In this document: in pieces, positions 1 through 64,000 of the stretch | Numbering within the stretch: position 1 is the stretch's first letter | Layout: each line of letters begins with the position of its first letter | Assembly (NCBI RefSeq): GCF_005298075.1 | Contig: NZ_SZZH01000001.1 | Span: 558,001 to 622,000, forward strand | From: Nakamurella flava | GTDB lineage: Bacteria; Actinomycetota; Actinomycetes; Mycobacteriales; Nakamurellaceae | Reading direction: 5' to 3' | DNA length: 64,000 bases | Notes under the pieces: generated by a model | What the model saw: only the letters and a program-made list of their open reading frames with translations | What the model was told of the DNA's origin: nothing | Database searches by the model: none | Made by a program: the position numbers and the translations under genes

Positions 1-123
1 CAGGATGAGGTCCGGACCCCATGTCGCCGCGAGCACCCGACGGCCAGGCTGGGTGATCTGATGACTGACTTCCCGCCCGTCGCCGCCGCGGCCGCCCGCC
101 TGCCCGTCGGACGGTGGCCATGA
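1..123 (+). CDS. Possible 3' end of an upstream gene (partial)
   Basis: The first reading frame is open from the window edge to a TGA at 121-123, ending in residues VGRWP. The stop overlaps the ATG of the next gene as ATGA, the usual coupling in this genome. No domain can be recognised in 40 residues, and the frame could be open by chance in such GC-rich DNA, so this is only a tentative gene tail. Confidence 0.25.
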   Translation, partial: QDEVRTPCRREHPTARLGDLMTDFPPVAAAAARLPVGRWP

Positions 124-1184
124 CCACGCTCATCGTGCAGATCCCCTGTCTGAACGAGGAGGCGACCCTGGCGACCGTCCTCGACTCCATCCCCCGGCGG
201 ATCGACGGGATCGACGACATCCAGGTCGTCGTCATCGACGACGGATCCACCGACCGCACCGCGGCCATCGCCGCCGAGCGGGGCGCCCACGTCATCCGGC
301 ACGTCCGGACGATGGGGCTGGCCCGGTCGTTCCGGGACGGCGTCGACTACGCCCTGCACGTCGGGGCGGACATCGTGGTCAACACCGACGGCGACAACCA
401 GTACCCGCAGGGGTCGATCCCCGAGCTGGTCCGGCCGATCCTCGACGGCACCGCCGAAATCGTCGTCGGTGACCGGCAGACCGACCAGGTCCCGCACTTC
501 AGCCCGTTCAAGAAGATCATGCAGCGGTGGGGCAGCCGCGTCGTCAACGCGGCGGCGCAAACCGAGATCCCCGACGCGGCCAGCGGTTTCCGGGCCTACT
601 CGCGGGCCTCGCTGCTCCGGCTGAACGTGATCACGCCCTTCAGCTACTGCATGGAGACGATCATCCAGGCCGGCAGTCGGCGACTGCCGATCGTCAGCGT
701 GCCCGTCGTCACCAACCCGAAGACTCGCGAGTCCCGGCTGTTCCGGAACATCTGGGAGCACATGTTCAAGTCGGGCATGGCGGTGACCCGCAGCTACCTG
801 ATGTTCCGGCCCTACCTGGTGCTGACCGTCCTCGGCGTGGTCTTCGGCCTGGCCGCCCTGATCCCGTTCGCACGTTTCGGCGTCCTCTGGCTGACCGAGG
901 ACGGGGTCGGCCACATCCAGTCGCTGATCTTCGGCACCTCGATGTTCGTCGGCTGCCTGCTGTCCTTTGCCCTGCTGGTCATCGCCGACCTGCTGCGCAC
1001 CAACCGCCTGCTGCTCGAGGAGACCCTGGAGCGCACCAAGCAGATGCAGTACGCCGATCCGTCCCGCTATCCCCGGCTGTGGCAGCGGGCGCGTCGTGGG
1101 CCCGTGCTCCCCGTCCAGCGGGGCGCCGACGGACGACCGCCCGTCGTTGAGGGCACCGACTGGCCGCGCCGGGAAGCGATCTGA
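120..1184 (+). CDS. Family 2 glycosyltransferase, dolichol-phosphate-mannose-synthase-like, membrane anchored
   Basis: The protein (about 354 aa) opens with the GT-A nucleotide-binding motif PCLNEEATL, then VVVIDDGSTDRT and an acidic NTDGDNQYPQ segment that should bind the metal-sugar nucleotide. After the roughly 230-residue catalytic domain come two hydrophobic helices (about residues 232-260 and 272-295) and a basic tail, as in polyprenyl-phosphate glycosyltransferases that work on the inner face of the membrane. The start is either ATG 120 (ATGA overlap with the upstream frame) or GTG 114, two codons earlier; neither has a strong ribosome site. The next gene encodes a flippase-like protein, which suggests surface-glycan assembly. 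The sugar and acceptor cannot be read from sequence. Confidence 0.85.
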   Translation: MTTLIVQIPCLNEEATLATVLDSIPRRIDGIDDIQVVVIDDGSTDRTAAIAAERGAHVIRHVRTMGLARSFRDGVDYALHVGADIVVNTDGDNQYPQGSIPELVRPILDGTAEIVVGDRQTDQVPHFSPFKKIMQRWGSRVVNAAAQTEIPDAASGFRAYSRASLLRLNVITPFSYCMETIIQAGSRRLPIVSVPVVTNPKTRESRLFRNIWEHMFKSGMAVTRSYLMFRPYLVLTVLGVVFGLAALIPFARFGVLWLTEDGVGHIQSLIFGTSMFVGCLLSFALLVIADLLRTNRLLLEETLERTKQMQYADPSRYPRLWQRARRGPVLPVQRGADGRPPVVEGTDWPRREAI

Positions 1185-1252
1185 ACGCACCCGCCCGGCC
1201 GTCCGGGCCCACTCCGGGCCGGGGCCGCTGGCTGCGGGCCGCGGGGATCGTC

Positions 1253-2128
1253 GTGGGCCTGCTGGCGGTCGGTTTCTGCGGATGGACCCTGATCGCCGAG
1301 TGGTCGACGGTCCGGGCCGCGGTGAGTGCGGCCGATCCGGCGGTGGTGACGGCCGCGGCGGTCGGCGGACTGGCCGGCACGATCTGCGTCGCCGAGCAGT
1401 GGCGGTGGGTGCTGGGCGCCCTGGGCGCACCCACCGGGCGTCGGCGGGCCTGGACGTGGTTCTTCGCCGGCGAGCTGGGCAAGTACGTACCCGGCGGGGT
1501 GTGGGCGGTCGTGGGTCGCGGGGAGCTGGCCCACCGCGGCGGCGTGCCCCGGGCGGTCGCCTACCCGGCCACCCTGCTGTCGCTGGGGGTGTTCTGTCTG
1601 TCCGGCGGAATCGGCTGGGCGGCGCTGTACCCGTTCACCGGACCGGCCCGGTGGTGGACGGTGCTGCTGATCCCCGTCCTGCTGACCGTGGTCCATCCCG
1701 CCGTCCTGCGACCGGTGTTCGCGATCCTGGGCCGGGTCAGTCGGGGGCGGCTGATCGTTCCGGTCCTGCCGTGGCCGCGGATGCTGGGCCTGGTCGGCGT
1801 GACCCTGCCCGGGTGGCTGCTGCTCGGCGCGACCAGCGCGCTGGTGGCGGGCTCGCTCGGGCTGACCGCCGACCCGGTGGCCGTGGCCGGCGCCGCGATC
1901 GCCGCCTGGGTCGTCGGGGTCCTGGTGCCGGTCCCGGCCGGGGCGGGGATCCGTGAGGTGGCCTTCGCGGTCGGGTCCGGGTTGCCCGCGGGACCGGCCG
2001 TCCTGGTGGCCGCGCTGGCCCGGGTGGTGTTCGTCGTCGTCGACCTGGCCACCGGACTGCTGGCCCTCACGCTGCTGCGCCGGACCGGGGCGCCGCCGCG
2101 ACCCGTGGTGCCCGCGCCGCCAGGTTGA
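1253..2128 (+). CDS. Flippase-like / lysylphosphatidylglycerol-synthase-type integral membrane protein
   Basis: This polytopic protein (291 aa from GTG 1253, about 7-8 hydrophobic segments) carries the GELGKYVPGGVWAVVGRGEL signature of the UPF0104/LPG-synthase membrane domain, found in AglD- and MprF-like proteins linked to lipid or glycan-lipid translocation. GTG 1253 falls inside the first hydrophobic helix. The frame stays open upstream, and residues WLRAAGIVV would complete that helix, so translation may begin earlier, for example at CTG 1181, which overlaps the previous stop as CTGA. No ATG, GTG or TTG lies between. It is probably co-transcribed with the preceding GT2 gene and may handle the same lipid-linked sugar; that pairing is inference. 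Confidence 0.75.
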   Translation: MGLLAVGFCGWTLIAEWSTVRAAVSAADPAVVTAAAVGGLAGTICVAEQWRWVLGALGAPTGRRRAWTWFFAGELGKYVPGGVWAVVGRGELAHRGGVPRAVAYPATLLSLGVFCLSGGIGWAALYPFTGPARWWTVLLIPVLLTVVHPAVLRPVFAILGRVSRGRLIVPVLPWPRMLGLVGVTLPGWLLLGATSALVAGSLGLTADPVAVAGAAIAAWVVGVLVPVPAGAGIREVAFAVGSGLPAGPAVLVAALARVVFVVVDLATGLLALTLLRRTGAPPRPVVPAPPG

Positions 2129-2173
2129 CCGTCACCGCAGCGGCGGCAGCAGCCTCCGGTGCCGGGCGGACCG

Positions 2174-4357
2174 TCACCGGGGGAACGGCACCCGCCACCA
2201 GTGCAGGGCGAAGGGCGCCAGGAAGGGCAGTTGCTCGTCGATGCGTTCGTAGCGGGCCGGCAGGTGGTCCAGGGTCGGCTCGGCCGACCACCGGTCGTAC
2301 ACCTCGATCGAGGACTGCACCTGGGTCGGATCGTCGGTCAACGACGTCAGGTCGTCCCGGAGCAGCGACACCAGGACCAGTCGGTAGCCGTTGGCGGCGA
2401 CCCGGTCGGTGAGGGCGGGCAGGTCCTGCACGCGTTGCCACGAACCCAGCCCGGCGACCGGAACCTCGCACCAGCTGCGCAGGGTCTGCAGCAGGGTGAT
2501 CTCGGCGTAGGCGTCGGTCACCACCACCGCGTCACCGGGGGCCAGAGCGGCGCACGTCTGGAGGACGGGGTCCAGATGGGCGGCCTGGACGCGGTGCCAG
2601 CGCACCGGGGCCGAGGTCACCAGCACCGGAGCGAGCAGGGCCACGACCAGCGCGCCGACGGTCAGCCGCGGGACGACACCGCGACCGCGGGACCACCTGG
2701 CCGGGAGGGCGTCGAGCAGCAGAGCCAGGCCGGCGGTCGCCCAGACGGCCACGGCCGGCAGGATGGCCGGCACGAAACGCCGTGAGGCCCAGAGCTGGTC
2801 GGGGGTGATCTGGGGGTCGTACCAGTAGATCGCGCCCGCCCCGAGTCCGAGGACGAGGACGGCCAGCAGTGCGGGCGCGACAGTCCGGTGGCCAACCCGC
2901 CAGAGCACCACCACGGCCGCCGCGATGGCCGCGGCCAGGGCGGTGGCGCCCACGTACCAGGACATCCACACCAGGCTGTGCTCGGCGTAGTTCCGGTAGG
3001 GCTCGGCGGGCAGACCGTCGGCCGCCTGCAGGTCGATCACCGCGGGATAGGCGATTGCGCTCGTCGTCGTCTGCACCAGCGGGCGGATCAGCCATCCGAA
3101 CAGCAGTGTCGCCCCGACCACGACCGCGGCGGTCCGTGCCACCGGGCGGCGCAGGCGGACGGCGGCCGCCCGGACCGCCGGCCGGCCCGACCACAGGGCG
3201 AGGCCGGCCCCGCTGACCACCGCGGAGGCCACGAGCGCGAACCGCAGGAGACCGATCTGACCGGCCAGGTCGGTGACGTACCCGCCGGTGCGCTCGACCA
3301 GGTCCCACCACCCCACCAGTCCGACCGTCACGGTCGCCGCGACCGCTGCGCCCCAGGCCCGCAGCAGTGCCCTCCGGCCGCCGGGATCGGCGGCCGCGAC
3401 GGACACCGCGGCCAGCGGCAGGGCCAGGCAGAGATAGGCCAACGCGTCGACCCGGGTGCTGACCAGTGCCCCCATGAGGAGCCCGCCGAGCAGCCCGAGA
3501 CTCACCCGTGGACGGCGGGCCATGATGACCAGCACCAGGATGGCCGCCCATAGCAGGGCCAGCGCGAACGGCTCCGAGTAGGTGTTGCGGGCGACGTACA
3601 GCAGCGGCAGGCCGCCGGCCAACAGCGCGGGCGCCAGCAGGGCGACGGCGGGGCGGCGGGTCGCCCGCACGGCGACGGCGTACACCAGCAGCAGTCCCAC
3701 CCCGGCGATGAGGGCGGGAACCCGGAACAGCAGCGGCGCGCCGCCCACGTCGAAACCCACGGCCAGCGCCACCGCGGTCAGATGGTTGAACTGCGGGTCC
3801 AGCACCCCGGTCGCCGTCTCCGCATTCGGCCCCTGCGGGTCCACCGGTTCGTCGTACACGGCCGCACTGCTGAACCGCAGGCCTTCGATCCCGGCGAAAG
3901 CGGTTCCGCGCGCGTCGATCTCGAGCGCGCCGAAGGCCGACAACTGCCGGGCCGTGGCGGCGTAGGAACCAGGGTCGCGGGCGACCACGACATTCTGCGA
4001 CGGGGTCACCGCGACGAAGAGCAGGTACCCGACGGCCAGCACGGCGGCCGCCGCGCCGGCGACGTGCGCGGCCCGGGTGGTCGAACCCCGGGGGAGGGAC
4101 CGCCACAGCCCGACCAGGGCGAGCAGGGTCGGAGGGAGGGCCAGCAGCAGCGTCAGTCCGGTCGAGAACCAACCGACGACGGCCAGCAGCAGCCCGACGA
4201 CACCGCCGACGGCCAGCGTGACGGCGACCGCCAGGGCGGCGAACTCCAGCCAGAAGGGGGCCGCGACCTCCGGCTGCGCTCGCCGGACCGGCGACGATCC
4301 GGCGGCGGTGGGGGAGGGCGGGGCGAGGTCGTCCGGGGGGGCGGTCCGACCGCTCAC
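2174..4357 (-). CDS. GT-C fold membrane glycosyltransferase-like protein
   Basis: A 727-residue protein with roughly a dozen hydrophobic segments. A loop after the second segment (about residues 125-200) contains ARDPGSYAATARQL and later acidic residues, the place where GT-C enzymes of the PMT/ArnT/GT39 group hold their catalytic Asp/Glu. A soluble C-terminal domain of about 170 residues (starting near SAPVRWHRVQ) would face outward. This fits a polyprenyl-phosphate-sugar dependent transferase, but no acceptor is identifiable. The GTG start overlaps the response regulator stop by 4 bases, so it is the last gene of a sensor-kinase, regulator, transferase operon. That linkage suggests the two-component system controls envelope glycosylation. 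Confidence 0.7.
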   Translation of the reverse strand: MSGRTAPPDDLAPPSPTAAGSSPVRRAQPEVAAPFWLEFAALAVAVTLAVGGVVGLLLAVVGWFSTGLTLLLALPPTLLALVGLWRSLPRGSTTRAAHVAGAAAAVLAVGYLLFVAVTPSQNVVVARDPGSYAATARQLSAFGALEIDARGTAFAGIEGLRFSSAAVYDEPVDPQGPNAETATGVLDPQFNHLTAVALAVGFDVGGAPLLFRVPALIAGVGLLLVYAVAVRATRRPAVALLAPALLAGGLPLLYVARNTYSEPFALALLWAAILVLVIMARRPRVSLGLLGGLLMGALVSTRVDALAYLCLALPLAAVSVAAADPGGRRALLRAWGAAVAATVTVGLVGWWDLVERTGGYVTDLAGQIGLLRFALVASAVVSGAGLALWSGRPAVRAAAVRLRRPVARTAAVVVGATLLFGWLIRPLVQTTTSAIAYPAVIDLQAADGLPAEPYRNYAEHSLVWMSWYVGATALAAAIAAAVVVLWRVGHRTVAPALLAVLVLGLGAGAIYWYDPQITPDQLWASRRFVPAILPAVAVWATAGLALLLDALPARWSRGRGVVPRLTVGALVVALLAPVLVTSAPVRWHRVQAAHLDPVLQTCAALAPGDAVVVTDAYAEITLLQTLRSWCEVPVAGLGSWQRVQDLPALTDRVAANGYRLVLVSLLRDDLTSLTDDPTQVQSSIEVYDRWSAEPTLDHLPARYERIDEQLPFLAPFALHWWRVPFPR

Positions 4358-5007
4358 GGTTCGATCAACCCCGTCCGGATCGCGTACCGGGCGAGGTCGA
4401 GCCGGTCGTGCAGACCCAACTTGCCCAGGATGTTGGCGCGGTGCCGTTCCACCGTCTTGACGCTGATCACCAGGGCGTCGGCGATGGCCCGCGACGAATG
4501 CCCCTCGGCGATCATCTTGACGACCTCGTCCTCGCGTGGGGTCAGGACACGGGTCGGTAGCGCCTGCCCGGAGCGGGCCCGCCGCAGGACGTCGTCGACC
4601 AGCGGACCGGGTTCCCCGCCGTAGACGAACGGATCGCCCCGCCGGGCCCGCCGGCAGGCGTCCACCAGGTCGCGGTCGGCCACCGACTTGAGGACGTAAC
4701 CGCTGGCCCCGGCCTTGATCGCCTCCAGGAAGTACTGCTCGTTGTCGTACATCGACAGCATCAGCACCGTCACGGTCGAGCCCCGCCGACGGAGCTCCTG
4801 CGCGGCCTGCAGGCCGGTCATCCGGGGCATCGCGATGTCCAGGATCGCCAGATCCACGGTGGTGCTGCGCAGCTGGTCCAGTGCGGCGGCGCCGTCCCCG
4901 GCCTCGGCGACCACCTGCAGGTCGGGCTCGCCGTCCAGGATCAGGCGCAGGCCACGCCGGACCAGGGCGTGATCGTCGGCCAGCAGGATGCGCGTCGGCG
5001 CGGTCAC
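4354..5007 (-). CDS. NarL/FixJ-type response regulator
   Basis: A 217-residue regulator. The receiver domain (residues 5-120) has the acidic pair D11/D12, phosphoacceptor D57 in LAILDIAMP and the conserved K107 in YVLKS. The C-terminal LuxR-type HTH (about 148-210) reads LTPREDEVVKMIAEGHSSRA and then VKTVERHRANILGKL. It overlaps the upstream histidine kinase and the downstream membrane glycosyltransferase by 4 bases each, giving translational coupling. Its partner is clearly the adjacent kinase. Targets are unknown, but the operon itself suggests cell-envelope functions. Confidence 0.93.
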   Translation of the reverse strand: MTAPTRILLADDHALVRRGLRLILDGEPDLQVVAEAGDGAAALDQLRSTTVDLAILDIAMPRMTGLQAAQELRRRGSTVTVLMLSMYDNEQYFLEAIKAGASGYVLKSVADRDLVDACRRARRGDPFVYGGEPGPLVDDVLRRARSGQALPTRVLTPREDEVVKMIAEGHSSRAIADALVISVKTVERHRANILGKLGLHDRLDLARYAIRTGLIEP

Positions 5008-6041
5008 CGGCCGCCCCCGGCGGTGGACCGGCCGAGGGGGACGGCCAGTTCCAATCGGGTCCCGCCCCCGGGGGCCTCGTTCACCGTCAGGTCGCCGTGC
5101 ACCAGGATGGCCCGTTCCCGCATGCCCCGGATGCCGCCGCCCTCGACGGCGCCGACCGGTCCGCGACCGTCGTCGACGATGCGGACGAACAGCTTCTCGC
5201 CCCGGCGGCCCACCACCACCTCGATCCCCGCGCTGGTGGCGTCGGCGTGCCGGGTCACGTTGGTCAGGCCCTCCTGGGCGACGCGGTAGATGGCCAGTTC
5301 GGTGTCGGGCGGCAGGTCCGGCAGCCGGTCGTCGATCCGGACGGTGACCGGTAGATCCCCGGCCCGGCTCACGTCGGCACCCAGGGCGTGCAGGGCGCTG
5401 GACAGCCCGAGGTCGTCGAGCACCCCGGGGCGCAGCCGGCGGGCGACGGTGCGGACCTCGTCCAGGCAGTCGCGCACGGTCTCCTGGATCTCGGCCACCT
5501 CGCCCCGCAACGACTCCGGGCAGCGGTCGGCCGTCCGCCGCAGCCCGAGCAGCACCGCGGTCAGGCTCTGCCCGACCTCGTCGTGGAGTTCGCGGGCGAT
5601 GCGGCGGCGCTCGTCCTCCTGGGCGGCCAGGGCGTGGGCGCTGCTCGCCTCCCGCTCGTGTTCGAGCCGATCGAGCATCTGGTTGAACGTGTCGACGAGG
5701 TGCCCGACGGTGCGGTCACTGGTCGGAGCCAGGCGTTGACCCGGCCGCAGCAGATCGACGCGTTCCATCAGCGAGGTCAACCCGTCCAGGGGGCGCAGGG
5801 TGGCGCGGACGAGCACGGCGTTGATCGCGACCATCAGGGCCGACCCCAGGGCCAGCACGATGCCTTCCGGCCAGGACAGGGGGTTGGACACGGTGACCGG
5901 GGTGATGGCCAGCAAAACACCGGCGACCGTGACGACCACGACGTTGAACAGCAGCAGCCGCCGGAACAGGGTGTCGGCCGGCCCCCGGGTGTCGCCCGGA
6001 CGGCGGGCCGCGGGCACGGGCCTGGTCAGCACACTGGTCAC
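5004..6041 (-). CDS. Two-component sensor histidine kinase, HisKA_3 / NarX-DegS class
   Basis: Starting at GTG 6041 (preceded by GGTGGG) gives 345 aa. A longer frame runs up to 6413, but its extra N-terminus is Arg/Pro-rich and looks non-coding. Two membrane helices (about 29-47 and 59-79) enclose a loop of only about 10 residues, so the sensor probably reads the membrane or an intracellular cue. A HAMP-like linker follows (80-133). H153 in ARELHDEVGQ is the phosphoacceptor, and the HATPase domain carries NVTRHA, DDGRG and GGIRGMRERA. It is followed without a gap by its response regulator. Confidence 0.9.
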   Translation of the reverse strand: MTSVLTRPVPAARRPGDTRGPADTLFRRLLLFNVVVVTVAGVLLAITPVTVSNPLSWPEGIVLALGSALMVAINAVLVRATLRPLDGLTSLMERVDLLRPGQRLAPTSDRTVGHLVDTFNQMLDRLEHEREASSAHALAAQEDERRRIARELHDEVGQSLTAVLLGLRRTADRCPESLRGEVAEIQETVRDCLDEVRTVARRLRPGVLDDLGLSSALHALGADVSRAGDLPVTVRIDDRLPDLPPDTELAIYRVAQEGLTNVTRHADATSAGIEVVVGRRGEKLFVRIVDDGRGPVGAVEGGGIRGMRERAILVHGDLTVNEAPGGGTRLELAVPLGRSTAGGGR

Positions 6042-6347
6042 CCCACCAGCTTCACCACGGGGCGACCGGCCTGTCCATGGGCGCTGGACCCCACAATCCG
6101 CGCCCACCGGTCGACCGCGGTGACCGCAGGCGTCGGTCGGCCCACCGGGGAGTGCCGCCCCCGGTCCGGTGCCGGACGGTGGCGGTCGACTCTTTCGGGT
6201 ACCCGGGACGCGCCCGCCCGAACCCCGGGGCGACCATGCTGGGGACGACCGGAAGATCCGTGGACGACCGATCGTGGCGTGCGAACCGGGGGCCCAGGGC
6301 TTCCACCCCGCCGGACGGCCGGTCGATAGGCGATCGATGGAGACGAC
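6042..6347. other. Divergent intergenic region between sensor kinase and MFS porter
   Basis: A 306-base stretch between two divergent genes. Frames on both strands are open but give Arg/Pro/Gly-rich products without domains, so I call no gene. It should hold promoters for the kinase operon (leftward) and the MFS gene (rightward). I could not find a convincing -35/-10 pair or a strong palindrome. A GGAG at 6339-6342 is the ribosome site of the MFS gene. Confidence 0.5.
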
Positions 6348-7772
6348 GTGGCGACAGCAGCGATGAAGCCGGCGGGGTCGAACCCCCTTCCGCCGTTGAC
6401 CGCGGGCCCGCACACCCGGCGTCTGGATCTCATCGCGGTCGTCGCCACCTTCGGCGGCCTGCTCTTCGGCTACGACACCGGCGTCATCAACGGTGCGCTC
6501 GAACCGATGAAGGCCGACCTCGGCCTGACCGCGGTCACCGAGGGTCTGGTCACCAGCATCCTGCTCATCGGGGCGGCCATCGGTGCCCTGGCCTGTGGGC
6601 GACTCAACGACCTCCTGGGCCGCAGGAAGGCGCTGCAGATCCTCGCCGTGCTGTTCCTGGCCGGCACCATCGGTGCCGTGCTCGCCCCGGGACTGGGCGT
6701 TCTGCTGCCCTCCCGTTTCGTCCTCGGGTTCGCAGTCGGCGGCGCGTCGGTCACCGTGCCGGTGTACCTGGCCGAACTGTCACCGACCGAACGGCGCGGG
6801 CAGCTCACCGGTCGCAACGAGCTGGCCATCGTCGTCGGCCAGTTCCTGGCCTTCGGGATCAACGCGATCATCGGCAACGTCTGGGGTGAGGACGACGGCG
6901 TGTGGCGCTACATGCTGGCCGTCGCCGCCGTCCCCGCCGTCTGCCTGTTCGTCGGGATGCTGCGGATGCCGGAGTCGCCGCGCTGGCTGCTCGCCCATGG
7001 CCGGGACGACGACGCACTGGCCGTGCTGATGCAGGTGCGGCCGGAGGAGCGGGCCCGGGCCGAGCTGGCCGAGGTCCGGGAGCTGGCCGCCGAGGAGGCG
7101 CAGTCCCAGCTGGGCGGGTGGCGGGACCTGCGTACCCCGTGGGTGCGGCGCATCGTCGTCGCCGGTATCGGCCTGGCCGTGGCCCAGCAGTTCACCGGCA
7201 TCAACTCGGTCATGTACTACGGCTCACAGGTGTTGACCATGGCCGGCTTCTCGCAGAGCGCCGCGCTCATCGCCAACGTCGCCAACGGGGTGCTCGCCGT
7301 CCTCGGCGCCGTCGTCTGCCTCTGGTTCCTCATCGACCGCTTCCCCCGCCGCACCCTCATCATCGGCGGGTTCGTCGCCACCACCACGATCCACCTGCTC
7401 ATCGCCGTGGCCTCCGCCGTGCTGCCCGACGGCCTGGGCAAGGCCTGGGTGACGCTCGTGCTGATGGTGCTGTTCGTCTTCGCGATGCAGCTCGCGCTCA
7501 ACGTGCCGGTGTGGGTGACCCTGGCCGAGCTGTTCCCGCTGCGGCTGCGCGGCTTCGCCATGGGCCTGTCCGTGCTGTGCCTGTGGGTCGCCAACGCGGT
7601 CATCTCGTTCGCGTTCCCCAGCCTGGTCGAGACGGTCGGCATCCAGGGGATGTTCCTCATCTTCGCCATCGCCGGGGCGCTCAGCATCTGGTTCCTGGCG
7701 AAGCGGCTGCCGGAGACCGGCCACCGCTCGTTGGAGGAACTGGAGGAGGACTTCTCCGCCGGCCGGTTCTGA
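6348..7772 (+). CDS. Sugar porter family MFS transporter (polyol/hexose:H+ symporter)
   Basis: A 474-residue, 12-helix permease with the marks of the sugar porter subfamily: GGLLFGYDTGVINGAL in helix 1, GRLNDLLGRRKAL between helices 2 and 3, PVYLAELSPTERRG after helix 4, QQFTGINSVMYYG in helix 7 and PVWVTLAELFPLRLRG in helix 10. It resembles XylE, GalP and IolT and would import a monosaccharide or inositol with protons; the substrate is not predictable. Start GTG 6348 has GGAG five bases upstream. It ends 3 bases before the convergent aminopeptidase gene, leaving no room for a separate terminator. Confidence 0.9.
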   Translation: MATAAMKPAGSNPLPPLTAGPHTRRLDLIAVVATFGGLLFGYDTGVINGALEPMKADLGLTAVTEGLVTSILLIGAAIGALACGRLNDLLGRRKALQILAVLFLAGTIGAVLAPGLGVLLPSRFVLGFAVGGASVTVPVYLAELSPTERRGQLTGRNELAIVVGQFLAFGINAIIGNVWGEDDGVWRYMLAVAAVPAVCLFVGMLRMPESPRWLLAHGRDDDALAVLMQVRPEERARAELAEVRELAAEEAQSQLGGWRDLRTPWVRRIVVAGIGLAVAQQFTGINSVMYYGSQVLTMAGFSQSAALIANVANGVLAVLGAVVCLWFLIDRFPRRTLIIGGFVATTTIHLLIAVASAVLPDGLGKAWVTLVLMVLFVFAMQLALNVPVWVTLAELFPLRLRGFAMGLSVLCLWVANAVISFAFPSLVETVGIQGMFLIFAIAGALSIWFLAKRLPETGHRSLEELEEDFSAGRF

Positions 7773-7775
7773 CCC

Positions 7776-9056
7776 TCAGGCGCCGGCGAAGAACGCCCCG
7801 ATGGCGGCCGAGAGCGCCCACGGGTCCGACGATCCCGCCATCTCGCGGGCCGAATGCATCGACAGCAGCGGGATCCCGACGTCGATGGTGGTGAACCCGG
7901 AGCGGGTCGCGGTCAGCGGGCCGATCGTCGACCCACAGGGCATCGCGTTGTTCGACACGAACTCCTGGGTCGACACCCCGGCGGCGGCGCAGGCCCGGTG
8001 CCAGAGGGCGGCGCCGACCCCGGTGGTCGCGTACCGCTGGTTCGCGTTGATCTTCAGCAGCGGGCCGCCGTTCAGCAGGGGGCGGTGGGCCGGGTCGTGC
8101 CGGCCCGGGTAGTTGGGGTGCACGGCGTGGCCGGCGTCCGCGGACAGGCACACGGTGTTCGCGGCGAGCCGGTACCAGCCCTCCCCGTCGATCCCGAGTG
8201 ACAGGGCGATCCGGCGCAGGGTGTCCTCCAGCAGGGGACCGGAGGCCCCGGACCGGGTGGCCGACCCGACCTCCTCGTGGTCGAAAGCGACCAGCACCCG
8301 GACGAAGTCGGAATCGCCGCGGGCGTCCTCCAGCGCCGCCAGCCCGGCGTGCACGCTGGACAGGTTGTCGAGCCGCCCGGCGGCGAAGAACTCGTCCGCT
8401 GGACCGAACACCTCCGCCGGCTGGGTGACGTAAGCGACGACGTCGGTCGCCACCACGTCGGCCGCGCGGACCCCGGCCAGCTCGGCGAGATGGCCGCCGA
8501 TGCGCCGGTCCGGGCGGTCCACGCTCCACACCGGCGCGGTGTGCTGCTGCCGGTCCAGCTTCACGCCCTCCTCGTTGACCGCACGGTCGAGGTGGATGGC
8601 CAGCTGCGGGATCCGCATCACCGGGCCGGTCCGTACCAGCGTCGTGCTGCCGTCCCGCAGCACCAGCCGACCGGCCAGTCCGAGCTCGCGGTCGAGCCAG
8701 GAGTTCAGCAGTGGACCGCCGTAGACCTCCATGCCGACCTGCTGCCACCCGTCGCGTTGCAGATCGGGACGCGGCTTGAGGACGAAACCAGGGGAGTCGG
8801 TGTGCGCGCCGCAGATGAGAAACCCGCGCGGACGGCCCGTCGGCAACCGCCAGGCCACGACCGAACCGTCCCGCACCACCACGTGCCCGCCGGGCCCGCC
8901 GTCGAACGGCTCCCGCTCGTCCTGCGACCGGAAACCGATGGCCCGCAAGCGATCCCGGACCGCGGCGGCGGTGTGGAACGCCGACGCGGCGGACGCCAGG
9001 AAACCGGCCAGGTCGTCCAGATGGCGTCGGGCGGGACTCGGCTGATCGGCGGGCAT
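7776..9056 (-). CDS. M18 family aminopeptidase (aspartyl aminopeptidase-like)
   Basis: A 426-residue cytosolic metallopeptidase. Zinc and catalytic motifs of family M18 are visible: CGAHTDSPGF (H85), AAGRLDNLSS, FDHEEVGSATRSGA (acidic catalytic pair) and LLSMHSAREM near the C-terminus. The length matches bacterial ApeB/PepC-type enzymes, which form large oligomers and release N-terminal residues from peptides. The ATG has no Shine-Dalgarno sequence; a TAGGCT -10 box ends 6 bases before it, so the mRNA is probably leaderless. It is divergent from the DUF1802 gene and convergent with the MFS gene. Confidence 0.93.
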   Translation of the reverse strand: MPADQPSPARRHLDDLAGFLASAASAFHTAAAVRDRLRAIGFRSQDEREPFDGGPGGHVVVRDGSVVAWRLPTGRPRGFLICGAHTDSPGFVLKPRPDLQRDGWQQVGMEVYGGPLLNSWLDRELGLAGRLVLRDGSTTLVRTGPVMRIPQLAIHLDRAVNEEGVKLDRQQHTAPVWSVDRPDRRIGGHLAELAGVRAADVVATDVVAYVTQPAEVFGPADEFFAAGRLDNLSSVHAGLAALEDARGDSDFVRVLVAFDHEEVGSATRSGASGPLLEDTLRRIALSLGIDGEGWYRLAANTVCLSADAGHAVHPNYPGRHDPAHRPLLNGGPLLKINANQRYATTGVGAALWHRACAAAGVSTQEFVSNNAMPCGSTIGPLTATRSGFTTIDVGIPLLSMHSAREMAGSSDPWALSAAIGAFFAGA

Positions 9057-9062
9057 GGCCCG

Positions 9063-9097
9063 AGCCTAGAGGCGAACGGCCGATCGACTCCTAGGCT
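9063..9097. promoter_or_regulatory. Back-to-back leaderless promoters
   Basis: Two identical -10 boxes lie in this short divergent region. On the minus strand TAGGCT (9063-9068 read in reverse) ends 6 bases before the ATG at 9056. On the plus strand TAGGCT at 9092-9097 ends 6 bases before the GTG at 9104. Both starts would coincide with the predicted transcription start and neither has a Shine-Dalgarno sequence, so both genes are predicted to give leaderless mRNAs. No clear -35 boxes are seen. Confidence 0.6.
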
Positions 9098-9103
9098 GGA
9101 CCG

Positions 9104-9712
9104 GTGACGTCTGCGATTCCACCCGACGACGGACTGCCCGCCCTCAAGGAGTGGGGGGCCGCCATCGCCGCGCTGCTCGCCGGCCGGCAGACGGTCCTGC
9201 TGCGCAAGGGCGGCATCGGTGAGAAGCGGTTCACGCTCGGCCGGTCGCGGTTCCTGCTCTATCCGACGGTCGCCCACAGCCACGCCGAGTCGACCCGGGC
9301 CGACCACCACGACCTGCTGGCGGTCGGGGCCCGCGACGTCCGCCTCGCCCCGGACGGCGCCCCCGCCGCCGTGACCGTGCGCGCCGTCGCCGAGGTCACG
9401 GCCGCGATCGCCGTGGCACGCCCCGACGACGTCGCGGCGCTCGAGCCGTTCCACGTGTGGACCACCGACTCGGTCCGGCGCAACCGCATCGACTTCCGGC
9501 CCCGCCACCAGTTGACCGCGATCGTCCTGTCGGTCCGGCCGATCACCACCCCGATCGAACTGCCGGTGCTGCCGGAGTACGGCGGATGTCGCAGCTGGGT
9601 CGATCTGCGGACCGGGTGGGACACCCTGGGCGGCGTCCCCGTCGGGGATCCGGTGGTCGAACCGTCCGCCCTGCAGCGGATCGCCGACGACGTCCGCTCG
9701 GCCGTCGGCTGA
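9104..9712 (+). CDS. DUF1802 family protein
   Basis: A 202-residue cytosolic protein with the DUF1802 N-terminal signature ALKEWGAAIAALLAG followed by LLRKGGIGEKRF and YPTVAHSHAESTR. The function of the family is not known. The GTG start is predicted to be at the 5' end of the mRNA. It ends 8 bases before the convergent acyl-CoA synthetase gene. Confidence 0.8.
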   Translation: MTSAIPPDDGLPALKEWGAAIAALLAGRQTVLLRKGGIGEKRFTLGRSRFLLYPTVAHSHAESTRADHHDLLAVGARDVRLAPDGAPAAVTVRAVAEVTAAIAVARPDDVAALEPFHVWTTDSVRRNRIDFRPRHQLTAIVLSVRPITTPIELPVLPEYGGCRSWVDLRTGWDTLGGVPVGDPVVEPSALQRIADDVRSAVG

Positions 9713-9720
9713 GACCCGGC

Positions 9721-11595
9721 TCAGCGACGCAGGATCGGCCGCAGCGCGTCCAGGACGGCGACGTTCTCGATGGTCCCGGGGACCGGCTCGTCCACCCCGT
9801 CGGCGATCCCGCGCATCGTCCGGCGCAGGATCTTCCCCGAGCGGGTCTTGGGCAGTGCGGGGACGACGGCGACCTCGCGCAGGCTCGCCACCGCACCGAT
9901 CTGCTCCCGGACCAGCTGCACCAGCTCGGCGGCCAGCTCGTGCTCGTCCCGCTCGACCCCGGCCTTGAGAACGACGAATCCGCGCGGCACCTGCCCCTTC
10001 AACCCGTCGGCCACGCCGATCACCGCGCATTCGGCCACGTCCGGGTGGGCGGCCAAGACCTCCTCGAGCCCGCCGGTGGACAAGCGGTGACCGGCGACGT
10101 TGATGACGTCGTCGGTGCGGCCCATCACGAAGACGTACCCGTCCTCGTCGACGTGCCCGCCGTCGCCAGTGAGGTAGCAACCGGGGAACGCCGAGAGGTA
10201 GGACGCCACATAGCGTTCGTCGTCGTTCCACAGCGTCGGCAGCGCCCCGGGCGGCAGGGGGAGCCCCAACACGATGGCGCCGTCGACGCCCGGCGGGACC
10301 GGACGCCCCGCCGGGTCCAGGACACGCACGTCCCACCCGGGCATGGGCCGGGTCGGCGAACCGGGCTTCACCGGCAGCAGTTCGATCCCCGCCGGGTTCG
10401 CCACGATCGGCCAGCCGGTCTCGGTCTGCCACCAGTTGTCGATCACCGGGACGCCGAGCCGCTCGCCGGCCCACCGGTGGGTCTCCGGATCGAGTCGCTC
10501 ACCGGCCAGGAACAGCTGTCGCAAACTCGAGATGTCGTACCGGGCCAGCAGTGTCCCGTCCGGGTCCTCCTTGCGGATCGCCCGGAACGCCGTCGGCGCG
10601 GTAAACAGACTCCGCACCCGGTGGTCCTGCACGACCCGCCAGAACTGGCCGGCGTCCGGGGTGCCGACGGGCTTGCCCTCGTAGAGCACGCTCGTCGCCC
10701 CCACCAGCAACGGCCCGTAGACGATGTACGAGTGGCCGACCACCCAGCCGACATCGGAAGCGGTGAACATGGTCTCGCCCGGTCCCACGGCGAAGACGTT
10801 CGGCATCGTCCAGGCCAGTGCGACCGCGTACCCGCCGCCGTCGCGCACCACGCCCTTGGGCTTTCCCGTCGTGCCCGAGGTGTAGAGGATGTACAGCGGA
10901 TCGGTCGCCCGGACCGGGACGCAGTCGTGCGGGACGGCTGTCGCCACCGCCGCCGCCCAGTCGACGTCCCGCTCGCCGAGCGTGGCCGTGGCCTGCGGCC
11001 GCTGCAGCACCACACAGTGCGCGGGCCGGTGGGTCGCGAGGTCCAGCGCCGCGTCCAGCAGTGGTTTGTACTCGATGACCCGGGCGACCTCGATCCCGCA
11101 GGAGGCGGTCACGACGACCGCCGGGGTGGCGTCGTCGATGCGGGCGGCCAGCTCCTTCGGGGCGAACCCGCCGAACACCACGGAGTGCACCGCGCCGAGG
11201 CGGGCGCAGGCCAGCATCGCGACGGCGGCCTCCGGGATCATCGGCAGGTAGACGACCACCCGGTCCCCCCGGCCGACCCCGAGCCCGGCCAATACCCCGG
11301 CGAACCGCGCGACCTCGTCCTGCAACTCGGCGTAGGTGATCCGGCGGACGGAGCCGGTGACGGGGGAGTCGTGGACGATGGCCGGCTGCTCCCCCCGCCC
11401 GGCCGCCACGTGGCGGTCGACGGCGTTGTGGCACACGTTCAGTTCGGCGTCGGGGAACCATCGGTGGAACGGCGGGTTCGCGGCGTCCAGGGCGCGGGTG
11501 GGCGGCGCCGTCCAGTCGATGGCCGCGGCCGCCGCCAACCAGAACGCCTCCGGGTCGTCCTGGCTCGCCCGGTGCACGTCGTCGTACACACCCAT
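9721..11595 (-). CDS. prpE: Propionate/acetate-CoA ligase family protein (PrpE-like)
   Basis: An ANL-superfamily adenylating enzyme of 624 aa that should join a short acyl acid to CoA using ATP. Diagnostic PrpE-like segments run from the N-terminus: YDDVHRASQDDPEAFW, NAVDRH, LACARLGAVHSVVFGGFAP. The phosphate loop YTSGTTGKPKG, NWWQTETGWPI, YLTGDGG and the C-terminal catalytic lysine region PKTRSGKILRR are intact. I prefer ATG 11595, which has AGGAG 8 bases upstream; GTG 11604 overlaps that ribosome site. It follows the EthD-domain gene on the same strand with a hairpin between. Propionate is the likely substrate by resemblance, but acetate or another acid is possible. Confidence 0.85.
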   Translation of the reverse strand: MGVYDDVHRASQDDPEAFWLAAAAAIDWTAPPTRALDAANPPFHRWFPDAELNVCHNAVDRHVAAGRGEQPAIVHDSPVTGSVRRITYAELQDEVARFAGVLAGLGVGRGDRVVVYLPMIPEAAVAMLACARLGAVHSVVFGGFAPKELAARIDDATPAVVVTASCGIEVARVIEYKPLLDAALDLATHRPAHCVVLQRPQATATLGERDVDWAAAVATAVPHDCVPVRATDPLYILYTSGTTGKPKGVVRDGGGYAVALAWTMPNVFAVGPGETMFTASDVGWVVGHSYIVYGPLLVGATSVLYEGKPVGTPDAGQFWRVVQDHRVRSLFTAPTAFRAIRKEDPDGTLLARYDISSLRQLFLAGERLDPETHRWAGERLGVPVIDNWWQTETGWPIVANPAGIELLPVKPGSPTRPMPGWDVRVLDPAGRPVPPGVDGAIVLGLPLPPGALPTLWNDDERYVASYLSAFPGCYLTGDGGHVDEDGYVFVMGRTDDVINVAGHRLSTGGLEEVLAAHPDVAECAVIGVADGLKGQVPRGFVVLKAGVERDEHELAAELVQLVREQIGAVASLREVAVVPALPKTRSGKILRRTMRGIADGVDEPVPGTIENVAVLDALRPILRR

Positions 11596-11640
11596 CGTGG
11601 TCACTCCTGGATTCGGGGGAACTCCGGGGGATCAGTGTCG

Positions 11641-11670
11641 GTCCCGGGCGCCGAGCCGGCAGCCCGGGAC
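11641..11670 (-). terminator. Hairpin between the EthD-domain gene and prpE
   Basis: A perfect 9-bp inverted repeat, GTCCCGGGC (11641-11649) and GCCCGGGAC (11662-11670), with a 12-base loop, lies between the two leftward genes. There is no T-run, so it may be a weak terminator or processing site that uncouples the two genes. Confidence 0.4.
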
Positions 11671-11687
11671 TCCGTTCACCGTGCCGG

Positions 11688-12002
11688 TCAGACGATCCGG
11701 CGGGTGTCGGGCGACGGGACGAGGGTGACCCCGGCGCCGGCGAAATTCGCCAGGTCGGCGACTGTGGCCTGGCCCTGAGGGCTGCCCATCCCCGCGTCGA
11801 AGGCTGCCTGGTCCTCGAACTCGAGAGTGGCGATGAGGTGCCAGGCCGGTCTCGTGCCGTCCGGTGCCGGCGCCGGCCGGGCGACCGTGAGCCGTCGCAA
11901 GTTCGGGATGTCCCGGGCGAGCGCGGTGTGCGTGGAGTCGTAGTGGGCGTCGAACGCCGCCGGGTCGGTGGGGTGGTCGTACAGAACGGTCAGCGCGAAC
12001 AT
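11688..12002 (-). CDS. EthD-domain small protein
   Basis: A 104-residue single-domain protein of the dimeric alpha/beta barrel class. The family pattern is clear: LTVLYDHPTDPAAFDAHYDS near the start, then HLIATLEFEDQAAF, PQGQATVADLANFAGAGV. EthD-like proteins accompany oxidative degradation of ethers and other small molecules, but the biochemical role is poorly defined. GAAGGAG precedes the ATG with normal spacing. It is divergent from the repeat-peptide operon. Confidence 0.8.
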   Translation of the reverse strand: MFALTVLYDHPTDPAAFDAHYDSTHTALARDIPNLRRLTVARPAPAPDGTRPAWHLIATLEFEDQAAFDAGMGSPQGQATVADLANFAGAGVTLVPSPDTRRIV

Positions 12003-12330
12003 CGCAACTCCTTCGGTCGTGGGCCGCGCCGGGACGCCCCGGCGGGGTGATCAGCGTGCCGCCGCCTCCCGCGACCGGGCTGTCCCAGAAACGGACACGT
12101 GGGTTCGCGGGGCCGCCTGGCGGCCGGCGCTGATTGGGTCCCACCCCGCTCGGGAACGACCAGGACGCCACCGCGCCGGTGGCGCCGGACACGACGTCCG
12201 GGTTCCTGCGGACCGGCCTCGCTGGCCGTGCTGTCGATCATTAGGTTGGTCTGCGGTGGCCGTACGGCCGCAGTCCACGCCCGGTCGGGGGCCACACCAG
12301 CCCGCCGGCCGACGACGAAGGGTGCAGATC
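12003..12330 (+). promoter_or_regulatory. Leader and promoter region of the repeat-peptide operon
   Basis: A 328-base region between the leftward EthD gene and the rightward operon. A TAGGTT box at 12242-12247 fits a TAnnnT -10 element, but its -35 region is poor. It is followed by a 12-bp perfect palindrome GGCCGTACGGCC at 12258-12269, near the predicted transcription start, which could be an operator or a leader hairpin. GAAGGG at about 12317 serves as ribosome site for ATG 12331. No other gene is apparent. Confidence 0.4.
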
Positions 12331-12693
12331 ATGGGTCTGAGCGACGACGACATCGTCAGCAGCGGTTCGGCCGGTTCGGAGGGTCCCGCCGACGGCGGCG
12401 CCTCCGGCACGCCGGGGGTCCACGACGGTGGCGCTGACGGCGGGGCCGAGGGTCCGGCCGACGGCGGCGCCTCGGGCACTCCGGGTGTCCACGACGGCGG
12501 GGCCGATGGTGGCGCCGACAGCGGGGCCGAGGGCCCGGCCGACGGCGGCGCGGCCGGCAAGCCGGGGGTCCACGACGGCGGCGCTGACGGCGGGGCCGAG
12601 GGTCCGGCCGACGGCGGCGCCTCGGGCACTCCGGGTGTCCACGACGGCGGGGCCGACGGCGGCGCCGATGGTGGTGCGGACAGCGGCGCCTGA
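12331..12693 (+). CDS. Gly/Ala/Asp-rich tandem-repeat peptide, candidate modified-peptide precursor
   Basis: A 120-residue protein made of a short leader (MGLSDDDIVSSGSAGS) and four copies of a 23-residue unit starting with EGPADGG and ending with PGVHDGGADGGA (residues 17-39, 40-62, 67-89, 90-112). Copies 2 and 4 are followed by DSGA or DGGADSGA. Copy 3 differs at AAGK for ASGT. Each unit has exactly one His (H31, H54, H81, H104), always in GVHDGG. There is no Cys, aromatic residue or signal peptide; the peptide is very acidic. The stop TGA overlaps the next ATG by one base (TGATG), coupling it to an Fe(II)/2-oxoglutarate oxygenase gene. I infer that it is the substrate of that enzyme. The reverse strand is also open, but only the forward frame has a ribosome site and coupled neighbours. 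Confidence 0.72.
   Translation: MGLSDDDIVSSGSAGSEGPADGGASGTPGVHDGGADGGAEGPADGGASGTPGVHDGGADGGADSGAEGPADGGAAGKPGVHDGGADGGAEGPADGGASGTPGVHDGGADGGADGGADSGA
12379..12690 (+). repeat. Four in-frame 69-bp coding repeats
   Basis: Units lie at 12379-12447, 12448-12516, 12529-12597 and 12598-12666, separated by a 12-base insert after unit 2 and followed by 24 bases of related DGGA/DSGA codons. Copies differ mostly at third codon positions and keep the reading frame, so the amino-acid sequence rather than the DNA is being conserved. This argues against a CRISPR or non-coding satellite. Confidence 0.9.
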
Positions 12694-14039
12694 TGACGGC
12701 AGTGCAGACGGGGGCGTCCGAACTGACCGGACGCCCCCGGGCCGTCGCCGCTGACCCGGCCGTCGCCGCACCGGTCCCCGCGGGTCCCGACGGCGCAGCG
12801 ACCGAGTCCCGACCGACCGTCCGTCGGTGCATCAGCGGCTCCACCGACGACTTCGCCCGGGACGTCTGGTCCCGGCAGCCGATGCTGACCCCGCGTGCCG
12901 ATCCGGCCGGATTCGCCGATCTGTTCTCCGCCGACGCCGTGGACGAGCTGGTGTCCACGCGTGGGCTGCGGACGCCGTTCCTGCGGATGGCCCGGGACGG
13001 GTCGGTCCGCGCCACGTCGACCTTCACCCGCTCCGGTGGGGCTGGCGCCACGATCACCGACCAGGTCGCCGACGACAAGGTGCTGGCCCAGTTGGCCGCC
13101 GGTTCCACGCTCGTCCTGCAGGCCTTGCACCGCACCTGGCCGCCGCTGGTCGAGTTCGGCAGTCGGCTGGCCGCCGAGCTGGGGCACCCGGTGCAGATCA
13201 ACGCCTACATCACCCCACCGCAGAACCAGGGGTTCTCCCCGCACTACGACACCCACGACGTCTTCGTCCTGCAGATCGCCGGGACCAAGCGGTGGACGAT
13301 CCACGCGCCCGTCCTCGACGCGCCGCTGCCCGACCAGCCGTGGGATCGGCGGCGGGCCGCGGTGGCCGCGCGGGCGGAGGAGGATCCGCTGCTCTCGGCC
13401 GTGCTGGCGCCCGGCGACGCGTTGTACCTGCCCCGCGGCTTCCTGCACTCGGCGGTCGCCCAGGGCGATGTCTCCATCCACCTGACCGTCGGGGTGCACC
13501 CGATCACCGGGGTCGATCTCGCTCGCGAGCTGATCGCCGTGGCCGCGGGTGATCCGGAGCTGCGCCGGTCGTTGCCGATGGGCTTCGACGCCGACCAGCT
13601 GACCGCCGCGGTGCGCGCGGCGGCCGCCCGGCTGGCCGACGATCTGGCCCGCGTGCCGGAGGAGAACGTGGCGGCGACGGTGCAGCGCACGCAGGACCGT
13701 TTGCGGGCCGACACCCGGCCGCAGCCGATCGCTCCGCTCGCCCAGTTGGCCGCCGCGGCCGGACTCACCGGGGCCGATCGCATCCGCCTGCGGGAGGGGC
13801 TGCGGCCGCGCCTGACCGACCGGGGCGACCGGGTCGTGCTGTGGGCGGTGGACAGCTCGTTGGAGCTACCGGCGGTGGTCCGTCCCGCCCTGGATCTGCT
13901 GCTGTCCGGTACTCCAGTCGCAGTGGCGGACCTGCCCGGCCTGGACGCCGATGAGCAGCTGGTGCTGGCGCGGCGGTTGCTGCGGGAGGGCCTGGTCGTC
14001 CTGTCGCCGGCCGATGATCGGGGACCGGCGGTTTCGTGA
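12693..14039 (+). CDS. JmjC/cupin-type Fe(II)/2-oxoglutarate-dependent protein oxygenase
   Basis: A 448-residue protein of the ribosomal-oxygenase-like (RoxA/YcfD, NO66/MINA53) cupin family. The N-terminal 40 residues are low complexity. The catalytic jelly-roll follows, with SPHYDTHDVFVLQIAGTKRW supplying H184 and D186 and LYLPRGFLHSA supplying H252, the facial triad for iron. A helical dimerisation segment and a C-terminal winged-helix-like region (about 330-440) complete the family layout. Known members hydroxylate Arg or His side chains of ribosomal proteins. Here the gene is fused by a 1-base overlap to a repeat peptide with one His per repeat, so that peptide is the likely substrate; this is inference. 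Its stop overlaps the next start (GTGA). Confidence 0.85.
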   Translation: MTAVQTGASELTGRPRAVAADPAVAAPVPAGPDGAATESRPTVRRCISGSTDDFARDVWSRQPMLTPRADPAGFADLFSADAVDELVSTRGLRTPFLRMARDGSVRATSTFTRSGGAGATITDQVADDKVLAQLAAGSTLVLQALHRTWPPLVEFGSRLAAELGHPVQINAYITPPQNQGFSPHYDTHDVFVLQIAGTKRWTIHAPVLDAPLPDQPWDRRRAAVAARAEEDPLLSAVLAPGDALYLPRGFLHSAVAQGDVSIHLTVGVHPITGVDLARELIAVAAGDPELRRSLPMGFDADQLTAAVRAAAARLADDLARVPEENVAATVQRTQDRLRADTRPQPIAPLAQLAAAAGLTGADRIRLREGLRPRLTDRGDRVVLWAVDSSLELPAVVRPALDLLLSGTPVAVADLPGLDADEQLVLARRLLREGLVVLSPADDRGPAVS

Positions 14040-14992
14040 CTGACGCGCAGTCGACCGGTCGACCGGTCCGGGAGTTCCCGGACCGGTGCGCCTTCCGATC
14101 CGCCCAGCGGGACGACCCGATGCTGGGGACGGCGTTCCCGGCCGGTCGGCTGCTGCTCGTCGAACAACCCGGGCCCTGGGGCCGACTCGGGTTGGAACAG
14201 TCCCGTTTCGATCCGGTCCTCGCGCAGGAGCTGGTCAAGCGGCTGGGCCGGCAGGGCGTGCGCGTGTTGACGATCCGGCGCCCCGGCCGGGTCGAGGGAC
14301 TGCTGTCCCGCCGCTGGGGGTACGTCGACTGCCGGGCCGAGCACCCGCGGATGCGGTGGGGTCGCTTTATCGAAGACACTGAGCTGCTGACCTTCGACCC
14401 GGATCGGCAGGACACCGAGCCGGGGAGCCTGGAAGTCGAAGGGGACGATGCGCCGGTCTTCGCGGTCTGCGCGCACAGCACCCACGACGCCTGCTGCGCC
14501 ATCCGCGGCCGGCCGGTCGCGGCCGCGTTGGAGGCGCTGGCTCCCGGGCGGGTCTGGGAGTGCAGTCACGTCGGTGGTGACCGCTTCGCGGCCAACGTCC
14601 TGCAGTTGCCGACCGGCATCCTCTACGGACGGGTTCCGCCCGGGTCGGCCGGCGAACTGCTCACCCGCGCGCAGGAGGGCGAGGTCATCGTCGACCTGCT
14701 GCGGGGCCGGGTGGGTTTCACCCCGGTGGCGCAGGCGGCCATCGCGGCGGCCCATCGGCACACCGGGCTGCTCCGCCCGGCCGACATCCGGCCGATCCGG
14801 GTGCGCGAGATCGGCGCCGACGCGGTGGACGTCGATCTGGAGTGCGCCGGCCGGCGGGTCCGGGTCAGGGTGCACCGGGAGCGATCGGAGCCCTATCGGA
14901 TGACCTGTCAGGCGGTCATGGACAGCACCGCGATCGTCTACCGACCCGAGGTGATCGCGGCCGAGGTGTCGGGAGCGTTGCCCGTCGGCTGA
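14036..14992 (+). CDS. Sucrase/ferredoxin-like family protein, thioredoxin-fold [2Fe-2S]
   Basis: A 318-residue cytosolic protein. Residues 141-200 hold the family pattern: FAVCAHSTHDACCAIRG with C145, C153 and C154, then WECSHVGGDRFAANVLQLP with C176 and H178, and LYGRV. These positions fit ligands for an iron-sulfur cluster in a thioredoxin-like ferredoxin domain. The C-terminal 100 residues form an extra domain without recognised motifs. GTG 14036 overlaps the oxygenase stop by 4 bases, so both are made together. A role as redox partner that keeps the Fe(II) enzyme reduced, or that alters the repeat peptide itself, is plausible but unproven. Confidence 0.8.
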   Translation: MTDAQSTGRPVREFPDRCAFRSAQRDDPMLGTAFPAGRLLLVEQPGPWGRLGLEQSRFDPVLAQELVKRLGRQGVRVLTIRRPGRVEGLLSRRWGYVDCRAEHPRMRWGRFIEDTELLTFDPDRQDTEPGSLEVEGDDAPVFAVCAHSTHDACCAIRGRPVAAALEALAPGRVWECSHVGGDRFAANVLQLPTGILYGRVPPGSAGELLTRAQEGEVIVDLLRGRVGFTPVAQAAIAAAHRHTGLLRPADIRPIRVREIGADAVDVDLECAGRRVRVRVHRERSEPYRMTCQAVMDSTAIVYRPEVIAAEVSGALPVG

Positions 14993-15075
14993 CCGACCGA
15001 TGAGTTCGGACGACGTTCACCGTCTTCCTGTGGTGGGGCCGGCCCACAGCCGCAATCGCCGATCTGGGAGCGCCG

Positions 15076-15501
15076 ATGACCGTCAATCTGAACCCGTACC
15101 TGAACTTCCGCGGCACGGCCGCCGAAGCGATGACGCACTACCAGTCCGTCTTCGGCGGCACGCTCACCCTCAGCCGATTCGGCGACTTCCCCATGGGGAC
15201 CGACGCCTCGGAGAACGACCTGATCATGCACAGCCAGCTGGTCGCGCCCGGCGGCCTGGTCCTGATGGGGGCGGACGTGCCGTCCGCGATGGAGTTCAAC
15301 CCGGCACCCGGCAACGTGTCCTGCTCGGTGAGCGGCGACGACGTGGACCAGCTGCGCGGCTACTGGGAGGGCCTCTCGGCCGGCGGCACCGTCACTGCCC
15401 CGTTCGACAAGGCGCCGTGGGGTGACTGGTTCGGCATGTGCGTCGACCGGTTCGGCATCAGCTGGCTGGTCAACGGCGGCGGAACGGCAGACGTCGGCTG
15501 A
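15076..15501 (+). CDS. VOC superfamily protein, PhnB-like
   Basis: A 141-residue protein of the PhnB/3-demethylubiquinone-like branch of the vicinal oxygen chelate fold. Family features are NPYLNFRGTAAEAMTHYQSVFGG at the N-terminus (shown in part: YLNFRGTAAEAM), the central LMGADVP segment and DRFGISWLVN at the C-terminus. Ribosome site GGGAGCG precedes ATG 15076. The reaction is unknown; members include metal-dependent dioxygenases, isomerases and resistance proteins. It is monocistronic, ending 15 bases before the convergent tRNA gene. Confidence 0.8.
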   Translation: MTVNLNPYLNFRGTAAEAMTHYQSVFGGTLTLSRFGDFPMGTDASENDLIMHSQLVAPGGLVLMGADVPSAMEFNPAPGNVSCSVSGDDVDQLRGYWEGLSAGGTVTAPFDKAPWGDWFGMCVDRFGISWLVNGGGTADVG

Positions 15502-15516
15502 ACGTCGATGCCGGTG

Positions 15517-15590
15517 TGCCCCCGGTGAGACTCGAACTCACACTGTGCGGGTTTTGAATCCGCTTCCTCTGCCAATTGGGATACGGGGGC
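15517..15590 (-). tRNA. tRNA with anticodon CAA (Leu, UUG), short variable arm
   Basis: A 74-nt cloverleaf on the minus strand. The acceptor stem is GCCCCCG paired with CGGGGGC, discriminator A73, D-loop AATTGGCA, T-arm GTGAG-TTCGAGT-CTCAC fully paired, and anticodon loop TTCAAAA, which puts CAA at 34-36. CCA is not encoded. Two points are odd for a leucine tRNA: the variable loop is only 5 nt (class I shape), whereas bacterial tRNA-Leu normally has a long variable arm, and the anticodon stem has an A-C mismatch at 31-39. It lies directly upstream of pdtaR on the opposite strand. Confidence 0.88.
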
Positions 15591-15787
15591 CAGGCCCAGA
15601 GGACTATACCGGCGCGCGATGATCGCTCCGTCGGCCCAGCCTGATGCGGGTTCCCGGCGGGTCACGACGTGTTCGTCACATTCGGGCCCGCCCTTCCGTA
15701 GCCTGCAGGTCACAGATAACGATTAGGCTGAGATTTCGATCCGGCGCCGTGGTGGGGCCGGAACCTGTGATCCATGAGGGGGCAGTC

Positions 15788-16372
15788 ATGACCGCGCCGC
15801 GACGCGTGCTCATCGCCGAGGACGAGGCGCTGATCAGACTCGACCTGGCCGAGATGTTGACCGAAGAGGGTTTCGAGGTCGTCGGTGAAGCCGGTGACGG
15901 CGAGCAGGCGGTGGCGTTGGCCACCGAGCTGCGCCCGGACCTGGTGATCCTCGACGTCAAGATGCCCAAGAAGGACGGCATCGATGCCGCCGCCGAGATC
16001 GTCGGCGAACAGATCGCCCCGGTCGTCATCCTCACCGCCTTCTCCCAGCGCGAGCTGATCGAGCGGGCGCGGGACGCCGGTGCGATGGCCTACCTGGTCA
16101 AGCCGTTCAGCAAGTCGGATCTGCTGCCGGCCATCGAGCTGGCCGTGGCCCGCTACGCCGAGACGGCCGCTCTGCGTGCCGAGGTCGCCGACGTCACCCA
16201 GCGCCTGGAGGCCCGCAAGGTCATCGACCGGGCCAAGGGTCTGCTGATGACGCACCAGAAGATGACCGAGCCGGAGGCCTTCCGGTGGATCCAGCGCACG
16301 GCGATGGACCGCCGGACATCGATGGCCGCGGTGGCCGGGGCCGTCCTGGAGGGTCTGGCCGCGAAGAGCTGA
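15788..16372 (+). CDS. pdtaR: ANTAR-domain response regulator (PdtaR-like)
   Basis: A 194-residue protein with a receiver domain (residues 5-120: LIAEDEALIRLDLAEML, phosphorylated Asp in LVILDVKMP, Lys in YLVKPF) and a C-terminal ANTAR RNA-binding three-helix domain (about 135-190: LEARKVIDRAKGLLM, MTEPEAFRWIQRTAMDRR). ANTAR regulators bind paired hairpins in mRNA leaders and prevent termination. ATG 15788 has GAGGGG 6 bases upstream; upstream in-frame residues look non-coding. A TAGGCT box at 15724-15729 may be its -10. In M. tuberculosis the orthologue Rv1626 also lies close to polA, rpsA and uvrB. No cognate kinase is adjacent. Confidence 0.92.
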   Translation: MTAPRRVLIAEDEALIRLDLAEMLTEEGFEVVGEAGDGEQAVALATELRPDLVILDVKMPKKDGIDAAAEIVGEQIAPVVILTAFSQRELIERARDAGAMAYLVKPFSKSDLLPAIELAVARYAETAALRAEVADVTQRLEARKVIDRAKGLLMTHQKMTEPEAFRWIQRTAMDRRTSMAAVAGAVLEGLAAKS

Positions 16373-16418
16373 TCACCTCTCCGTCACGGTGCGTGGTGGA
16401 GAACTGCAGGGCCTGGGC

Positions 16419-16455
16419 GACCCCCGGGCCGTCGGACGACGGCGGCCCGGGGGTC
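16419..16455 (+). terminator. Strong hairpin terminator after pdtaR
   Basis: Perfect 13-bp inverted repeat, GACCCCCGGGCCG (16419-16431) and CGGCCCGGGGGTC (16443-16455), with an 11-base loop, 46 bases after the stop. A T-containing tract (gtcgtcgttg) follows. It is typical of high-GC terminators that lack a full T-run. Confidence 0.75.
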
Positions 16456-16902
16456 GTCGTCGTTGTGGGCCCGGCCAGGACGCGCCCGGGTGAGCGAAGC
16501 CGCCGCGATGGCGTTCGGCGCGAGTTCTTGTCGGCTGAAACGATCCTGGGCGGAAGAAACTCGTCATCGGACGCCCTGCGTCGCAAGTTTCGTCGGATTC
16601 ACGCCGCCCCTTCCCCCGAAAAGACGGTGAACGCAGGTTAGCGCCGACGAATCGTAGGTCATGGGCAGGTAAAGAGCCCGTCGATCAGGGTATCTGCGCT
16701 GGTCAGAGGGCTCGCGGTGGCGTTCGGCGAAGGGTCGGCGGCGGCCGTGTTGTGGGCGCGTCGCATTTTGGTTACGAGAGCCTGTTGAACGCCGAATGAG
16801 AGGCGCGTGTGGGATAGCGTCCCCCGCGTGCCGGCGTCGCCGGTACGGCCGTTCGTGTACTGCCGTGCACGGTCGGTGAACGGAATCTCTCGGAGGTGGC
16901 AC
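16456..16902 (+). other. Non-coding region upstream of livK
   Basis: About 450 bases without a believable gene, and noticeably richer in A/T (for example around 16765-16800) than its surroundings, as expected for a promoter region. GAGCCC (16674-16679) can pair with GGGCTC (16708-16713) around an internal segment that also has partial pairing. I see no known riboswitch class and cannot place a confident -35/-10 pair. GGAGG at 16892-16896 is the livK ribosome site. Confidence 0.45.
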
Positions 16903-18180
16903 GTGCATCGACGTTCGATGCGAACCGCCGTCGTCGGGCTGGCCGCCGTGGCCGCCCTGACGCTGGCGGCTTGTGGATCCAAGTCCACGGATAGCGGATC
17001 GACCACGTCGGCCGGAGGCGGCGGGGCTTCCAACTCGGCCTCCCCGTCGGGCAGCACCGCCGCGGGTTCCGGCGGCGCTCTGGCGATCAATCCCGAGGTG
17101 CAGATCGACATCGACGGCAAGGAGGTCCCGGCCGCGACCGGTACCACCGCCGAGTCCTCGGCCAAGCCCGGTGGTGTGACCTGTGCTCCCGGCACCGCGA
17201 TCGCCATGGCCGGCGCGCTCACGGGCGCGAACGCCGCCCTGGGCCTGAACATCCTCTACGGCGCCAAGGTCGCGCTGGACGAGCACAACAAGGCCAACCC
17301 GAACTGCCAGGTCGAGATCAAGCAGTTCGACACCGAGGGTGACCCGCAGAAGGCCACCCAGGTCGCGCCGCAGATCGTCGGCGACTCCAGCGTCATCGGC
17401 CTGCTCGGCCCGGCGTTCTCCGGTGAGACCAAGGCGACCGGCCCGATCTTCAACCAGGCCGGCCTGCTGTCGCTGACCGCCTCGGCGACCAACCCGGCGC
17501 TGACCACCAACGGCTGGACCAACTTCTTCCGTGGTCTGGCCAACGACGCCGTCCAGGGCCCGGCCGTGGCCAAGTACATGGTCAACACCCTGGGCTACAA
17601 GAAGGTCTGCGTCGTCCAGGACAACTCCGACTACGGCGCAGGTCTGGCCGAGGAGATCAAGACCGGCCTGGGCAGCGTCGCCGACACCAGCTGCGCGGCC
17701 GAGGTCAAGACCGGTGACAAGGACTTCACCGCCACCGTCCAGCTCGTCAACGGTGCTGCTCCGGACGCCGTCTTCTACGCCGGCTACTACGCCGAGGCGG
17801 CGCCCTTCGTGCAGCAGCTGCGCGACGCCGGCGTGACCGCGACCTTCGTCTCGGCCGACGGCACCAACGACCCGCAGTTCGTCAGCCAGGCGGGCGGCGC
17901 GGCCAAGGACGCCATCCTGTCCTGCCCGTGCGGACCGGCTCCGGAGGAGTTCGCCAAGACCTACGAGGCCCTCAACGGCCAGGCTCCGGGTGTCTACTCC
18001 ACCGAGGGCTACGACCTGACGACGATCATGCTCAAGGGCATCGACTCCGGCGTGAAGGACCGCGCCGGGCTGGTCGAGTACGTCAAGGGTTACAGCGGCC
18101 AGGGTCTGGCCCGTGAGTACAAGTGGGACGACAAGGGCGAGCTCGCCTCGTCGCTGGTCTGGATCTACAAGGTCGGCTGA
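16903..18180 (+). CDS. livK: Branched-chain amino acid ABC transporter substrate-binding lipoprotein
   Basis: A secreted lipoprotein of 425 aa. The signal peptide ends in the lipobox LAAC (Cys24), followed by a Ser/Gly-rich linker to about residue 65. The Leu/Ile/Val-binding Peripla_BP_6 fold follows: GTAIAMAGALTGANAALG, LNILYGAKVALDEHN, LGPAFSGETKATGPIF, NFFRGLANDAVQGPAVAKYM, DNSDYGAGLAEEIK, DAVFYAGYYAEAAPFVQQLR. It should capture branched-chain or related amino acids outside the membrane for LivHMGF. GTG 16903 has GGAGG six bases upstream; the longer upstream frame lacks a signal-peptide-like start. A hairpin after the stop would favour higher expression than the permease genes. Confidence 0.93.
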   Translation: MHRRSMRTAVVGLAAVAALTLAACGSKSTDSGSTTSAGGGGASNSASPSGSTAAGSGGALAINPEVQIDIDGKEVPAATGTTAESSAKPGGVTCAPGTAIAMAGALTGANAALGLNILYGAKVALDEHNKANPNCQVEIKQFDTEGDPQKATQVAPQIVGDSSVIGLLGPAFSGETKATGPIFNQAGLLSLTASATNPALTTNGWTNFFRGLANDAVQGPAVAKYMVNTLGYKKVCVVQDNSDYGAGLAEEIKTGLGSVADTSCAAEVKTGDKDFTATVQLVNGAAPDAVFYAGYYAEAAPFVQQLRDAGVTATFVSADGTNDPQFVSQAGGAAKDAILSCPCGPAPEEFAKTYEALNGQAPGVYSTEGYDLTTIMLKGIDSGVKDRAGLVEYVKGYSGQGLAREYKWDDKGELASSLVWIYKVG

Positions 18181-18206
18181 CCCACTCCCGCCCGCAGTAC
18201 CGATCG

Positions 18207-18239
18207 CGGCCGGAGCCTTTCTCCGAAGGGCTCCGGCCG
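18207..18239 (+). terminator. Intra-operon hairpin between livK and livH
   Basis: Perfect 11-bp stem, CGGCCGGAGCC (18207-18217) and GGCTCCGGCCG (18229-18239), with an 11-base loop, 26 bases after livK. Partial termination or 3' protection here is the usual way to make more binding protein than permease. Confidence 0.7.
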
Positions 18240-18311
18240 TCGGTCGTTCTCCACCCCATTTGGCATCGCGGGGACGTCGGTCGGCCGGCGTCGTCCTGTT
18301 GAAGGAGCACG

Positions 18312-19349
18312 ATGATCGATCTGGTAGCGCAGGGGAACACGTTCCTCGCTGCACCGATCAACTTCAATGTCGATGGCCTGGGCAACCTGTTCTGGCAGCT
18401 GACCGTGGACGGGCTCGCGTACGGAGCCATCTACGCCCTGGTCGCCGTCGGGTACACCCTGGTCTACGGCGTCCTGAGGTTGATCAACTTCGCCCACTCC
18501 GAGATCTTCATGCTCGGTATGTTCGGCCAGTACGCCGTTCTCATGCTGCTGGGCTTCACGCCGAGCGGCAACGTCTACAGCGAGGGCATGGTCATGACGA
18601 TCGTGTACCTCGGTATCGCCCTGATCGGCGGCATGGCCGTCGCCGGCGGCGCCGCGGTCGGTCTGGAGCGGCTGGCCTACCGGCCGCTGCGCAAGCGCAA
18701 CGCGCCCGCCCTGGTCTTCCTCATCACCGCGATCGGTGCCTCATTCGTCCTGCAGGAATTCGTGCACTACGTGCTGCCGAACCTGACCGGGGGCGACCTC
18801 GGCGGCGTGAACGCGCAGGTCCCGATCCGGCTGGTGCAGCCCGAGACCCAGTTCACGATCTTCAACGCGAACGTCACCAACATCACCCTGATCATCCTGG
18901 TCGCCGCGGTCATCCTGGCCGTCGGCACCGACACGTTCGTGAACCGCACGAAGTTCGGCCGCGGCATCCGCTCCGTCGCCCAGGATCCGACCACCGCGAC
19001 GCTGATGGGCGTCTCGCGGGAACGGGTCATCATGCTGACCTTCCTCATCGGCGGTGTGCTGGCCGGGGCGGCCGCGCTGCTCTACACGCTGCGGGTCCCC
19101 AACGGGGTCATCTACTCCGGCGGCTTCATCCTCGGCATCAAGGCGTTCTGCGCCGCGGTGCTCGGCGGTATCGGCAACCTGCGCGGTGCGCTGCTCGGCG
19201 GTCTGATCCTCGGCGTCATGGAGAACTACGGCCAGGTCCTGTTCGGCACCGGCTGGCGCGACGTCGTCGCGTTCGTCCTGCTGATCCTGATCCTGATGTT
19301 CCGGCCGACCGGTCTGCTCGGCGAGTCGTTGGGGAGGGCCCGGGTATGA
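18312..19349 (+). CDS. livH: Branched-chain amino acid ABC transporter permease LivH
   Basis: A 345-residue integral membrane protein with about 8 helices. It has the LivH signatures GAIYALVAVGYTLVYGVLRL near the N-terminus, the EEA-like loop region FGRGIRSVAQDPTTATLMGV that docks with the ATPases, and GGIGNLRGALLGGLILGVME near the C-terminus. It forms the channel together with LivM. The ATG lies after GAAGGAG. It overlaps livM by 4 bases. Confidence 0.93.
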   Translation: MIDLVAQGNTFLAAPINFNVDGLGNLFWQLTVDGLAYGAIYALVAVGYTLVYGVLRLINFAHSEIFMLGMFGQYAVLMLLGFTPSGNVYSEGMVMTIVYLGIALIGGMAVAGGAAVGLERLAYRPLRKRNAPALVFLITAIGASFVLQEFVHYVLPNLTGGDLGGVNAQVPIRLVQPETQFTIFNANVTNITLIILVAAVILAVGTDTFVNRTKFGRGIRSVAQDPTTATLMGVSRERVIMLTFLIGGVLAGAAALLYTLRVPNGVIYSGGFILGIKAFCAAVLGGIGNLRGALLGGLILGVMENYGQVLFGTGWRDVVAFVLLILILMFRPTGLLGESLGRARV

Positions 19350-20590
19350 GCACTCCAGTCAACAAGGCCGCCAAGCCCGCCGGCACCGGCAACCCGGGCT
19401 TCGACGAGCGGCCCAAGCACGGTGTCGGCGACCGTTTCCGGTCCTGGTGGAACGCCCAGTCGCGGCCCGCGCAGTGGGCCTACGGTCTGCCGTTCATCCT
19501 CCTGATCGCCCTGCTGCCGATCCTGAATATCCCGGTCCTGACCACCGAGGGCACCAACTTCGGCGGCGTCATGGCCCAGTTCGGCATGTACGCGCTGATC
19601 GCCATCGGGCTGAACGTGGTGGTCGGCCAGGCCGGTCTGCTCGACCTCGGCTACGTCGGTTTCTACGCGGTCGGCGCCTACACGATCGCCCTGCTGACCA
19701 GCCCGGACAGCCCGTGGAACCAGACCGGGGAGGGCGGCTGGCTGTCCTCGCAGTGGGCCTGGCTGGCCTGCCTGCCGCTGGCCGTGGCCATCACGGCCAT
19801 CTCGGGCCTGCTGCTCGGCTCGCCGACCCTGCGACTGCGGGGTGACTACCTGGCCATCGTGACCCTCGGCTTCGGTGAGATCGTCCGGCTGCTGGCCGAC
19901 AATCTGTCCGACATCACCGGCGGCGGTCGCGGTCTCTCCCAGGTCGCCTACCCCCGGCTGGGCACCAGCGAGACCAATCCGCTCGGCGTCTTCTCCGCCG
20001 GTTACAACGACGGCACCCTGAACAGCGGCGTCTACTGGTACTGGGTGTCGGTCGTGCTGATCGTCCTGGTGTTGCTGTTCGTCGGCAATCTCGAACGGTC
20101 GCGGGTCGGCCGGGCCTGGGTGGCCATCCGCGAGGACGAGGACGCGGCCGAGATCATGGGCGTGCCCACGTTCAAATTCAAGCTGTGGGCCTTCGTCATC
20201 GGCGCCGCCATCGGCGGACTCTCCGGGGCCCTCTACGCCGGTCAGGTGCAGTTCGTCGTGCCGACGAACTTCAACGTCATCAACTCGGTGCTGTTCCTGT
20301 GCGCCGTCGTCCTCGGCGGCCAGGGCAACAAGCTGGGCGTCATCCTCGGGGCGTTCATCATCGTGTACCTGCCGAACTTCTTCCTCGGCCGGACCGAGCT
20401 GTTCGGCATCCCGATCGACGGCGATTCCATCGCCGAGTACAAGTACCTGTTCTTCGGCATCGCCCTGATGGTGCTGATGATCTTCCGGCCGCAGGGTCTG
20501 CTGCCGGTGCGGCAGAAGCTGCTCACCTATGGTCGGGAATTGTTCGTGGCCGCGCGTCGGCGCGAGCAGGCGGAGGGAGGCAGCAAGTGA
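19346..20590 (+). CDS. livM: Branched-chain amino acid ABC transporter permease LivM
   Basis: A 414-residue membrane protein, longer than LivH because of a polar N-terminal cytoplasmic segment of about 45 residues. Hallmarks are YALIAIGLNVVVGQAGLLDL, LGSPTLRLRGDYLAIVTLGF, the ATPase-docking loop VGRAWVAIREDEDAAEIMG and VVLGGQGNKLGVILGAF. ATG 19346 overlaps the livH stop as ATGA. Its stop overlaps livG as GTGA. Confidence 0.93.
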   Translation: MSTPVNKAAKPAGTGNPGFDERPKHGVGDRFRSWWNAQSRPAQWAYGLPFILLIALLPILNIPVLTTEGTNFGGVMAQFGMYALIAIGLNVVVGQAGLLDLGYVGFYAVGAYTIALLTSPDSPWNQTGEGGWLSSQWAWLACLPLAVAITAISGLLLGSPTLRLRGDYLAIVTLGFGEIVRLLADNLSDITGGGRGLSQVAYPRLGTSETNPLGVFSAGYNDGTLNSGVYWYWVSVVLIVLVLLFVGNLERSRVGRAWVAIREDEDAAEIMGVPTFKFKLWAFVIGAAIGGLSGALYAGQVQFVVPTNFNVINSVLFLCAVVLGGQGNKLGVILGAFIIVYLPNFFLGRTELFGIPIDGDSIAEYKYLFFGIALMVLMIFRPQGLLPVRQKLLTYGRELFVAARRREQAEGGSK

Positions 20591-21591
20591 GTCGCGATTC
20601 CGAATCGCAGCACGACCCGGGCGGCATCGAGGCCGGGGCCGAGGTCGGCGAAGCCTTCCGCGCGGTTGAAGGCGCCGATTTCGACGCTCCACTCGAGCCG
20701 GAACGGGCCGACGAGGCGGTGGCGGTCGACGTCACCGACGTCGCGCCCGAACTGGCCGATCCGGCAGTCGTGGCCGAGATCGTCGCCCCCACGCGGGAGA
20801 TCGAGACCCCCGTCGGCGAGCCGCTCGTCGAGTTGGACAAGGTCACCGTCAAGTTCGGCGGTCTGACCGCGCTGGACAATGTCACCTTCACCATCCGGCG
20901 GGGCGAGATCCTCGGCCTCATCGGGCCGAACGGGGCCGGCAAGACCACCTGCTTCAACGCGATGACCGGGGTCTACCGGCCGACCTCGGGCACGGTGACG
21001 TTCGACAACCAGGTGATGGCCAAGCTCAAGCGCAACCAGATCACCCGGCTCGGCATCGCCCGCACCTTCCAGAACGTGCGGTTGTTCGGCGAGATGACGG
21101 CGCTCGAGAACGTCGTCGTCGGCACCGACGCCCGGCACAAGACCTCGGTTCCCGGGGCCACGTTCCGCACCGCGCGGCATCGTCACGAGGAACGCGACGC
21201 CATCGACCGGGGCATGGCGCTGCTCGAGTTCGTCGGCATCGGCGCGCGGGCCACCGAGAAGGCCCGCAACCTGCCGTACGGCGATCAGCGGCGCTTGGAG
21301 ATCGCCCGGGCGCTGGCCACCGAGCCGAAGCTGCTGTGCCTCGACGAGCCGGCGGCCGGGTTCAACCCGGCCGAGAAGGTCGCCCTGATGGACCTGATCC
21401 GCAAGATCCGCGCCGATGGGTACACGGTGCTGCTGATCGAGCACGACATGCGCCTGGTCATGGGCGTCACCGACCGGATCGTGGTGCTCGAGTTCGGCAA
21501 GAAGATCGCCGACGGCCTGCCGTCGGAGATCCGCGACAACCCGGCCGTCGTCGCGGCCTACCTGGGGGTGCCTGACGATGCCACTGCTTGA
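20587..21591 (+). CDS. livG: Branched-chain amino acid ABC transporter ATPase LivG with acidic N-terminal extension
   Basis: A 334-residue ATPase. Residues 80-330 form the standard LivG domain: Walker A GPNGAGKTT, Q-loop FQNVRLFGEM, signature LPYGDQRRLEIARAL (Gly-Asp-Gln in place of the usual Gly-Gln-Gln), Walker B LLCLDEPAAG, H-loop LLIEHDM and the LivG tail VVAAYLGV. The first 80 residues are an unusual Asp/Glu/Ala/Val-rich stretch that other LivG proteins lack. GTG 20587 has GGAGG upstream and overlaps livM, so the extension is probably translated; I see no good start nearer the ATPase domain. Confidence 0.9.
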   Translation: MSRDSESQHDPGGIEAGAEVGEAFRAVEGADFDAPLEPERADEAVAVDVTDVAPELADPAVVAEIVAPTREIETPVGEPLVELDKVTVKFGGLTALDNVTFTIRRGEILGLIGPNGAGKTTCFNAMTGVYRPTSGTVTFDNQVMAKLKRNQITRLGIARTFQNVRLFGEMTALENVVVGTDARHKTSVPGATFRTARHRHEERDAIDRGMALLEFVGIGARATEKARNLPYGDQRRLEIARALATEPKLLCLDEPAAGFNPAEKVALMDLIRKIRADGYTVLLIEHDMRLVMGVTDRIVVLEFGKKIADGLPSEIRDNPAVVAAYLGVPDDATA

Positions 21592-22297
21592 GATCAAGGA
21601 CATGACGGTCGGTTACGGCCGGATCGAGGCGCTGCACGGCATCTCGTTGACCGTCGAGCAGGGCGAACTGGTCACCCTCATCGGGGCCAACGGCGCCGGC
21701 AAGACGACGACGATGCGGGCCATCTCCGGGATCCGGCCGTTGAGCCGCGGGTCGATCATCTTCGACGGCCAGGACATCACGAAGATGAAGCCGCACGTCC
21801 GCGTCACCGAGGGCATCATCCAGGCCCCCGAGGGGCGCGGCGTGTTCCCGGGGATGACCGTCCAGGAGAACCTGGACATGGGCCACTACGGCCGGAAATT
21901 TCCGTCGAAGGCCGAGTACAACCAGACGCTGGAGAAGGTCTACGGCCTGTTCCCGCGGCTGGCCGAACGCCGCACGCAGATGGGCGGCACCATGTCCGGC
22001 GGCGAGCAGCAGATGGTCGCCATCGGCCGGGCCCTCATGGCCCGGCCGCGGGTGCTGCTGCTCGACGAGCCGTCCATGGGTCTGGCGCCGATGATCATCC
22101 AGCAGATCTTCCGGATCATCTCGGACATCAACGCCGAGGGGACGACCATCCTGCTGGTCGAGCAGAACGCCCAGCAGGCGCTGTCCCGTTCGCACCGGGC
22201 CTACATCCTGGAGACCGGTGAGGTCGTCAAGACCGGGCCCGGCAAGGAACTGCTCGCCGACCCGGCCATCAAGGAGGCCTACCTCGGCGTGGCCTGA
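21578..22297 (+). CDS. livF: Branched-chain amino acid ABC transporter ATPase LivF
   Basis: A 239-residue ABC ATPase with Walker A GANGAGKTT, the LivF-specific APEGRGVFPGMTVQENLDMG, signature MSGGEQQMVAIGRAL, Walker B VLLLDEPSMGLAP and H-loop ILLVEQN. It pairs with LivG to drive the LivHM channel. Its ATG lies 14 bases inside the end of livG, so translation is coupled. The gene closes the liv operon, and a hairpin terminator follows. Confidence 0.94.
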   Translation: MPLLEIKDMTVGYGRIEALHGISLTVEQGELVTLIGANGAGKTTTMRAISGIRPLSRGSIIFDGQDITKMKPHVRVTEGIIQAPEGRGVFPGMTVQENLDMGHYGRKFPSKAEYNQTLEKVYGLFPRLAERRTQMGGTMSGGEQQMVAIGRALMARPRVLLLDEPSMGLAPMIIQQIFRIISDINAEGTTILLVEQNAQQALSRSHRAYILETGEVVKTGPGKELLADPAIKEAYLGVA

Positions 22298-22318
22298 CGC
22301 CTCTGCTCAGCGCGCTCG

Positions 22319-22353
22319 AACGCGGAACCCCGTGCTGGTGGGGGTTCCGCGTT
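22319..22353 (+). terminator. Terminator of the liv operon
   Basis: Perfect 13-bp stem, AACGCGGAACCCC (22319-22331) and GGGGTTCCGCGTT (22341-22353), loop of 9 bases, 21 bases after the livF stop. The stem ends in TT and is followed by tcggcgtttcg. Confidence 0.75.
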
Positions 22354-22438
22354 CGGCGTTTCGCGAGCCGGTGGTCCTCGGCGACGGGAATGAGGTGAGA
22401 TGCACCCGAGCACGTCTCGATCTGCGGAGGGGAACGGT

Positions 22439-23083
22439 ATGAGCCACGAGGCCGCTGAGATGCAGGCGTCGGCCGCCGAACGCCTGACGTTCTTCTCCGA
22501 TGCGGTGGTCGCCATCGCGATGACCCTGCTGGCCCTGGAGCTGCCGGTTCCCGAGGGGCTGTCCATAGCCGAGTTGTGGCACTCGGTCAGCGACGGATGG
22601 TTCGAGTACGCGGCGTTCGTCCTCAGCTTCGTCGTGATCGCCCAGCAGTGGACCGGTCATCACCGCCTGTTCAGGTACGTCTTCGCGACCGACCGCACGC
22701 TCGTCACGCTGAACTTCCTGTGGCTTTTCGCGATAGTCGTGACGCCGTTCGCCACCAAGCTGCTCAGCCCCGAGAATGCGGGGGAGGGCGGCGAGAACAC
22801 TTCGCAGCCGCTGCGTTTCACGTTCTACGCGCTGGTGCAGATCCTGGCCGGGGTCGCGATGCTGCTGATCATGCGGCACCTGCGGGCCGCCCGGTTGGCC
22901 CGGACCGACAACGACATGTACGGCCCTGGCTGGTACCTCAACATGCTGTACGTCGTGGCCGCGTTCGTGACCTCGATCCCCGTCGCGTTCCTGACCAATT
23001 GGGCGTTTCTGTTGTGGATCGTGGTGCCCCCGGTGGCCGACGCGATCACCCAACGATGGCGGGGCCGGACAGCGGCGCGCTGA
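22439..23083 (+). CDS. TMEM175 / DUF1211 family potassium channel-like membrane protein
   Basis: A 214-residue protein with six predicted membrane segments. The first carries the TMEM175 filter-like signature RLTFFSDAVVAIAMTLLAL (F19-S20-D21). Later segments include QQWTGHHRLFRYV and LNFLWLFAIVVTPFATKLL. Bacterial TMEM175 proteins form tetrameric leak K+ channels. ATG 22439 has GGAGGGG upstream; an earlier ATG at 22400 lacks a good site. It is convergent with a phosphoribosyltransferase gene, 6 bases apart. Confidence 0.87.
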   Translation: MSHEAAEMQASAAERLTFFSDAVVAIAMTLLALELPVPEGLSIAELWHSVSDGWFEYAAFVLSFVVIAQQWTGHHRLFRYVFATDRTLVTLNFLWLFAIVVTPFATKLLSPENAGEGGENTSQPLRFTFYALVQILAGVAMLLIMRHLRAARLARTDNDMYGPGWYLNMLYVVAAFVTSIPVAFLTNWAFLLWIVVPPVADAITQRWRGRTAAR

Positions 23084-23089
23084 GGTCGG

Positions 23090-23590
23090 TCAGTGGGTCG
23101 ACGCGCCGGTCACCGGCGGCTCGGCCGACCACGGAAAGACGATCCACTTGTCGGTGTTGCGCCACGTCCAGTCGGGCGCGAACACGGTCTGCGGCTTGGT
23201 GTAGAAGCACGCACTCCGCACCTCGGCGCCCATCTTGACCAGGATGTCGACGGCCAACTGCAGGGTCAGGCCCGACTGGGAGACGTCGTCGGCGATGAGC
23301 ACCTTGGTCCCGGCCAACGACGACCCGTCCAGGTGCGGCGGCAGCAGCAGCGGCTCCGGCAGCGTTTCGTCGACCCCGGTGTACAGCTCGACGTTCAGCG
23401 ACCCGCAGCTCTTCACGCCGAGCGCGTAGGCCAGGGCCCCGCCGACCAGCAGGCCGCCCCGGGCGATGGCGATGACGACGTCCGGCACGAACCCGTCGTC
23501 CGCGATCTGCTGGGCCAGTTCGCGGGTGGCCGTCCCGACCTCACCCCACGGCAGGATCTCGCGGGCGGGGGCGGCGTCGGTCGTCGTCAT
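23090..23590 (-). CDS. Purine-type phosphoribosyltransferase
   Basis: A 166-residue type I PRTase. The PRPP-binding loop is VLIADDVSQSGLTL (97-110), with the two acidic residues and Gly in place but Ser for the usual Thr. VVIAIARGGLLVGGALAYAL supplies the pyrophosphate-binding PPi loop, and the C-terminal TWRNTDKWIVFPWS resembles xanthine/guanine PRTases (Gpt/Xpt). It would convert a free purine base plus PRPP to a nucleotide. It lies head-to-head with the urate-degradation genes, so salvage and breakdown of purine bases are next to each other. Confidence 0.85.
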   Translation of the reverse strand: MTTTDAAPAREILPWGEVGTATRELAQQIADDGFVPDVVIAIARGGLLVGGALAYALGVKSCGSLNVELYTGVDETLPEPLLLPPHLDGSSLAGTKVLIADDVSQSGLTLQLAVDILVKMGAEVRSACFYTKPQTVFAPDWTWRNTDKWIVFPWSAEPPVTGASTH

Positions 23591-23717
23591 GGAGATCAGG
23601 ATAGGTGTCGGGGGTCGGGCCGGACGGCCGTTCGGTCAGCCACGATCCGGGCTGACGACAGGAAGCTGGAGTGACCGCACGCCGGGCGCGTCCATCTGCA
23701 TCGGTCGGCCGGCCGGA

Positions 23718-23731
23718 CCGGATATATCCGG
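23718..23731. promoter_or_regulatory. Palindrome upstream of the urate operon promoter
   Basis: CCGGATATATCCGG is a perfect 14-bp palindrome ending 20 bases before the -35 box of the urate operon. Part of it (GATATATCCG) and a following GAGAACA recur at 29812-29827, in the leader of the second purine operon. It could be an activator site; which protein binds it is unknown. Confidence 0.4.
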
Positions 23732-23750
23732 ACAGACCACGCCGAGAACA

Positions 23751-23779
23751 TTGACAGTTTGTTGAAGCGGGCCTAATTT
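23751..23779 (+). promoter_or_regulatory. Urate operon promoter
   Basis: A consensus -35 TTGACA (23751-23756) is separated by exactly 17 bases from a -10 TAATTT (23774-23779), remarkably canonical for this genome. Transcription should start near 23786, inside the first of two palindromic operators, so a repressor there would block it. Confidence 0.8.
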
Positions 23780-23814
23780 CTGTTCAACAGAAGTTCTCTT
23801 CCGCAGTCCGGAAG
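23778..23814 (+). promoter_or_regulatory. Tandem palindromic operators, probably for the IclR regulator
   Basis: Two palindromes of the form TTCYG-N5-CRGAA: TTCTGTTCAACAGAA (23778-23792, perfect) and TTCCGCAGTCCGGAA (23799-23813, part of CTTCCG-N5-CGGAAG). Their centres are 21 bp apart, two helical turns, so two dimers would sit on the same face. The first overlaps the -10 and start point. The same motif precedes the DUF6986 gene and iclR itself. Confidence 0.65.
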
Positions 23815-23845
23815 GAACCCGCCTCCCAACGACTGTGAGGTTCGG

Positions 23846-24217
23846 ATGTCATTGTCGACCCACGTGCTGGATGCCGCCACCGGCCGCCCAGCCAGCGGAG
23901 TCGCCCTGCGCCTGTCGCGCCAGGCCCCCTCTCCCGATGATCGTTGGGAGGAGGACGTCGGCGGAGTCACCGACGCCGACGGCCGTCACCGGTTTGCCCG
24001 GGCTCGCGGCGACGGCCCGGACGCCAGGACGACCGAGGAATTCCCCGCCGGCGTCTACCGCCTGAGCTTCGCCACCGGCGACTACTTCGCCGCCACCGGC
24101 CAGACCGGGTTCTACCCCGAGGTCACGGTCACCTTCCAGGTCACCGACCCGCAGGCCCATCACCACGTCCCGCTGCTGCTGTCGCCCTACGCCTTCTCCA
24201 CCTACAAAGGGAGCTGA
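23846..24217 (+). CDS. pucM: 5-hydroxyisourate hydrolase
   Basis: A 123-residue transthyretin-like enzyme that hydrolyses 5-hydroxyisourate, the unstable product of urate oxidase, to OHCU. The family pattern is complete: STHVLDAATGRPASGV at the N-terminus (H6), an Arg/His-rich centre, GFYPEVTVTFQV and the C-terminal tetrapeptide YKGS, which distinguishes the enzyme from vertebrate transthyretin. It is the first gene of the operon, 7 bases upstream of urate oxidase. The next enzyme of the path, OHCU decarboxylase, is not beside it. Confidence 0.93.
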   Translation: MSLSTHVLDAATGRPASGVALRLSRQAPSPDDRWEEDVGGVTDADGRHRFARARGDGPDARTTEEFPAGVYRLSFATGDYFAATGQTGFYPEVTVTFQVTDPQAHHHVPLLLSPYAFSTYKGS

Positions 24218-24223
24218 TCCATC

Positions 24224-25132
24224 GTGGCTGTTTCGCTCGGACACAACCAGTACGGCAAGGCCGAGACCCGCGTGGTCCGCGTCTACCGCGACTCCGACCC
24301 GCACGAGATCGTCGACTACAACGTCAGTGTCGCGCTGTCCGGCGACTTCGAGGACATCCACCACACCGGCGACAACGCCAACTGCCTGACCACCGACGCC
24401 ACCAAGAACACGGTGAACGCGTTCGCCAAGGAGCACGGCGAGGCGGCCCGCCAGCCGGAGTCGTTCGGCATCGCCCTCGCCAAGCACTTCGTGGACGACA
24501 CCGCCCCGGTGAGCCGCGCCCGCATCAAGATCGAGATGTACCCGTGGAACCGTCTGCAGCACGACGGCACCCCGCACCCGCACGCCTTCGCCCGCTCGGG
24601 CGAGTTCGTGCGTACCGCCACCGTCACCTACGACGGCGAGAACCTCTACGTCGTGTCCGGGGTCAAGGACTACACCGTCCTGAAGACCACCGACTCGGAG
24701 TTCCACGGCTTTCTCACCGACCGGTACACCACCCTGCAGCCCACCACCGACCGCGTGATGGCCACCTCGGTGACCGGCCAGTGGCTGCACACCGACACCG
24801 AGCAGGACTGGTCCAAGTCCTTCGACCAGGTCGTCGCGACCATGAGCAGCGTGTTCGCCGGCCACCACAGCCTGGCCCTCCAGCAGACGATGTACGCGAT
24901 GGGCGAGGCCATCATCACCGAGCAGCCGGAGATCGGCGAGGTCCGCTTCTCCCTGCCCAACAAGCACCACTTCGTCGTCGACCTCTCGCCCTTCGGGCTG
25001 GAGAACGACAACGAGGTGTTCTACGCCGCGGACCGCGCCTACGGCCTCATCGAGGGCACCATCCGCAACGACGCCTTCCTCGACCGCGCTCCGGCCGCCG
25101 GTGCCGCCTTCGATCCCGGTCAGGGCTGGTAA
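24224..25132 (+). CDS. uox: Urate oxidase (uricase)
   Basis: A 302-residue cofactor-free oxidase converting urate, O2 and water to 5-hydroxyisourate and H2O2. Catalytic positions are visible: Lys in NQYGKAE (K12), Thr57 in LTTDATKNTV, and the Asn-Lys-His segment FSLPNKHHFVVDL. RIKIEMYPWNRL and VSGVKDYTVLKTTDSEFHGF are also typical. Start is GTG 24224. It is followed after 5 bases by the permease gene. H2O2 produced here needs a catalase, which is not in the window. Confidence 0.95.
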   Translation: MAVSLGHNQYGKAETRVVRVYRDSDPHEIVDYNVSVALSGDFEDIHHTGDNANCLTTDATKNTVNAFAKEHGEAARQPESFGIALAKHFVDDTAPVSRARIKIEMYPWNRLQHDGTPHPHAFARSGEFVRTATVTYDGENLYVVSGVKDYTVLKTTDSEFHGFLTDRYTTLQPTTDRVMATSVTGQWLHTDTEQDWSKSFDQVVATMSSVFAGHHSLALQQTMYAMGEAIITEQPEIGEVRFSLPNKHHFVVDLSPFGLENDNEVFYAADRAYGLIEGTIRNDAFLDRAPAAGAAFDPGQGW

Positions 25133-25137
25133 CTCCG

Positions 25138-26571
25138 ATGGCCCTCTCCCGTAAGTCCGGCGCCTCCGGCGCCGGCACCGCGACGGCCGAGCGACATCCG
25201 GTCGACGAGGTGCTCAAGCCGGGCCCGATGGTGGTCTACGGCCTGCAGCACGTGATGAGCATGTACGCCGGTGTCGTGGCCGTGCCGCTCATCGTCGGCA
25301 CCGCCCTCAAGCTCTCCTTCTCCGACCTGTCCTACCTGTTGGCCGCGGCGCTGCTGATCTCCGGTCTGGCCACCCTGCTGCAGACCCTGGGCGTCAAGTG
25401 GATCGGCGCGAAACTGCCGATCGTGCAGGGCACCTCGTTCGCCGCGGTCGGATCGATGCTGGCCATCGGCGCCTCGGCGGGCGGCGGGGTCGGCGGCCTG
25501 CAGGCCATTTTCGGGGCCATCCTGGTGGCCGGTCTGATCGGCTTCGTGGCCAGTGGGATCTTTAGCCGGCTGCTGAAGTTCTTCCCGCCGGTGGTGACCG
25601 GCTCGGTGATCACCGTCATCGGTGTGTCGCTGCTGCCGGTGGCCATGCGCTGGGCCGCCGGGGGAGCGGGCTCCCCGACGTTCGGCGAGATGGGCAACAT
25701 CGGGTTGGCCGCGGCCACCCTGCTGATCATCCTGCTGATCTACCGCTTCCTCCCCGGGTTCTTCAGCCGGGTCGCCATCCTGATGGGCCTGGTCCTGGGC
25801 ACCGTGGTCGCCGCGTTGTTCGGCAAGGTGGATTTCAGCCGGGTCGGCGAGGCGCAGTGGTTCGCCGTCTCCACCCCGTTCCACTTCGGCGCGCCCACGT
25901 TCTCGGTGGCGGCCATCGTCTCGATGACCATCGTGATGCTGGTGATCATGACCGAGACCACGGCCGACCTGCTGGCCATCGGCGAGGTCGTCGGCCGCCC
26001 GGCCGACCAGCGCACCGTGGCCAACGGTCTGCGCGCCGACTGCATCGCCACCGCCGCCTCCGGTGGCCTGCTCAACGGGTTCCCGGTCAGCGCGTTCGCC
26101 CAGAACGTCGGCCTGGTCGCCCTCACCGGCATCCGCAGCCGCTTCGTCGTCGCCGTCAGTGGCGTCATCCTGCTGCTGCTCGGCCTGTTCCCGAAGATCG
26201 GCGCCATCGTCGCCGCACTGCCGCTGCCCGTCCTGGGCGGCGCCGGCCTGGCCCTGTTCGGCTCGGTCGCGGCCAGTGGCATCCGGAGCCTGTCGGTCAT
26301 CAAGTACGAGGGCAACCAGAACCTGGTCATCGTCGGGCTCTCGGTCGCCATGGGCCTGGTGCCCATCGCCATCCCGGACTTCTACGAGCACTTCCCGACC
26401 TGGTTCCAGACCATCTTCGACTCCGGCATCAGCGCCGCCGCCGTCACCGCGGTGCTGCTGAACATCCTGTTCAACGTGCTCGGCCGCAAGGACGACGTCG
26501 CCCCGATCTTCGTCGAGGCCCCGCCGCCCGGGACGGCCCACGCCACCACCGAGATCCGCCACCAGCATTGA
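25138..26571 (+). CDS. NCS2/NAT family urate/xanthine permease
   Basis: A 477-residue permease with about 14 membrane segments. The NAT family QH motif is in YGLQHVMSMYAG, and the signature segment AQNVGLVALTGIRSR follows TETTADLLAIGEVVGRP. It resembles the UacT/PucK/XanQ group, which carry urate or xanthine with protons. Position directly after uricase points to urate uptake. ATG 25138 comes 5 bases after the uox stop with only a weak ribosome site, so translation likely depends on reinitiation. A strong hairpin follows the gene. Confidence 0.9.
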   Translation: MALSRKSGASGAGTATAERHPVDEVLKPGPMVVYGLQHVMSMYAGVVAVPLIVGTALKLSFSDLSYLLAAALLISGLATLLQTLGVKWIGAKLPIVQGTSFAAVGSMLAIGASAGGGVGGLQAIFGAILVAGLIGFVASGIFSRLLKFFPPVVTGSVITVIGVSLLPVAMRWAAGGAGSPTFGEMGNIGLAAATLLIILLIYRFLPGFFSRVAILMGLVLGTVVAALFGKVDFSRVGEAQWFAVSTPFHFGAPTFSVAAIVSMTIVMLVIMTETTADLLAIGEVVGRPADQRTVANGLRADCIATAASGGLLNGFPVSAFAQNVGLVALTGIRSRFVVAVSGVILLLLGLFPKIGAIVAALPLPVLGGAGLALFGSVAASGIRSLSVIKYEGNQNLVIVGLSVAMGLVPIAIPDFYEHFPTWFQTIFDSGISAAAVTAVLLNILFNVLGRKDDVAPIFVEAPPPGTAHATTEIRHQH

Positions 26572-26576
26572 TTTCT

Positions 26577-26609
26577 CGTGACCCCGCCGGCGCTTCCGGC
26601 GGGGTCACG
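26577..26609 (+). terminator. Terminator after the permease gene
   Basis: Perfect 14-bp stem, CGTGACCCCGCCGG (26577-26590) and CCGGCGGGGTCACG (26596-26609), with a 5-base loop, beginning 5 bases after the stop and followed by gtccttccgtccc. It separates the urate module from malic enzyme. No clear new promoter follows within 38 bases, so it may be leaky. Confidence 0.75.
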
Positions 26610-26646
26610 GTCCTTCCGTCCCACCCATCAGCAAGGAGACGACATC

Positions 26647-28044
26647 ATGGCTGCGACCAGCCCCGGCTACGCGGTGACCGCTCGCGTCGAGTGCCCGGCC
26701 AGCGGCGGCGCCACCGCCGAGCTCACCACCGCGGTCAGCGCCGCGGGCGGGTCGCTCACCGCGCTGGACGTCGTCGAGTCGCACCACGACCGGATCGTCG
26801 TCGACGTCACCTGCGACGCCACCGATTCCGACCACGCGGCCCGCATCACCCAGGCCCTGGAGAACCTGCCGGGCTTCACGGTCCGCAAGGTCAGCGACCG
26901 CACCTTCCTCATCCACCTGGGCGGCAAGATCGAGGTCACCCCGAAGGTCTCGCTGCGCAACCGGGACGACCTGTCCCGGGCCTACACCCCGGGCGTCGCC
27001 CGGGTCTGCCTGGCGATCGCCGAGAACCCGGACGACGCCCGGCGTCTGACCATCAAGCGGAACACCGTCGCGGTGGTCACCGACGGGTCGGCGGTGCTCG
27101 GGCTGGGCAACATCGGCCCGGCCGCCGCCCTGCCGGTCATGGAGGGCAAAGCCGCGCTGTTCAAGCACTTCGCGGATGTCGACGCCTGGCCGGTCTGCCT
27201 CGACACGCAGGACACTGACGAGATCGTCGCGATCGTCAAGGCCTTGGCTCCCGTGTACGGCGGCATCAACCTCGAGGACATCGCCGCCCCGCGGTGCTTC
27301 GAGATCGAGAACCGGCTGCGCGAACTGCTGGACATCCCGGTCTTCCACGACGACCAGCACGGCACCGCCATCGTCGTCGCCGCCGCCCTGCGCAACGCGC
27401 TGCGGGTGGTCGACAAGAAGCTGTCCGACGTCCGCATCGTCATCTCCGGGGTCGGCGCGGCCGGGACCGCGATCATCACCCTGCTGCTCGCTCAGGGGGC
27501 CACGAACATCGTCGGCTGCGACCGCAAGGGCGCCGTGCACCGCGGCCGCGAGCTGACCGACGAGTGGCGCACCTGGGTGGCCGAGAACACCAACCACGAC
27601 GGCCGCACCGGGTCGCTCACCGAGGTGCTGGCCGGGGCGGACGTCTTCATCGGGGTGTCCGGTCCGAACCTGCTCACCGGCGACGACATCGCCACCATGG
27701 CCGACGACGCCATCGTCTTCGCGCTCGCCAACCCCACCCCGGAGGTGGACCCGGTCGCCGCCCGCGAGCACGCGGCTGTCGTCGCCACCGGACGCAGCGA
27801 CTTCTCCAACCAGATCAACAACGTGCTGGCGTTCCCCGGGTTCTTCCGCGGGATGCTCGACGCCGGCGCCAGCGACATCACGCCCGAGATGCTGGCCGCG
27901 GCCGCCGAGGCCATCGCCGACTGCGTGCGGCCGGGTGAGCTCAACCCGTCCTTCATCGTCCCCAGCGTGTTCGACACCAGCGTCGCGCCGGCCGTCGCCG
28001 CCGCCATCCGCCGGGTGGCCGCGGGCGAGCCCGCCGACCACTGA
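26647..28044 (+). CDS. NAD(P)-dependent malic enzyme with N-terminal ACT domain
   Basis: A 465-residue enzyme converting malate to pyruvate and CO2. Residues 1-85 form an ACT-like regulatory domain ([35 protein letters not shown]). The malic domain follows: [33 protein letters not shown] with the catalytic Tyr/Lys area, then [16 protein letters not shown] and the Rossmann fold [23 protein letters not shown] precedes ATG 26647. It lies just before malate synthase, so malate made from glyoxylate would be turned into pyruvate. The ACT domain suggests allosteric control by an amino acid or similar ligand. Confidence 0.9.
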
Positions 28045-28079
28045 ACCATTTCCGTTCCGCACCTCAGGAGGCCCACCGC

Positions 28080-29711
28080 ATGACCGCGACCACCGCTCCG
28101 ACCGGCACCGGCCGCGTGGAGGTCACCGGCCCGCCGGTGCCCCGCGCCCACGAGATCCTCACCCCGGACGCGCTGGCCTTCGTCGGCGCCCTGCACCGTC
28201 GGTTCGCCGGCCGGCGGGACGAGCTGCTGGCGGCCCGCCGGACCAGGCGGCAGGCCGCCGCGGCCGCCGGCCGGCTCGACTTCCTGGCCGACACCCGGTC
28301 GGTGCGCGAGGCCGACTGGACGGTCGCGCCGGCCCCGGCCGACCTGCGGGACCGGCGGGTGGAGATCACCGGCCCACCAGAGCCGAAGATGGCTGTCAAC
28401 GCGCTGAACTCGGGCGCCAAGGTGTGGCTGGCCGATCTGGAGGACGCCAACACCCCGCACTGGGCGAACGTGGTCGGCGGCCAGGTGTGCCTCCACGACG
28501 CGGTGCGCCGGCAGTTGTCGTTCACCTCCCCGCAGGGCAAGCAGTACCGGTTGCGCGAGGACGGCCCGCTGGCCGTCATCGTCGCCCGTCCCCGCGGCTG
28601 GCACTTCGACGAGCAGCACCTGCTGGTCGACGGCGATCCGGCGGTCGGTGCGCTGGTCGACTTCGGTCTCTACTTCCTGCACAACGCGGCCGAACTACTG
28701 CGCCGGGGGAGCGGACCCTACTTCTACCTGCCCAAGCTGGAGAGCCACCTCGAGGCACGGCTGTGGGCCGACGTCTTCGCCTTCGCCGAGGAGTGGGTCG
28801 GCATCGAGCACGGCACCGTGCGGGCGACGGTGCTCATCGAGACCATCCCGGCCGCGTTCGAGATGGACGAGATCCTGTACGAGCTGCGGGAGTACGCGTC
28901 CGGTCTGAACGCCGGACGGTGGGACTACCTGTTCAGCGTCATCAAGTACTTCCGGGACGCGGGCAGCGATTTCGTGCTGCCGGACCGCGGCGCGGTGACC
29001 ATGACGGCGCCGATGATGCGGGCCTACACCGAACTGCTCGTCGCCACCTGTCACCGCCGCGGCGCCTTCGCCATGGGCGGCATGGCCGCGTTCATCCCCA
29101 GCCGACGGGACCCGGAGGTGAACGCCGCCGCCGTGGCCAAGGTGCGGGCGGACAAGGAACGCGAGGCCAGGGACGGGTTCGACGGGTCCTGGGTCGCCCA
29201 CCCCGACCTGGTGCCGGTCTGCGCCGCGGTGTTCGACCAGGTGCTCGGCGACCGGCCGAACCAGCTCGACCGGCAGCGCCCCGAGGTGCAGGTGACCGCC
29301 GACCAGCTGCTGGACGTGGCGACGGTGCCCGGTGCGGTCACCGAGGCGGGTCTGCGGCTCAACGTCGACGTCGCCCTGCGCTACCTGCAGGCCTGGCTCG
29401 GCGGCAGCGGTGCCGTCGGCATCCACAACCTCATGGAGGACGCGGCCACCGCCGAGATCTCGCGGTCGCAGGTCTGGCAGTGGGTGCACAACGCGGTGAC
29501 CCTGGACACCGGGGCCGTCGTGACCGGGGACCTCGTCCGGACCATCGCCGACGAGGTGATCTCCGACATCCGTGACGAGATCGGTGAGGCGACGTTCGCG
29601 GTCAGCCGATACCCGCTGGCCCGCAGCGTGTTCGAGGAGTCGGCGTTGGCCGATGACTTCGCCGACTTCCTCACCCTGCCGGCCTACCGGGCCGCCCTGG
29701 CCGCGGCCTGA
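28080..29711 (+). CDS. aceB: Malate synthase A
   Basis: A 543-residue enzyme condensing glyoxylate with acetyl-CoA to malate. It has the malate synthase A length and motifs: EITGPPEPKMAVNALNSGAK, LADLEDANTPHW, RPRGWHFDEQHL, VLIETIPAAFEMDEILYELR, RWDYLFSVIKYF, AFAMGGMAAFIP and the C-terminal GAVGIHNLMEDAATAEISR. No isocitrate lyase is adjacent, so the glyoxylate probably comes from purine breakdown. It follows malic enzyme by 35 bases, with AGGAGG upstream of the ATG. Confidence 0.95.
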   Translation: MTATTAPTGTGRVEVTGPPVPRAHEILTPDALAFVGALHRRFAGRRDELLAARRTRRQAAAAAGRLDFLADTRSVREADWTVAPAPADLRDRRVEITGPPEPKMAVNALNSGAKVWLADLEDANTPHWANVVGGQVCLHDAVRRQLSFTSPQGKQYRLREDGPLAVIVARPRGWHFDEQHLLVDGDPAVGALVDFGLYFLHNAAELLRRGSGPYFYLPKLESHLEARLWADVFAFAEEWVGIEHGTVRATVLIETIPAAFEMDEILYELREYASGLNAGRWDYLFSVIKYFRDAGSDFVLPDRGAVTMTAPMMRAYTELLVATCHRRGAFAMGGMAAFIPSRRDPEVNAAAVAKVRADKEREARDGFDGSWVAHPDLVPVCAAVFDQVLGDRPNQLDRQRPEVQVTADQLLDVATVPGAVTEAGLRLNVDVALRYLQAWLGGSGAVGIHNLMEDAATAEISRSQVWQWVHNAVTLDTGAVVTGDLVRTIADEVISDIRDEIGEATFAVSRYPLARSVFEESALADDFADFLTLPAYRAALAAA

Positions 29712-29740
29712 GGCGCCAGGCGATCGGTCGGTCCAGGTCG

Positions 29741-29769
29741 TTGACCCGGACCGGCCATGGCCGTAGAGT
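29741..29769 (+). promoter_or_regulatory. Promoter of the second purine operon
   Basis: -35 TTGACC (29741-29746), 17-base spacer, -10 TAGAGT (29764-29769). Transcription should begin near 29776. It separates the malic enzyme-aceB pair from the long downstream run of glyoxylate and allantoin genes. Confidence 0.7.
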
Positions 29770-29770
29770 A

Positions 29771-29806
29771 TTCCGTATTACGAGCTAGTCCTTCCGCAAA
29801 GCGGAA
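29771..29806 (+). promoter_or_regulatory. Tandem operator-like palindromes
   Basis: TTCCGCAAAGCGGAA (29792-29806) is a perfect palindrome of the TTCCG-N5-CGGAA class. A degenerate copy TTCCGTATTACGAGC (29771-29785) has its centre 21 bp upstream, the same spacing as the pair at 23778-23814, and again covers the predicted start of transcription. GATATATCCG and GAGAACA, which also occur upstream of the urate promoter, follow at 29812-29827. Confidence 0.6.
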
Positions 29807-29850
29807 AAGTAGATATATCCGAGAACAGCTTGACGAACGGAGTACCGACG

Positions 29851-31224
29851 ATGACGACGTCCGGAACGGTCGATCCGAGCCAGAACGGCAGCGGATCCGC
29901 CACCGAGCGGTCTGTGCTGTCGGGGGACCTGCTGTCCGAGATCGACGCGTTCCTGGCCCCGTCGGACGCCCGCCGGGCCGCCGCCTACCCCGGTGACTCC
30001 GGGACCCGGCAACCGGTGCACACCGTCTACGTCAACGCCGACCGCGCCACCGACGACCTGGTGGCGAGCTGGGGGCGACAGGCCCGGGAGATCCTCGACC
30101 TGGTCGCCGCCGACGCGACCGCGGCCGCCCGCACCACCGGGCTGGCCGCGGTCGACGGCACCGTCCTGGACCGGGTGCGGGCCAAGCTGGCCAGCCAGCC
30201 CATCGAGGACCTGCGCCTGGACTTCGAGGACGGCTACGGCGCCCGCCCCGACGCCGAGGAGGACGCCGACGCCGACCGCGCCGCCGCCCTGCTCCGCGAC
30301 ATCCTGCGTGGACCGCACGCCCCGCTGACCGCGGGCATCCGGTTCAAGTGCCTGGAGCCCGCACTGCGGCGTCGCGGCCTGCGCACCCTGGACCGCGTGG
30401 TCGGCGGCGTCATCCGCTCCGCGCCGAGTGAGAAGGCCGAACTGCCGGCCGGTTTCGTCGTCACGTTGCCGAAGGTGACCGACACCGACCAGGTCCGCGC
30501 GATGGTCCGGGTCTGCGCGGCGCTGGAGCACGGGTACGGCTTGGCCGAGGGTGCGCTGCGGTTCGAGATCCAGGTCGAGACCACCCAGGCCATCCTGGCC
30601 ACCGACGGCACCGCCGCGGTCGCCGAGATGGTGCAGGCGGCCGGTGCCCGGTGCATCGCCCTGGTCTACGGCACGTTCGACTACAGCGCCGCCTGCGGGG
30701 TCTCCCCGGCCCAGCAGAGCCTGGCCCACCCGGTGGCCGACCACGCCAAGGCCGTCATGCAGGTCGCCGCGGCCGGCACCGGGGTACGGCTGTCCGACGG
30801 TTCGACCAACGTGCTGCCCATCGGCACCCCGGAGGCCGTGGAGGCCGCGGTTCGGTTGCACTCGGGCCTGGTCACCCGGTCCCTGGAGCGGGCCTACTAC
30901 CAGGGCTGGGACATGCACCCCGGCCACCTGGTCAGCCGGTACCTGGCCACCTTCGCCTTCTTCCGCGCCGGTCGCGCCGCCGCGGCCGACCGCCTGCGGG
31001 CCTACCTGGCCAAGCAGGAGGGCGCCGTGATGGACGAGCCGGCCACCGCCCAGGCCCTGGCCGGCCTGCTGCAGCGCGGCGTGCACTGCGGCGCCGTCAC
31101 CGTCGACGAGATCGTCGCCGCCGGCGTCGATCCCACCCTCCTGGACGCGCTGGCCCGCAAGCTGCCGCTGCCGTCCGCCCCCGCCCACGACCTGATCACC
31201 CCGTCGGAAGGTTCCGCCCGATGA
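29851..31224 (+). CDS. DUF6986-type CitE/HpcH-HpaI-fold lyase or aldolase, function unknown
   Basis: A 457-residue protein with TIM-barrel motifs of the citrate lyase beta/HpcH family: LRLDFEDGYGARPDAEED (acidic metal site), AGIRFKCLEPALRRRGLRTL, LRFEIQVETTQAIL (catalytic Glu), LVYGTFDYSAACGV and YYQGWDMHPGHLVSRY. It is longer than typical HpcH aldolases because of an N-terminal extension (about 1-60) and a helical C-terminal domain (about 380-457). These enzymes cleave or form C-C bonds with glyoxylate or pyruvate units, or act on CoA esters. ATG 29851 has GGAG upstream; TTG 29830 is possible. It overlaps hyi by 4 bases. A role in glyoxylate handling is inferred. Confidence 0.75.
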   Translation: MTTSGTVDPSQNGSGSATERSVLSGDLLSEIDAFLAPSDARRAAAYPGDSGTRQPVHTVYVNADRATDDLVASWGRQAREILDLVAADATAAARTTGLAAVDGTVLDRVRAKLASQPIEDLRLDFEDGYGARPDAEEDADADRAAALLRDILRGPHAPLTAGIRFKCLEPALRRRGLRTLDRVVGGVIRSAPSEKAELPAGFVVTLPKVTDTDQVRAMVRVCAALEHGYGLAEGALRFEIQVETTQAILATDGTAAVAEMVQAAGARCIALVYGTFDYSAACGVSPAQQSLAHPVADHAKAVMQVAAAGTGVRLSDGSTNVLPIGTPEAVEAAVRLHSGLVTRSLERAYYQGWDMHPGHLVSRYLATFAFFRAGRAAAADRLRAYLAKQEGAVMDEPATAQALAGLLQRGVHCGAVTVDEIVAAGVDPTLLDALARKLPLPSAPAHDLITPSEGSAR

Positions 31225-32039
31225 GCACCAACCCGCGCTACGCCGCCAACCTGTCCCTGCTGTTCACCGAACTGCCGCTGCTCGAGCGTCCGGCGGCCGC
31301 CAAGGCGGCCGGCTTCGACGCCGTCGAGTTCTGGTGGCCGTTCGCCACCGCGGTGCCCGCGCAGTCGGAGATCGACGACTTCGTCGCGGCCATCGAGAAC
31401 GCCGGCGTGCAGCTGGTCGGCCTCAACTTCTTCGCCGGCGACATGCCTGGCGGCGACCGCGGTCTGGTCTCCTGGCCGGCGCGGTCCGACGAGTTCCGGG
31501 CCAACATCGACGTCACCGTCGGGATCGGCGAGCGGCTGGGCTGCAAGGCGTTCAACGCGCTCTACGGCAACCGCATCGACGGCGTGGACCCGGCCGAGCA
31601 GGACGACCTGGCCGTGCAGAACCTGGCCGCCGCCGGCCGGGCCGCCGCGCGGATCGGTGGCGTGGTGCTGCTGGAGCCGGTCAGCGGCGCCCCCCGCTAC
31701 CCGCTGCTCACCGCGGACGACGTCATCGCCGTCATCGACCGGGTACAGGCCGAGACCGGCGTCGACAACGTTCGGTTCCTCTGCGACCTCTACCACCTCG
31801 ACGTCAACGGCTCTGATGTGGCCAAGGTGATCGCCACGTACGGCGACCGGGTCGGGCACGTGCAGATCGCCGACAGCCCCGGCCGCGGCGAGCCCGGCAC
31901 CGGGCAGCTCGACATCGCCGGCCATCTCGCCGCTCTGGCCGACCGCGGCTACGACGGCTGGGTCGCCGCCGAGTACAAGCCGACCGGTGACACGGTGGCC
32001 GGTCTCGGTTGGCTCCCCGCCGCACAGCCCTCCGCCTGA
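31221..32039 (+). CDS. hyi: Hydroxypyruvate isomerase
   Basis: A 272-residue TIM-barrel sugar isomerase-like enzyme interconverting hydroxypyruvate and tartronate semialdehyde. Characteristic parts are YAANLSLLFTELPLLERPAAA, GFDAVEFWWPF, LEPVSGAPRYPLLTADDVI, FLCDLYHLDVNGSDV, GHVQIADSPGRGEPGTGQLD and WVAAEYKPTGDT, supplying Glu, Asp and His metal ligands. It starts inside the previous stop (ATGA) and lies upstream of glxR and gcl, exactly the enzymes using its product. Confidence 0.94.
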   Translation: MSTNPRYAANLSLLFTELPLLERPAAAKAAGFDAVEFWWPFATAVPAQSEIDDFVAAIENAGVQLVGLNFFAGDMPGGDRGLVSWPARSDEFRANIDVTVGIGERLGCKAFNALYGNRIDGVDPAEQDDLAVQNLAAAGRAAARIGGVVLLEPVSGAPRYPLLTADDVIAVIDRVQAETGVDNVRFLCDLYHLDVNGSDVAKVIATYGDRVGHVQIADSPGRGEPGTGQLDIAGHLAALADRGYDGWVAAEYKPTGDTVAGLGWLPAAQPSA

Positions 32040-32073
32040 CCCCCCTGACCTCTCAGACTCCAAGGAGACCAGC

Positions 32074-32979
32074 ATGACCACCGTCGCCTTCCTCGGCCTG
32101 GGCATCATGGGTGCCCCGATGGCCCGCCACCTCGTCAACGCCGGCTTCGACGTCGCCGGCTACAACCGCACCTTCGCCAAGACCGAAGCCCTCGTGCAGG
32201 CCGGCGGCCAGGCCGCGGAGACCGTCGCCGACGCCGTCCGCGACGCCGATGTCGTCGCCGTGATGGTTCCGGACTCGCCGGACGTCCGGCAGGTGTTGGC
32301 CGGCGAAAATGGTGTGTTCGAGAACGCCAAGCCGGGCACCCTGATCATCGACTTCTCGTCCATCCGTCCGGATGTCACCCGCGAACTGGCCGACCAGGCC
32401 CGCGAACTCGGGCTGCGGCTGCTCGACGCCCCGGTGTCCGGCGGCCAGGCCGGCGCCGAGAACGCCGCGCTGTCCATCATGGTCGGCGGTGACGCCGACG
32501 ACTTCGCCGCCGCCGCACCGGTGTTCGAGGCGGTCGGCAAGACCATCGTGCACGTCGGCCCGTCCGGCGCCGGTCAGACCGTGAAGGCGGCCAACCAGCT
32601 CATCGTGGCCGGCAACATCCAGCTGCTGGCCGAGGCCGTGGCGTTCGTCGAGGCCTACGGCGTCGACACCGAGGCCGCCCTCAAGGTCCTCGGCGGCGGG
32701 CTGGCCGGCAGCAAGGTCCTGGAGCAGAAGGGCGCCAACATGCTCGGCCGCTCCTTCACCCCCGGGTTCCGGATCGAGCTGCACCACAAGGATCTCGGCA
32801 TCGTCACCTCCGCCGCCCGCGAGGCCGGCGTCGTCGTCCCGCTGGGTGCCGTGGTGGCCCAGCTGATGGCTTCCGCGGTCGCCAACGGCGACGGCGGACT
32901 GGATCATTCGGCGCTGCTGCGCGGCGTCCTGCGGCTGTCCGGTCGCGACCTGGAAGTTTCTAGTGGAGAAGAGAACTGA
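32074..32979 (+). CDS. glxR: 2-hydroxy-3-oxopropionate (tartronate semialdehyde) reductase
   Basis: A 301-residue NAD(P)H enzyme of the beta-hydroxyacid dehydrogenase family, reducing tartronate semialdehyde to D-glycerate. The Rossmann motif is [19 protein letters not shown]; the substrate segment is [20 protein letters not shown]; the catalytic lysine lies in [14 protein letters not shown]; the C-terminal domain has [16 protein letters not shown] 32074 has AAGGAG 9 bases upstream; the open frame further upstream is non-coding overlap with hyi. It ends 1 base before gcl. Confidence 0.95.
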
Positions 32980-32980
32980 C

Positions 32981-34777
32981 ATGCCCAAGATGCGTGCCGT
33001 CGACGCTGCCGTCGCGATCCTGGAGAAGGAGGGTGTCGACACCCTGTTCGGGCTGCCCGGCGCAGCCATCAACCCGTTCTATTCCGCCGTCCGCCAGCAC
33101 GGCGGTCTGAAGCACATCCTGGCCCGGCACGTCGAGGGCGCCTCGCACATGGCCGAGGGCTACACGCGGGCCAAGGCCGGCAACATCGGCGTCTGCGTCG
33201 GCACCTCCGGCCCCGCCGGCACCGACATGATCACCGGCCTGTACTCGGCGTCGGCGGACTCGATCCCGATCCTGTGCATCACCGGCCAGGCCCCGGTGGC
33301 CAAGCTGCACAAGGAGGACTTCCAGGCGATCAACATCTCCGACATCGCCCGGCCCCTGTGCAAGCTCTCGATGACCGTCCTGGAGGCCGCGCAGGTCCCC
33401 GGCGCGTTCCAGCAGGCGTTCCACCTGATGCGCTCCGGCCGTCCCGGCCCGGTCCTGCTGGACCTGCCGTTCGACGTCCAGCAGACCGTCATCGACTTCG
33501 ACCCCGACACTTACGAACCGCTGCCGGTCTACAAGCCGGCCGCCACCCGTGCGCAGGCCGCCAAGGCGCTGGATCTGCTGGCCGCGTCCGAGCGTCCGCT
33601 GATCGTCGCCGGTGGCGGCATCATCAACGCCGACGCCTCCGACCTGCTGGTCGAGCTGGCCGAGCTGCTGGACGTGCCGGTCATCCCGACCCTGATGGGC
33701 TGGGGCACCATCCCGGACGACCACCGGCTGATGGCCGGGATGGCTGGTCTGCAGACCTCCCACCAGTACGGCAACGCGACCATGCTGGCCTCCGACCACG
33801 TCCTGGGGATCGGTAACCGGTGGGCCAACCGGCACACCGGTGGGCTCGACACCTACCGCGCGGGGCGCACTTTCACCCATGTCGACATCGAGCCGACGCA
33901 GATCGGCCGGGTCTTCGCCCCCGACTACAGCATCGTCTCCGATGCCGGCCTGGCCCTGGCCCAGCTGGTGGAGGTGGCCCGCGAGCGCAAGGCCGCCGGC
34001 GAGCTGGCCGACCGCAGCGCGTGGGTCGCGCAGTGTCAGCAGCGCAAGCGCACGATGCACCGGCGCACCCACTTCGAAGAGACTCCGATCAAGCCGCAGC
34101 GGGTCTACGAGGAGATGAACAAGGCGTTCGGTCCGGAGACCCGGTACGTCTCCACCATCGGTCTGTCGCAGATCGCGGCGGCCCAGTTCCTGCACGTCTA
34201 CAAGCCGCGGCACTGGATCAACGCCGGCCAGGCCGGACCGCTGGGCTGGACCGTCCCGGCCACCCTGGGCGTCTGCGTCGCCGACCCGGAGGCCACCGTC
34301 GTCGCCCTGACCGGTGACTACGACTTCCAGTTCATGATGGAGGAGCTGGCCGTCGGGGCGCAGTTCAACCTGCCGTACGTCCACGTCCTGGTGAACAACG
34401 CCTACCTGGGCCTGATCCGGCAGTCGCAGCGCGGATTCGACATGGACTACTGCGTCCAGCTGGCGTTCCCGAACGTCAACGCCGAGAGCGCCGACAGCGC
34501 GGTCGACATCACCGCCGACTACGGGGTCAACCACGTCAAGCTGGCCGAGGCGCTGGGCTGCAAGGCCATCCGCGTCCAGGACCCGGAGGCGATCCTGCCG
34601 GCGCTGGAGGAGGCCAAGAAGCTGATGGCCCAGTACCGGGTGCCGGTCCTGGTCGAGGTCATCCTGGAGCGGGTCACCAACATCTCCATGGGTGTCGAGC
34701 TGGACGGGGTCGTCGAGTTCGAGGAGCTGGCCCTGAACGCCGAGCACGCCCCCACCGCGATCGCCCTGCTGGACTGA
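32981..34777 (+). CDS. gcl: Glyoxylate carboligase (tartronate semialdehyde synthase)
   Basis: A 598-residue ThDP enzyme that joins two glyoxylates into tartronate semialdehyde and CO2. It has [15 protein letters not shown] at the site where most ThDP enzymes have a catalytic Glu (here aliphatic, as in Gcl), [15 protein letters not shown], the FAD-binding-like middle domain and the ThDP/Mg site [20 protein letters not shown] followed by [18 protein letters not shown] 32981 lies just after the glxR stop, with GGAGAAG as ribosome site. It is the entry point of the glycerate route for purine-derived glyoxylate. Confidence 0.96.
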
Positions 34778-34782
34778 CGGAC

Positions 34783-35940
34783 ATGGTCACGGTCCTGCTC
34801 GCTCCGGACAAGTTCAAGGGGTCGCTGACCGCCGCCCAGGTGGCGGACGCGGTGGCCGCCGGGCTGCGGGACGTCGACCCCACCGTCACCGTGATCAGCA
34901 GCCCGGTCGCCGACGGCGGCGACGGCACCCTCGCCGCCGCCGTCGCCGCCGGGTACCGGCCCGTGCCGGTCACCGTGCCCGGACCGACCGGGGAGCCGGT
35001 CGACTCCGGGTACGCGGTTGCCGACAACGGCACCGCGGTGGTCGAGCTGGCCGACGCCTGCGGGCTCGACCGGCTGCCCGGCCGCCGGCTCGACGCGCTC
35101 GGTTCCTCGTCGGCCGGGGTGGGTGCGGTCATCCGCGCCGCCCTGGACGCCGGGGTCCGGAACGTCGTGCTCGGGATCGGCGGCAGCGCCTCCACCGACG
35201 GCGGCGCCGGCCTGGTCACCGCGCTCGGCGCCCGGCTGCTCGACGCCGACGGCGCCGAGATCCCTAGCGGGGGCGCGGGTCTGGAGCGGCTGGATCGCAT
35301 CGACCTGTCCGGGCTGCACCCGGCGGTCGCCGACACCGCGTTCGTGGTGGCCTGCGACGTCGACAACCCGTTGCTCGGACCGAACGGGGCGGCCGCCGTC
35401 TACGGACCGCAGAAGGGCGCCGGCCCGGACGACGTGGCCCGGCTGGACGCCGCCCTGACCCATTGGTCGGGCGTGCTGTCCGACGCGCAGGGCCACGGGG
35501 CGGCCGGGCACCCGGCCGCCGCCACCCCGGGCGCCGGAGCCGCCGGCGGAGTCGGGTTCGCCGCCCTCGCCGTGCTCGGCGCCCACCTGCGGCCCGGCAT
35601 CGAGCTGGTCCTGGACCTCACCGGTTTCCACGACCGGCTGCCCGGCGCCGACCTCGTCGTCACCGGCGAAGGCGCGCTGGACACCCAGACCCTGTCCGGC
35701 AAGGCCCCGGCCGGGGTGGCCGCCGCCGCGGTCGCCGCCGGGGTGCCGGTCGTCGCGGTGGCCGGGGCGAACCTGCTCGACCTCGACACGCTGCGGGAGG
35801 CCGGCATCCAGGCCGCCTACACGCTGGTCGAGATCGAACCCGATGTCGCCACCTGCGTCCGCAACGCCGCCCCGCTGCTGCGCCAGGCCGCCCGCCGGCT
35901 GGCCGCCGAGCAGCTCACCGCCCCTGCCAGTTCTCCCTGA
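34783..35940 (+). CDS. glxK: Glycerate 2-kinase (GarK/GlxK family)
   Basis: A 385-residue kinase that phosphorylates D-glycerate to 2-phosphoglycerate and so feeds glyoxylate carbon into glycolysis. The family start [72 protein letters not shown]-type and [19 protein letters not shown] segments are all present. It begins 5 bases after gcl, which is the classical order of the allantoin glyoxylate module. Confidence 0.94.
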
Positions 35941-35966
35941 CCCCTTCCAGCCCAGAGGACCAGCCG

Positions 35967-37385
35967 ATGATCACCGCCGATCTCGTGTTCCGCGCCCAGC
36001 GCGCCCTTGTCAGCCCCGAGGACTCCGGCCGACCGGTCGAGCGGCCAGCCACCGTCGCCGTGCGCGACGGGGCGGTGGTCGCCATCTTCGACCTCGACGC
36101 CCCGGTGACGCTGGCCGCGGGCGGGCGCGAGATCGTGCTGGCCGACGACGAGGTGCTGCTGCCCGGTCTGGTCGACAGCCACGTGCACGTCAACGAGCCC
36201 GGCCGCACCGAATGGGAGGGCTTCGCCTCGGCCACCCGCGCGGCCGCGGCCGGCGGCGTGACCACCATCGTCGACATGCCGCTGAACAGCATCCCGCCGA
36301 CCGTGACCACGCAGGCGTTGGCGATCAAGCAGGCGGTGGCGGCCGAGAAGGCCGTCGTGGACGTCGGTTTCTGGGGCGGCGCCGTCCCCGAGCATCTGGA
36401 CGACCTGCCCGCGCTGCATGCGGCCGGTGTGTTCGGCTTCAAGTGCTTCCTGCTGCACTCCGGGGTCGACGAGTTCCCGGCGTTGGACCTGGCCGGCCTG
36501 GAGAAGGCCATGCGGATCGTCGCCGAGCTCGACGCGCTGCTGATCGTGCACGCCGAGGACGCCGACGTCATCGACCACGCACCGGCCGCCGACGGGCCGA
36601 CCTACGCCCGGTTCCTGGGCTCGCGACCCAGCGGGGCCGAGAACCTGGCCATCGCGCACGTTCTCGAGCTGGCCCGGCGGACCGGAGCCCGGGTCCACAT
36701 CCTGCATCTGTCCAGCGCCGACGCCATCCCGATGATCGCCGCGGCCCGCCGGGACGGGGTGCGGGCCACCGTCGAGACCTGCCCGCACTACCTGATCTTC
36801 CGGGCGGAGGAGATCGCCGACGGGGCCACCCAGTTCAAGTGCTGCCCGCCCATCCGCGGCACGGACAACCAGGATCTGCTGTGGCAGGCGCTGGCGGACG
36901 GCATCATCGACTGCGTGGTGTCCGATCACTCGCCCTGCACGCCCGAACTCAAGCGGTTCGACAGCGGTGACTTCGGCGCGGCCTGGGGCGGGATCGCCTC
37001 CCTGCAGCTCGGGCTGCCCGCGGTGTGGACCGCCGCTCGCGACCGCGGGCACGAACTGGCCGAGGTCGTCGAGTGGATGGCCCGGCGCCCCGCCGACCTC
37101 GTCGGTCTGCCGACCAAGGGGCGGCTGGCCGTCGGCGCTGCCGGTGATCTCGCCGTGTTCGCGCCGGACGAGACCTTCGTCGTCGACCCGGGGCGGCTCA
37201 ACCACCGCAACCCGGTCACCCCGTACGCCGGCCGCACGTTGTCCGGCGTGGTCCGCAGCACCTGGCTGGCCGGTCGACGGGTCGATACGGCCGCCGACGC
37301 ACCCGCCGGTGGGTCCCTGTTGCGGCGCAGCGGTTCCGAGGCCACCGCCGCCGGGGCCGATCTCGTGGGAGCCGGCCGGCCATGA
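35967..37385 (+). CDS. allB: Allantoinase
   Basis: A 472-residue zinc amidohydrolase of the dihydroorotase-like family that opens allantoin to allantoate. The metal ligands are visible: [11 protein letters not shown] (H72, H74), carboxylated K159 in [11 protein letters not shown], His in LLIVHAED and [11 protein letters not shown], and Asp in [26 protein letters not shown] and [12 protein letters not shown] are typical of allantoinases rather than hydantoinases. ATG 35967 follows glxK by 26 bases; the longer frame upstream overlaps glxK and is spurious. Overlaps the next gene by 4 bases. Confidence 0.95.
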
Positions 37386-38236
37386 GCGTTCTCGAGATGG
37401 TGCTGATCGTGCTGGCCGGCATCGCCGCCGGCACGATCAACACCGTCGTCGGGTCAGGGACCCTGGTCACCTTCCCGACCCTGGTCGCGTTCGGGTTCCC
37501 CCCGGTGACCGCGACCATGTCCAACGCGGTCGGCCTGGTCCCGGGCAGCCTGTCCGGCACCTGGGGGTACCGGCGGGAACTGCAGGGCCAGTGGCAGCGG
37601 CTGCGCTGGCAATTGCCCGGCTCGCTCATCGGCTCGATCACCGGTGCCTGGCTGCTGCTGCACCTGCCGGAACAGACGTTCAAACGGGTGGTGCCGGTCC
37701 TGCTGGTCCTCGCCCTGATCCTGGTGGTGGCGCAGCCCCGGATCCAGGCGTGGGCCCGGCGCCGGGCCGAGCGCCACGCCCCGGCGGCCGTCTCCAGTGC
37801 TGGTGGGGCGAGCGGACCCGACGTGGCCGGCGGCGGAGTGGTCACCGAGACCACCCCGGCCCGGACGGGTATCGGTCCCGTCCGGATGACGGCGCTGGTG
37901 CTGGCCACCTACGCGGCCGGCGTCTACGGCGGCTACTTCGCCGCGGCTCAGGGGATCATCCTCATCGGGATCATGGGCGTGCTGCTCACCAACTCGCTGC
38001 AGGAGATCAACGCGGCGAAGAACCTGCTGAGTCTGGTCGTCAACGTGGTGTCGGCGAGCTTCTACACGATCTTCGCCTTCGACCGGATCGACTGGGCCGC
38101 CGCCGGTCTCATCGCGGTCGGCACGCTCATCGGTGGGTTCGTCGGGGCCCACGTCGGCCGTCGGCTGTCACCGCGCTGGCTGCGGGGCATCATCGTCGTG
38201 CTCGGCCTGACCGCGTTGTGGTTCTTGATCAAATAG
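37382..38236 (+). CDS. TauE/SafE family membrane permease
   Basis: A 284-residue protein with 7-8 membrane helices in two related halves: [22 protein letters not shown] in part ([18 protein letters not shown]) and [18 protein letters not shown], the duplicated glycine-rich motif of the family. A polar loop of about 45 residues lies between the halves. TauE/SafE proteins export sulfite, sulfoacetate or other small anions. Located between allantoinase and ureidoglycine aminohydrolase and overlapping allB by 4 bases, it probably moves an intermediate or product of allantoin breakdown; the substrate is unknown. Confidence 0.85.
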
Positions 38237-38244
38237 TGGCAACC

Positions 38245-38325
38245 GCGTCCCGCGAGGGACGCTGCAGACTTCCGGGCGCCGACACGGCGCACGGTTCGCG
38301 AAGACGCGGGTCATCGAGGACCCGC
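38245..38325 (+). other. Two small hairpins before allE
   Basis: GCGTCCC (38245-38251) pairs with GGGACGC (38256-38262), and GCGGGTC (38306-38312) pairs with GACCCGC (38319-38325). Both stems are 7 bp. The second ends 3 bases before the ribosome site AGGAGAGG of allE. They may be a weak terminator plus a leader structure that tunes allE expression. Confidence 0.35.
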
Positions 38326-38340
38326 CAGGAGAGGACGGAC

Positions 38341-39186
38341 ATGGCCGAGCAGGCGAAACGGGCGAGCTACTACTCGGCGATGGGTGGCCTGCCGGGCCAG
38401 ACGGAGCTGACGACCAACCGCGCCGTCTTCACCGAGGCCTACGCGGTGCTGCCGCGCGGCACCATGCGCGACATCGTCACCAGCCTGCTGCCGTTCTGGG
38501 AGCAGACCCGGCTGTGGGTGATCGCCCGGCCGCTGTCCGGCTTCGCCGAGACGTTCTCGCAGTACATCGTCGAGGTGCAGCCCGGTGGCGGCAGCGACCG
38601 CCCGGACACCGATCCGGCGGCCGAGTCGGTGCTGTTCGTGGTGGACGGCTCGATCACGGTGACCCTGGACGGGCAGGTGCACGAGCTGCCGACCGGTGGG
38701 TACGCGTTCCTGCCGCCGGGGGCGAACTGGCAGCTGCGGGCCACCGGGGACACCGCGGCCAAGTTCCACTGGATCCGCAAGGCCTACCAGCGGGTCGAGG
38801 GTCTGGACGTGCCCGAGGCGTTCTTCACCTCGGACGAGCAGGTGCCGGCCATCGAGATGCCCGACACCGACGGGGTCTGGCGCACCCAGCGGTTCGCCGA
38901 CCCGACCGACGTGCGGCACGACATGCACGTCAACATCGTGACGTTCCAGCCGGGCGGAGCGATCACCTTCCCCGAGACCCACGTCATGGAGCACGGTCTG
39001 TATGTCCTGGAGGGCAAGGCCGTCTACCTGCTCAACCAGGACTGGGTCGAGGTGCAGGAGGGCGACTTCATGTGGCTGCGCGCGTTCTGCCCGCAGGCCT
39101 GCTACGCCGGCGGTCCCGGACCGTTCCGCTACCTGCTCTACAAGGACGTCAACCGGCACGCGGCGCTGAGCCGGCAGTTCGTCTGA
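38341..39186 (+). CDS. allE: (S)-ureidoglycine aminohydrolase
   Basis: A 281-residue bicupin enzyme releasing ammonia from ureidoglycine to give ureidoglycolate, late in allantoin breakdown. Each half has a cupin: the first around VLFVVDGSITVTLDGQVHEL and GGYAFLPPGANW, the second around ITFPETHVMEHGLYVLEGKA and EGDFMWLRAFCPQACYAGG, which contains the Mn-binding Glu/His/Gln set. The N-terminal ASYYSAMGGLPGQTELTTNR is characteristic. ATG 38341 has AGGAGAGG upstream. The enzyme making its substrate, allantoate amidohydrolase, is not in the window. Confidence 0.92.
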   Translation: MAEQAKRASYYSAMGGLPGQTELTTNRAVFTEAYAVLPRGTMRDIVTSLLPFWEQTRLWVIARPLSGFAETFSQYIVEVQPGGGSDRPDTDPAAESVLFVVDGSITVTLDGQVHELPTGGYAFLPPGANWQLRATGDTAAKFHWIRKAYQRVEGLDVPEAFFTSDEQVPAIEMPDTDGVWRTQRFADPTDVRHDMHVNIVTFQPGGAITFPETHVMEHGLYVLEGKAVYLLNQDWVEVQEGDFMWLRAFCPQACYAGGPGPFRYLLYKDVNRHAALSRQFV

Positions 39187-39200
39187 CGCCGGTCGGTATG

Positions 39201-39217
39201 CTTCCGCTATACGGAAG
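39201..39217 (+). promoter_or_regulatory. Palindromic operator upstream of iclR
   Basis: CTTCCGCTATACGGAAG has 6-bp arms and a 5-base centre, the same as the sites at 23798-23814 and 29791-29806. Its centre lies 30 bases before the iclR start, consistent with autoregulation. Only one copy is present here. Confidence 0.6.
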
Positions 39218-39238
39218 TCGGATTCCTCAGGAGACGTC

Positions 39239-40051
39239 ATGGCGCAGCCCGACAGTGTGGTCGATCTGGGTGAGGTGACGGCTGCGCCGGCCGCCGCAAA
39301 GGCCCGCTCGGGCGGCGTCCAGTCCATCGAGCGGGCCTTCGCCATCCTCGAGATCCTGGTCGCCAACGGCGGTTCCATGGGCCTGTCGGCGCTGGCCGCG
39401 GCGGCCGACCTGCCGTTGCCGACCATCCACCGGCTGGCCCGCACCCTGGTCGACCTGGGCTACCTGCGGCAGGAGCCGTCCCGCCAGTACACCCTCGGCC
39501 CGCGGGTGCTGCTGCTGGCCGAGAGTTCCTCGACCATGCTGAACTCGCTCGCCCAGCCGCACCTGCTGCGGCTGGTCGACGAGATCGGAGAGACGGCCAA
39601 CCTGGCGTCGCTGGACGGCGACCAGATCGTCTACATCGCCCAGGTGCCGTCCCGGCATTCGATGCGGATGTTCACCGAGGTGGGCCGGCGGGTGCTGCCG
39701 CACTGCACCGCGGTCGGCAAGGCCATCATGGCCCACCTGCCGCCCGACGAGGTGCGAGACATCCTGCGGCGCACTGGGATGCCCGAGCACACCGAGCACA
39801 CCATCACCGACCCGGCCACCTTCCTCGAACAGCTCGACTGGGCCGCCGAGCACGGGTACGCCAACGACGACGGCGAGCAGGAACTCGGGGTCCGCTGCGT
39901 CGCCGTCGCCGTGCCCGACGTCAAGGCCCGCCTGGCGCTGTCGATCTCGGGGCCGGCCGGTCGGATGACCCCGGAGACGATCGACCGGGCGGTGCCGCTG
40001 CTCACCGCGGCCGGGCAGGCGCTGGCCGCGGAGCTCAACCGCTCGTCCTGA
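39239..40051 (+). CDS. IclR family regulator of purine/allantoin catabolism
   Basis: A 270-residue regulator. After a 28-residue tail come the winged HTH (about 29-90: VQSIERAFAILEILV, LSALAAAADLPLPTIHRLAR, YTLGPRVL) and the IclR effector domain (about 100-268: IGETANLASLDGDQIVYIAQV, LPHCTAVGKAIMAHLP, GYANDDGEQELGVRCVAVAV). It closes the allantoin gene run, and its leader carries the palindrome found at both purine promoters. It is thus the probable repressor, comparable to AllR, with glyoxylate, allantoate or ureidoglycolate as possible inducers (inference). Confidence 0.9.
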   Translation: MAQPDSVVDLGEVTAAPAAAKARSGGVQSIERAFAILEILVANGGSMGLSALAAAADLPLPTIHRLARTLVDLGYLRQEPSRQYTLGPRVLLLAESSSTMLNSLAQPHLLRLVDEIGETANLASLDGDQIVYIAQVPSRHSMRMFTEVGRRVLPHCTAVGKAIMAHLPPDEVRDILRRTGMPEHTEHTITDPATFLEQLDWAAEHGYANDDGEQELGVRCVAVAVPDVKARLALSISGPAGRMTPETIDRAVPLLTAAGQALAAELNRSS

Positions 40052-40132
40052 CGCACCCGCCATTCGTGACTTGGTAAAGACCGTCGAAAAACCATCGGCG
40101 AGACGGCATGTTCCGCCCAGTCGCGCGCGACC

Positions 40133-40528
40133 TCAGGACTGCGGCGGCGTCTGGACCCACTCCACCAGCTGCCAGACCAGACCGTTCGGGTCCTCGAACT
40201 GGCAGTAGCGCTCACCCCACGGTTCGGTCTCCGGTTCGGTGACGACCCGCGCGCCGGCCGCCCGGATCCGCTCGAACTCGGCGTCCAGACCCTCGACGAC
40301 GAAGGCCAGCAGCAGGCCCTGCCCGGCGGAACCGGCAATCTCGACCGGCCGGAACGACGGCAGTCCCGTCCGCAGGAACGTCACGTTGACCCCGGCGGTG
40401 GGGTGACCGAGGGAGACGAAACCGTCGGCGGCCATCTGCTCGACGAAACCGAAGTGTCGACAAGCGAACTCGGCGGAGGCGGTCACGTCCGGGACGTTGA
40501 GGGACACGGCGGTCTGACTGATGTGCAC
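40133..40528 (-). CDS. VOC superfamily protein (glyoxalase/bleomycin resistance-like)
   Basis: A 131-residue single VOC domain: HISQTAVSLNVPDVTASAEF at the start (in part SLNVPDVTASAEFACRHFGF), a central GLLLAFVVEGLDAEFERI, and EPWGERYCQFEDPNGLVWQLV at the end. GTG 40528 has AAGGAG upstream; a longer frame continues but is unsupported. The gene is divergent from a TetR regulator with a palindrome between them, so it is probably repressed by that regulator. The ligand is unknown. Confidence 0.82.
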   Translation of the reverse strand: MHISQTAVSLNVPDVTASAEFACRHFGFVEQMAADGFVSLGHPTAGVNVTFLRTGLPSFRPVEIAGSAGQGLLLAFVVEGLDAEFERIRAAGARVVTEPETEPWGERYCQFEDPNGLVWQLVEWVQTPPQS

Positions 40529-40549
40529 GGGCTGCTCCTTGGCTAGAAC

Positions 40550-40562
40550 TACGTACAACGTA
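40550..40562. promoter_or_regulatory. Candidate TetR operator
   Basis: TACGTACAACGTA is a 13-base palindrome with 5-bp arms (TACGT/ACGTA) between the divergent VOC and TetR genes, 22 bases from the VOC start and 33 from the TetR start used here. The place and symmetry fit an operator controlling both genes. Confidence 0.5.
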
Positions 40563-40594
40563 CAGAGTAAAGACCGATGCGCAAGGATGGGACG

Positions 40595-41308
40595 ATGCCG
40601 CAGCCCCTGGTCGACCTGCTCTGGTCCGGGCATCCGGACGCGCCGGCCGGCGCGCGCCGGGGGCCCAAGTCCCGTCGATCGACCGCCGACGTGGTCGCCC
40701 GCGCAGTGAGCCTGGCCGACGCTGACGGACTGGATGCCGTCACCGTCCGCGCGCTGGCCGGCGACCTGGGCATCTCGACGATGTCGGTCTACACGTACGT
40801 CAACAGCCGCGACGACCTGCTGGTGCTGATGGCCGACGCCGCCCACGGCGCCATGGCCCTCCCGGCCTTCGGCCGGGCCGACTGGCGGACCCGGGTCCGA
40901 CGGGTCGCCGACGCCAACCTCGTCCTGTTGCTGGCCCACCCCTGGCTGCTGCGGATCCACGACGACCGGACGGCGCTCGGTCCCGGGACCATCGCCAAGT
41001 ACGACCACGAACTGCAGGCGTTCGGCGGCACCGGACTGGACGACCTCGACCGCGACGCGGCGCTGACGCTGGTGCTGGACTTCGTCGGTGCGGCCGCCGC
41101 CCGGCGGACGGCACCGCCGGTCGACTTCGGGCCGCTGTGGGCCGAGTCGGCGGGCCGGCTCGCCCACTATCTCGGTGACGATCATCCGCTGGCCCAACGG
41201 GTCGGTCGGGCGGCGGGCGAGAGCATGGGCGCGCCCTACGGGGCCGACCGGGCCTGGGCGTTCGGGCTCGACCGGCTGCTGGCCGGGTTGGCCGATCTCG
41301 TCGACTGA
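40595..41308 (+). CDS. TetR family regulator
   Basis: A 237-residue repressor (243 aa if ATG 40577 is used). ATG 40595 is preferred because AAGGA lies 7 bases upstream. The N-terminal HTH covers about 25-70 (RSTADVVARAVSLADADGLD, VTVRALAGDLGISTMSVYTYV). The C-terminal ligand domain resembles TetR_C-type regulators (LLAHPWLLRIHDDRTALGPG). Divergent from the VOC gene with a palindrome between, it likely controls both in response to a toxic small molecule. Confidence 0.85.
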   Translation: MPQPLVDLLWSGHPDAPAGARRGPKSRRSTADVVARAVSLADADGLDAVTVRALAGDLGISTMSVYTYVNSRDDLLVLMADAAHGAMALPAFGRADWRTRVRRVADANLVLLLAHPWLLRIHDDRTALGPGTIAKYDHELQAFGGTGLDDLDRDAALTLVLDFVGAAAARRTAPPVDFGPLWAESAGRLAHYLGDDHPLAQRVGRAAGESMGAPYGADRAWAFGLDRLLAGLADLVD

Positions 41309-41312
41309 GCGG

Positions 41313-42323
41313 TCAGGGCCGCTCGGACCCGCGCAACTGCAGGGTCGTGGGCAGTACCTGCACCCGGGCCGGGCCGTCGTCCCCCTGCAGGCGGTCGAGG
41401 CCGGCCCTGACCGCGGCCCGGCCCATCGCCTCCACGTCCTGGGCGACCACCGACAGCGGGGGATCGAAGAGTGGAGCCGCCTCGAAGTCGTCGAAACCGA
41501 TGATGGGTAGCCGGGTTCCGACGGTCCGGAAGGCCAGGAGGGCTCCGACGGCGGCCCGGTTGTTGGCGGCGAACAGTGCATCCGCCCGCCCCTCCCGCAA
41601 CAGCCGGGCGACCAGGTCGACGGCCTGCCCGCTGGAGTGACTCGTCTCGAAAACCAGAGTCGGGTCGACCACGACACCGTGCTGCGCGTGGGCGAGCAGG
41701 TAGCCCTCGTACCGTTCGTCCATGGTGTGAAGGGCGCGGTCGTCCCCGACGAAGGCGATCCGACGCGCGCCACCGGCCAGCAGGGCGGCGACGGCATCGC
41801 GTGTGCCACCACGGTTGTCGGCCAGGACGGTGTCCGCCCCGGCCAGATCGCCGGGCCGGTCCACGAACACCACCGGCGGCAGCGGCGGTGACCAGTGCGA
41901 CCACGAGCGGCCGACGGTCCGCGGGGCCACGTCGATGATCATGTCCACCTGTTGCTGCAGCAGCCGCTCGACGACCCAGTCGTGCCGGGCGCCGTCCTCC
42001 TCTGAACTGGCGATGGTCAACAGCAGCCCCGTCTCGGCGGCGACCGACTCCACCGACCGGGCCAGCGCCGCCCAGTACGGGTTGGCCAGGTCGCCGATGA
42101 CCAGTCCGATGACCCCGCTGGTCTGCCCGGGTCGGATGCTGGCCGCCGCCAGGTTGCGGCGGTAGCCGAGTTCCTCGATCGCCGAACGGATGCGCTCGGC
42201 CATCTCCGGGTTGATGTTGGTCATCCCGTTGACGTACCGCGACACCGTCCGCAGCCCGACCTGGGCGCGCGCGGCCACGTCGTTCATCGTGGGACGGCGG
42301 TCCTGCCGCGGGCCGATCACCAT
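41313..42323 (-). CDS. LacI family transcriptional repressor
   Basis: A 336-residue regulator with an N-terminal LacI HTH and hinge (PTMNDVAARAQVGLRTVSRY, NINPEMAERIRSAIEELGYR) and a periplasmic-binding-protein-like sugar domain (VIGLVIGDLANPYWAALARS, VVFVDRPG, RIAFVGDDRALHTMDERYEG, IIGFDDFEAAPLFDPPLSVV). It lies 16 bases after the kinase-isomerase fusion gene on the same strand. A palindrome with a central CG pair overlaps the -10 of that operon, so autoregulation by the pathway sugar is expected. Confidence 0.9.
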   Translation of the reverse strand: MVIGPRQDRRPTMNDVAARAQVGLRTVSRYVNGMTNINPEMAERIRSAIEELGYRRNLAAASIRPGQTSGVIGLVIGDLANPYWAALARSVESVAAETGLLLTIASSEEDGARHDWVVERLLQQQVDMIIDVAPRTVGRSWSHWSPPLPPVVFVDRPGDLAGADTVLADNRGGTRDAVAALLAGGARRIAFVGDDRALHTMDERYEGYLLAHAQHGVVVDPTLVFETSHSSGQAVDLVARLLREGRADALFAANNRAAVGALLAFRTVGTRLPIIGFDDFEAAPLFDPPLSVVAQDVEAMGRAAVRAGLDRLQGDDGPARVQVLPTTLQLRGSERP

Positions 42324-42339
42324 GGCGTCCTCCTGACGG

Positions 42340-44367
42340 TCACGCGGCCGGGGGGCGGACGAGCAGGGCGGTGCCGGCGCCCGTCAGCCGCCGGGAGCGG
42401 CAGCAGGCCGGGAGCAGCACCGTCGAGCCCGGAGCGAGCGGGGCCGGCGCACCTCCCGCCGCGAGGCTCAGATCACCGTCGACCCCGATGAGGATGCCGA
42501 ATCCGGCCGGGATCTCGCTCGCACCGGTGACGGTGAGTCGCTCCAGGCGGAAGTACTCGTCGGCCGGCGTCGGCAGACCGTCGCCGGGGCTGCCGGCCCG
42601 GACCACCAGCCCGTCGATGTCCGCGGCCGAGCGGGCCCGGCGCTCCACCGCCTGCAGCGCGAGCGGGAACCCCAGACCGAGGTGACCGTGGGCCGCGCCG
42701 TCGATGTCGAAGCCCCGCCACTCCAACAGGATCGACAGGTCCTCCGGCTCCTGCACCTCGGTCAGCAGGACCCCCTGGCCGATCGCGTGCAGCACGCCGG
42801 GCGGCACGTACACCCGGTCGCCCGGCTCGACGGTGATCCGGTGCATGTCGACGAGCAGTTCGTCGACCCGCTGCTCGTCGACCAGCGCCAGCAGTTCGGC
42901 GGGCTCGACATCGCGGGTCAGGCCGAGCCAGACCTCGCCGGGGCTGAGGATGTACCAGGCTTCGGCCTTGCCGTGCGCCGAACCCAGATGGCGGGCGGCG
43001 AAGTCGCGGTGCGGGTGGGCGTGCACCGGCAGTCGTTGCCCGGCGTCCAGTAGCTTGACCAGGATCTTCGGATCCACTCCGAACCGTTCGAGATGCTCAC
43101 GCCCCAACCAGGTCTGCGCGTCAGCCGCGATGGTGTCGGCCAGTAGGGCCCCGCCGGGCAGGCGGGTCTGGCCGGTCGGTGCGGTGCCCCGGACATCGAC
43201 GGTCGAAGCCACCCAGTCCTCGGGGGTGTTCGGTTCCGCCGACGGCAGGCCACGGAAACCGGAGATCCGGTCACCGCCGGCGTAGAAGCGGGCCGCGGGC
43301 TGGTTGGCCGGTACCAGCACCGCGTCCACGGGGCCGGCCGGGCGCAGCAGGTCGGCCAGACCCGGGGCCAGGGCGGCCACCGCTTCCCGTGTGGGAGCCG
43401 TGCCGGACAACGTGCAGGCCGCCGTCGCCGTGGCGAGATCGGCGGCCGCCTGGGGCCCGAAACCCGCGGCCACCGCGTACAGCAGGCCGGCCGACGACGC
43501 GTCGCCGGCGCCGTTGGTGGTGGTGATGGCCACCGGCAGCGGCGGTCGGCCGAGGTCGGCGCCGGCCCAGCGCAGCGCACTGTCGGCGAAGGCGGGCCCG
43601 GCGGCCCGCAGCCGTCGTTCGTCGGCGGCCAGCAGCCGAACCCCCCGGTCGCCGTCGGAGACCGCGGCCACGGCGGCCCCCGCGTCCAGCAGCCAGCGGG
43701 CCAGAGCCCCCGCGCGGTCGTCGCCGTCGCCGGCGATGGCCTCGCCGAGCGCGGATTGCAGGTCGTCGACGCTGGGGCTGACGACGTCGACCAGTGGCAG
43801 CACCCGGCGCAGGATCCGGTCCCAGTCCAGTCGCCCCATCGGTCCGGTGCCGTCGACCACGGCCAGGTCGAGGGAGGTGGTGGCCCCGGCGGCGCGGGCC
43901 CGCTGCAGGAGCGTGACCAGCGGCGCGGCGTCGTCGGCCAGCAGGGCGGGCAGCAGCGACGGGTAGCCCACGTGCAGCAGGCCGGCGCCGACCGGGACGG
44001 TGATGCCGTCGAAGCGGGCGTTGGCCCCGACGTGATGCCAGAACGTCCGGTCGAGCCCGGGTGGCTCCAGAACCAGGCTGTACGAGGTGGTCTCGCCGGG
44101 CAGCACCTGCGGGCGACCGGCCAGACCGGCGGTCGCGTCGATCGCTCGCCCGATCACCTCGCCGAGCTCGTCGTCCCCGACGGCGGCATGGATGGCGACC
44201 GGGGCGCCGAGGCCGGCCAGTGCGCGGGCCGTGTTCGCCACGCACCCGCCCAGACCGAAGTGCAGCGGGCCGACCTCGAACAACCGTCCCGGTTCCAGAC
44301 GGGCCGATGTCGTGAGGGCCGGGGTGACGTCCGCGCACAAGTGACCGGCGACGGTGATGGGTAGCAC
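42340..44367 (-). CDS. Fusion of PfkB-type sugar kinase and class I mannose-6-phosphate isomerase
   Basis: A 675-residue two-domain protein. Residues 1-345 form a PfkB/ribokinase kinase: GHLCADVTPAL, LGGCVANTARALAGLG near the start and TTTNGAGDASSAGLLYAVAAG with the catalytic Asp of GAGD (286-289). Residues 355-675 form a type I phosphomannose isomerase: GGALLADTIAAD, KLLDAGQRLPVHAHPHRDFA (H449, H451), GKAEAWYILSPGEVW, then GDRVYVPPGVLHAIGQGVLL and VQEPEDLSILLEW, which supply the zinc ligands. GTG 44367 has GGAGGA upstream. The frame runs through the join without stop or frameshift. A sugar would be phosphorylated and isomerised by one polypeptide; order and substrate are inference. Confidence 0.82.
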   Translation of the reverse strand: MLPITVAGHLCADVTPALTTSARLEPGRLFEVGPLHFGLGGCVANTARALAGLGAPVAIHAAVGDDELGEVIGRAIDATAGLAGRPQVLPGETTSYSLVLEPPGLDRTFWHHVGANARFDGITVPVGAGLLHVGYPSLLPALLADDAAPLVTLLQRARAAGATTSLDLAVVDGTGPMGRLDWDRILRRVLPLVDVVSPSVDDLQSALGEAIAGDGDDRAGALARWLLDAGAAVAAVSDGDRGVRLLAADERRLRAAGPAFADSALRWAGADLGRPPLPVAITTTNGAGDASSAGLLYAVAAGFGPQAAADLATATAACTLSGTAPTREAVAALAPGLADLLRPAGPVDAVLVPANQPAARFYAGGDRISGFRGLPSAEPNTPEDWVASTVDVRGTAPTGQTRLPGGALLADTIAADAQTWLGREHLERFGVDPKILVKLLDAGQRLPVHAHPHRDFAARHLGSAHGKAEAWYILSPGEVWLGLTRDVEPAELLALVDEQRVDELLVDMHRITVEPGDRVYVPPGVLHAIGQGVLLTEVQEPEDLSILLEWRGFDIDGAAHGHLGLGFPLALQAVERRARSAADIDGLVVRAGSPGDGLPTPADEYFRLERLTVTGASEIPAGFGILIGVDGDLSLAAGGAPAPLAPGSTVLLPACCRSRRLTGAGTALLVRPPAA

Positions 44368-44423
44368 GCGGGGTCCTCCTCGACCTGTTCGCCGTGCGAT
44401 CCGGACGGCCCCCGGCACGGCCT

Positions 44424-44457
44424 GGACAACGTTATCCCGACGTGTTTACAGTGGCAA
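44424..44457 (-). promoter_or_regulatory. LacI-type operator overlapping a leftward promoter
   Basis: GGACAACGTTATCC (44424-44437) is a 14-bp palindrome, broken at one pair, with the central CG typical of LacI-family operators. On the minus strand a -35 TTGCCA (44452-44457) and a -10 TAACGT (44429-44434) are 17 bases apart, so the operator covers the -10. The site is also placed to influence the divergent aldolase operon. Confidence 0.7.
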
Positions 44458-44542
44458 CGTCCGGCCGCGGAATTCCCCTCCTGCCTCCGCCCGGACGTCA
44501 TCCGCACCGAGTTGTCCACCCGAGCCCCCGAGGTAGCCAGCG

Positions 44543-45385
44543 ATGTCGCTGTTCCGACTCCGACGCCTGTTCAATCCGCGTTCCGGCCGCGCTCTCGATG
44601 TCGCGGTCGACCACGGATTCTTCGGCGAGCCGTCCTTCCTGACGGGCATCGAGGACATGCCCGCCGTGGTGCGCACGCTGGTCCAGGCCAACCCGGACGC
44701 CGTGCAGCTGACCATGGGGCAGGCCCACCACCTGCAGTCGGTCCCCGGCAAGGACAAGCCCGCCCTGGTGATGCGCACCGACGTGGCCAATGTCTACGGC
44801 AACCCGCTCGACGAGCACCTGTTCAGTCACCACGTGCCGACGGCGATCGAGAACGCCGTCCGCCTCGATGCGGTCGCGGTGTGCGCCAACCTGATGCAAC
44901 TGCCGGGACGCCCGGACATCCGGGAGGCGAACATCCGCTCGCTGATGGCCCTGCGCGAGCAGGCCACCCGCTACGGCATGCCGCTGATGATCGAACCGCT
45001 GGTCATGCAGGACAACGCGAAGGCCGGCGGCTACATGGTCGACGGCGACACCGCCAGGATCACCACCCTGGTGCGCCAGGCGGTCGAGCTGGGCGCGGAC
45101 CTCATCAAGGCCGATCCGACCGACGACATCACCGACTACCCCAAGGTCATCCGCGTCGCCGGGGGAGTGCCGGTGCTGGTCCGCGGCGGCGGACGCGTCG
45201 ACGACGAGACCCTGCTGACCCGCACCGTGGCCGTGCTCGACGCCGGGGCGAGCGGAATCGTCTACGGCCGCAACATCATCCAGCACGACGACCCGGCCGG
45301 CATCACCGCCGCGCTGATGGCCGTCCTGCACGACGGGGTCGGCGTCCAGGACGCGCTGACCCGGCTGCGGGAGCGGACCGTATGA
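44543..45385 (+). CDS. Class I aldolase, DhnA/FbaB/LacD type
   Basis: A 280-residue TIM-barrel aldolase. DVAVDHGFFGEPSFLTGIED at the N-terminus and ELGADLIKADPTDD with the probable Schiff-base lysine K189 mark the DeoC/FbaB/LacD family; GVPVLVRGGGRVDDETL and GASGIVYGRNIIQHDDP form the phosphate-binding end. It probably cleaves a phosphorylated keto-sugar into a triose phosphate and an aldehyde. It is divergent from the kinase-isomerase fusion and overlaps the next oxidoreductase by 4 bases, so these genes likely act in one sugar pathway. Confidence 0.82.
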   Translation: MSLFRLRRLFNPRSGRALDVAVDHGFFGEPSFLTGIEDMPAVVRTLVQANPDAVQLTMGQAHHLQSVPGKDKPALVMRTDVANVYGNPLDEHLFSHHVPTAIENAVRLDAVAVCANLMQLPGRPDIREANIRSLMALREQATRYGMPLMIEPLVMQDNAKAGGYMVDGDTARITTLVRQAVELGADLIKADPTDDITDYPKVIRVAGGVPVLVRGGGRVDDETLLTRTVAVLDAGASGIVYGRNIIQHDDPAGITAALMAVLHDGVGVQDALTRLRERTV

Positions 45386-46557
45386 GCCCCGCCCCCGCTG
45401 TGCCGACGGTCAACGTCGCCATCATCGGTGGCGGTCTGATGGGCCGGGAGATCGCCGCGGCCATCCAGCGGTGGCCCGCCCTCATCGACCATCCCGTCCG
45501 GCCGCGGCTGACCGCGGTGTGCGACATCAATCCGGCCGCGCTCGACTGGTTCGACCAGATCGACACCGTCACCACGAAGGTCACCGACCACCGCGACCTG
45601 CTCGACGACGACTCCATCGACGTGGTCTACGTCGCCGTCCGGCACGATCTGCACGAGCGGATCTACACCGACGTCATCGCCGCCGGCAAGAGTCTGCTGG
45701 CCGAGAAGCCCTTCGGCATCGACGGTTCCGCCGCACGATCGATCATGGCGGCCATCGCGGCCCACCCCGAGAGCTTCGTCCGGGTGTCCAGCGAGATGCC
45801 GTTCTTCCCCGGTGCCCAGTGGGCGATCGACTACGTGCGGTCGGGCGCGCTCGGCCGGATCGTCCAGGCCCGCAACGCCTTCCTGCACTCCAGCGACACC
45901 GACGTCACCAAGCCGGTGAACTGGAAACGGCAGAACCGGTTCTGCGGGGAGGCCGGCGTGATGAACGACCTCGGTCTGCACGCCTGGCACGTCCCGCTGC
46001 GCCTGGGCTGGGCGCCGGAGACGGTCTACGCACAACTGCAGAACATCGTCACCGAGCGTCCGGGGCCGGACGGGACGAACGTGCCGTGCGACACCTGGGA
46101 CAACGCCACCCTGCACTGCTGGAGCCGGCACGAGGGCGAGCGGTTCCCGCTCACCACGGCGATGAAGCGCATCGACCCCGGCCAGAAGAACACCTGGGAG
46201 TTCGAGGCCATCGGCCTGGACGGCGGGGTGCGGTTCTCGACCAGCAACCCCAAGCGGGTGGAGGTCTTCGCGAAGGTCGACGTCCCCGGCGTGGGCCGCG
46301 AACAGGCCTGGCAGCAGCTGGATGTCGGCAGCCAGTCGGTGTGGCCGACGGTCACCGGCGGCATCTTCGAGTCCGGGTTCTCCGACTCGATCCTGCAGAT
46401 GTGGGCGGCCTACCTGGCCGAGCGGCACGGGGCCCTCGGCGATCGCTTCGGCACCGTGCGGCCGGAGGAGGCCGCGCACACCCACGCCGTCTTCGCCGCC
46501 GCCAGCGCCTCGGCCGCCGATGGTCGGGCGCACGACGTCGCGCCCCTGACCCGGTAG
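45382..46557 (+). CDS. Gfo/Idh/MocA family NAD(P)-dependent oxidoreductase
   Basis: A 391-residue enzyme. The N-terminal Rossmann fold has VAIIGGGLMGREIAAAI (Gly motif at 13-18) and LLAEKPFGIDGSAARSIM, the conserved EKP of the family. The C-terminal alpha/beta domain contains NDLGLHAWHVPLRLGW with the expected catalytic Asp/His. Such enzymes oxidise sugars, inositols or amino sugars. ATG 45382 overlaps the aldolase stop (ATGA). Together with the divergent kinase-isomerase it points to catabolism of an uncommon sugar or polyol. Confidence 0.88.
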   Translation: MSPAPAVPTVNVAIIGGGLMGREIAAAIQRWPALIDHPVRPRLTAVCDINPAALDWFDQIDTVTTKVTDHRDLLDDDSIDVVYVAVRHDLHERIYTDVIAAGKSLLAEKPFGIDGSAARSIMAAIAAHPESFVRVSSEMPFFPGAQWAIDYVRSGALGRIVQARNAFLHSSDTDVTKPVNWKRQNRFCGEAGVMNDLGLHAWHVPLRLGWAPETVYAQLQNIVTERPGPDGTNVPCDTWDNATLHCWSRHEGERFPLTTAMKRIDPGQKNTWEFEAIGLDGGVRFSTSNPKRVEVFAKVDVPGVGREQAWQQLDVGSQSVWPTVTGGIFESGFSDSILQMWAAYLAERHGALGDRFGTVRPEEAAHTHAVFAAASASAADGRAHDVAPLTR

Positions 46558-46592
46558 GACCGGACCCGGGCCGAGCCAGGTCCCCCTCAGCC

Positions 46593-46631
46593 GACGGGGC
46601 CGCGATTGCTGTCGGGGGTCGCGGCCCCGTC
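46593..46631. terminator. Bidirectional terminator between convergent genes
   Basis: Perfect 13-bp stem, GACGGGGCCGCGA (46593-46605) and TCGCGGCCCCGTC (46619-46631), loop of 13 bases, between the oxidoreductase and the pseudouridine synthase genes that converge here. Confidence 0.75.
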
Positions 46632-46656
46632 CTCCACCCTGCCGTCGTCCCGGCGA

Positions 46657-47577
46657 TCAGGTTCCGGTGTCGCCGGCGAGCATCCATGCGCTCAGGGTGC
46701 GCCGACTCGAGAACTCCCGGGGCCGCCCGGTGAGCGGGTCGGTGAACGAGATCGACCGGGCCAGCAGCTGGAGCGGGTCCGAGAAATCGAGGCGGTCCGT
46801 GTCGCGCAGCTCGGGCCAGAAGTTGTCGCCGACGATCGGGATGCCCAGCGCGTTGAGATGCACCCGGAGCTGATGCGTGCGGCCGGTGCGGGGGTGCAGC
46901 CCGTAGCGGGCGAGATCGCCCCTGCGGTCGAGTATCTCGACGGTCGTCTCGGCGTTCGGCTCGCCCGGGACCTCCTCGGCGCGTGGCGTGCCCCGGTGCT
47001 TGACGATCCGGCTACGGACCGTCGTCGGCAGCGGCAGCTCCGCCCGGTACGGGGCGACGGCCTCGTAGAACTTGGTGACCTGACGATGGGCGAACAGTTG
47101 CTGGTAGGCGCCCCGTTCCGACGGTCGCAACGAGAACACCAGCACCCCGGCGGTCAACCGGTCCAAGCGGTGAATCGGCGACAGGTCCGGCAGGTCGAGG
47201 TCGCGGCGCAGCCTCACCAGCGCCGACTCGGTGACGTGCATCCCGCGCGGCATGGTGGACAGAAAATGCGGTTTGTCGACGACCAGCAGACTCTCGTCGC
47301 GGTGCAGGATGTCGATCTCGAACGGCACCCGCACCTCCGGGGCCGGGTCGCGGTACAGGAAGACGAAGGCGTCGGCCAGATACGGCGTCCGTTCGGTGAT
47401 CACGGTGCCATCGCCCGCGAGAACCTCTCCGCCGGCGAGTTTCTCGCCCAGCCGCCGGTGATCGTCGGGGAAGCGGTCGCGCAGGTACTCGGCCGTGGTG
47501 GCCCAGCTCCCGTCGATCGGCAGCCGGATCCGGCTCGGGTTCAGACCGTCACGGACCGGCAGGGGAGAACGGGGCAC
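46657..47577 (-). CDS. RluA family pseudouridine synthase
   Basis: A 306-residue RNA-modifying enzyme. The catalytic motif is SPIHRLDRLTAGVLVFS with D139. ILHRDESLLVVDKPHFLSTMP precedes it, and GLHPRTGRTHQLRVHLNALG with IPIVGDNFWP forms the conserved C-terminal part. The N-terminal 60 residues differ from the S4-like domain of RluD. Targets could be rRNA or tRNA uridines; the exact site is not predictable. It is monocistronic and leftward. Confidence 0.88.
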   Translation of the reverse strand: MPRSPLPVRDGLNPSRIRLPIDGSWATTAEYLRDRFPDDHRRLGEKLAGGEVLAGDGTVITERTPYLADAFVFLYRDPAPEVRVPFEIDILHRDESLLVVDKPHFLSTMPRGMHVTESALVRLRRDLDLPDLSPIHRLDRLTAGVLVFSLRPSERGAYQQLFAHRQVTKFYEAVAPYRAELPLPTTVRSRIVKHRGTPRAEEVPGEPNAETTVEILDRRGDLARYGLHPRTGRTHQLRVHLNALGIPIVGDNFWPELRDTDRLDFSDPLQLLARSISFTDPLTGRPREFSSRRTLSAWMLAGDTGT

Positions 47578-47626
47578 CCGGCGACCCTACGGCTCGGTCA
47601 GGGGGCCCATGGTCAGGCGCCGGTGC

Positions 47627-49459
47627 TCAGAACCACAGCCCGCGGGGGTCCTCGCCCGCCTGGGCGAGCAGGAACCATGCGGTCGCGGCGACGGACGCCT
47701 GGGTCGTCAGTTCCCGCGCCGGGTCGGCCGTGGTGGCGACCGGGAACGATCCGTCGGCCCGCTGCCCGGCGGCCAGCGCAGCCAGGGTGGCCTGCTGACC
47801 GGCGGTGTCGCCCACGCGGACCTGGGCCATGGCATACCCGAAGGTCCCCTCGAACCAGACGGTCGACGCGGGAGTCGGGATGGCCGGTTGCGGCTTGAAC
47901 GCGAGCAGTCCGGCGATCTCCTGATCGGTCACCCGGTAGGCCGGTACGTCGGCCAGCGCCACGGCGGCCAGATCGCCGCGGCCGATCCGGGTGAGCCAGA
48001 TGGCGCCCCAGGTCTGGACGTCGAGCGGCCGGACGGTGTCCAGGCCGTCCGGGCCGGCGCCCTGCACGAAGCCGCCGGCCGGCTGCCACAACCGCTGCAG
48101 GATGGTCGCCTGCAGGGCGTCGGCCGCGCCGCGGCAGGACGCGCAGGACAGCACCGACGACGCGAGGTCCAGGGCCTGCCAGGTGTCCAGGTTGTGCTCG
48201 GTCGACACCCAGGCGATGCGGGCCGCCGGGGCTGCGTCGGTGCCCCACCCGCCGGTGAACAGGCCGGCGTTCGGGCCCTGGGCCAGTCGCTGGGCCATCA
48301 GCCAGTCGATCGCCGCCGCGGCCGCGGACCGCCACGGACCCTGTCGCGGATCCGTGGCCGGCAGCGACCGGATGGCCGACAGCAGGGCGTAGGTCGCGAC
48401 GGCGTGCCCTCCGGTGCGGTAGATCGGCGCCGCCGCCTCCGGGGTGGCCTGGGGGGCCGTCGCGACGAAACCGCCGCGCTGGGCGCCGCTCCCGGTCTGC
48501 ATTCGGAGGAGCCCGCCGGTGAGCAGGTCGGTCGCCGCGCCGTCGCCCATCACCAGCGCCGTCTGCACGGCCAACGCCTGGTCGTACGCGTGGGCGGTCG
48601 CCTGCTCCGGATGGCCGTCCGGTGTGCGGATCAGACCGGTGCTGGGCCGGTACTCGGCCAGCACCGATTCCCGGCCGTCACCCACGGCGACGAGCTGGAA
48701 CATCTTGCGGCCTGGGGCCGAGGCGGCGAACTCGAAGGTCCCGTCAGCGCGGGCCGGGGCCGCACCGAGCAGGTAGGGCCGGTCGGTGACCGCGAAACTG
48801 CGGACCTCCCAACCGGTGTACGCAGCCGCGGCCGGCCAGCGCTGACCGGTCGGGGCGTAGGCGGCGGTGGCGTCCAGCACGCCGATCTCCCAGCGACCGG
48901 AACCCGGATCACCGCCACCGGACAGGTCGAGGCGGAAGGTGCCGTCAGCGGCGGCAAGAGCCTGGGCCGGGTACTGCCGCGCCTCCCCGTTCGTCACCCG
49001 GTAGGCCTGCAGGATCCACCGGTTCGCCGACGGCGTCAGCGTCACCCGGCCGGTGACGGCACCGCGGAAGGAGTCGGTCCGGGCGGCGGAGGTCGACGCG
49101 GCGTCCAGCTCGACGGCGGCCGACGAGGTGGCCGGGGGAGTGACGCCGGTGAGCGTGAAGGATCCGGCGACCGGGCCGGTCCAGTCGACCGGGTAGTCCC
49201 GCGCGGGCGTGATCGTCGAAGGGGTGGTGACCGCGCTCGGGGCATGGGTCAGGGACTGCAGCCAGGTCCAGGCCCGGCCGCTCGCCGTCCCCGACGCGGC
49301 TTCCGCGACCGCACCGGCGGGCCGGACGGGGGCATCGCCGGAGGGGGACGCGGGCGCCGTCGAGGCACCCTGCAGCAGCGCGATGCCACCGAGCAGGCAG
49401 ACGGTGCCCAGGCCGAGGACGACGGAGAGTCGTCCGGCCCACCGGAAACCGGTGCCCAT
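47627..49459 (-). CDS. Secreted or membrane-anchored protein with an alpha-toroid-like domain, unknown function
   Basis: A 610-residue protein with an N-terminal hydrophobic helix (about 10-32) acting as signal anchor, an Ala/Pro/Ser/Thr-rich linker (to about 100), a beta-rich middle (about 100-270) and a helical C-terminal half with repeated aromatic-Gly motifs (GWGTDAAPAARIAWVSTEH, TWQALDLASSVLSCASCRG, STVWFEGTFGYAMAQVRVG, QRADGSFPVAT, ASVAATAWFLLAQAG). The latter resembles alpha/alpha toroids of glycosidase or prenyltransferase-like proteins. I cannot assign catalytic residues. ATG 49459 has GGGAGG upstream. Extracytoplasmic carbohydrate binding or hydrolysis is a guess. Confidence 0.65.
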   Translation of the reverse strand: MGTGFRWAGRLSVVLGLGTVCLLGGIALLQGASTAPASPSGDAPVRPAGAVAEAASGTASGRAWTWLQSLTHAPSAVTTPSTITPARDYPVDWTGPVAGSFTLTGVTPPATSSAAVELDAASTSAARTDSFRGAVTGRVTLTPSANRWILQAYRVTNGEARQYPAQALAAADGTFRLDLSGGGDPGSGRWEIGVLDATAAYAPTGQRWPAAAAYTGWEVRSFAVTDRPYLLGAAPARADGTFEFAASAPGRKMFQLVAVGDGRESVLAEYRPSTGLIRTPDGHPEQATAHAYDQALAVQTALVMGDGAATDLLTGGLLRMQTGSGAQRGGFVATAPQATPEAAAPIYRTGGHAVATYALLSAIRSLPATDPRQGPWRSAAAAAIDWLMAQRLAQGPNAGLFTGGWGTDAAPAARIAWVSTEHNLDTWQALDLASSVLSCASCRGAADALQATILQRLWQPAGGFVQGAGPDGLDTVRPLDVQTWGAIWLTRIGRGDLAAVALADVPAYRVTDQEIAGLLAFKPQPAIPTPASTVWFEGTFGYAMAQVRVGDTAGQQATLAALAAGQRADGSFPVATTADPARELTTQASVAATAWFLLAQAGEDPRGLWF

Positions 49460-49630
49460 CCTGCCTCCCCGGGTGTCGTCGACACCGGTCCATGAATGCC
49501 GGCGTGCTACCGGACAGACACTATGCGTGACCCCGCGGGGATGGTCAGGACCTGGTTCATCATTTCTCGTAGTGCGTGCGGGCGGCGGCGTGATGCATTT
49601 GCCCCACGCTGCGTACCGATATGTCGCTGG

Positions 49631-50140
49631 TCAGCGGTACAGGCAGGTGAGTCGGGCCACGCAGGTGTCCCGCCCGCGGTCGTCGGTGATGGCGATGGTG
49701 AAGGTCGCCAGCGTGCGGCCGACGGAGATGGGCGTCGACGTGGCGGTGACCAGGCCGCTGGTCGCGGGGCGCAGGTGGCTGCAGCTGAGCTCGATGCCCA
49801 CTCCGCTGCGACCCCGACCGAGCAGGGCGGCGTGCATCGAGCCGACGCTCTCGGCCAGGACCCCGTTCGCGCCGCCGTGCAACAGTCCGAAGGGTTGCCG
49901 GTTGCCGTCCACCGGCATCGTGGCCACGACCGCGTCCGGGGCGTACCGGGTGATGACCAGACCCATCCGCTCGGCCAGCTCGCCGTGCAGGGGGTTGATC
50001 TCGGCCAGGATCGTCTCCTGGTCCGACCAGTCGTCGCGGGCGATGAGGCGTGCGAAGGCCGCCGAGCGCTCCTTCGCGAGCCGGGTGACGGCCCCGTCCG
50101 GTTCGGGACCGGACACTTCTCGGTCGGACGGCTGGTTCAT
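49631..50140 (-). CDS. PaaI-type hotdog-fold thioesterase
   Basis: A 169-residue protein. An N-terminal tail of about 45 residues is followed by the hotdog domain: MGLVITRYAPDAVVATMPVD, the PaaI-family active segment LLHGGANGVLAESVGSMHA and GIELSCSHLRPATSGLVTAT, GRTLATFTIAITDDRG. It should hydrolyse aromatic or other acyl-CoA thioesters. ATG 50140 has AAGGAG 9 bases upstream. It is divergent from polA. Confidence 0.85.
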   Translation of the reverse strand: MNQPSDREVSGPEPDGAVTRLAKERSAAFARLIARDDWSDQETILAEINPLHGELAERMGLVITRYAPDAVVATMPVDGNRQPFGLLHGGANGVLAESVGSMHAALLGRGRSGVGIELSCSHLRPATSGLVTATSTPISVGRTLATFTIAITDDRGRDTCVARLTCLYR

Positions 50141-50206
50141 CGCAACGACTCCTTCACAGCGGCCCCGGACTCCTCCACGGCAGAACCGGTTGTCGGACGT
50201 GAACCC

Positions 50207-50212
50207 TAGACT
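50207..50212 (+). promoter_or_regulatory. -10 box of a leaderless polA promoter
   Basis: TAGACT ends 6 bases before GTG 50219, which has no Shine-Dalgarno sequence. The predicted transcription start is the G of the start codon. No convincing -35 element is seen. Confidence 0.5.
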
Positions 50213-50218
50213 CGGCGC

Positions 50219-53011
50219 GTGACCGCACTGACCGCCAGCAAGGGCACCCGCCGCACTCCGGCGAAGGGCCGCAGTACCGCGAAGACCGCCACGACGCCTT
50301 CGGCCGCCACTCCCGAACGGCCGACCCTGCTGCTGGTGGACGGCCACTCGGTGGCCTATCGGGCCTTCTTCGCCCTGCCGGTCGAGAACTTCGCGACCAA
50401 GACCGGCCAGTCGACGAACGCCGTCTACGGCTTCACCTCCATGCTCATCAACCTGCTCCGCGACGAACGGCCCACCCACGTCGCCGTCGCCTTCGACCTG
50501 TCCCGGCAGACCTGGCGGCGGGAGGAGTACGTCGAGTACAAGGCCAACCGGACGGCGTCGCCGGAAGGGTTCCGCGGGCAGATCGAGCTGATCAAGGAAG
50601 TGCTCGCCGCGCTGCGGATCCCGCAGCTGACCGCCGAGAACTACGAGGCCGACGACGTCATCGCCACCCTGACCACCCGGGCCGTCGCCCAGGACCTGCG
50701 GGTGCTGATCTGCACCGGTGACCGGGACGCGCTGCAGCTCGTCACCGACGACGTCACCGTGCTGTACCCGCGCCGCGGGGTGTCCGACCTCACCCGGTTC
50801 ACCCCGGAGGAGGTCGACGCCAAGTACGGGCTGACCCCGCTGCAGTACCCCGACTACGCCGCCCTCCGCGGCGACCCGTCCGACAACCTGCCCGGCATCC
50901 CCGGGGTCGGCGAGAAGACGGCGGCCAAGTGGATCCGCGAATTCGGCAGCCTGACCGCCCTGGTCGACCGGGTGGAGGAGGTCCGGGGCAAGGTGGGCGA
51001 CGCCCTGCGCGAAGCGCTGCCGCACGTGCTGACCAACCGGCGGCTGACCGAGCTGGTCCGCGAGGTGCCGGTGGACGCCGACCCCGCCACCGATTTCCAG
51101 GCCCTGCCGTACGACCGGGAGGCCGTCCACCGCATCTTCGACGACCTCGAGTTCCGGGTCCTGCGCGAGCGCCTGCTGGAGACCTTCGTGCAGGCCGACG
51201 AGACCAGCACCGAGGGCTTCGAGGTCGACGGCGCCCGGCTGGCCCCGGGCACCGTGCGGGCCTGGTTGCAGGCCCACGCGACCGGCCGGGTCGGCCTGGT
51301 CGTCCGCGGCACCTGGGCGCCGGGGGGCGGCGACGTGCACAGCCTCGCGCTGGCCGCGGCCGACGGGACGGCGGCGGTCGTCGACGTGGTGGCCGCCAGC
51401 GAGGACGACGACGCCGCGATCGCCGCCTGGCTGGCCGACCCGACCCCGACCAAGGTCGGCCACGACCTCAAGCAGTCGGTCAACGCCCTCACCGCGCGGG
51501 GCTGGCCGGTCGACGGCATCGCCAGTGACACCGCCCTGGCCGCGTATCTCGCCCTGCCCGGGCAGCGGACCTTCGACCTGGGCGATCTGGTGCAGCGCTA
51601 CCTGCACCGCACGTTGGATCCGGAGCAGTCCACTCCGGACGGGCAGCTCAGCCTGCTCGGCGAGCTGGAGGCCGAGGGCGGCGAGCAGTCCGAGCACGCG
51701 GCGACGGACGCCCGCGACATGATCAAGGCGCGCGCCGTCATCGACCTCGGCGAGGCCCTCGAGCAGCACCTGGAATCCCTCGGCCAGAAGGCGCTGCTGG
51801 CCGACATGGAACTGCCGGTGATGACGGTGCTCGGCCGGATGGAGCGCGACGGCGTGGCCGTCGACATCGACTACCTGGAGGGCCTCCAGTCGACGTTCGC
51901 CGGGGAGGCCGCGGCCGCGGCCAAGGCCGCCTACGCCGAGATCGGCAAAGAGGTCAACCTCGGGTCGCCCAAGCAGCTGCAGGTGGTGCTGTTCGACGAG
52001 CTGGGCATGCCCAAGACCAAGCGCACAAAGACCGGTTACACCACCGATGCCGACGCGCTGACCAGCCTGCACGAGCAGACCGGGCACCCGTTCCTGACGC
52101 ACCTGCTCCGACACCGCGACGTGACCCGCCTCAAGACCACGGTCGAGGGGCTGCTCAAGTCCGCCGGCGACGACGGCCGCATCCACACCACCTACCAGCA
52201 GACCGTCGCGGCCACCGGACGGCTGTCCAGCACCGAACCGAACCTGCAGAACATCCCCATCCGGACGGACGAGGGCCGCCTCATCCGGCGCGCGTTCGTG
52301 CCCGGGCCGCAGGCCGCCCAGCTGATGACGGCCGACTACTCGCAGATCGAGATGCGGATCATGGCCACCCTCTCCGAGGACGAGGGGCTCATCGAGGCCT
52401 TCCGTTCCGGGGAGGACCTGCACACCTTCGTCGCCGCCCGGGCCTTCGGAATCGGCACCGACGAGGTGCACCCCGAGATGCGACGCCGCATCAAGGCCAT
52501 GTCCTACGGACTGGCGTACGGGCTGTCGGCGTTCGGGCTGTCCGGTCAGTTGAAGATCTCGGTCGACGAGGCCAAGGACCAGATGGAGCAGTACTTCTCG
52601 CGGTTCGGGGGCGTCCGCGACTACCTGCGCCATGTCGTCGACCGGGCTCGGATGGACGGCTACACCGAGACGGTCTTCGGTCGGCGGCGATACGTCCCCG
52701 ACCTGACCAGCGACAACCGACAGAAGCGGGAGATGGCCGAGCGGATCGCCCTCAACGCCCCGATCCAGGGCAGCGCCGCCGACATCATCAAGGTGGCCAT
52801 GCTCCGGGTGCAGGCGCGCCTGGAGGCCGAGGGACTGCGCTCGAAGATGCTGCTGCAGGTGCACGACGAGCTCGTCTGCGAGGTCGTCGACGGCGAACAG
52901 GACACCATCCGGCGGGTGCTGGAGGAGGAGATGTCCGCGGCGTACCCGCTGGCGGTGCCGCTGGAGGTCTCCGTCGGGGCCGGTCCGAACTGGGACGCCG
53001 CCGCGCACTGA
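50219..53011 (+). CDS. polA: DNA polymerase I
   Basis: A 930-residue repair and Okazaki-processing polymerase. Residues 35-320 are the 5'-3' exonuclease (LLVDGHSVAYRAFFALP, ENYEADDVIATL, TGDRDALQLV, GVGEKTAAKWI). The middle domain (about 325-530) lacks the DxE metal motif of a working 3'-5' exonuclease, as is usual in actinobacteria. The polymerase domain has motif A MTADYSQIEMRIMA, motif B RRRIKAMSYGLAYG and motif C LLQVHDELVCEV. The first 30 residues are a basic Ala/Thr-rich tail. The GTG start appears to be leaderless. Confidence 0.97.
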   Translation: MTALTASKGTRRTPAKGRSTAKTATTPSAATPERPTLLLVDGHSVAYRAFFALPVENFATKTGQSTNAVYGFTSMLINLLRDERPTHVAVAFDLSRQTWRREEYVEYKANRTASPEGFRGQIELIKEVLAALRIPQLTAENYEADDVIATLTTRAVAQDLRVLICTGDRDALQLVTDDVTVLYPRRGVSDLTRFTPEEVDAKYGLTPLQYPDYAALRGDPSDNLPGIPGVGEKTAAKWIREFGSLTALVDRVEEVRGKVGDALREALPHVLTNRRLTELVREVPVDADPATDFQALPYDREAVHRIFDDLEFRVLRERLLETFVQADETSTEGFEVDGARLAPGTVRAWLQAHATGRVGLVVRGTWAPGGGDVHSLALAAADGTAAVVDVVAASEDDDAAIAAWLADPTPTKVGHDLKQSVNALTARGWPVDGIASDTALAAYLALPGQRTFDLGDLVQRYLHRTLDPEQSTPDGQLSLLGELEAEGGEQSEHAATDARDMIKARAVIDLGEALEQHLESLGQKALLADMELPVMTVLGRMERDGVAVDIDYLEGLQSTFAGEAAAAAKAAYAEIGKEVNLGSPKQLQVVLFDELGMPKTKRTKTGYTTDADALTSLHEQTGHPFLTHLLRHRDVTRLKTTVEGLLKSAGDDGRIHTTYQQTVAATGRLSSTEPNLQNIPIRTDEGRLIRRAFVPGPQAAQLMTADYSQIEMRIMATLSEDEGLIEAFRSGEDLHTFVAARAFGIGTDEVHPEMRRRIKAMSYGLAYGLSAFGLSGQLKISVDEAKDQMEQYFSRFGGVRDYLRHVVDRARMDGYTETVFGRRRYVPDLTSDNRQKREMAERIALNAPIQGSAADIIKVAMLRVQARLEAEGLRSKMLLQVHDELVCEVVDGEQDTIRRVLEEEMSAAYPLAVPLEVSVGAGPNWDAAAH

Positions 53012-53038
53012 CGGTCACCGCCCGCAGCCACGGCAGGA

Positions 53039-53086
53039 GATCGTCCGATCTGTCACCGATGTCCCTTCGCGCAGGATCGGACGATC
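53039..53086. repeat. Inverted repeat of two palindromic 12-mers after polA
   Basis: GATCGTCCGATC (53039-53050) and GATCGGACGATC (53075-53086) are perfect inverted copies 24 bases apart, and each is itself a palindrome around two central bases. They could form a polA terminator hairpin or, because of the internal symmetry, two operator sites for the leader ORF promoter that begins about 30 bases downstream. Confidence 0.55.
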
Positions 53087-53125
53087 CCTGTCCGATATCG
53101 CGCCGTCGGCCGCTACGCTCCGCGT

Positions 53126-53182
53126 ATGCACGGCATCCGCCGCGCGCGTCGCATCGTGCCGTCCCGAGGCGGGTCACCATGA
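53126..53182 (+). CDS. Leaderless 18-codon leader ORF upstream of the DUF5684-like gene
   Basis: TACGCT (53114-53119), a TAnnnT -10 box, ends 6 bases before ATG 53126. From that ATG runs an 18-residue basic peptide, MHGIRRARRIVPSRGGSP, whose TGA overlaps the ATG of the following gene as ATGA (53179-53182). This is the arrangement of leaderless upstream ORFs coupled to downstream genes described for mycobacteria. Alternatively the peptide is just a way to deliver ribosomes. Too short to judge by codon use. Confidence 0.45.
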   Translation: MHGIRRARRIVPSRGGSP

Positions 53183-53669
53183 ATCTCGCAGCTCCGAGCA
53201 CCGACGTCTCGTACTACACCGATCAGCTGGGCACCGGCGCACTGGTCGCCATCATCGTGCTGTCGGTGGCGGTCTGGGTCGTCTTCCTGGTCGCCTACGT
53301 CCAGATCATCCGCAAGGCCAGCTATTGGGCTGGTGGATCCTGATCATGCTCGTGCCGCTGGTCAACGTGATCATGCTGCTGGTGTTCGCCTTCAAGGAAT
53401 GGCCGATCCAGCAGGAGATCCGTGAACTGCGCGCGTGGGCCGGTCAGGTGCAGCGGGGCGGCCAACCGGCCGCCGGCTACGGCGCCTCCTCCGCCGGTCG
53501 AGCCGGCTACGGCCCGAGCGGATTCGGCCCCACGGGGCAAGGTTCGTCCGGCTACGGTCAGTCCGGATACGGGTCGGGGTCGGCGTACCCGGGGCCGGCT
53601 TCCGGGGCGCCCGACGGCGGCCCCTCGCAGGGCGGGACGTGGGGGACCGGTCCCGGCGAGAAGCGCTGA
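53179..53669 (+). pseudogene. DUF5684-like membrane protein gene, split by a frameshift
   Basis: The first part (from ATG 53179) encodes YYTDQLGTGALVAIIVLSVA and VQIIRKASYW, then runs out of frame to a TGA at 53341-53343. The second part, in another frame from about 53325 to 53669, continues GWWILIMLVPLVNVIMLLVF and a Gly/Ser/Tyr-rich tail. Joined, they make a normal two-helix DUF5684-type protein of about 160 aa. One missing G in the tattgggctggtgg stretch (53323-53336) explains the break. It may be a sequencing or assembly error, a real mutation or, less likely, ribosomal frameshifting. Neighbouring helices on both sides look intact, which favours a recent or technical event. Confidence 0.65.
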
Positions 53670-53688
53670 GTCCGCTGGGGTCGACGGA

Positions 53689-54525
53689 CTAGTCGACGGG
53701 CTTCTCGGTGACGTAGATGGCCGTCCCCGGGAAGATCTCCCCCCGCAGGCGCGACCACTGCCCCCAGACGCCGTCGAAGTCGTCCGGCCATTCCGGTTCC
53801 ACCACGTCGACCACGCGCAGCCCAGCGGCCACGATCTCCCGGATCCGGTCGCCCATGGTCCGGTGGTGCTCGACGTAGGCGGGAACGCCCTGCTCGTCCA
53901 CCTCGACGTAGGGCGAGCGGTCGAAGTACGACTGGATGGCGGTCAGGCCGGCCGGCCCCGGATCGTCCGGGAACGCCCAGCGCATCGGGTGGTTGGCAGA
54001 GAACACCCAGCGGCCGCCGGGGCGCAGGACCCGGGCCACCTCCCGCATCGCGCCGGCCGAGTCCGCAACGAAGGGGATCGCCCCGAAAGCGCTGAACACC
54101 AGGTCGAAGCATTCGTCGGCGAACGGCAGCTCGCAGGCGTCGGCCTGGACGAGCGGCACGTCGATCCCCGTCCGTCGGGCGGCCGCCCGGGCGTGCCCCA
54201 GCATGCCGGCCGAGAGGTCCAGGGCGATCGGATGGGCGCCCTGGGTGACGAGCCACCGCGAGCACGGTGCCGACCCGCACCCGATCTCCAGGATGGTCCG
54301 GCCGCGCAGGCTGTCGACCGGTCCCAGCAGCTGGGCCTCGGATTCACGGAGGTTCTCCGGGCACCACACCAGGTCGACCTCGCCGAGGAACGAGCCGTGT
54401 TCGGCGTGGTAGTCGTCGGCGTCGGCGTCCCACCAGCGGCGATTGGCCAACCGGGAGGTGGTCTGGTCGGCCGGTCGGATCCGGGGGCGGGTCGGTCCGA
54501 GGGGCGGGAAGGGCGAGCTGCTCAC
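53689..54525 (-). CDS. SAM-dependent methyltransferase (class I, UbiE/type 11-like)
   Basis: A 278-residue enzyme. SAM motif I is ILEIGCGSAPCSRWL, followed by ALDLSAGMLGHARAAARRTG, LVQADACELPFADECFDLVF and VARVLRPGGRWVFSANHPMR. RRWWDADADDYHAEHG near the N-terminus is typical of actinobacterial family members. GTG 54525 is preferred over far upstream starts because the preceding frame is Arg/Pro-rich. A GACGAT 6 bases before the GTG may be the -10 of a leaderless transcript. The substrate is unknown. Confidence 0.82.
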   Translation of the reverse strand: MSSSPFPPLGPTRPRIRPADQTTSRLANRRWWDADADDYHAEHGSFLGEVDLVWCPENLRESEAQLLGPVDSLRGRTILEIGCGSAPCSRWLVTQGAHPIALDLSAGMLGHARAAARRTGIDVPLVQADACELPFADECFDLVFSAFGAIPFVADSAGAMREVARVLRPGGRWVFSANHPMRWAFPDDPGPAGLTAIQSYFDRSPYVEVDEQGVPAYVEHHRTMGDRIREIVAAGLRVVDVVEPEWPDDFDGVWGQWSRLRGEIFPGTAIYVTEKPVD

Positions 54526-54827
54526 CCGCGCATCGTCCCAGCCCGGACGGACGGGGGTGTATTCGGAACGACCGGTCAGGGCGTAAGATATTGGATGCGC
54601 TGTGGGTCTGTGCTGTCTCGGTATGGAGCAGATCGCACTCGTCGGCCGTGGCCTCTCGTGACCGCTGTGATCCTCCACAACGTTCGCCTGCCTGCTGGGC
54701 GCCCTTCGGGCGCATCGCCACGTCCTGACGAAACCGGTCCGCGGCGCACCGGCCTGAACGGGCCTCCGTCCGGGAACAACCCCGGTCGACCGTTCCGACA
54801 CATCCAACGTCCGGAGTACTCCACCAC
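54526..54827 (+). promoter_or_regulatory. rpsA promoter and long leader
   Basis: TAAGAT at 54584-54589 is a good -10 box with a weak -35 (TTCGGA, 54562-54567). Transcription from it gives a leader of about 230 bases before rpsA. Ribosomal protein S1 mRNAs are often self-regulated through their leaders, so this length may matter. GGAG lies 12 bases before the ATG, an unusually long spacing. Confidence 0.5.
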
Positions 54828-56285
54828 ATGTCAACCCCCACCGTCACCGCCCCGCAGGTCGCCATCAACGACATCGGGTCGGCTGAGGACTTCCTCGCGG
54901 CCATCGATCAGACGATCAAGTACTTCAATGATGGCGACATCGTCGAGGGCACCATCGTCAAGGTCGACCGCGATGAGGTGCTGCTGGACATCGGCTACAA
55001 GACCGAGGGCGTCATCCCCTCGCGTGAGCTGTCCATCAAGCACGATGTCGACCCCAGCGAGGTCGTCGAGCTCGGCGAGCACGTCGAGGCCCTGGTTCTC
55101 CAGAAGGAGGACAAGGAAGGCCGTCTCATCCTGTCCAAGAAGCGGGCGCAGTACGAGCGCGCGTGGGGCACGATCGAGAAGATCAAGGAAGAGGACGGCG
55201 TCGTCTCCGGCACCGTCATCGAGGTCGTCAAGGGCGGCCTGATCCTCGACATCGGTCTGCGTGGCTTCCTGCCCGCGTCCCTGGTCGAGATGCGTCGTGT
55301 CCGCGACCTGCAGCCGTACGTCGGCCGCCAGCTGGACGCCAAGATCATCGAGCTGGACAAGAACCGCAACAACGTGGTCCTGTCCCGTCGCCAGTGGCTG
55401 GAGCAGACCCAGTCCGAGGTTCGCAGCGAGTTCCTCAACCAGCTCGGCAAGGGCCAGGTCCGCAAGGGCGTCGTGTCCTCCATCGTCAACTTCGGTGCCT
55501 TCGTGGACCTGGGTGGCGTCGACGGTCTGGTGCACGTCTCCGAGCTGTCCTGGAAGCACATCGACCACCCGAGCGAGGTCGTCGAGGTCGGCCAGGAGGT
55601 CACCGTCGAGGTCCTCGACGTCGACATGGACCGCGAGCGCGTCTCCCTGTCGCTCAAGGCGACCCAGGAAGACCCGTGGCGTCACTTCGCCCGGACCCAC
55701 GCCATCGGCCAGGTCGTGCCCGGCAAGGTCACCAAGCTGGTTCCGTTCGGTGCGTTCGTCCGCGTGTACGACGGCATCGAGGGTCTGGTCCACATCTCCG
55801 AGCTGGCCGGTCGCCACGTGGAGATCCCGGAGCAGGTCGTGTCGGTCGACGACGAGATCTTCGTCCGCGTCATCGACATCGATCTCGAGCGCCGCCGGAT
55901 CTCGCTGTCGCTGAAGCAGGCGAACGAGGGCATCACGACCGAGACCGAGTTCGACGAGGTCCGCGCCCAGTACGGCGTGGTGGACCACTACGACGACGCC
56001 GGCAACTTCGTGCCGCCGGAGGGCTTCGACGTCGAGAGCGGCGAGTGGCTCGAGGGCTTCGACACCCAGCGTGAGGCGTGGGAGAAGCAGTACTCCGACG
56101 CGCACGCCGTGTACGAGCGTCACCTCAAGCAGATCGCGGCGGCCGCGGTGGCCGACGCGGAGGCCGCGGAGCCGTCGAACTACTCGTCCGGCAGCGCCAG
56201 CACCGAGGGCCAGGAGTCGGCCGGCGGTTCGCTGGTCAACGACGAGCAGCTCGCCGCGCTGCGCGAGCGCCTCGCGGGCAACTGA
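54828..56285 (+). CDS. rpsA: 30S ribosomal protein S1
   Basis: A 485-residue protein with four S1 RNA-binding repeats (about 36-105, 121-190, 206-276, 293-362), fewer than the six of E. coli S1, as in other actinobacteria. Repeat starts include GDIVEGTIVKVDRDEVLLDI, DGVVSGTVIEVVKGGLILDI, GQVRKGVVSSIVNFGAFVDL and GQVVPGKVTKLVPFGAFVRV. The C-terminal tail (about 365-485) is acidic and less ordered. Codon use is strongly biased, in line with high expression. A hairpin terminator follows. Confidence 0.96.
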   Translation: MSTPTVTAPQVAINDIGSAEDFLAAIDQTIKYFNDGDIVEGTIVKVDRDEVLLDIGYKTEGVIPSRELSIKHDVDPSEVVELGEHVEALVLQKEDKEGRLILSKKRAQYERAWGTIEKIKEEDGVVSGTVIEVVKGGLILDIGLRGFLPASLVEMRRVRDLQPYVGRQLDAKIIELDKNRNNVVLSRRQWLEQTQSEVRSEFLNQLGKGQVRKGVVSSIVNFGAFVDLGGVDGLVHVSELSWKHIDHPSEVVEVGQEVTVEVLDVDMDRERVSLSLKATQEDPWRHFARTHAIGQVVPGKVTKLVPFGAFVRVYDGIEGLVHISELAGRHVEIPEQVVSVDDEIFVRVIDIDLERRRISLSLKQANEGITTETEFDEVRAQYGVVDHYDDAGNFVPPEGFDVESGEWLEGFDTQREAWEKQYSDAHAVYERHLKQIAAAAVADAEAAEPSNYSSGSASTEGQESAGGSLVNDEQLAALRERLAGN

Positions 56286-56334
56286 CCGAACAGGTCGACG
56301 CGGCCTGACCGTCGCGTTCCGTGTCACAAGTGGA

Positions 56335-56363
56335 GGGCCGTCCCGGGATTCCCGGGGCGGCCC
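56335..56363 (+). terminator. rpsA terminator
   Basis: GGGCCGTCCCGGG (56335-56347) pairs with CCCGGGGCGGCCC (56351-56363), 13 pairs including one T-G wobble, with a 3-base loop, 49 bases after rpsA. It is followed by ttcgccgttcc. Confidence 0.75.
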
Positions 56364-56486
56364 TTCGCCGTTCCTGCCCACCGTCGCCAGCCGGTATCCG
56401 GACCGTTACCTGATCGTTCGACAACACTGGTCCCGCCGCGCGTTTCGCCCACCCGTCCGGGTGGGGCCGCCGGTTACCGTGGTCGC

Positions 56487-57227
56487 ATGCGTCGTTCTGT
56501 TGCGGTGATGACGTCGGCGGTCACCGCCGGCCTGCTGGTGTTGTCCGCGTGCTCATCGGGTTCCGGGGCACGCAACACGGTGACTGCGGTGGTCACCGTC
56601 TCCAGCGGGGCGGAGGCGCCCGGCAGTGGCGACGCCGGGTTGGGTTCGGCGGCTCCCGGCAGTGAAACGGCGGGCTCCGGCTCGGCCGCGCCCGGCAGCG
56701 AGACCGCCGCCTCCGGTTCCTCCGCCGCGGCCAGCAGCGCCGCGCCCACCGGGCCCGTCGTGACGGTCGACCCGCTCAAGGCCGACTGTGGTTCGCTGCT
56801 GAACGCGGCCGACGTCAAGCGCATCCTCGGGGCGGACATCCCCAACGACCGGCTGAAGGTCAACGTGGCCGAGGTCAACGCCGAGATCGGTCAGGTCGGG
56901 CGCGTCCGTTGCCTGTACGGCCTGGCCGAGGACAAGAAGTCCGGACAGGTCACCCTGGCGCTGACCACCTACAAGGACGCCGCCGCCGCCCAGCAGCAGG
57001 TGAAGGTGACCGTCGAGAACGAGTCCAACCAGGGCGGCACCGTCACCCCGGTCACCGTCGGCGGCTACCCGGCCTCCGTGGCCGTCCGCGACGGCGGCCT
57101 GCTCGTCATGGCCTACGACACCTGGACGTTGGCCGTCGCGGTCCCGGCCAGTGTCGATCAGGCGACGTTGACCAGCACCCTGCCGCAGCTCGGTGACGCC
57201 GTGCTGGCCCGCCTGCTCAAGAGCTGA
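56487..57227 (+). CDS. Lipoprotein of unknown function
   Basis: A 246-residue secreted lipoprotein. The signal peptide ends at LVLSAC (Cys22). A Gly/Ser/Ala/Glu-rich linker with APGSE(T)A-type repeats covers about 40-90, and a globular domain (about 95-246) begins DCGSLLNAADVKRILG and contains one further Cys (RCLYGL). That pattern of two cysteines resembles DUF3558-like lipoproteins of actinomycetes. It ends 7 bases before coaE, so it is probably co-transcribed, but no functional link is evident. Confidence 0.8.
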   Translation: MRRSVAVMTSAVTAGLLVLSACSSGSGARNTVTAVVTVSSGAEAPGSGDAGLGSAAPGSETAGSGSAAPGSETAASGSSAAASSAAPTGPVVTVDPLKADCGSLLNAADVKRILGADIPNDRLKVNVAEVNAEIGQVGRVRCLYGLAEDKKSGQVTLALTTYKDAAAAQQQVKVTVENESNQGGTVTPVTVGGYPASVAVRDGGLLVMAYDTWTLAVAVPASVDQATLTSTLPQLGDAVLARLLKS

Positions 57228-57234
57228 CCTCCCC

Positions 57235-58170
57235 GTGATCACCGTTGCCGTCACCGGCGGCATCGGGGCCGGCAAGTCCACGGTGTCCCGGCGACTGGCG
57301 GAACTGGGCGCCGTCGTCATCGATTCGGACCGGCTGGCCCGGGAGGTCGTGGCCCCCGGATCGGCCGGTCTGGCCGAGATCGCCGCGGAGTTCGGTACGG
57401 ACGTCATCGCTGCGGACGGCTCCTTGCTCCGTCCCGCCCTGGCCGCGATCGTCTTCGGGGACCCGGCGGCCCGGACGCGGCTGGAGAGCATCACCCACCC
57501 CCGGGTCCGCGCCCTGTTCGAGGAGCAGCGGGCGGCGGCCCCGGCAAACGCCGTCGTCGTCAACGACATCCCGTTGCTGGTCGACCTGCGGGTCGCCGCC
57601 GGGTTCCACCTGGTCCTGACGGTCCGGGCCGATCCGGAGGTGCGGGTCGCCCGGCTGATCGACCGCGGACTGGCCGAGGCCGACGCCCGGGCGCGGATCG
57701 CCGCGCAGATCACCGATGCCGACCGGGACCCCCTCACCGACAAGTGGCTCGACAACGACGGTGCGCCGGAGGCTCTGGAGTCCACCATCGACTCGCTCTG
57801 GCGGGATCGGCTGCTGCCCTTCGAACGCAACGTCCGCGAGGGCCGGGTGGCGGATCCGTCGGGGGGTGCTGGGACTGCCGTCGCCGACCCGGCCACGGCG
57901 CGGCGGTTGGCGGCCCGCATCGGCGCCGCGGTCCCGGGATCCGCCGTCACGGTCCTGGCGCCGACCGGACCCGCACCCGGTTCGGTGCACCTGCGCGCCG
58001 CGACCGTCGACCCCCGGTTGCTCCCGGAGCTGACGGCGGCCGGCTTCCCACCGCTGGCGCGTCCCAGCGGTGTCGCCGTCGTCGGGGATGCCGATGCGGC
58101 TGTCCACCGACACGGCGCGGCCGACCCGGGACAGCCCGCCGACGTCGACGTGCTCCTCGGTCTCCGCTGA
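57235..58170 (+). CDS. coaE: Dephospho-CoA kinase with eroded C-terminal UPF0157-like domain
   Basis: A 311-residue protein starting at GTG 57235. Residues 1-200 are dephospho-CoA kinase, the last step of CoA synthesis: P-loop VTGGIGAGKSTVSRRLAELG, IDSDRLAREVV, THPRVRALFEEQ and the DIPLLVD segment. In mycobacteria CoaE carries a full C-terminal GrpB/UPF0157 domain. Here about 100 residues remain that echo it (GSVHLRAATVD, HRHGAADPGQPADVDVLL) and end abruptly. This suggests decay or truncation of the second domain. The kinase part looks intact. Confidence 0.92.
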   Translation: MITVAVTGGIGAGKSTVSRRLAELGAVVIDSDRLAREVVAPGSAGLAEIAAEFGTDVIAADGSLLRPALAAIVFGDPAARTRLESITHPRVRALFEEQRAAAPANAVVVNDIPLLVDLRVAAGFHLVLTVRADPEVRVARLIDRGLAEADARARIAAQITDADRDPLTDKWLDNDGAPEALESTIDSLWRDRLLPFERNVREGRVADPSGGAGTAVADPATARRLAARIGAAVPGSAVTVLAPTGPAPGSVHLRAATVDPRLLPELTAAGFPPLARPSGVAVVGDADAAVHRHGAADPGQPADVDVLLGLR

Positions 58171-58243
58171 GCCGCCCCCGGGCCGCACCGGTGCTCTGAC
58201 CTGGGCCGATGTCTGCCGACAACCCGCTGTCGGTGGGCCCGCG

Positions 58244-58249
58244 TAACCT
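58244..58249 (+). promoter_or_regulatory. -10 box of a leaderless uvrB promoter
   Basis: TAACCT ends 7 bases before GTG 58257, and no ribosome site is present. The predicted start of transcription falls at or next to the start codon. Confidence 0.45.
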
Positions 58250-58256
58250 CTGATAC

Positions 58257-60497
58257 GTGGCATTCCCCGCCGAACACCCCGTTCTCGCCGTCTCCGAGCA
58301 CCGCCCGGTCGGCGACATCCCGCGTACCGCCGGCCGCTTCGAGGTCGTCTCGGAGTACCAACCCTCCGGTGACCAGCCGCAGGCCATCAAGGAGCTCGAG
58401 AAGCGCCTCAACGACGGCGAGAAGGACGTGGTGCTGCTCGGTGCCACCGGCACGGGTAAGTCCGCGACCACCGCCTGGCTGGTGGAGAAGATGCAGCGCC
58501 CGACACTGGTCATGGCGCCGAACAAGACGTTGGCCGCGCAGCTGGCCAACGAACTGCGAGAGCTGTTCCCGCACAACGCGGTCGAGTACTTCGTCTCCTA
58601 CTACGACTACTACCAGCCCGAGGCCTACGTCCCGCAGACGGACACCTACATCGAGAAGGATTCGTCGATCAACTCGGACGTCGAGCGGCTCCGGCACTCG
58701 GCGACCATGTCGCTGCTCTCCCGGCGCGACGTCATCGTGGTCGCGTCGGTGTCCTGCATCTATGGTCTGGGCACCCCGCAGTCCTATCTCGACCGGTCCA
58801 TCCCGCTGGCGGTGGGGGACAACGTCGACCGGGACACCCTGCTGCGGGCGCTGGTCGACGTGCAGTACTCCCGCAACGACGTCTCCTTCACCCGTGGGTC
58901 GTTCCGGGTGCGGGGCGACACCGTCGAGGTCATCCCGGCTTACGAGGAACTGGCCATCCGCATCGAGTTCTTCGGCGACGAGATCGAGCAGCTCTACTAT
59001 CTGCACCCGCTGACCGGCGACGTCGTCCGTGAGGTCCAGGAGCTGCGCATCTTCCCGGCCACCCACTACGTCGCCGGACCGGACCGGATGGCCACGGCCA
59101 TCGCCGGCATCGAACGGGAGCTGGCCGAGCGACTGGAGGAGCTGGACCGCCAGGGCAAGCTGCTGGAGGCCCAACGGCTGCGGATGCGCACCACGTACGA
59201 CGTCGAGATGATGCGCCAGGTCGGATTCAGCAACGGCATCGAGAACTACTCGCGGCACATCGACGGCCGGGCTCCCGGCAGTGCGCCCGCCACGCTGATC
59301 GACTACTTCCCCGAGGATTTCCTGCTCGTCATCGACGAGTCGCACGTCACCGTGCCGCAGATCGGCGCGATGTACGAGGGTGACGCCTCTCGAAAGCGCG
59401 TGCTCGTCGACCACGGTTTCCGGCTGCCCTCCGCGCTGGACAATCGTCCGCTGACCTGGGAGGAGTTCGCCGACCGGATCGGGCAGACGGTCTACCTGTC
59501 GGCCACCCCGGGCAATTACGAGATGGGCCGCGCCCAGGGCGAGTTCGTGGAGCAGGTCATCCGCCCGACCGGTCTGGTCGACCCGGAAGTGGTCATCAAA
59601 CCGACCAAGGGCCAGATCGACGACCTGGTCGGCGAGATCCGCGCCCGCACCGAACGCGACGAGCGGGTGCTGGTCACCACGCTGACCAAGAAGATGTCGG
59701 AGGACCTCACCGACTACCTGCTCGAGCTGGGCATCCGGGTGCGGTACCTGCACTCCGAGGTGGACACCCTGCGCCGGGTCGAGCTGCTGCGTGAGCTGCG
59801 GATGGGCGAGTACGACGTCCTGGTCGGCATCAACCTGCTGCGCGAGGGTCTCGACCTGCCCGAGGTGTCGCTGGTGTCGATCCTGGACGCCGACAAGGAG
59901 GGCTTCCTGCGCTCCGAGACGTCGCTGATCCAGACCATCGGCCGGGCCGCCCGGAACGTCAACGGCCAGGTCCACATGTACGCCGACAAGATCACGCCCT
60001 CCATGGAACGGGCGATCGACGAGACGAACCGGCGCCGGGAGAAGCAGCGGGCCTACAACGAGGCACACGGCATCGACCCCCAGCCGCTGCGGAAGAAGAT
60101 CAACGACATCCTGGAGCGGGTGTACGCCGAGGCGGAGGACAGTGCCCTGGGTGACAGCCCGGTGCCCATCGGCGGGTCGGGTCGTAACGCCTCCCGGGGT
60201 CGTCGGGCCCAGGGCGAGAAGGGCGGTCGCGGGGCCGGCAAGGGCACCGCGGTGGCCCCGCCGGGACCGGTCAACACCGCCGGGATGGCCCGCAGTGAAC
60301 TGGCCGACCTCGTCCAGCAGCTCACCGACCAGATGATGTCGGCCGCCCGCGAGCTGCAGTTCGAGCTGGCCGGTCGCCTGCGGGACGAGATCCACGAGAT
60401 CAAGCGGGAGATCCGGGACATGGATGCCGCCGGTGTCGCTGACGCCGATGCGGCCCCGGCCGAGGGGAAGAGCCGCCGCCAGAAGGTCGCGAGGTAG
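58257..60497 (+). CDS. uvrB: Excinuclease ABC subunit UvrB
   Basis: A 746-residue nucleotide excision repair helicase-like protein. Walker A is [10 protein letters not shown]; the beta-hairpin that holds damaged DNA is [24 protein letters not shown]-like box [11 protein letters not shown]; motif [21 protein letters not shown]. The C-terminal UVR motif (about 700-735: [20 protein letters not shown]) docks UvrA/UvrC. A Gly/Arg-rich linker (about 640-690) is longer than in E. coli. The GTG start is likely leaderless. Confidence 0.97.
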
Positions 60498-60542
60498 TCG
60501 GCGGTCCCTGGCCGGATCCCGCCCAGATCAAGGAGGACGCAG

Positions 60543-60974
60543 ATGGCCGTCGCCGTGCAGATCGTGCTCGATTGTGCCCACCCGAGTGCGCAGGCCGCCT
60601 TCTGGCAGATCGCCTTGGACTACCGACTCGACCCGCCGCCACCGGGATTCACCTCGTGGGACGACGCGAAGAAGGCGTGGGGTCTGCCGGAGGACTGGGA
60701 CCAGGTCAGCGCCATCAGCGACCCGGACGGGGTGGGGCCGCGGCTGTTCTTCCAGCAGGTTCCCGAGGGCAAGACGGTGAAGAACCGGCTGCACCTCGAC
60801 GTCTCGGTCGGGCGCGGGATCCAGGACCCGGAAGAACGCTGGGCCACGGTCGTCGCCCGTGTCGAACGGCTCACCGCGGCCGGCGCGGCCGTCGTCGAGG
60901 AACGCCGTCACGAGCACGGCGATCACTGGATGGTCATGACCGACCCGGAGGGCAACGAGTTCTGTGTGCAATGA
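60543..60974 (+). CDS. VOC superfamily protein (glyoxalase-like domain)
   Basis: A 143-residue protein with the glyoxalase-like pattern common in actinobacteria: VQIVLDCAHPSAQAAFWQIA at the start, FFQQVPEGKTVKNRLHLDVS in the middle and WMVMTDPEGNEFCVQ at the end, giving His/Glu metal ligand candidates. AAGGAGG lies before ATG 60543. The substrate is unknown. Confidence 0.85.
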   Translation: MAVAVQIVLDCAHPSAQAAFWQIALDYRLDPPPPGFTSWDDAKKAWGLPEDWDQVSAISDPDGVGPRLFFQQVPEGKTVKNRLHLDVSVGRGIQDPEERWATVVARVERLTAAGAAVVEERRHEHGDHWMVMTDPEGNEFCVQ

Positions 60975-61114
60975 CGCCGCCGCGTCGCCGGCAGGGCGAT
61001 CCGCGCACGACCCGTCGACCAGCGGAGCCGGATGGCGAACTGGTCGGCAACTGCATCGGCGCTCTCCCGCGCGTCTGAACCGGGCACAGCTGCGCGGATG
61101 ATGAGGATGGCCGG

Positions 61115-61579
61115 GTGGACTACACCGACTACGACACCCGGTTCGCCGCGTACACGGTGATCGCCCGGGCCGGTGACGACGGCCCCGAGTTGCTGCTCGC
61201 CCTGTGGAACGAGGGCGTTCCCGCGCAATGGACCCTGCCCGGCGGCGGGGTCGACTTCGACGAGTCCGCCGAGCAGGGGGCCGTCCGGGAGGCCCGCGAG
61301 GAGACCGGTTTCGACGTCGAACTCGGCGCACTGCTCGGCGTCGACTCGTTCGTACTGCCGGCCGCCCGCCGCCACCGGACGACCGACCGGTCGCTCAAAG
61401 CGGTCCGGGTCGTCTACACCGCCCGGATCACCGGGGGAGTGCTGACCCGGGAGCTCGACGGCACCACCGACGAGGCTCGCTGGTGGCCGCTGTCCACGGT
61501 CCAGGACCTGCCCCGGGTCGGCCTCGTCGACACCGCGCTGGCCTGGTGGCGGCGGGCTGGGGCGCCGGTCAGCTCGTGA
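61115..61579 (+). CDS. NUDIX hydrolase
   Basis: A 154-residue NUDIX enzyme. The NUDIX box [20 protein letters not shown] (followed by TGF) fits GX5EX7REUXEEXGU. WTLPGGG precedes it and [11 protein letters not shown] follows. It would hydrolyse a nucleoside diphosphate linked to another moiety, or another small diphosphate. Start is GTG 61115 with GAGGATGG upstream. Its end overlaps the convergent ABC permease gene by 11 bases. Confidence 0.88.
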
Positions 61580-62540
61580 CGTCCTTCCGGCGGAACCGCA
61601 CCACCGCCAGGGCTACGAAGATCGCGCAGTAGACCAGGCTGAGGAACCCGCCGCGGATCATGTCGTCCCACCGGATCGGGTCGACCAGCGCCCCGGTCCA
61701 CGCGAAGGAGTAGCGGGTCGGCAACCAGTTCCGCAGATCGGCCAGAGCGTCGATCTGGTTGAGGATCTGCGACAGGATCGAGATCAGCACGGCCCCGCCG
61801 ACCGCCCCGAGCGGGGCGTCCGTCGACACCGACAGCAGCAGGGCCAGGCCGGCCACCCAGGACAGCTGCACCGCCACGTAGGCGACGATCAACCCGATCC
61901 GCACGAGACCCTCGCCGGCGGTGAAGGACACCCCGACCGGCGTCTCCACCGGGTTCCAGCCGTAGACGATCGCCCCGATCAGCAATCCGGTGACCGGCAG
62001 GAGTACCAGCGAGACGATCGACAGCAGGCCGGCCACGATGACCTTCTGGCGGAGCAGCCGGACGCGGGGCACCGGCATGGCCAGCAGGTACCGCAGCGAC
62101 GACCACGACGCCTCGCTGGCGATGGTGTCACCGAAGAACAGCGAGATCACCACGATCAACAGGAAGCTGGCCGAGAAGAACAGGCACACCATGGCGAAGT
62201 TGATGGCGCCCGAGGTGGCCAGGTCGACCAGGTTGACCGCGCCGCGACTCGGCCCGTCGTCGCCGACGGCGAACGCCACCACCAGGATGAACGGCAGTAG
62301 CACCATGAACCCGAGGCAGATCTGGGTCCGCCGCCGCCGCAGCTGCCGGGCCAGTTCGACGCGGATCGGCAGCGTCCGGTCGACTCGGAAACCCGCCGGG
62401 GTGCCGTCGTCGTCGACCGGCACCGAGCCGGTCATCGTGCTCATCGCGGCCACCGCCGCATCCGCCGAATGATCGCGGCGGTGCGTGGCCCCGGAGCCAC
62501 CGGCCGGCGGCGCGGAACGGTCATCGGAAGTGGGGCTCAT
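61569..62540 (-). CDS. ABC-2 type exporter permease
   Basis: A 323-residue membrane protein with six helices. A polar N-terminal tail (about 70 residues) precedes [20 protein letters not shown] and then helices near 75-95, 115-140, 165-190, 200-220, 235-260 and 295-315. [29 protein letters not shown] is typical of NatB/ABC-2 permeases (in part [18 protein letters not shown]). Its start overlaps the stop of the ATPase gene by 4 bases, so the two form an exporter. Confidence 0.88.
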
Positions 62541-64000
62541 CGCCGGTCTCCGTCCTGGGGGCCGCCGGCCACCGGTCGTCCATCAGAAGCCGAACCGTCC
62601 GGGTTCGGCCGTCCCCGGCCGAACCGGCGCCGGTTCCCGCCCTGCGTGCCGGTTCCGCCGGCCGGATGGTCGGACGAGCTGCCCGCGGCCGCCGCTCCCC
62701 GTCCCGTCCCGCCGGGATCGCCCGAGGCGCCCACCAACGACAGGAAGACGTCCTCCAGGCGGTTGCGGGGCGCCGCGCCCTGGACGGGCACGCCCGCCTG
62801 CACCAGCGCGGTCACCGCGAGGGCCGGGTCCCGGGTACCCAGGTCGGCGGCGACACCGGTCTCGGTGATCTCCACGTCGTCGGCCAGCGGCGCCAGTACC
62901 TCCGCGGCCCGTTCGCGGGGATCACCCGAACCGGTCGCCGGACCGACGGTGAACAGCATCTCGCCGGACGAGGCGACCAGGTCGCCGACCGTGCCGGCGG
63001 CGATGGTCCGACCCAGGTGGACGACCACCACGTGCGTGCAGGTCTGCTCCACCTCCGACAGCAGATGACTGGACACCAGCACGGTGCGGCCGGTGGCCGC
63101 GTACCGGCGCAGCACCTCGCGCATGGCGTGGATCTGTGGCGGGTCGAGACCGTTCGTCGGTTCGTCCAGCAACAACAGTTCCGGCAGGCCCAGCATCGCC
63201 TGGGCGATGGCCAGGCGCTGGCGCATACCCTGCGAGTAGGTACGCACCCGCCGGTCCACCGCCTTGCCGAGCCCCGCGATGGCCAGTGCCGCGTCCAGAT
63301 GCGCATCCTCGGCGGGCCGGCCGGTGGCCTTCCAATACAGCTCCAGGTTGGCCCGGCCGGACAGGTGCGGCAGGAACCCGGACCCCTCCACGAACGACCC
63401 GATGCGGGACAGGATGGGTGCGCCCGGGGTGACCCGGTGACCGAACACCCGGATCTCGCCGGCGGTGGGGGTGATGAGCCCCATCACCATGCGCAACGTC
63501 GTCGTCTTCCCGGCCCCGTTCGGGCCGAGCAGACCCAGCACCTGCCCCTTCTCCACCCGGAAGCCGACGTCCTGGACGGCCGCCACACCCCCGGGGTAGG
63601 CCTTGCCCAGCCCGGTGATCGACAGCGGGACGTCGGCCAGCGCCGGGTCGACGTCCTTGGGGCGGCGGCGTACCCGGCCGCCGAACAGCAGGGCCAGCGC
63701 GAGCAGCGCCGCCACCACGATCAACCCGACGAGTTGGCCGACGGGGATCTCGGACGCCGACACCCGGTCGCCGGGCACTTCCGGAGCGGAGATCCCGGCG
63801 CCCGACACCCCGGTGGCCGGGTCGGCCAGGGCGATGCGGTACGCGGCCGGCCGGGTCGGGCCGGCGAACGACTGGTCCGTGGTCGACAGACTCACCTCGA
63901 TGGTCGAACCCGGTTCCACCTGCAGGGCCGCGGCCGGCAGGCTCACGGTGACCGTGACCGGTGAACCGTCGGCCGGTAGGTCGGTGAGCCGGATGGGGGA
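62537..64000 (-). CDS. ABC exporter ATPase fused to an outer beta domain and membrane anchor (5' end outside window)
   Basis: The frame stays open to the window edge, so the N-terminus is missing (about 487 residues seen). The visible start reads PADGSPVTVTVSLPAAAL and TIEVSLSTTDQSFAGPTRPA, like the C-terminal jelly-roll of X-Pro dipeptidyl-peptidase/CocE hydrolases. One membrane helix follows (VGQLVGLIVVAALLALALLF), then an ABC ATPase: Walker A LLGPNGAGKTTTLR, signature YSQGMRQRLAIAQAM, Walker B LLLLDEPTNGLDPP, H-loop VSSHLL. A Gly/Ser-rich tail ends the protein. The missing part may hold a serine hydrolase domain. Confidence 0.8.
   Translation of the reverse strand, partial: SPIRLTDLPADGSPVTVTVSLPAAALQVEPGSTIEVSLSTTDQSFAGPTRPAAYRIALADPATGVSGAGISAPEVPGDRVSASEIPVGQLVGLIVVAALLALALLFGGRVRRRPKDVDPALADVPLSITGLGKAYPGGVAAVQDVGFRVEKGQVLGLLGPNGAGKTTTLRMVMGLITPTAGEIRVFGHRVTPGAPILSRIGSFVEGSGFLPHLSGRANLELYWKATGRPAEDAHLDAALAIAGLGKAVDRRVRTYSQGMRQRLAIAQAMLGLPELLLLDEPTNGLDPPQIHAMREVLRRYAATGRTVLVSSHLLSEVEQTCTHVVVVHLGRTIAAGTVGDLVASSGEMLFTVGPATGSGDPRERAAEVLAPLADDVEITETGVAADLGTRDPALAVTALVQAGVPVQGAAPRNRLEDVFLSLVGASGDPGGTGRGAAAAGSSSDHPAGGTGTQGGNRRRFGRGRPNPDGSASDGRPVAGGPQDGDRR

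Follow-up and report, generated by a model that had tools for sequence, protein, structure and literature searches.

A PfkB kinase fused to a phosphomannose isomerase-like domain in a conserved actinobacterial gene module with a proposed role in sugar breakdown

The stretch of DNA analysed here, called the window throughout, is a 64,000-nucleotide segment of a contig of Nakamurella flava (NZ_SZZH01000001.1, positions 558,001 to 622,000). It contains a small module in which the genes for an aldolase and a dehydrogenase diverge from those for a kinase-isomerase fusion and a LacI regulator (Table 1). This divergent layout is conserved, and in related loci relatives of the LacI protein (47-62% identity) adjoin the kinase. 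Elsewhere in the window, a gene at 37382-38236 resembles a TSUP/TauE protein by eye and is surrounded by allantoin-type genes; TauE permeases are reported in Arthrobacter sulfoquinovose clusters (PMC8873060).

Table 1. Features of the module, in window coordinates.
Feature	Position	Strand	Details
Fused PfkB kinase / PMI-like cupin isomerase	42340..44367	-	675 aa; GTG start at 44367
Kinase domain, residues 1-338	43354..44367	-	Catalytic D289 in NGAGD
Linker, about residues 339-346	43330..43353	-	AlphaFold2 confidence dip
PMI-like cupin isomerase domain, residues 347-675	42343..43329	-	Zinc-site residues H449, H451, E469, H527; K467
LacI-family regulator	41313..42323	-	336 aa; 16 nt downstream of fused gene
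DhnA/DeoC-type class I (Schiff-base) aldolase	44543..45385	+	280 aa; Lys189
Gfo/Idh/MocA dehydrogenase	45382..46557	+	391 aa; start overlaps aldolase stop
Candidate LacI-type operator, TGGACAACGTTATCCC	44423..44438	.	Palindrome in divergent promoter

The fused gene reads on the minus strand, with no internal stop or frame break, to a stop codon ending at 42340. At this base composition, the chance probability of an open stretch of 676 codons is about 6e-6. Because the DNA is GC-rich and 47 frames of at least 120 aa, many of them spurious, lie within 15 kb, an open frame alone is little proof of a gene. That this one is more than chance is indicated by full-length fused relatives, 52-60% identical, in three other genomes, namely Leifsonia sp. 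TF02-11 (L032), Ruania rhizosphaerae (L033) and G073 (L131), which rule out a frame artefact. Unfused relatives (e.g., L031, L040 and L043) possess a ribosome-binding motif (e.g., GAAAGGA) and a separate start codon for the isomerase; reading by eye, no such motif was seen in the window gene ahead of its isomerase-coding part. The AlphaFold2 model of the fused protein has a mean pLDDT of 94.4 and a pTM of 0.71, with a lower pLDDT of 77 in the linker block at residues 341-350. The frame, the homology and the fold matches described below bear out the first-pass annotation of a single continuous 675-residue frame joining a kinase to an isomerase.

The kinase half matches Pfam PfkB (PF00294) over residues 8-322 (81.6 bits, cut-off 25.8), and residues 3-336 of the model align to ribokinase with a Z of 33.7. 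The catalytic residues G40, G41, N45 and D289, the last in the GAGD motif, are conserved in all 33 aligned kinases. The fold and the GAGD site are common to ribokinase, IolC, fructokinase, KDG kinase and YihV. In contrast to these members of the PfkB/ribokinase family, the window kinase is fused to an isomerase and reaches none of the cut-offs of the NCBIfam models listed; for instance, 1-PFK and FruK match it weakly, at 28 and 27 bits against cut-offs of 216 and 292. Ribokinases head the structure ranking, but IolC, fructokinase and the ketose 1-kinase YihV trail them by no more than 4 Z units, so the fold is uninformative on the substrate.

The isomerase half is predicted to adopt the phosphomannose isomerase (PMI) fold. 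Residues 343-675 of the model align to 1zx5 (Z 33.3) and 1qwr (Z 31.1), and the same PDB chains are matched by sequence (4.3e-12 and 3.6e-14, respectively). H449, H451, K467, E469 and H527 are conserved in 80/80 aligned isomerases, taken as those at least 45% identical. Together with the kinase residues, this upholds the earlier claim that both halves retain their catalytic motifs. The fold (Z 30-33), the zinc ligands and the Lys/Glu pair are therefore common to the window isomerase and type I ManA (1qwr, 1zx5, Salmonella ManA), but two ManA features are lacking. Specifically, a segment of the form SDN-LR-GLTPK is present, with small changes (variants SDNTLRAGLTPKH and SDNVLRGGLTPKR), in 6/6 canonical ManA proteins but in 0/12 aligned members of the isomerase family. 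In addition, the Gln ligand of canonical ManA becomes His (H449 in the window protein), with LPVH replacing LS(L/I)Q in 11/12 aligned members; L108, the exception, reads LRVQ.

In profile searches of the isomerase half, the NCBIfam manA model (TIGR00218) scores 43.5 bits, below its cut-off of 116.2, and PF21621 matches weakly, at 25.1 bits (cut-off 27). At E <= 1e-3 the fused protein has no listed match to the canonical PMI family PF20511. PF01238 matches nothing anywhere in the window genome (G000) and is thus uninformative on this half. Canonical ManA genes identified by PF20511 are present in 16/17 genomes searched, G616 having none, and two lie elsewhere in the window genome, which rules out a housekeeping ManA relocated into the fusion. 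Although the zinc site is kept, the absence of the canonical segment and the two canonical ManA genes elsewhere leave the first-pass identification of this half as a phosphomannose isomerase unsupported. The missing segment is compatible with an unphosphorylated substrate; the literature searched yielded no structure paper on phosphate binding.

These features bear on an alternative in which the fused protein would be a bifunctional mannokinase and mannose-6-phosphate isomerase, feeding glycolysis through mannose-6-phosphate and fructose-6-phosphate, while the aldolase and the Gfo enzyme would serve a partly separate need. The retained zinc site and Lys/Glu pair are consistent with such a function, and one isomerase relative, L145 in G919, does reach the PF20511 cut-off (27.1 bits, cut-off 22). 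However, the segment that distinguishes all six canonical ManA proteins from the 12 family members argues against it, as do the two ManA genes that the window genome already has.

The aldolase matches PF01791 with 105.4 bits (cut-off 23.8). Its K189, a GGG segment and G242-R243-N244 are invariant in 13/13 aligned sequences and have aligned counterparts in MJ0400 and LsrF. GGG and GRN are the segments that hold the phosphate at the DHAP end. The Schiff-base Lys and the GRN phosphate loop are common to MJ0400, LsrF and the archaeal fructose-bisphosphate aldolases. In contrast, the position of the catalytic Tyr of MJ0400 is occupied by Gln in the window aldolase, with an invariant Glu151 nearby, and the protein falls below the listed NCBIfam cut-offs. 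This tyrosine is catalytic in DhnA-family fructose-bisphosphate aldolases, so the chemistry of the window enzyme may differ from a plain retro-aldol reaction. Among the 18 PDB sequences matched by the Gfo/Idh/MocA enzyme at E <= 1e-5, the nearest are the sugar dehydrogenases 5ya8 and 6a3f; GH109 and GH188, families of NAD-dependent glycosidases with the Gfo fold, are not named among them, an absence that excludes nothing. We know of no characterised enzyme of this family that oxidises a lone hydroxyaldehyde. An inositol route was considered and set aside, the likeness to IolC (52 of 300 bits) and IolG (47 of 355) being weak.

Neighbouring genes in related loci were assigned by an in-house gene finder together with anchors from tblastn. 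Loci selected for an aldolase and a PfkB kinase (type B) number 41, of which 38 are distinct after the copies L145, L168 and L178 were dropped; L175 and L176 are one genome, and the type counts omit the short stretches L001-L030. A gfo gene is found in 38/38 distinct loci and a LacI relative somewhere in 33/38, supporting the links to a divergent aldolase, a Gfo/Idh/MocA enzyme and a LacI regulator that the first-pass annotation had drawn. A further dehydrogenase gene, gfo2, occurs in five distinct type-B loci, and the L043 copy is IolG-like (188 of 540 bits). The isomerase directly follows the kinase in 19/38 distinct loci and lies anywhere in the locus in 25/38. That none was detected in the other 13, with the window isomerase as query and within the stretch read, indicates that the core of kinase, aldolase and Gfo does not depend on it.

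Where kinase and isomerase stand side by side, they are fused in 4/19 distinct loci and two genes in 15/19. Two adjacent genes are the usual arrangement and the fusion an occasional one; G051, of the same genus as the window genome, is unfused. A rapid tree of the kinases does not group the four fused rows in one clade (4 changes), but because this region is poorly resolved, with several long branches, repeated independent fusion is not established and a single origin may hold. The direct hand-over of a sugar phosphate that the fusion was first taken to imply is not supported, given the 15 pairs of separate genes and the 13 loci without a detected isomerase. The pTM of the fused model fixes no inter-domain channel, and if the isomerase acts on free sugar, the ketose, not a phosphate, would pass between the halves.

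The module occurs in Microbacteriaceae, in the window's own genus and in uncultured lineages, and its enzymes are exchanged for others. An FGGY kinase takes the place of PfkB in 27 loci, in 16 of which the isomerase was detected, and streamlined genomes of only 1.2-1.5 Mb also combine an FGGY kinase with the aldolase-Gfo pair. Of the loci retrieved through the isomerase, those with an ADP-glucokinase-like kinase (type D) possess a class II aldolase in 48/48 cases. In L157-L159 the isomerase accompanies LacC/FruK-like kinases, a LacD-like aldolase and an FGGY kinase, family names that rest on homologues in L133. This last arrangement, along with the fructose-bisphosphate aldolases among archaeal members of the aldolase family, would fit a private upper glycolysis, in which the isomerase acts on a hexose-6-phosphate formed outside the module, PfkB is a LacC-like ketose-6-phosphate 1-kinase and the aldolase cleaves a 1,6-bisphosphate. 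Most type-B loci, however, have at most one further sugar kinase (FGGY 4/41, PRK-like 9/41), so that the first phosphorylation would usually be missing. Since the isomerase also lacks the canonical ManA segment and the 1-PFK and FruK models match the PfkB half weakly, this pathway seems improbable.

The palindrome in the divergent promoter recurs across these loci. With a consensus derived from these very promoters and a threshold of 13 or more of 16, a site close to GAGACAACGTTGTCTA lies between aldolase and kinase in the promoter of 33/38 distinct loci and is absent at 13 of 16 from the other five. Outside this promoter, the same loci hold 21 sites in 618,101 bp, and the 48 type-D loci none in 798,379 bp. 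In the 4.84 Mb window genome the 12-base core has a single occurrence, at 44423-44438, compared with two occurrences of the reversed core pattern as a control. As the core search found no second operator in this genome, no transporter is assigned to the window regulon.

In relatives, operator-like palindromes also precede ABC-transporter-like genes, named by eye, and some mannosidase-family genes. They lie 23-121 bp upstream of GH2 genes in L127, L175 and L176, and 371 bp (L112) and 173 bp (L113) before GH38, and a weaker site (12 of 16) precedes GH2 in L038; the sites at L112 9089 and L113 8946 precede the aldolase. In L033, ABC-like genes run together with GH2 and GH92 behind two such sites. 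Operator-linked genes of other families include GH42 in L032 and a pectate-lyase-like gene in L033, and a site in L091 stands ahead of an FAD/Fe-S 2-hydroxyacid-dehydrogenase-type gene.

Mannosidase-family genes (GH38, GH92, GH2) are present in 8/41 type-B loci (8/38 distinct) and 1/109 others, a contrast that is biased by queries from type-B loci and L038; at E <= 1e-5 with queries from another locus only, it is still 8/41 versus 1/109. In L063 and L083, the kinase, isomerase, GH38 and lacI genes form one run. With queries of the same biased origin, the FAD/Fe-S dehydrogenase-type gene was found in 5/41 type-B loci and 0/109 others at E <= 1e-30, and E <= 1e-5 added one weak match each in L040 and L088. 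The mannosidases, partly behind the same operator, would suit the mannokinase and mannose-6-phosphate isomerase function considered above, and the canonical ManA of 16/17 genomes could replace the isomerase where it is missing. Nevertheless, such a function leaves the aldolase and Gfo, the best conserved genes, unexplained and sits poorly with the FGGY kinases that replace PfkB, as to our knowledge none acts on aldohexoses. Overall, we regard it as rather unlikely.

The ketose might instead come mainly from polyol dehydrogenases, with the isomerase as an accessory inlet. Consistent with this, a mannitol-dehydrogenase-family gene, usually accompanied by a PRK-like kinase and an SDR, occurs in 8/19 loci without an adjacent isomerase but in 1/19 with one. 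However, a single clade of the kinase tree holds seven of the nine loci, one of which also supplied the query, so these are not independent counts. Moreover, no core operator pattern was seen ahead of the polyol genes, and no mannitol-dehydrogenase-family gene was noticed near the window locus. A polyol source is thus very doubtful.

The gene set and its order, the common operator, the intact active sites and the recurrence with unrelated enzymes are seen in the sequences; from the route that follows, the substrate, the order of steps, the phosphorylation site, the Gfo substrate and the binding of LacI to the palindrome are what we infer. We tentatively favour, at a little under an even chance, a LacI-repressed route of the rhamnose type for a mannose-configured sugar, two steps of which would be carried by the fused protein. 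The PMI-like half would convert a free mannose-configured aldose into a ketose, which the PfkB half would phosphorylate, most likely at O1. The class I aldolase would then cleave the ketose-1-phosphate into DHAP and a short hydroxyaldehyde, and the Gfo/Idh/MocA enzyme may perform an NAD-linked oxidation of this hydroxyaldehyde or of the entry sugar. The LacI protein is predicted to bind the divergent-promoter palindrome and so control the module. The FAD/Fe-S dehydrogenase of some loci is compatible with a hydroxyacid made from the aldehyde. The aldolase's Lys189 and phosphate-holding segments also fit the route, and the mannosidase-family genes, in part behind operator-like sites, speak for a mannose-configured sugar. 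Against it stand the 13 loci without a detected isomerase, the five promoters without a site, the small share of loci with mannosidases, the operator-linked genes of other families and the Gln at the position of the aldolase tyrosine.

Two known systems resemble this proposed route. Sulfo-EMP2 employs the SqvD isomerase on free sugar, the SqiK 1-kinase and the SqiA aldolase to form DHAP and a C3 aldehyde, and its clusters swap isozymes (PMC9594981). The logic is that of the proposed route, and isozyme swaps occur in both, but the families differ: PF02952, PF00365 and PF01116 in sulfo-EMP2 as opposed to a PMI-like cupin, PF00294 and PF01791 in the window. Besides PF00294 and PF01791, the Pfam matches of the module are to PMI/cupin, Gfo and LacI families, and none is to a sulfo-EMP2 family. 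Sulfoquinovose breakdown, considered for its common logic, was set aside on account of these different enzyme families (PMC9594981, PMC10755693). The L-rhamnose route consists of an isomerase, kinase, aldolase and NAD-dehydrogenase, with the bifunctional RhaEW fusing two consecutive steps; some actinomycetes have lactate dehydrogenases within the rhamnose regulon (PMC3870299). The enzyme order and the fusion of consecutive steps are common to both routes. In contrast, RhaEW joins an aldolase and a dehydrogenase of families other than the window's, while the window fusion joins a kinase and an isomerase.

A specific form of the favoured route, although unlikely to be the correct one, is the breakdown of D-rhamnose (6-deoxy-D-mannose) as a D-series mirror of the L-rhamnose route. 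Mannosidase-fold enzymes would release D-rhamnose from bacterial polysaccharides, the isomerase would produce 6-deoxy-D-fructose, and PfkB would form its 1-phosphate. The DhnA aldolase would yield DHAP and D-lactaldehyde, which Gfo would oxidise to D-lactate; in the loci that have it, the FAD/Fe-S dehydrogenase may convert this product to pyruvate. The DhnA aldolase family (MJ0400) handles a 6-deoxy-ketohexose-1-phosphate, and a sugar without a 6-hydroxyl would account for both the missing PMI segment and the need for a private aldolase.

In the literature searched (titles and abstract beginnings), no description of a kinase-PMI fusion or of such a module was found, in agreement with the first-pass suggestion of an undescribed sugar route. 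The module is a small, widely shared and apparently undescribed actinobacterial gene set. In Microbacterium, Arthrobacter and their relatives, proteins of its PMI-like family may carry the annotation of mannose-6-phosphate isomerase, although the compared members L052 and L072 are without the canonical ManA segment. Five loosely annotated genes become one testable predicted regulon. Moreover, the kinase and aldolase have been swapped repeatedly around one isomerase, a clear case of non-orthologous replacement.

The continuous reading frame reported in the first-pass annotation, encoding a PfkB kinase joined to a phosphomannose isomerase (PMI), is unbroken and real. The catalytic motifs claimed for both halves are likewise present, as the key residues are invariant in all 33 kinases and all 80 isomerases aligned. 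The PfkB model PF00294 spans residues 8-322 of the fused protein with 81.6 bits, which is a stronger match than models and structures of ManA, the canonical type I PMI, give to the C-terminal half. An AlphaFold2 model built on a 43-sequence alignment has a mean pLDDT of 94.4 and a pTM of 0.71. Its parts align structurally with ribokinase (Z 33.7) and with PMI structures (Z 30-33).

The name phosphomannose isomerase holds only in part. While the PMI fold and the zinc site are kept, the SDN-LR-GLTPK segment is not. When compared with six canonical ManAs (two from the window's genome, G000, and the others from genomes G073, G985, G991 and G718), 12 of 12 aligned members of the window isomerase family lack this segment, and most of them possess SILLEW...GHLGLGF instead. 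The Arg/Lys segment of canonical ManA presumably functions in phosphate binding. A rival reading, that the fusion is a mannokinase-PMI, is simple and plausible, if less probable than the route proposed below. Additionally, 11 of the 12 members have LPVH where ManA has LS(L/I)Q, with only locus L108 keeping the Gln; 1zx5 also has His at this position. Having His in place of this zinc-site Gln may be of consequence: in a study of a Bacillus enzyme, Lys at that position was accompanied by a lack of mannose-6-phosphate activity, which Gln restored (PMC4718643). Two canonical ManA genes elsewhere in the window's genome would leave the fused copy free for another sugar. Contrary to a non-PMI reading, the isomerase of locus L145 (genome G919) reaches the PF20511 cut-off, with 27.1 bits vs 22.

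Of 200 genomes of the order, 43 matched the fused protein at E <= 1e-20. The match was near full length in three of them (G000, G073 and G051), and in G051 the kinase and isomerase are separate genes. In a scan of named genomes, the isomerase half alone was matched in 67 of the best 80 of 87 confirmed loci. When loci with the domain pair were tested for frame continuity, the fusion was confirmed in four, namely in the window and in G073, Leifsonia sp. TF02-11 and Ruania rhizosphaerae. Among the 38 distinct loci that combine the aldolase with a PfkB kinase (type B, 41 in all), the isomerase gene lies directly 3' of the kinase gene in 19, so that four of 19 adjacent pairs are fused. The remaining pairs are separate genes, often overlapping or a few bases apart.

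The association with a divergent aldolase, a Gfo/Idh/MocA dehydrogenase (Gfo) and a LacI regulator was also borne out. Most type-B relatives share the module order and retain its divergent arrangement. A few loci, such as L111, L112, L113, L144 and L172, have all genes in one direction.

Features of the kinase-isomerase module in the window
Feature	Position	Strand	Remark
LacI regulator	41313-42323	-	
Fused kinase-isomerase gene	42340-44367	-	
Operator	44423-44438		between fused gene and aldolase
Aldolase	44543-45385	+	
Gfo	45382-46557	+	start overlaps aldolase

Identity to the window proteins is 68-85% for the aldolase, 61-85% for Gfo, 39-57% for the kinase and 49-63% for the adjacent isomerase. 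A search of 396 genomes of the phylum detected Gfo in 7 (E <= 1e-40). Searches within single families, at E <= 1e-60, detected it in 44 of 85 genomes for the family of G805, 2 of 22 for that of G718 and 28 of 349 for that of the Leifsonia genome. For the aldolase, a search of 394 genomes of the class yielded 25 with a match (E <= 1e-50). Two additional Gfo-family genes, one resembling inositol dehydrogenase (tested on L043), lie beyond Gfo in L031, L037, L040, L043 and L169, which are Microbacteriaceae-type loci and one Nanopelagicales MAG. In the window, a pseudouridine synthase (46657-47577, by Pfam) and DNA polymerase I (50219-53011, by eye) lie beyond the module, and no sugar transporter was recognised by eye among the neighbouring genes. 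Glycerate-kinase-like, allantoinase-like, TSUP-like, cupin (ureidoglycine-hydrolase-like) and IclR genes at 34783-40051 look like an allantoin-use cluster (IclR by Pfam, the others by eye). At 40133-40550(-), the tail of a 559-aa frame resembles, by eye, a small VOC/glyoxalase-type protein and adjoins a TetR gene.

In 33 of the 38 distinct type-B loci, the promoter of the aldolase and kinase genes contains a palindrome near GAGACAACGTTGTCTA. The same loci hold 21 more sites outside those promoters in 618,101 bp, and loci with an ADP-glucokinase-like kinase hold none in 798,379 bp. A scan of the window's genome (4.84 Mb) gave a single copy of the 12-base operator core, exactly in the module promoter; a reversed control pattern occurs twice. 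Operator-like sites also precede ABC sugar-binding-protein-like genes (by eye; L032, L033, L112, L038, L175, L176 and L179), GH2 genes (L127, L175, L176 and, more weakly, L038), GH38 in L112 and L113 (371 and 173 bp upstream, respectively), a GH42 gene in L032 and an FAD/Fe-S dehydrogenase gene in L091. Together, these sites form a predicted regulon. A sister system with LacI genes of its own accounts for some of the sites, e.g., in L160, L161, L164 and L167. At a 13/16 match, no operator was found in L037, L040 and L169.

The kinase and aldolase families differ between loci. An FGGY kinase replaces PfkB beside the aldolase-Gfo pair in 27 loci, with the isomerase detected in 16; in G919, a locus of the PfkB type coexists with one of the FGGY type. 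Another set of 48 loci (among L041-L107), from genera such as Microbacterium, Arthrobacter and Agromyces, was retrieved by the isomerase and sorted by the ADP-glucokinase-like kinase beside it. Every one of these loci has a class II aldolase (48/48), and most have sugar-ABC-transporter-like genes and a DeoR-like regulator. They represent another, apparently unassigned, sugar operon. Within the window's genus, L157-L159 contain a LacI-PMI-FGGY-LacD-ABC transporter set, the transporter being ribose-type, and a LacC-like kinase. Based on these three kinds of sets, isomerase, kinase and aldolase recur together even where the kinases and aldolases are unrelated. In L158 and L159, the LacI-PMI-FGGY-LacD set adjoins an aldolase-Gfo pair. 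The aldolase-Gfo and FGGY kinase loci L121, L122, L123 and L135 are from streamlined genomes of 1.2-1.5 Mb; three of the four have the isomerase, and some are near araB-like and ribokinase-like genes.

Mannosidase-family genes were found in 8 of 41 type-B loci vs 1 of 109 other loci, the latter being L038, which bears a LacI relative at 55% identity. Because the queries originated in the very loci counted, the count was repeated with queries from other loci only (E <= 1e-5), and it was again 8/41 vs 1/109. In L063 and L083, GH38 lies between the isomerase and LacI in one run; the assignment was confirmed for L063, whose NCBIfam match, mannosylglycerate hydrolase, is far under the cut-off. The aldolase retains the Schiff-base lysine and the phosphate loop, the element that holds the phosphate of the DHAP part, indicating that its natural substrate would be a ketose-1-phosphate. 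Together, the mannosidase-family genes and these active-site features suggest a route in which an aldose would be converted to a ketose and then to a ketose-1-phosphate, which the aldolase would cleave to DHAP and an aldehyde. Oxidation of this aldehyde would fit the adjacent NAD-type Gfo and also the FAD/Fe-S gene of the 2-hydroxyacid-dehydrogenase type in 5 of 41 type-B loci. Of equal standing is the alternative that Gfo is a sugar dehydrogenase at the entry of the route; its closest solved relatives are scyllo-inositol/L-glucose dehydrogenase (5ya8) and 6a3f. Against the proposed aldose-to-DHAP route, the isomerase was not detected in 13 of the 38 distinct type-B loci. Moreover, the glycoside hydrolase families behind the operator extend beyond mannosidases, and the tyrosine position of the aldolase is changed.

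Two published routes work alike: sulfo-EMP2 and an L-rhamnose route that uses RhaEW and whose regulon includes lactate dehydrogenases. The sugar or polyol route outlined by these genes had been claimed as undescribed, and a search of open papers returned no account of the kinase-PMI fusion or of this module. The module would be an isomerase-kinase-aldolase-type sugar route that follows an already-known logic with other enzyme families, and its occasional fusion is absent from the papers searched.
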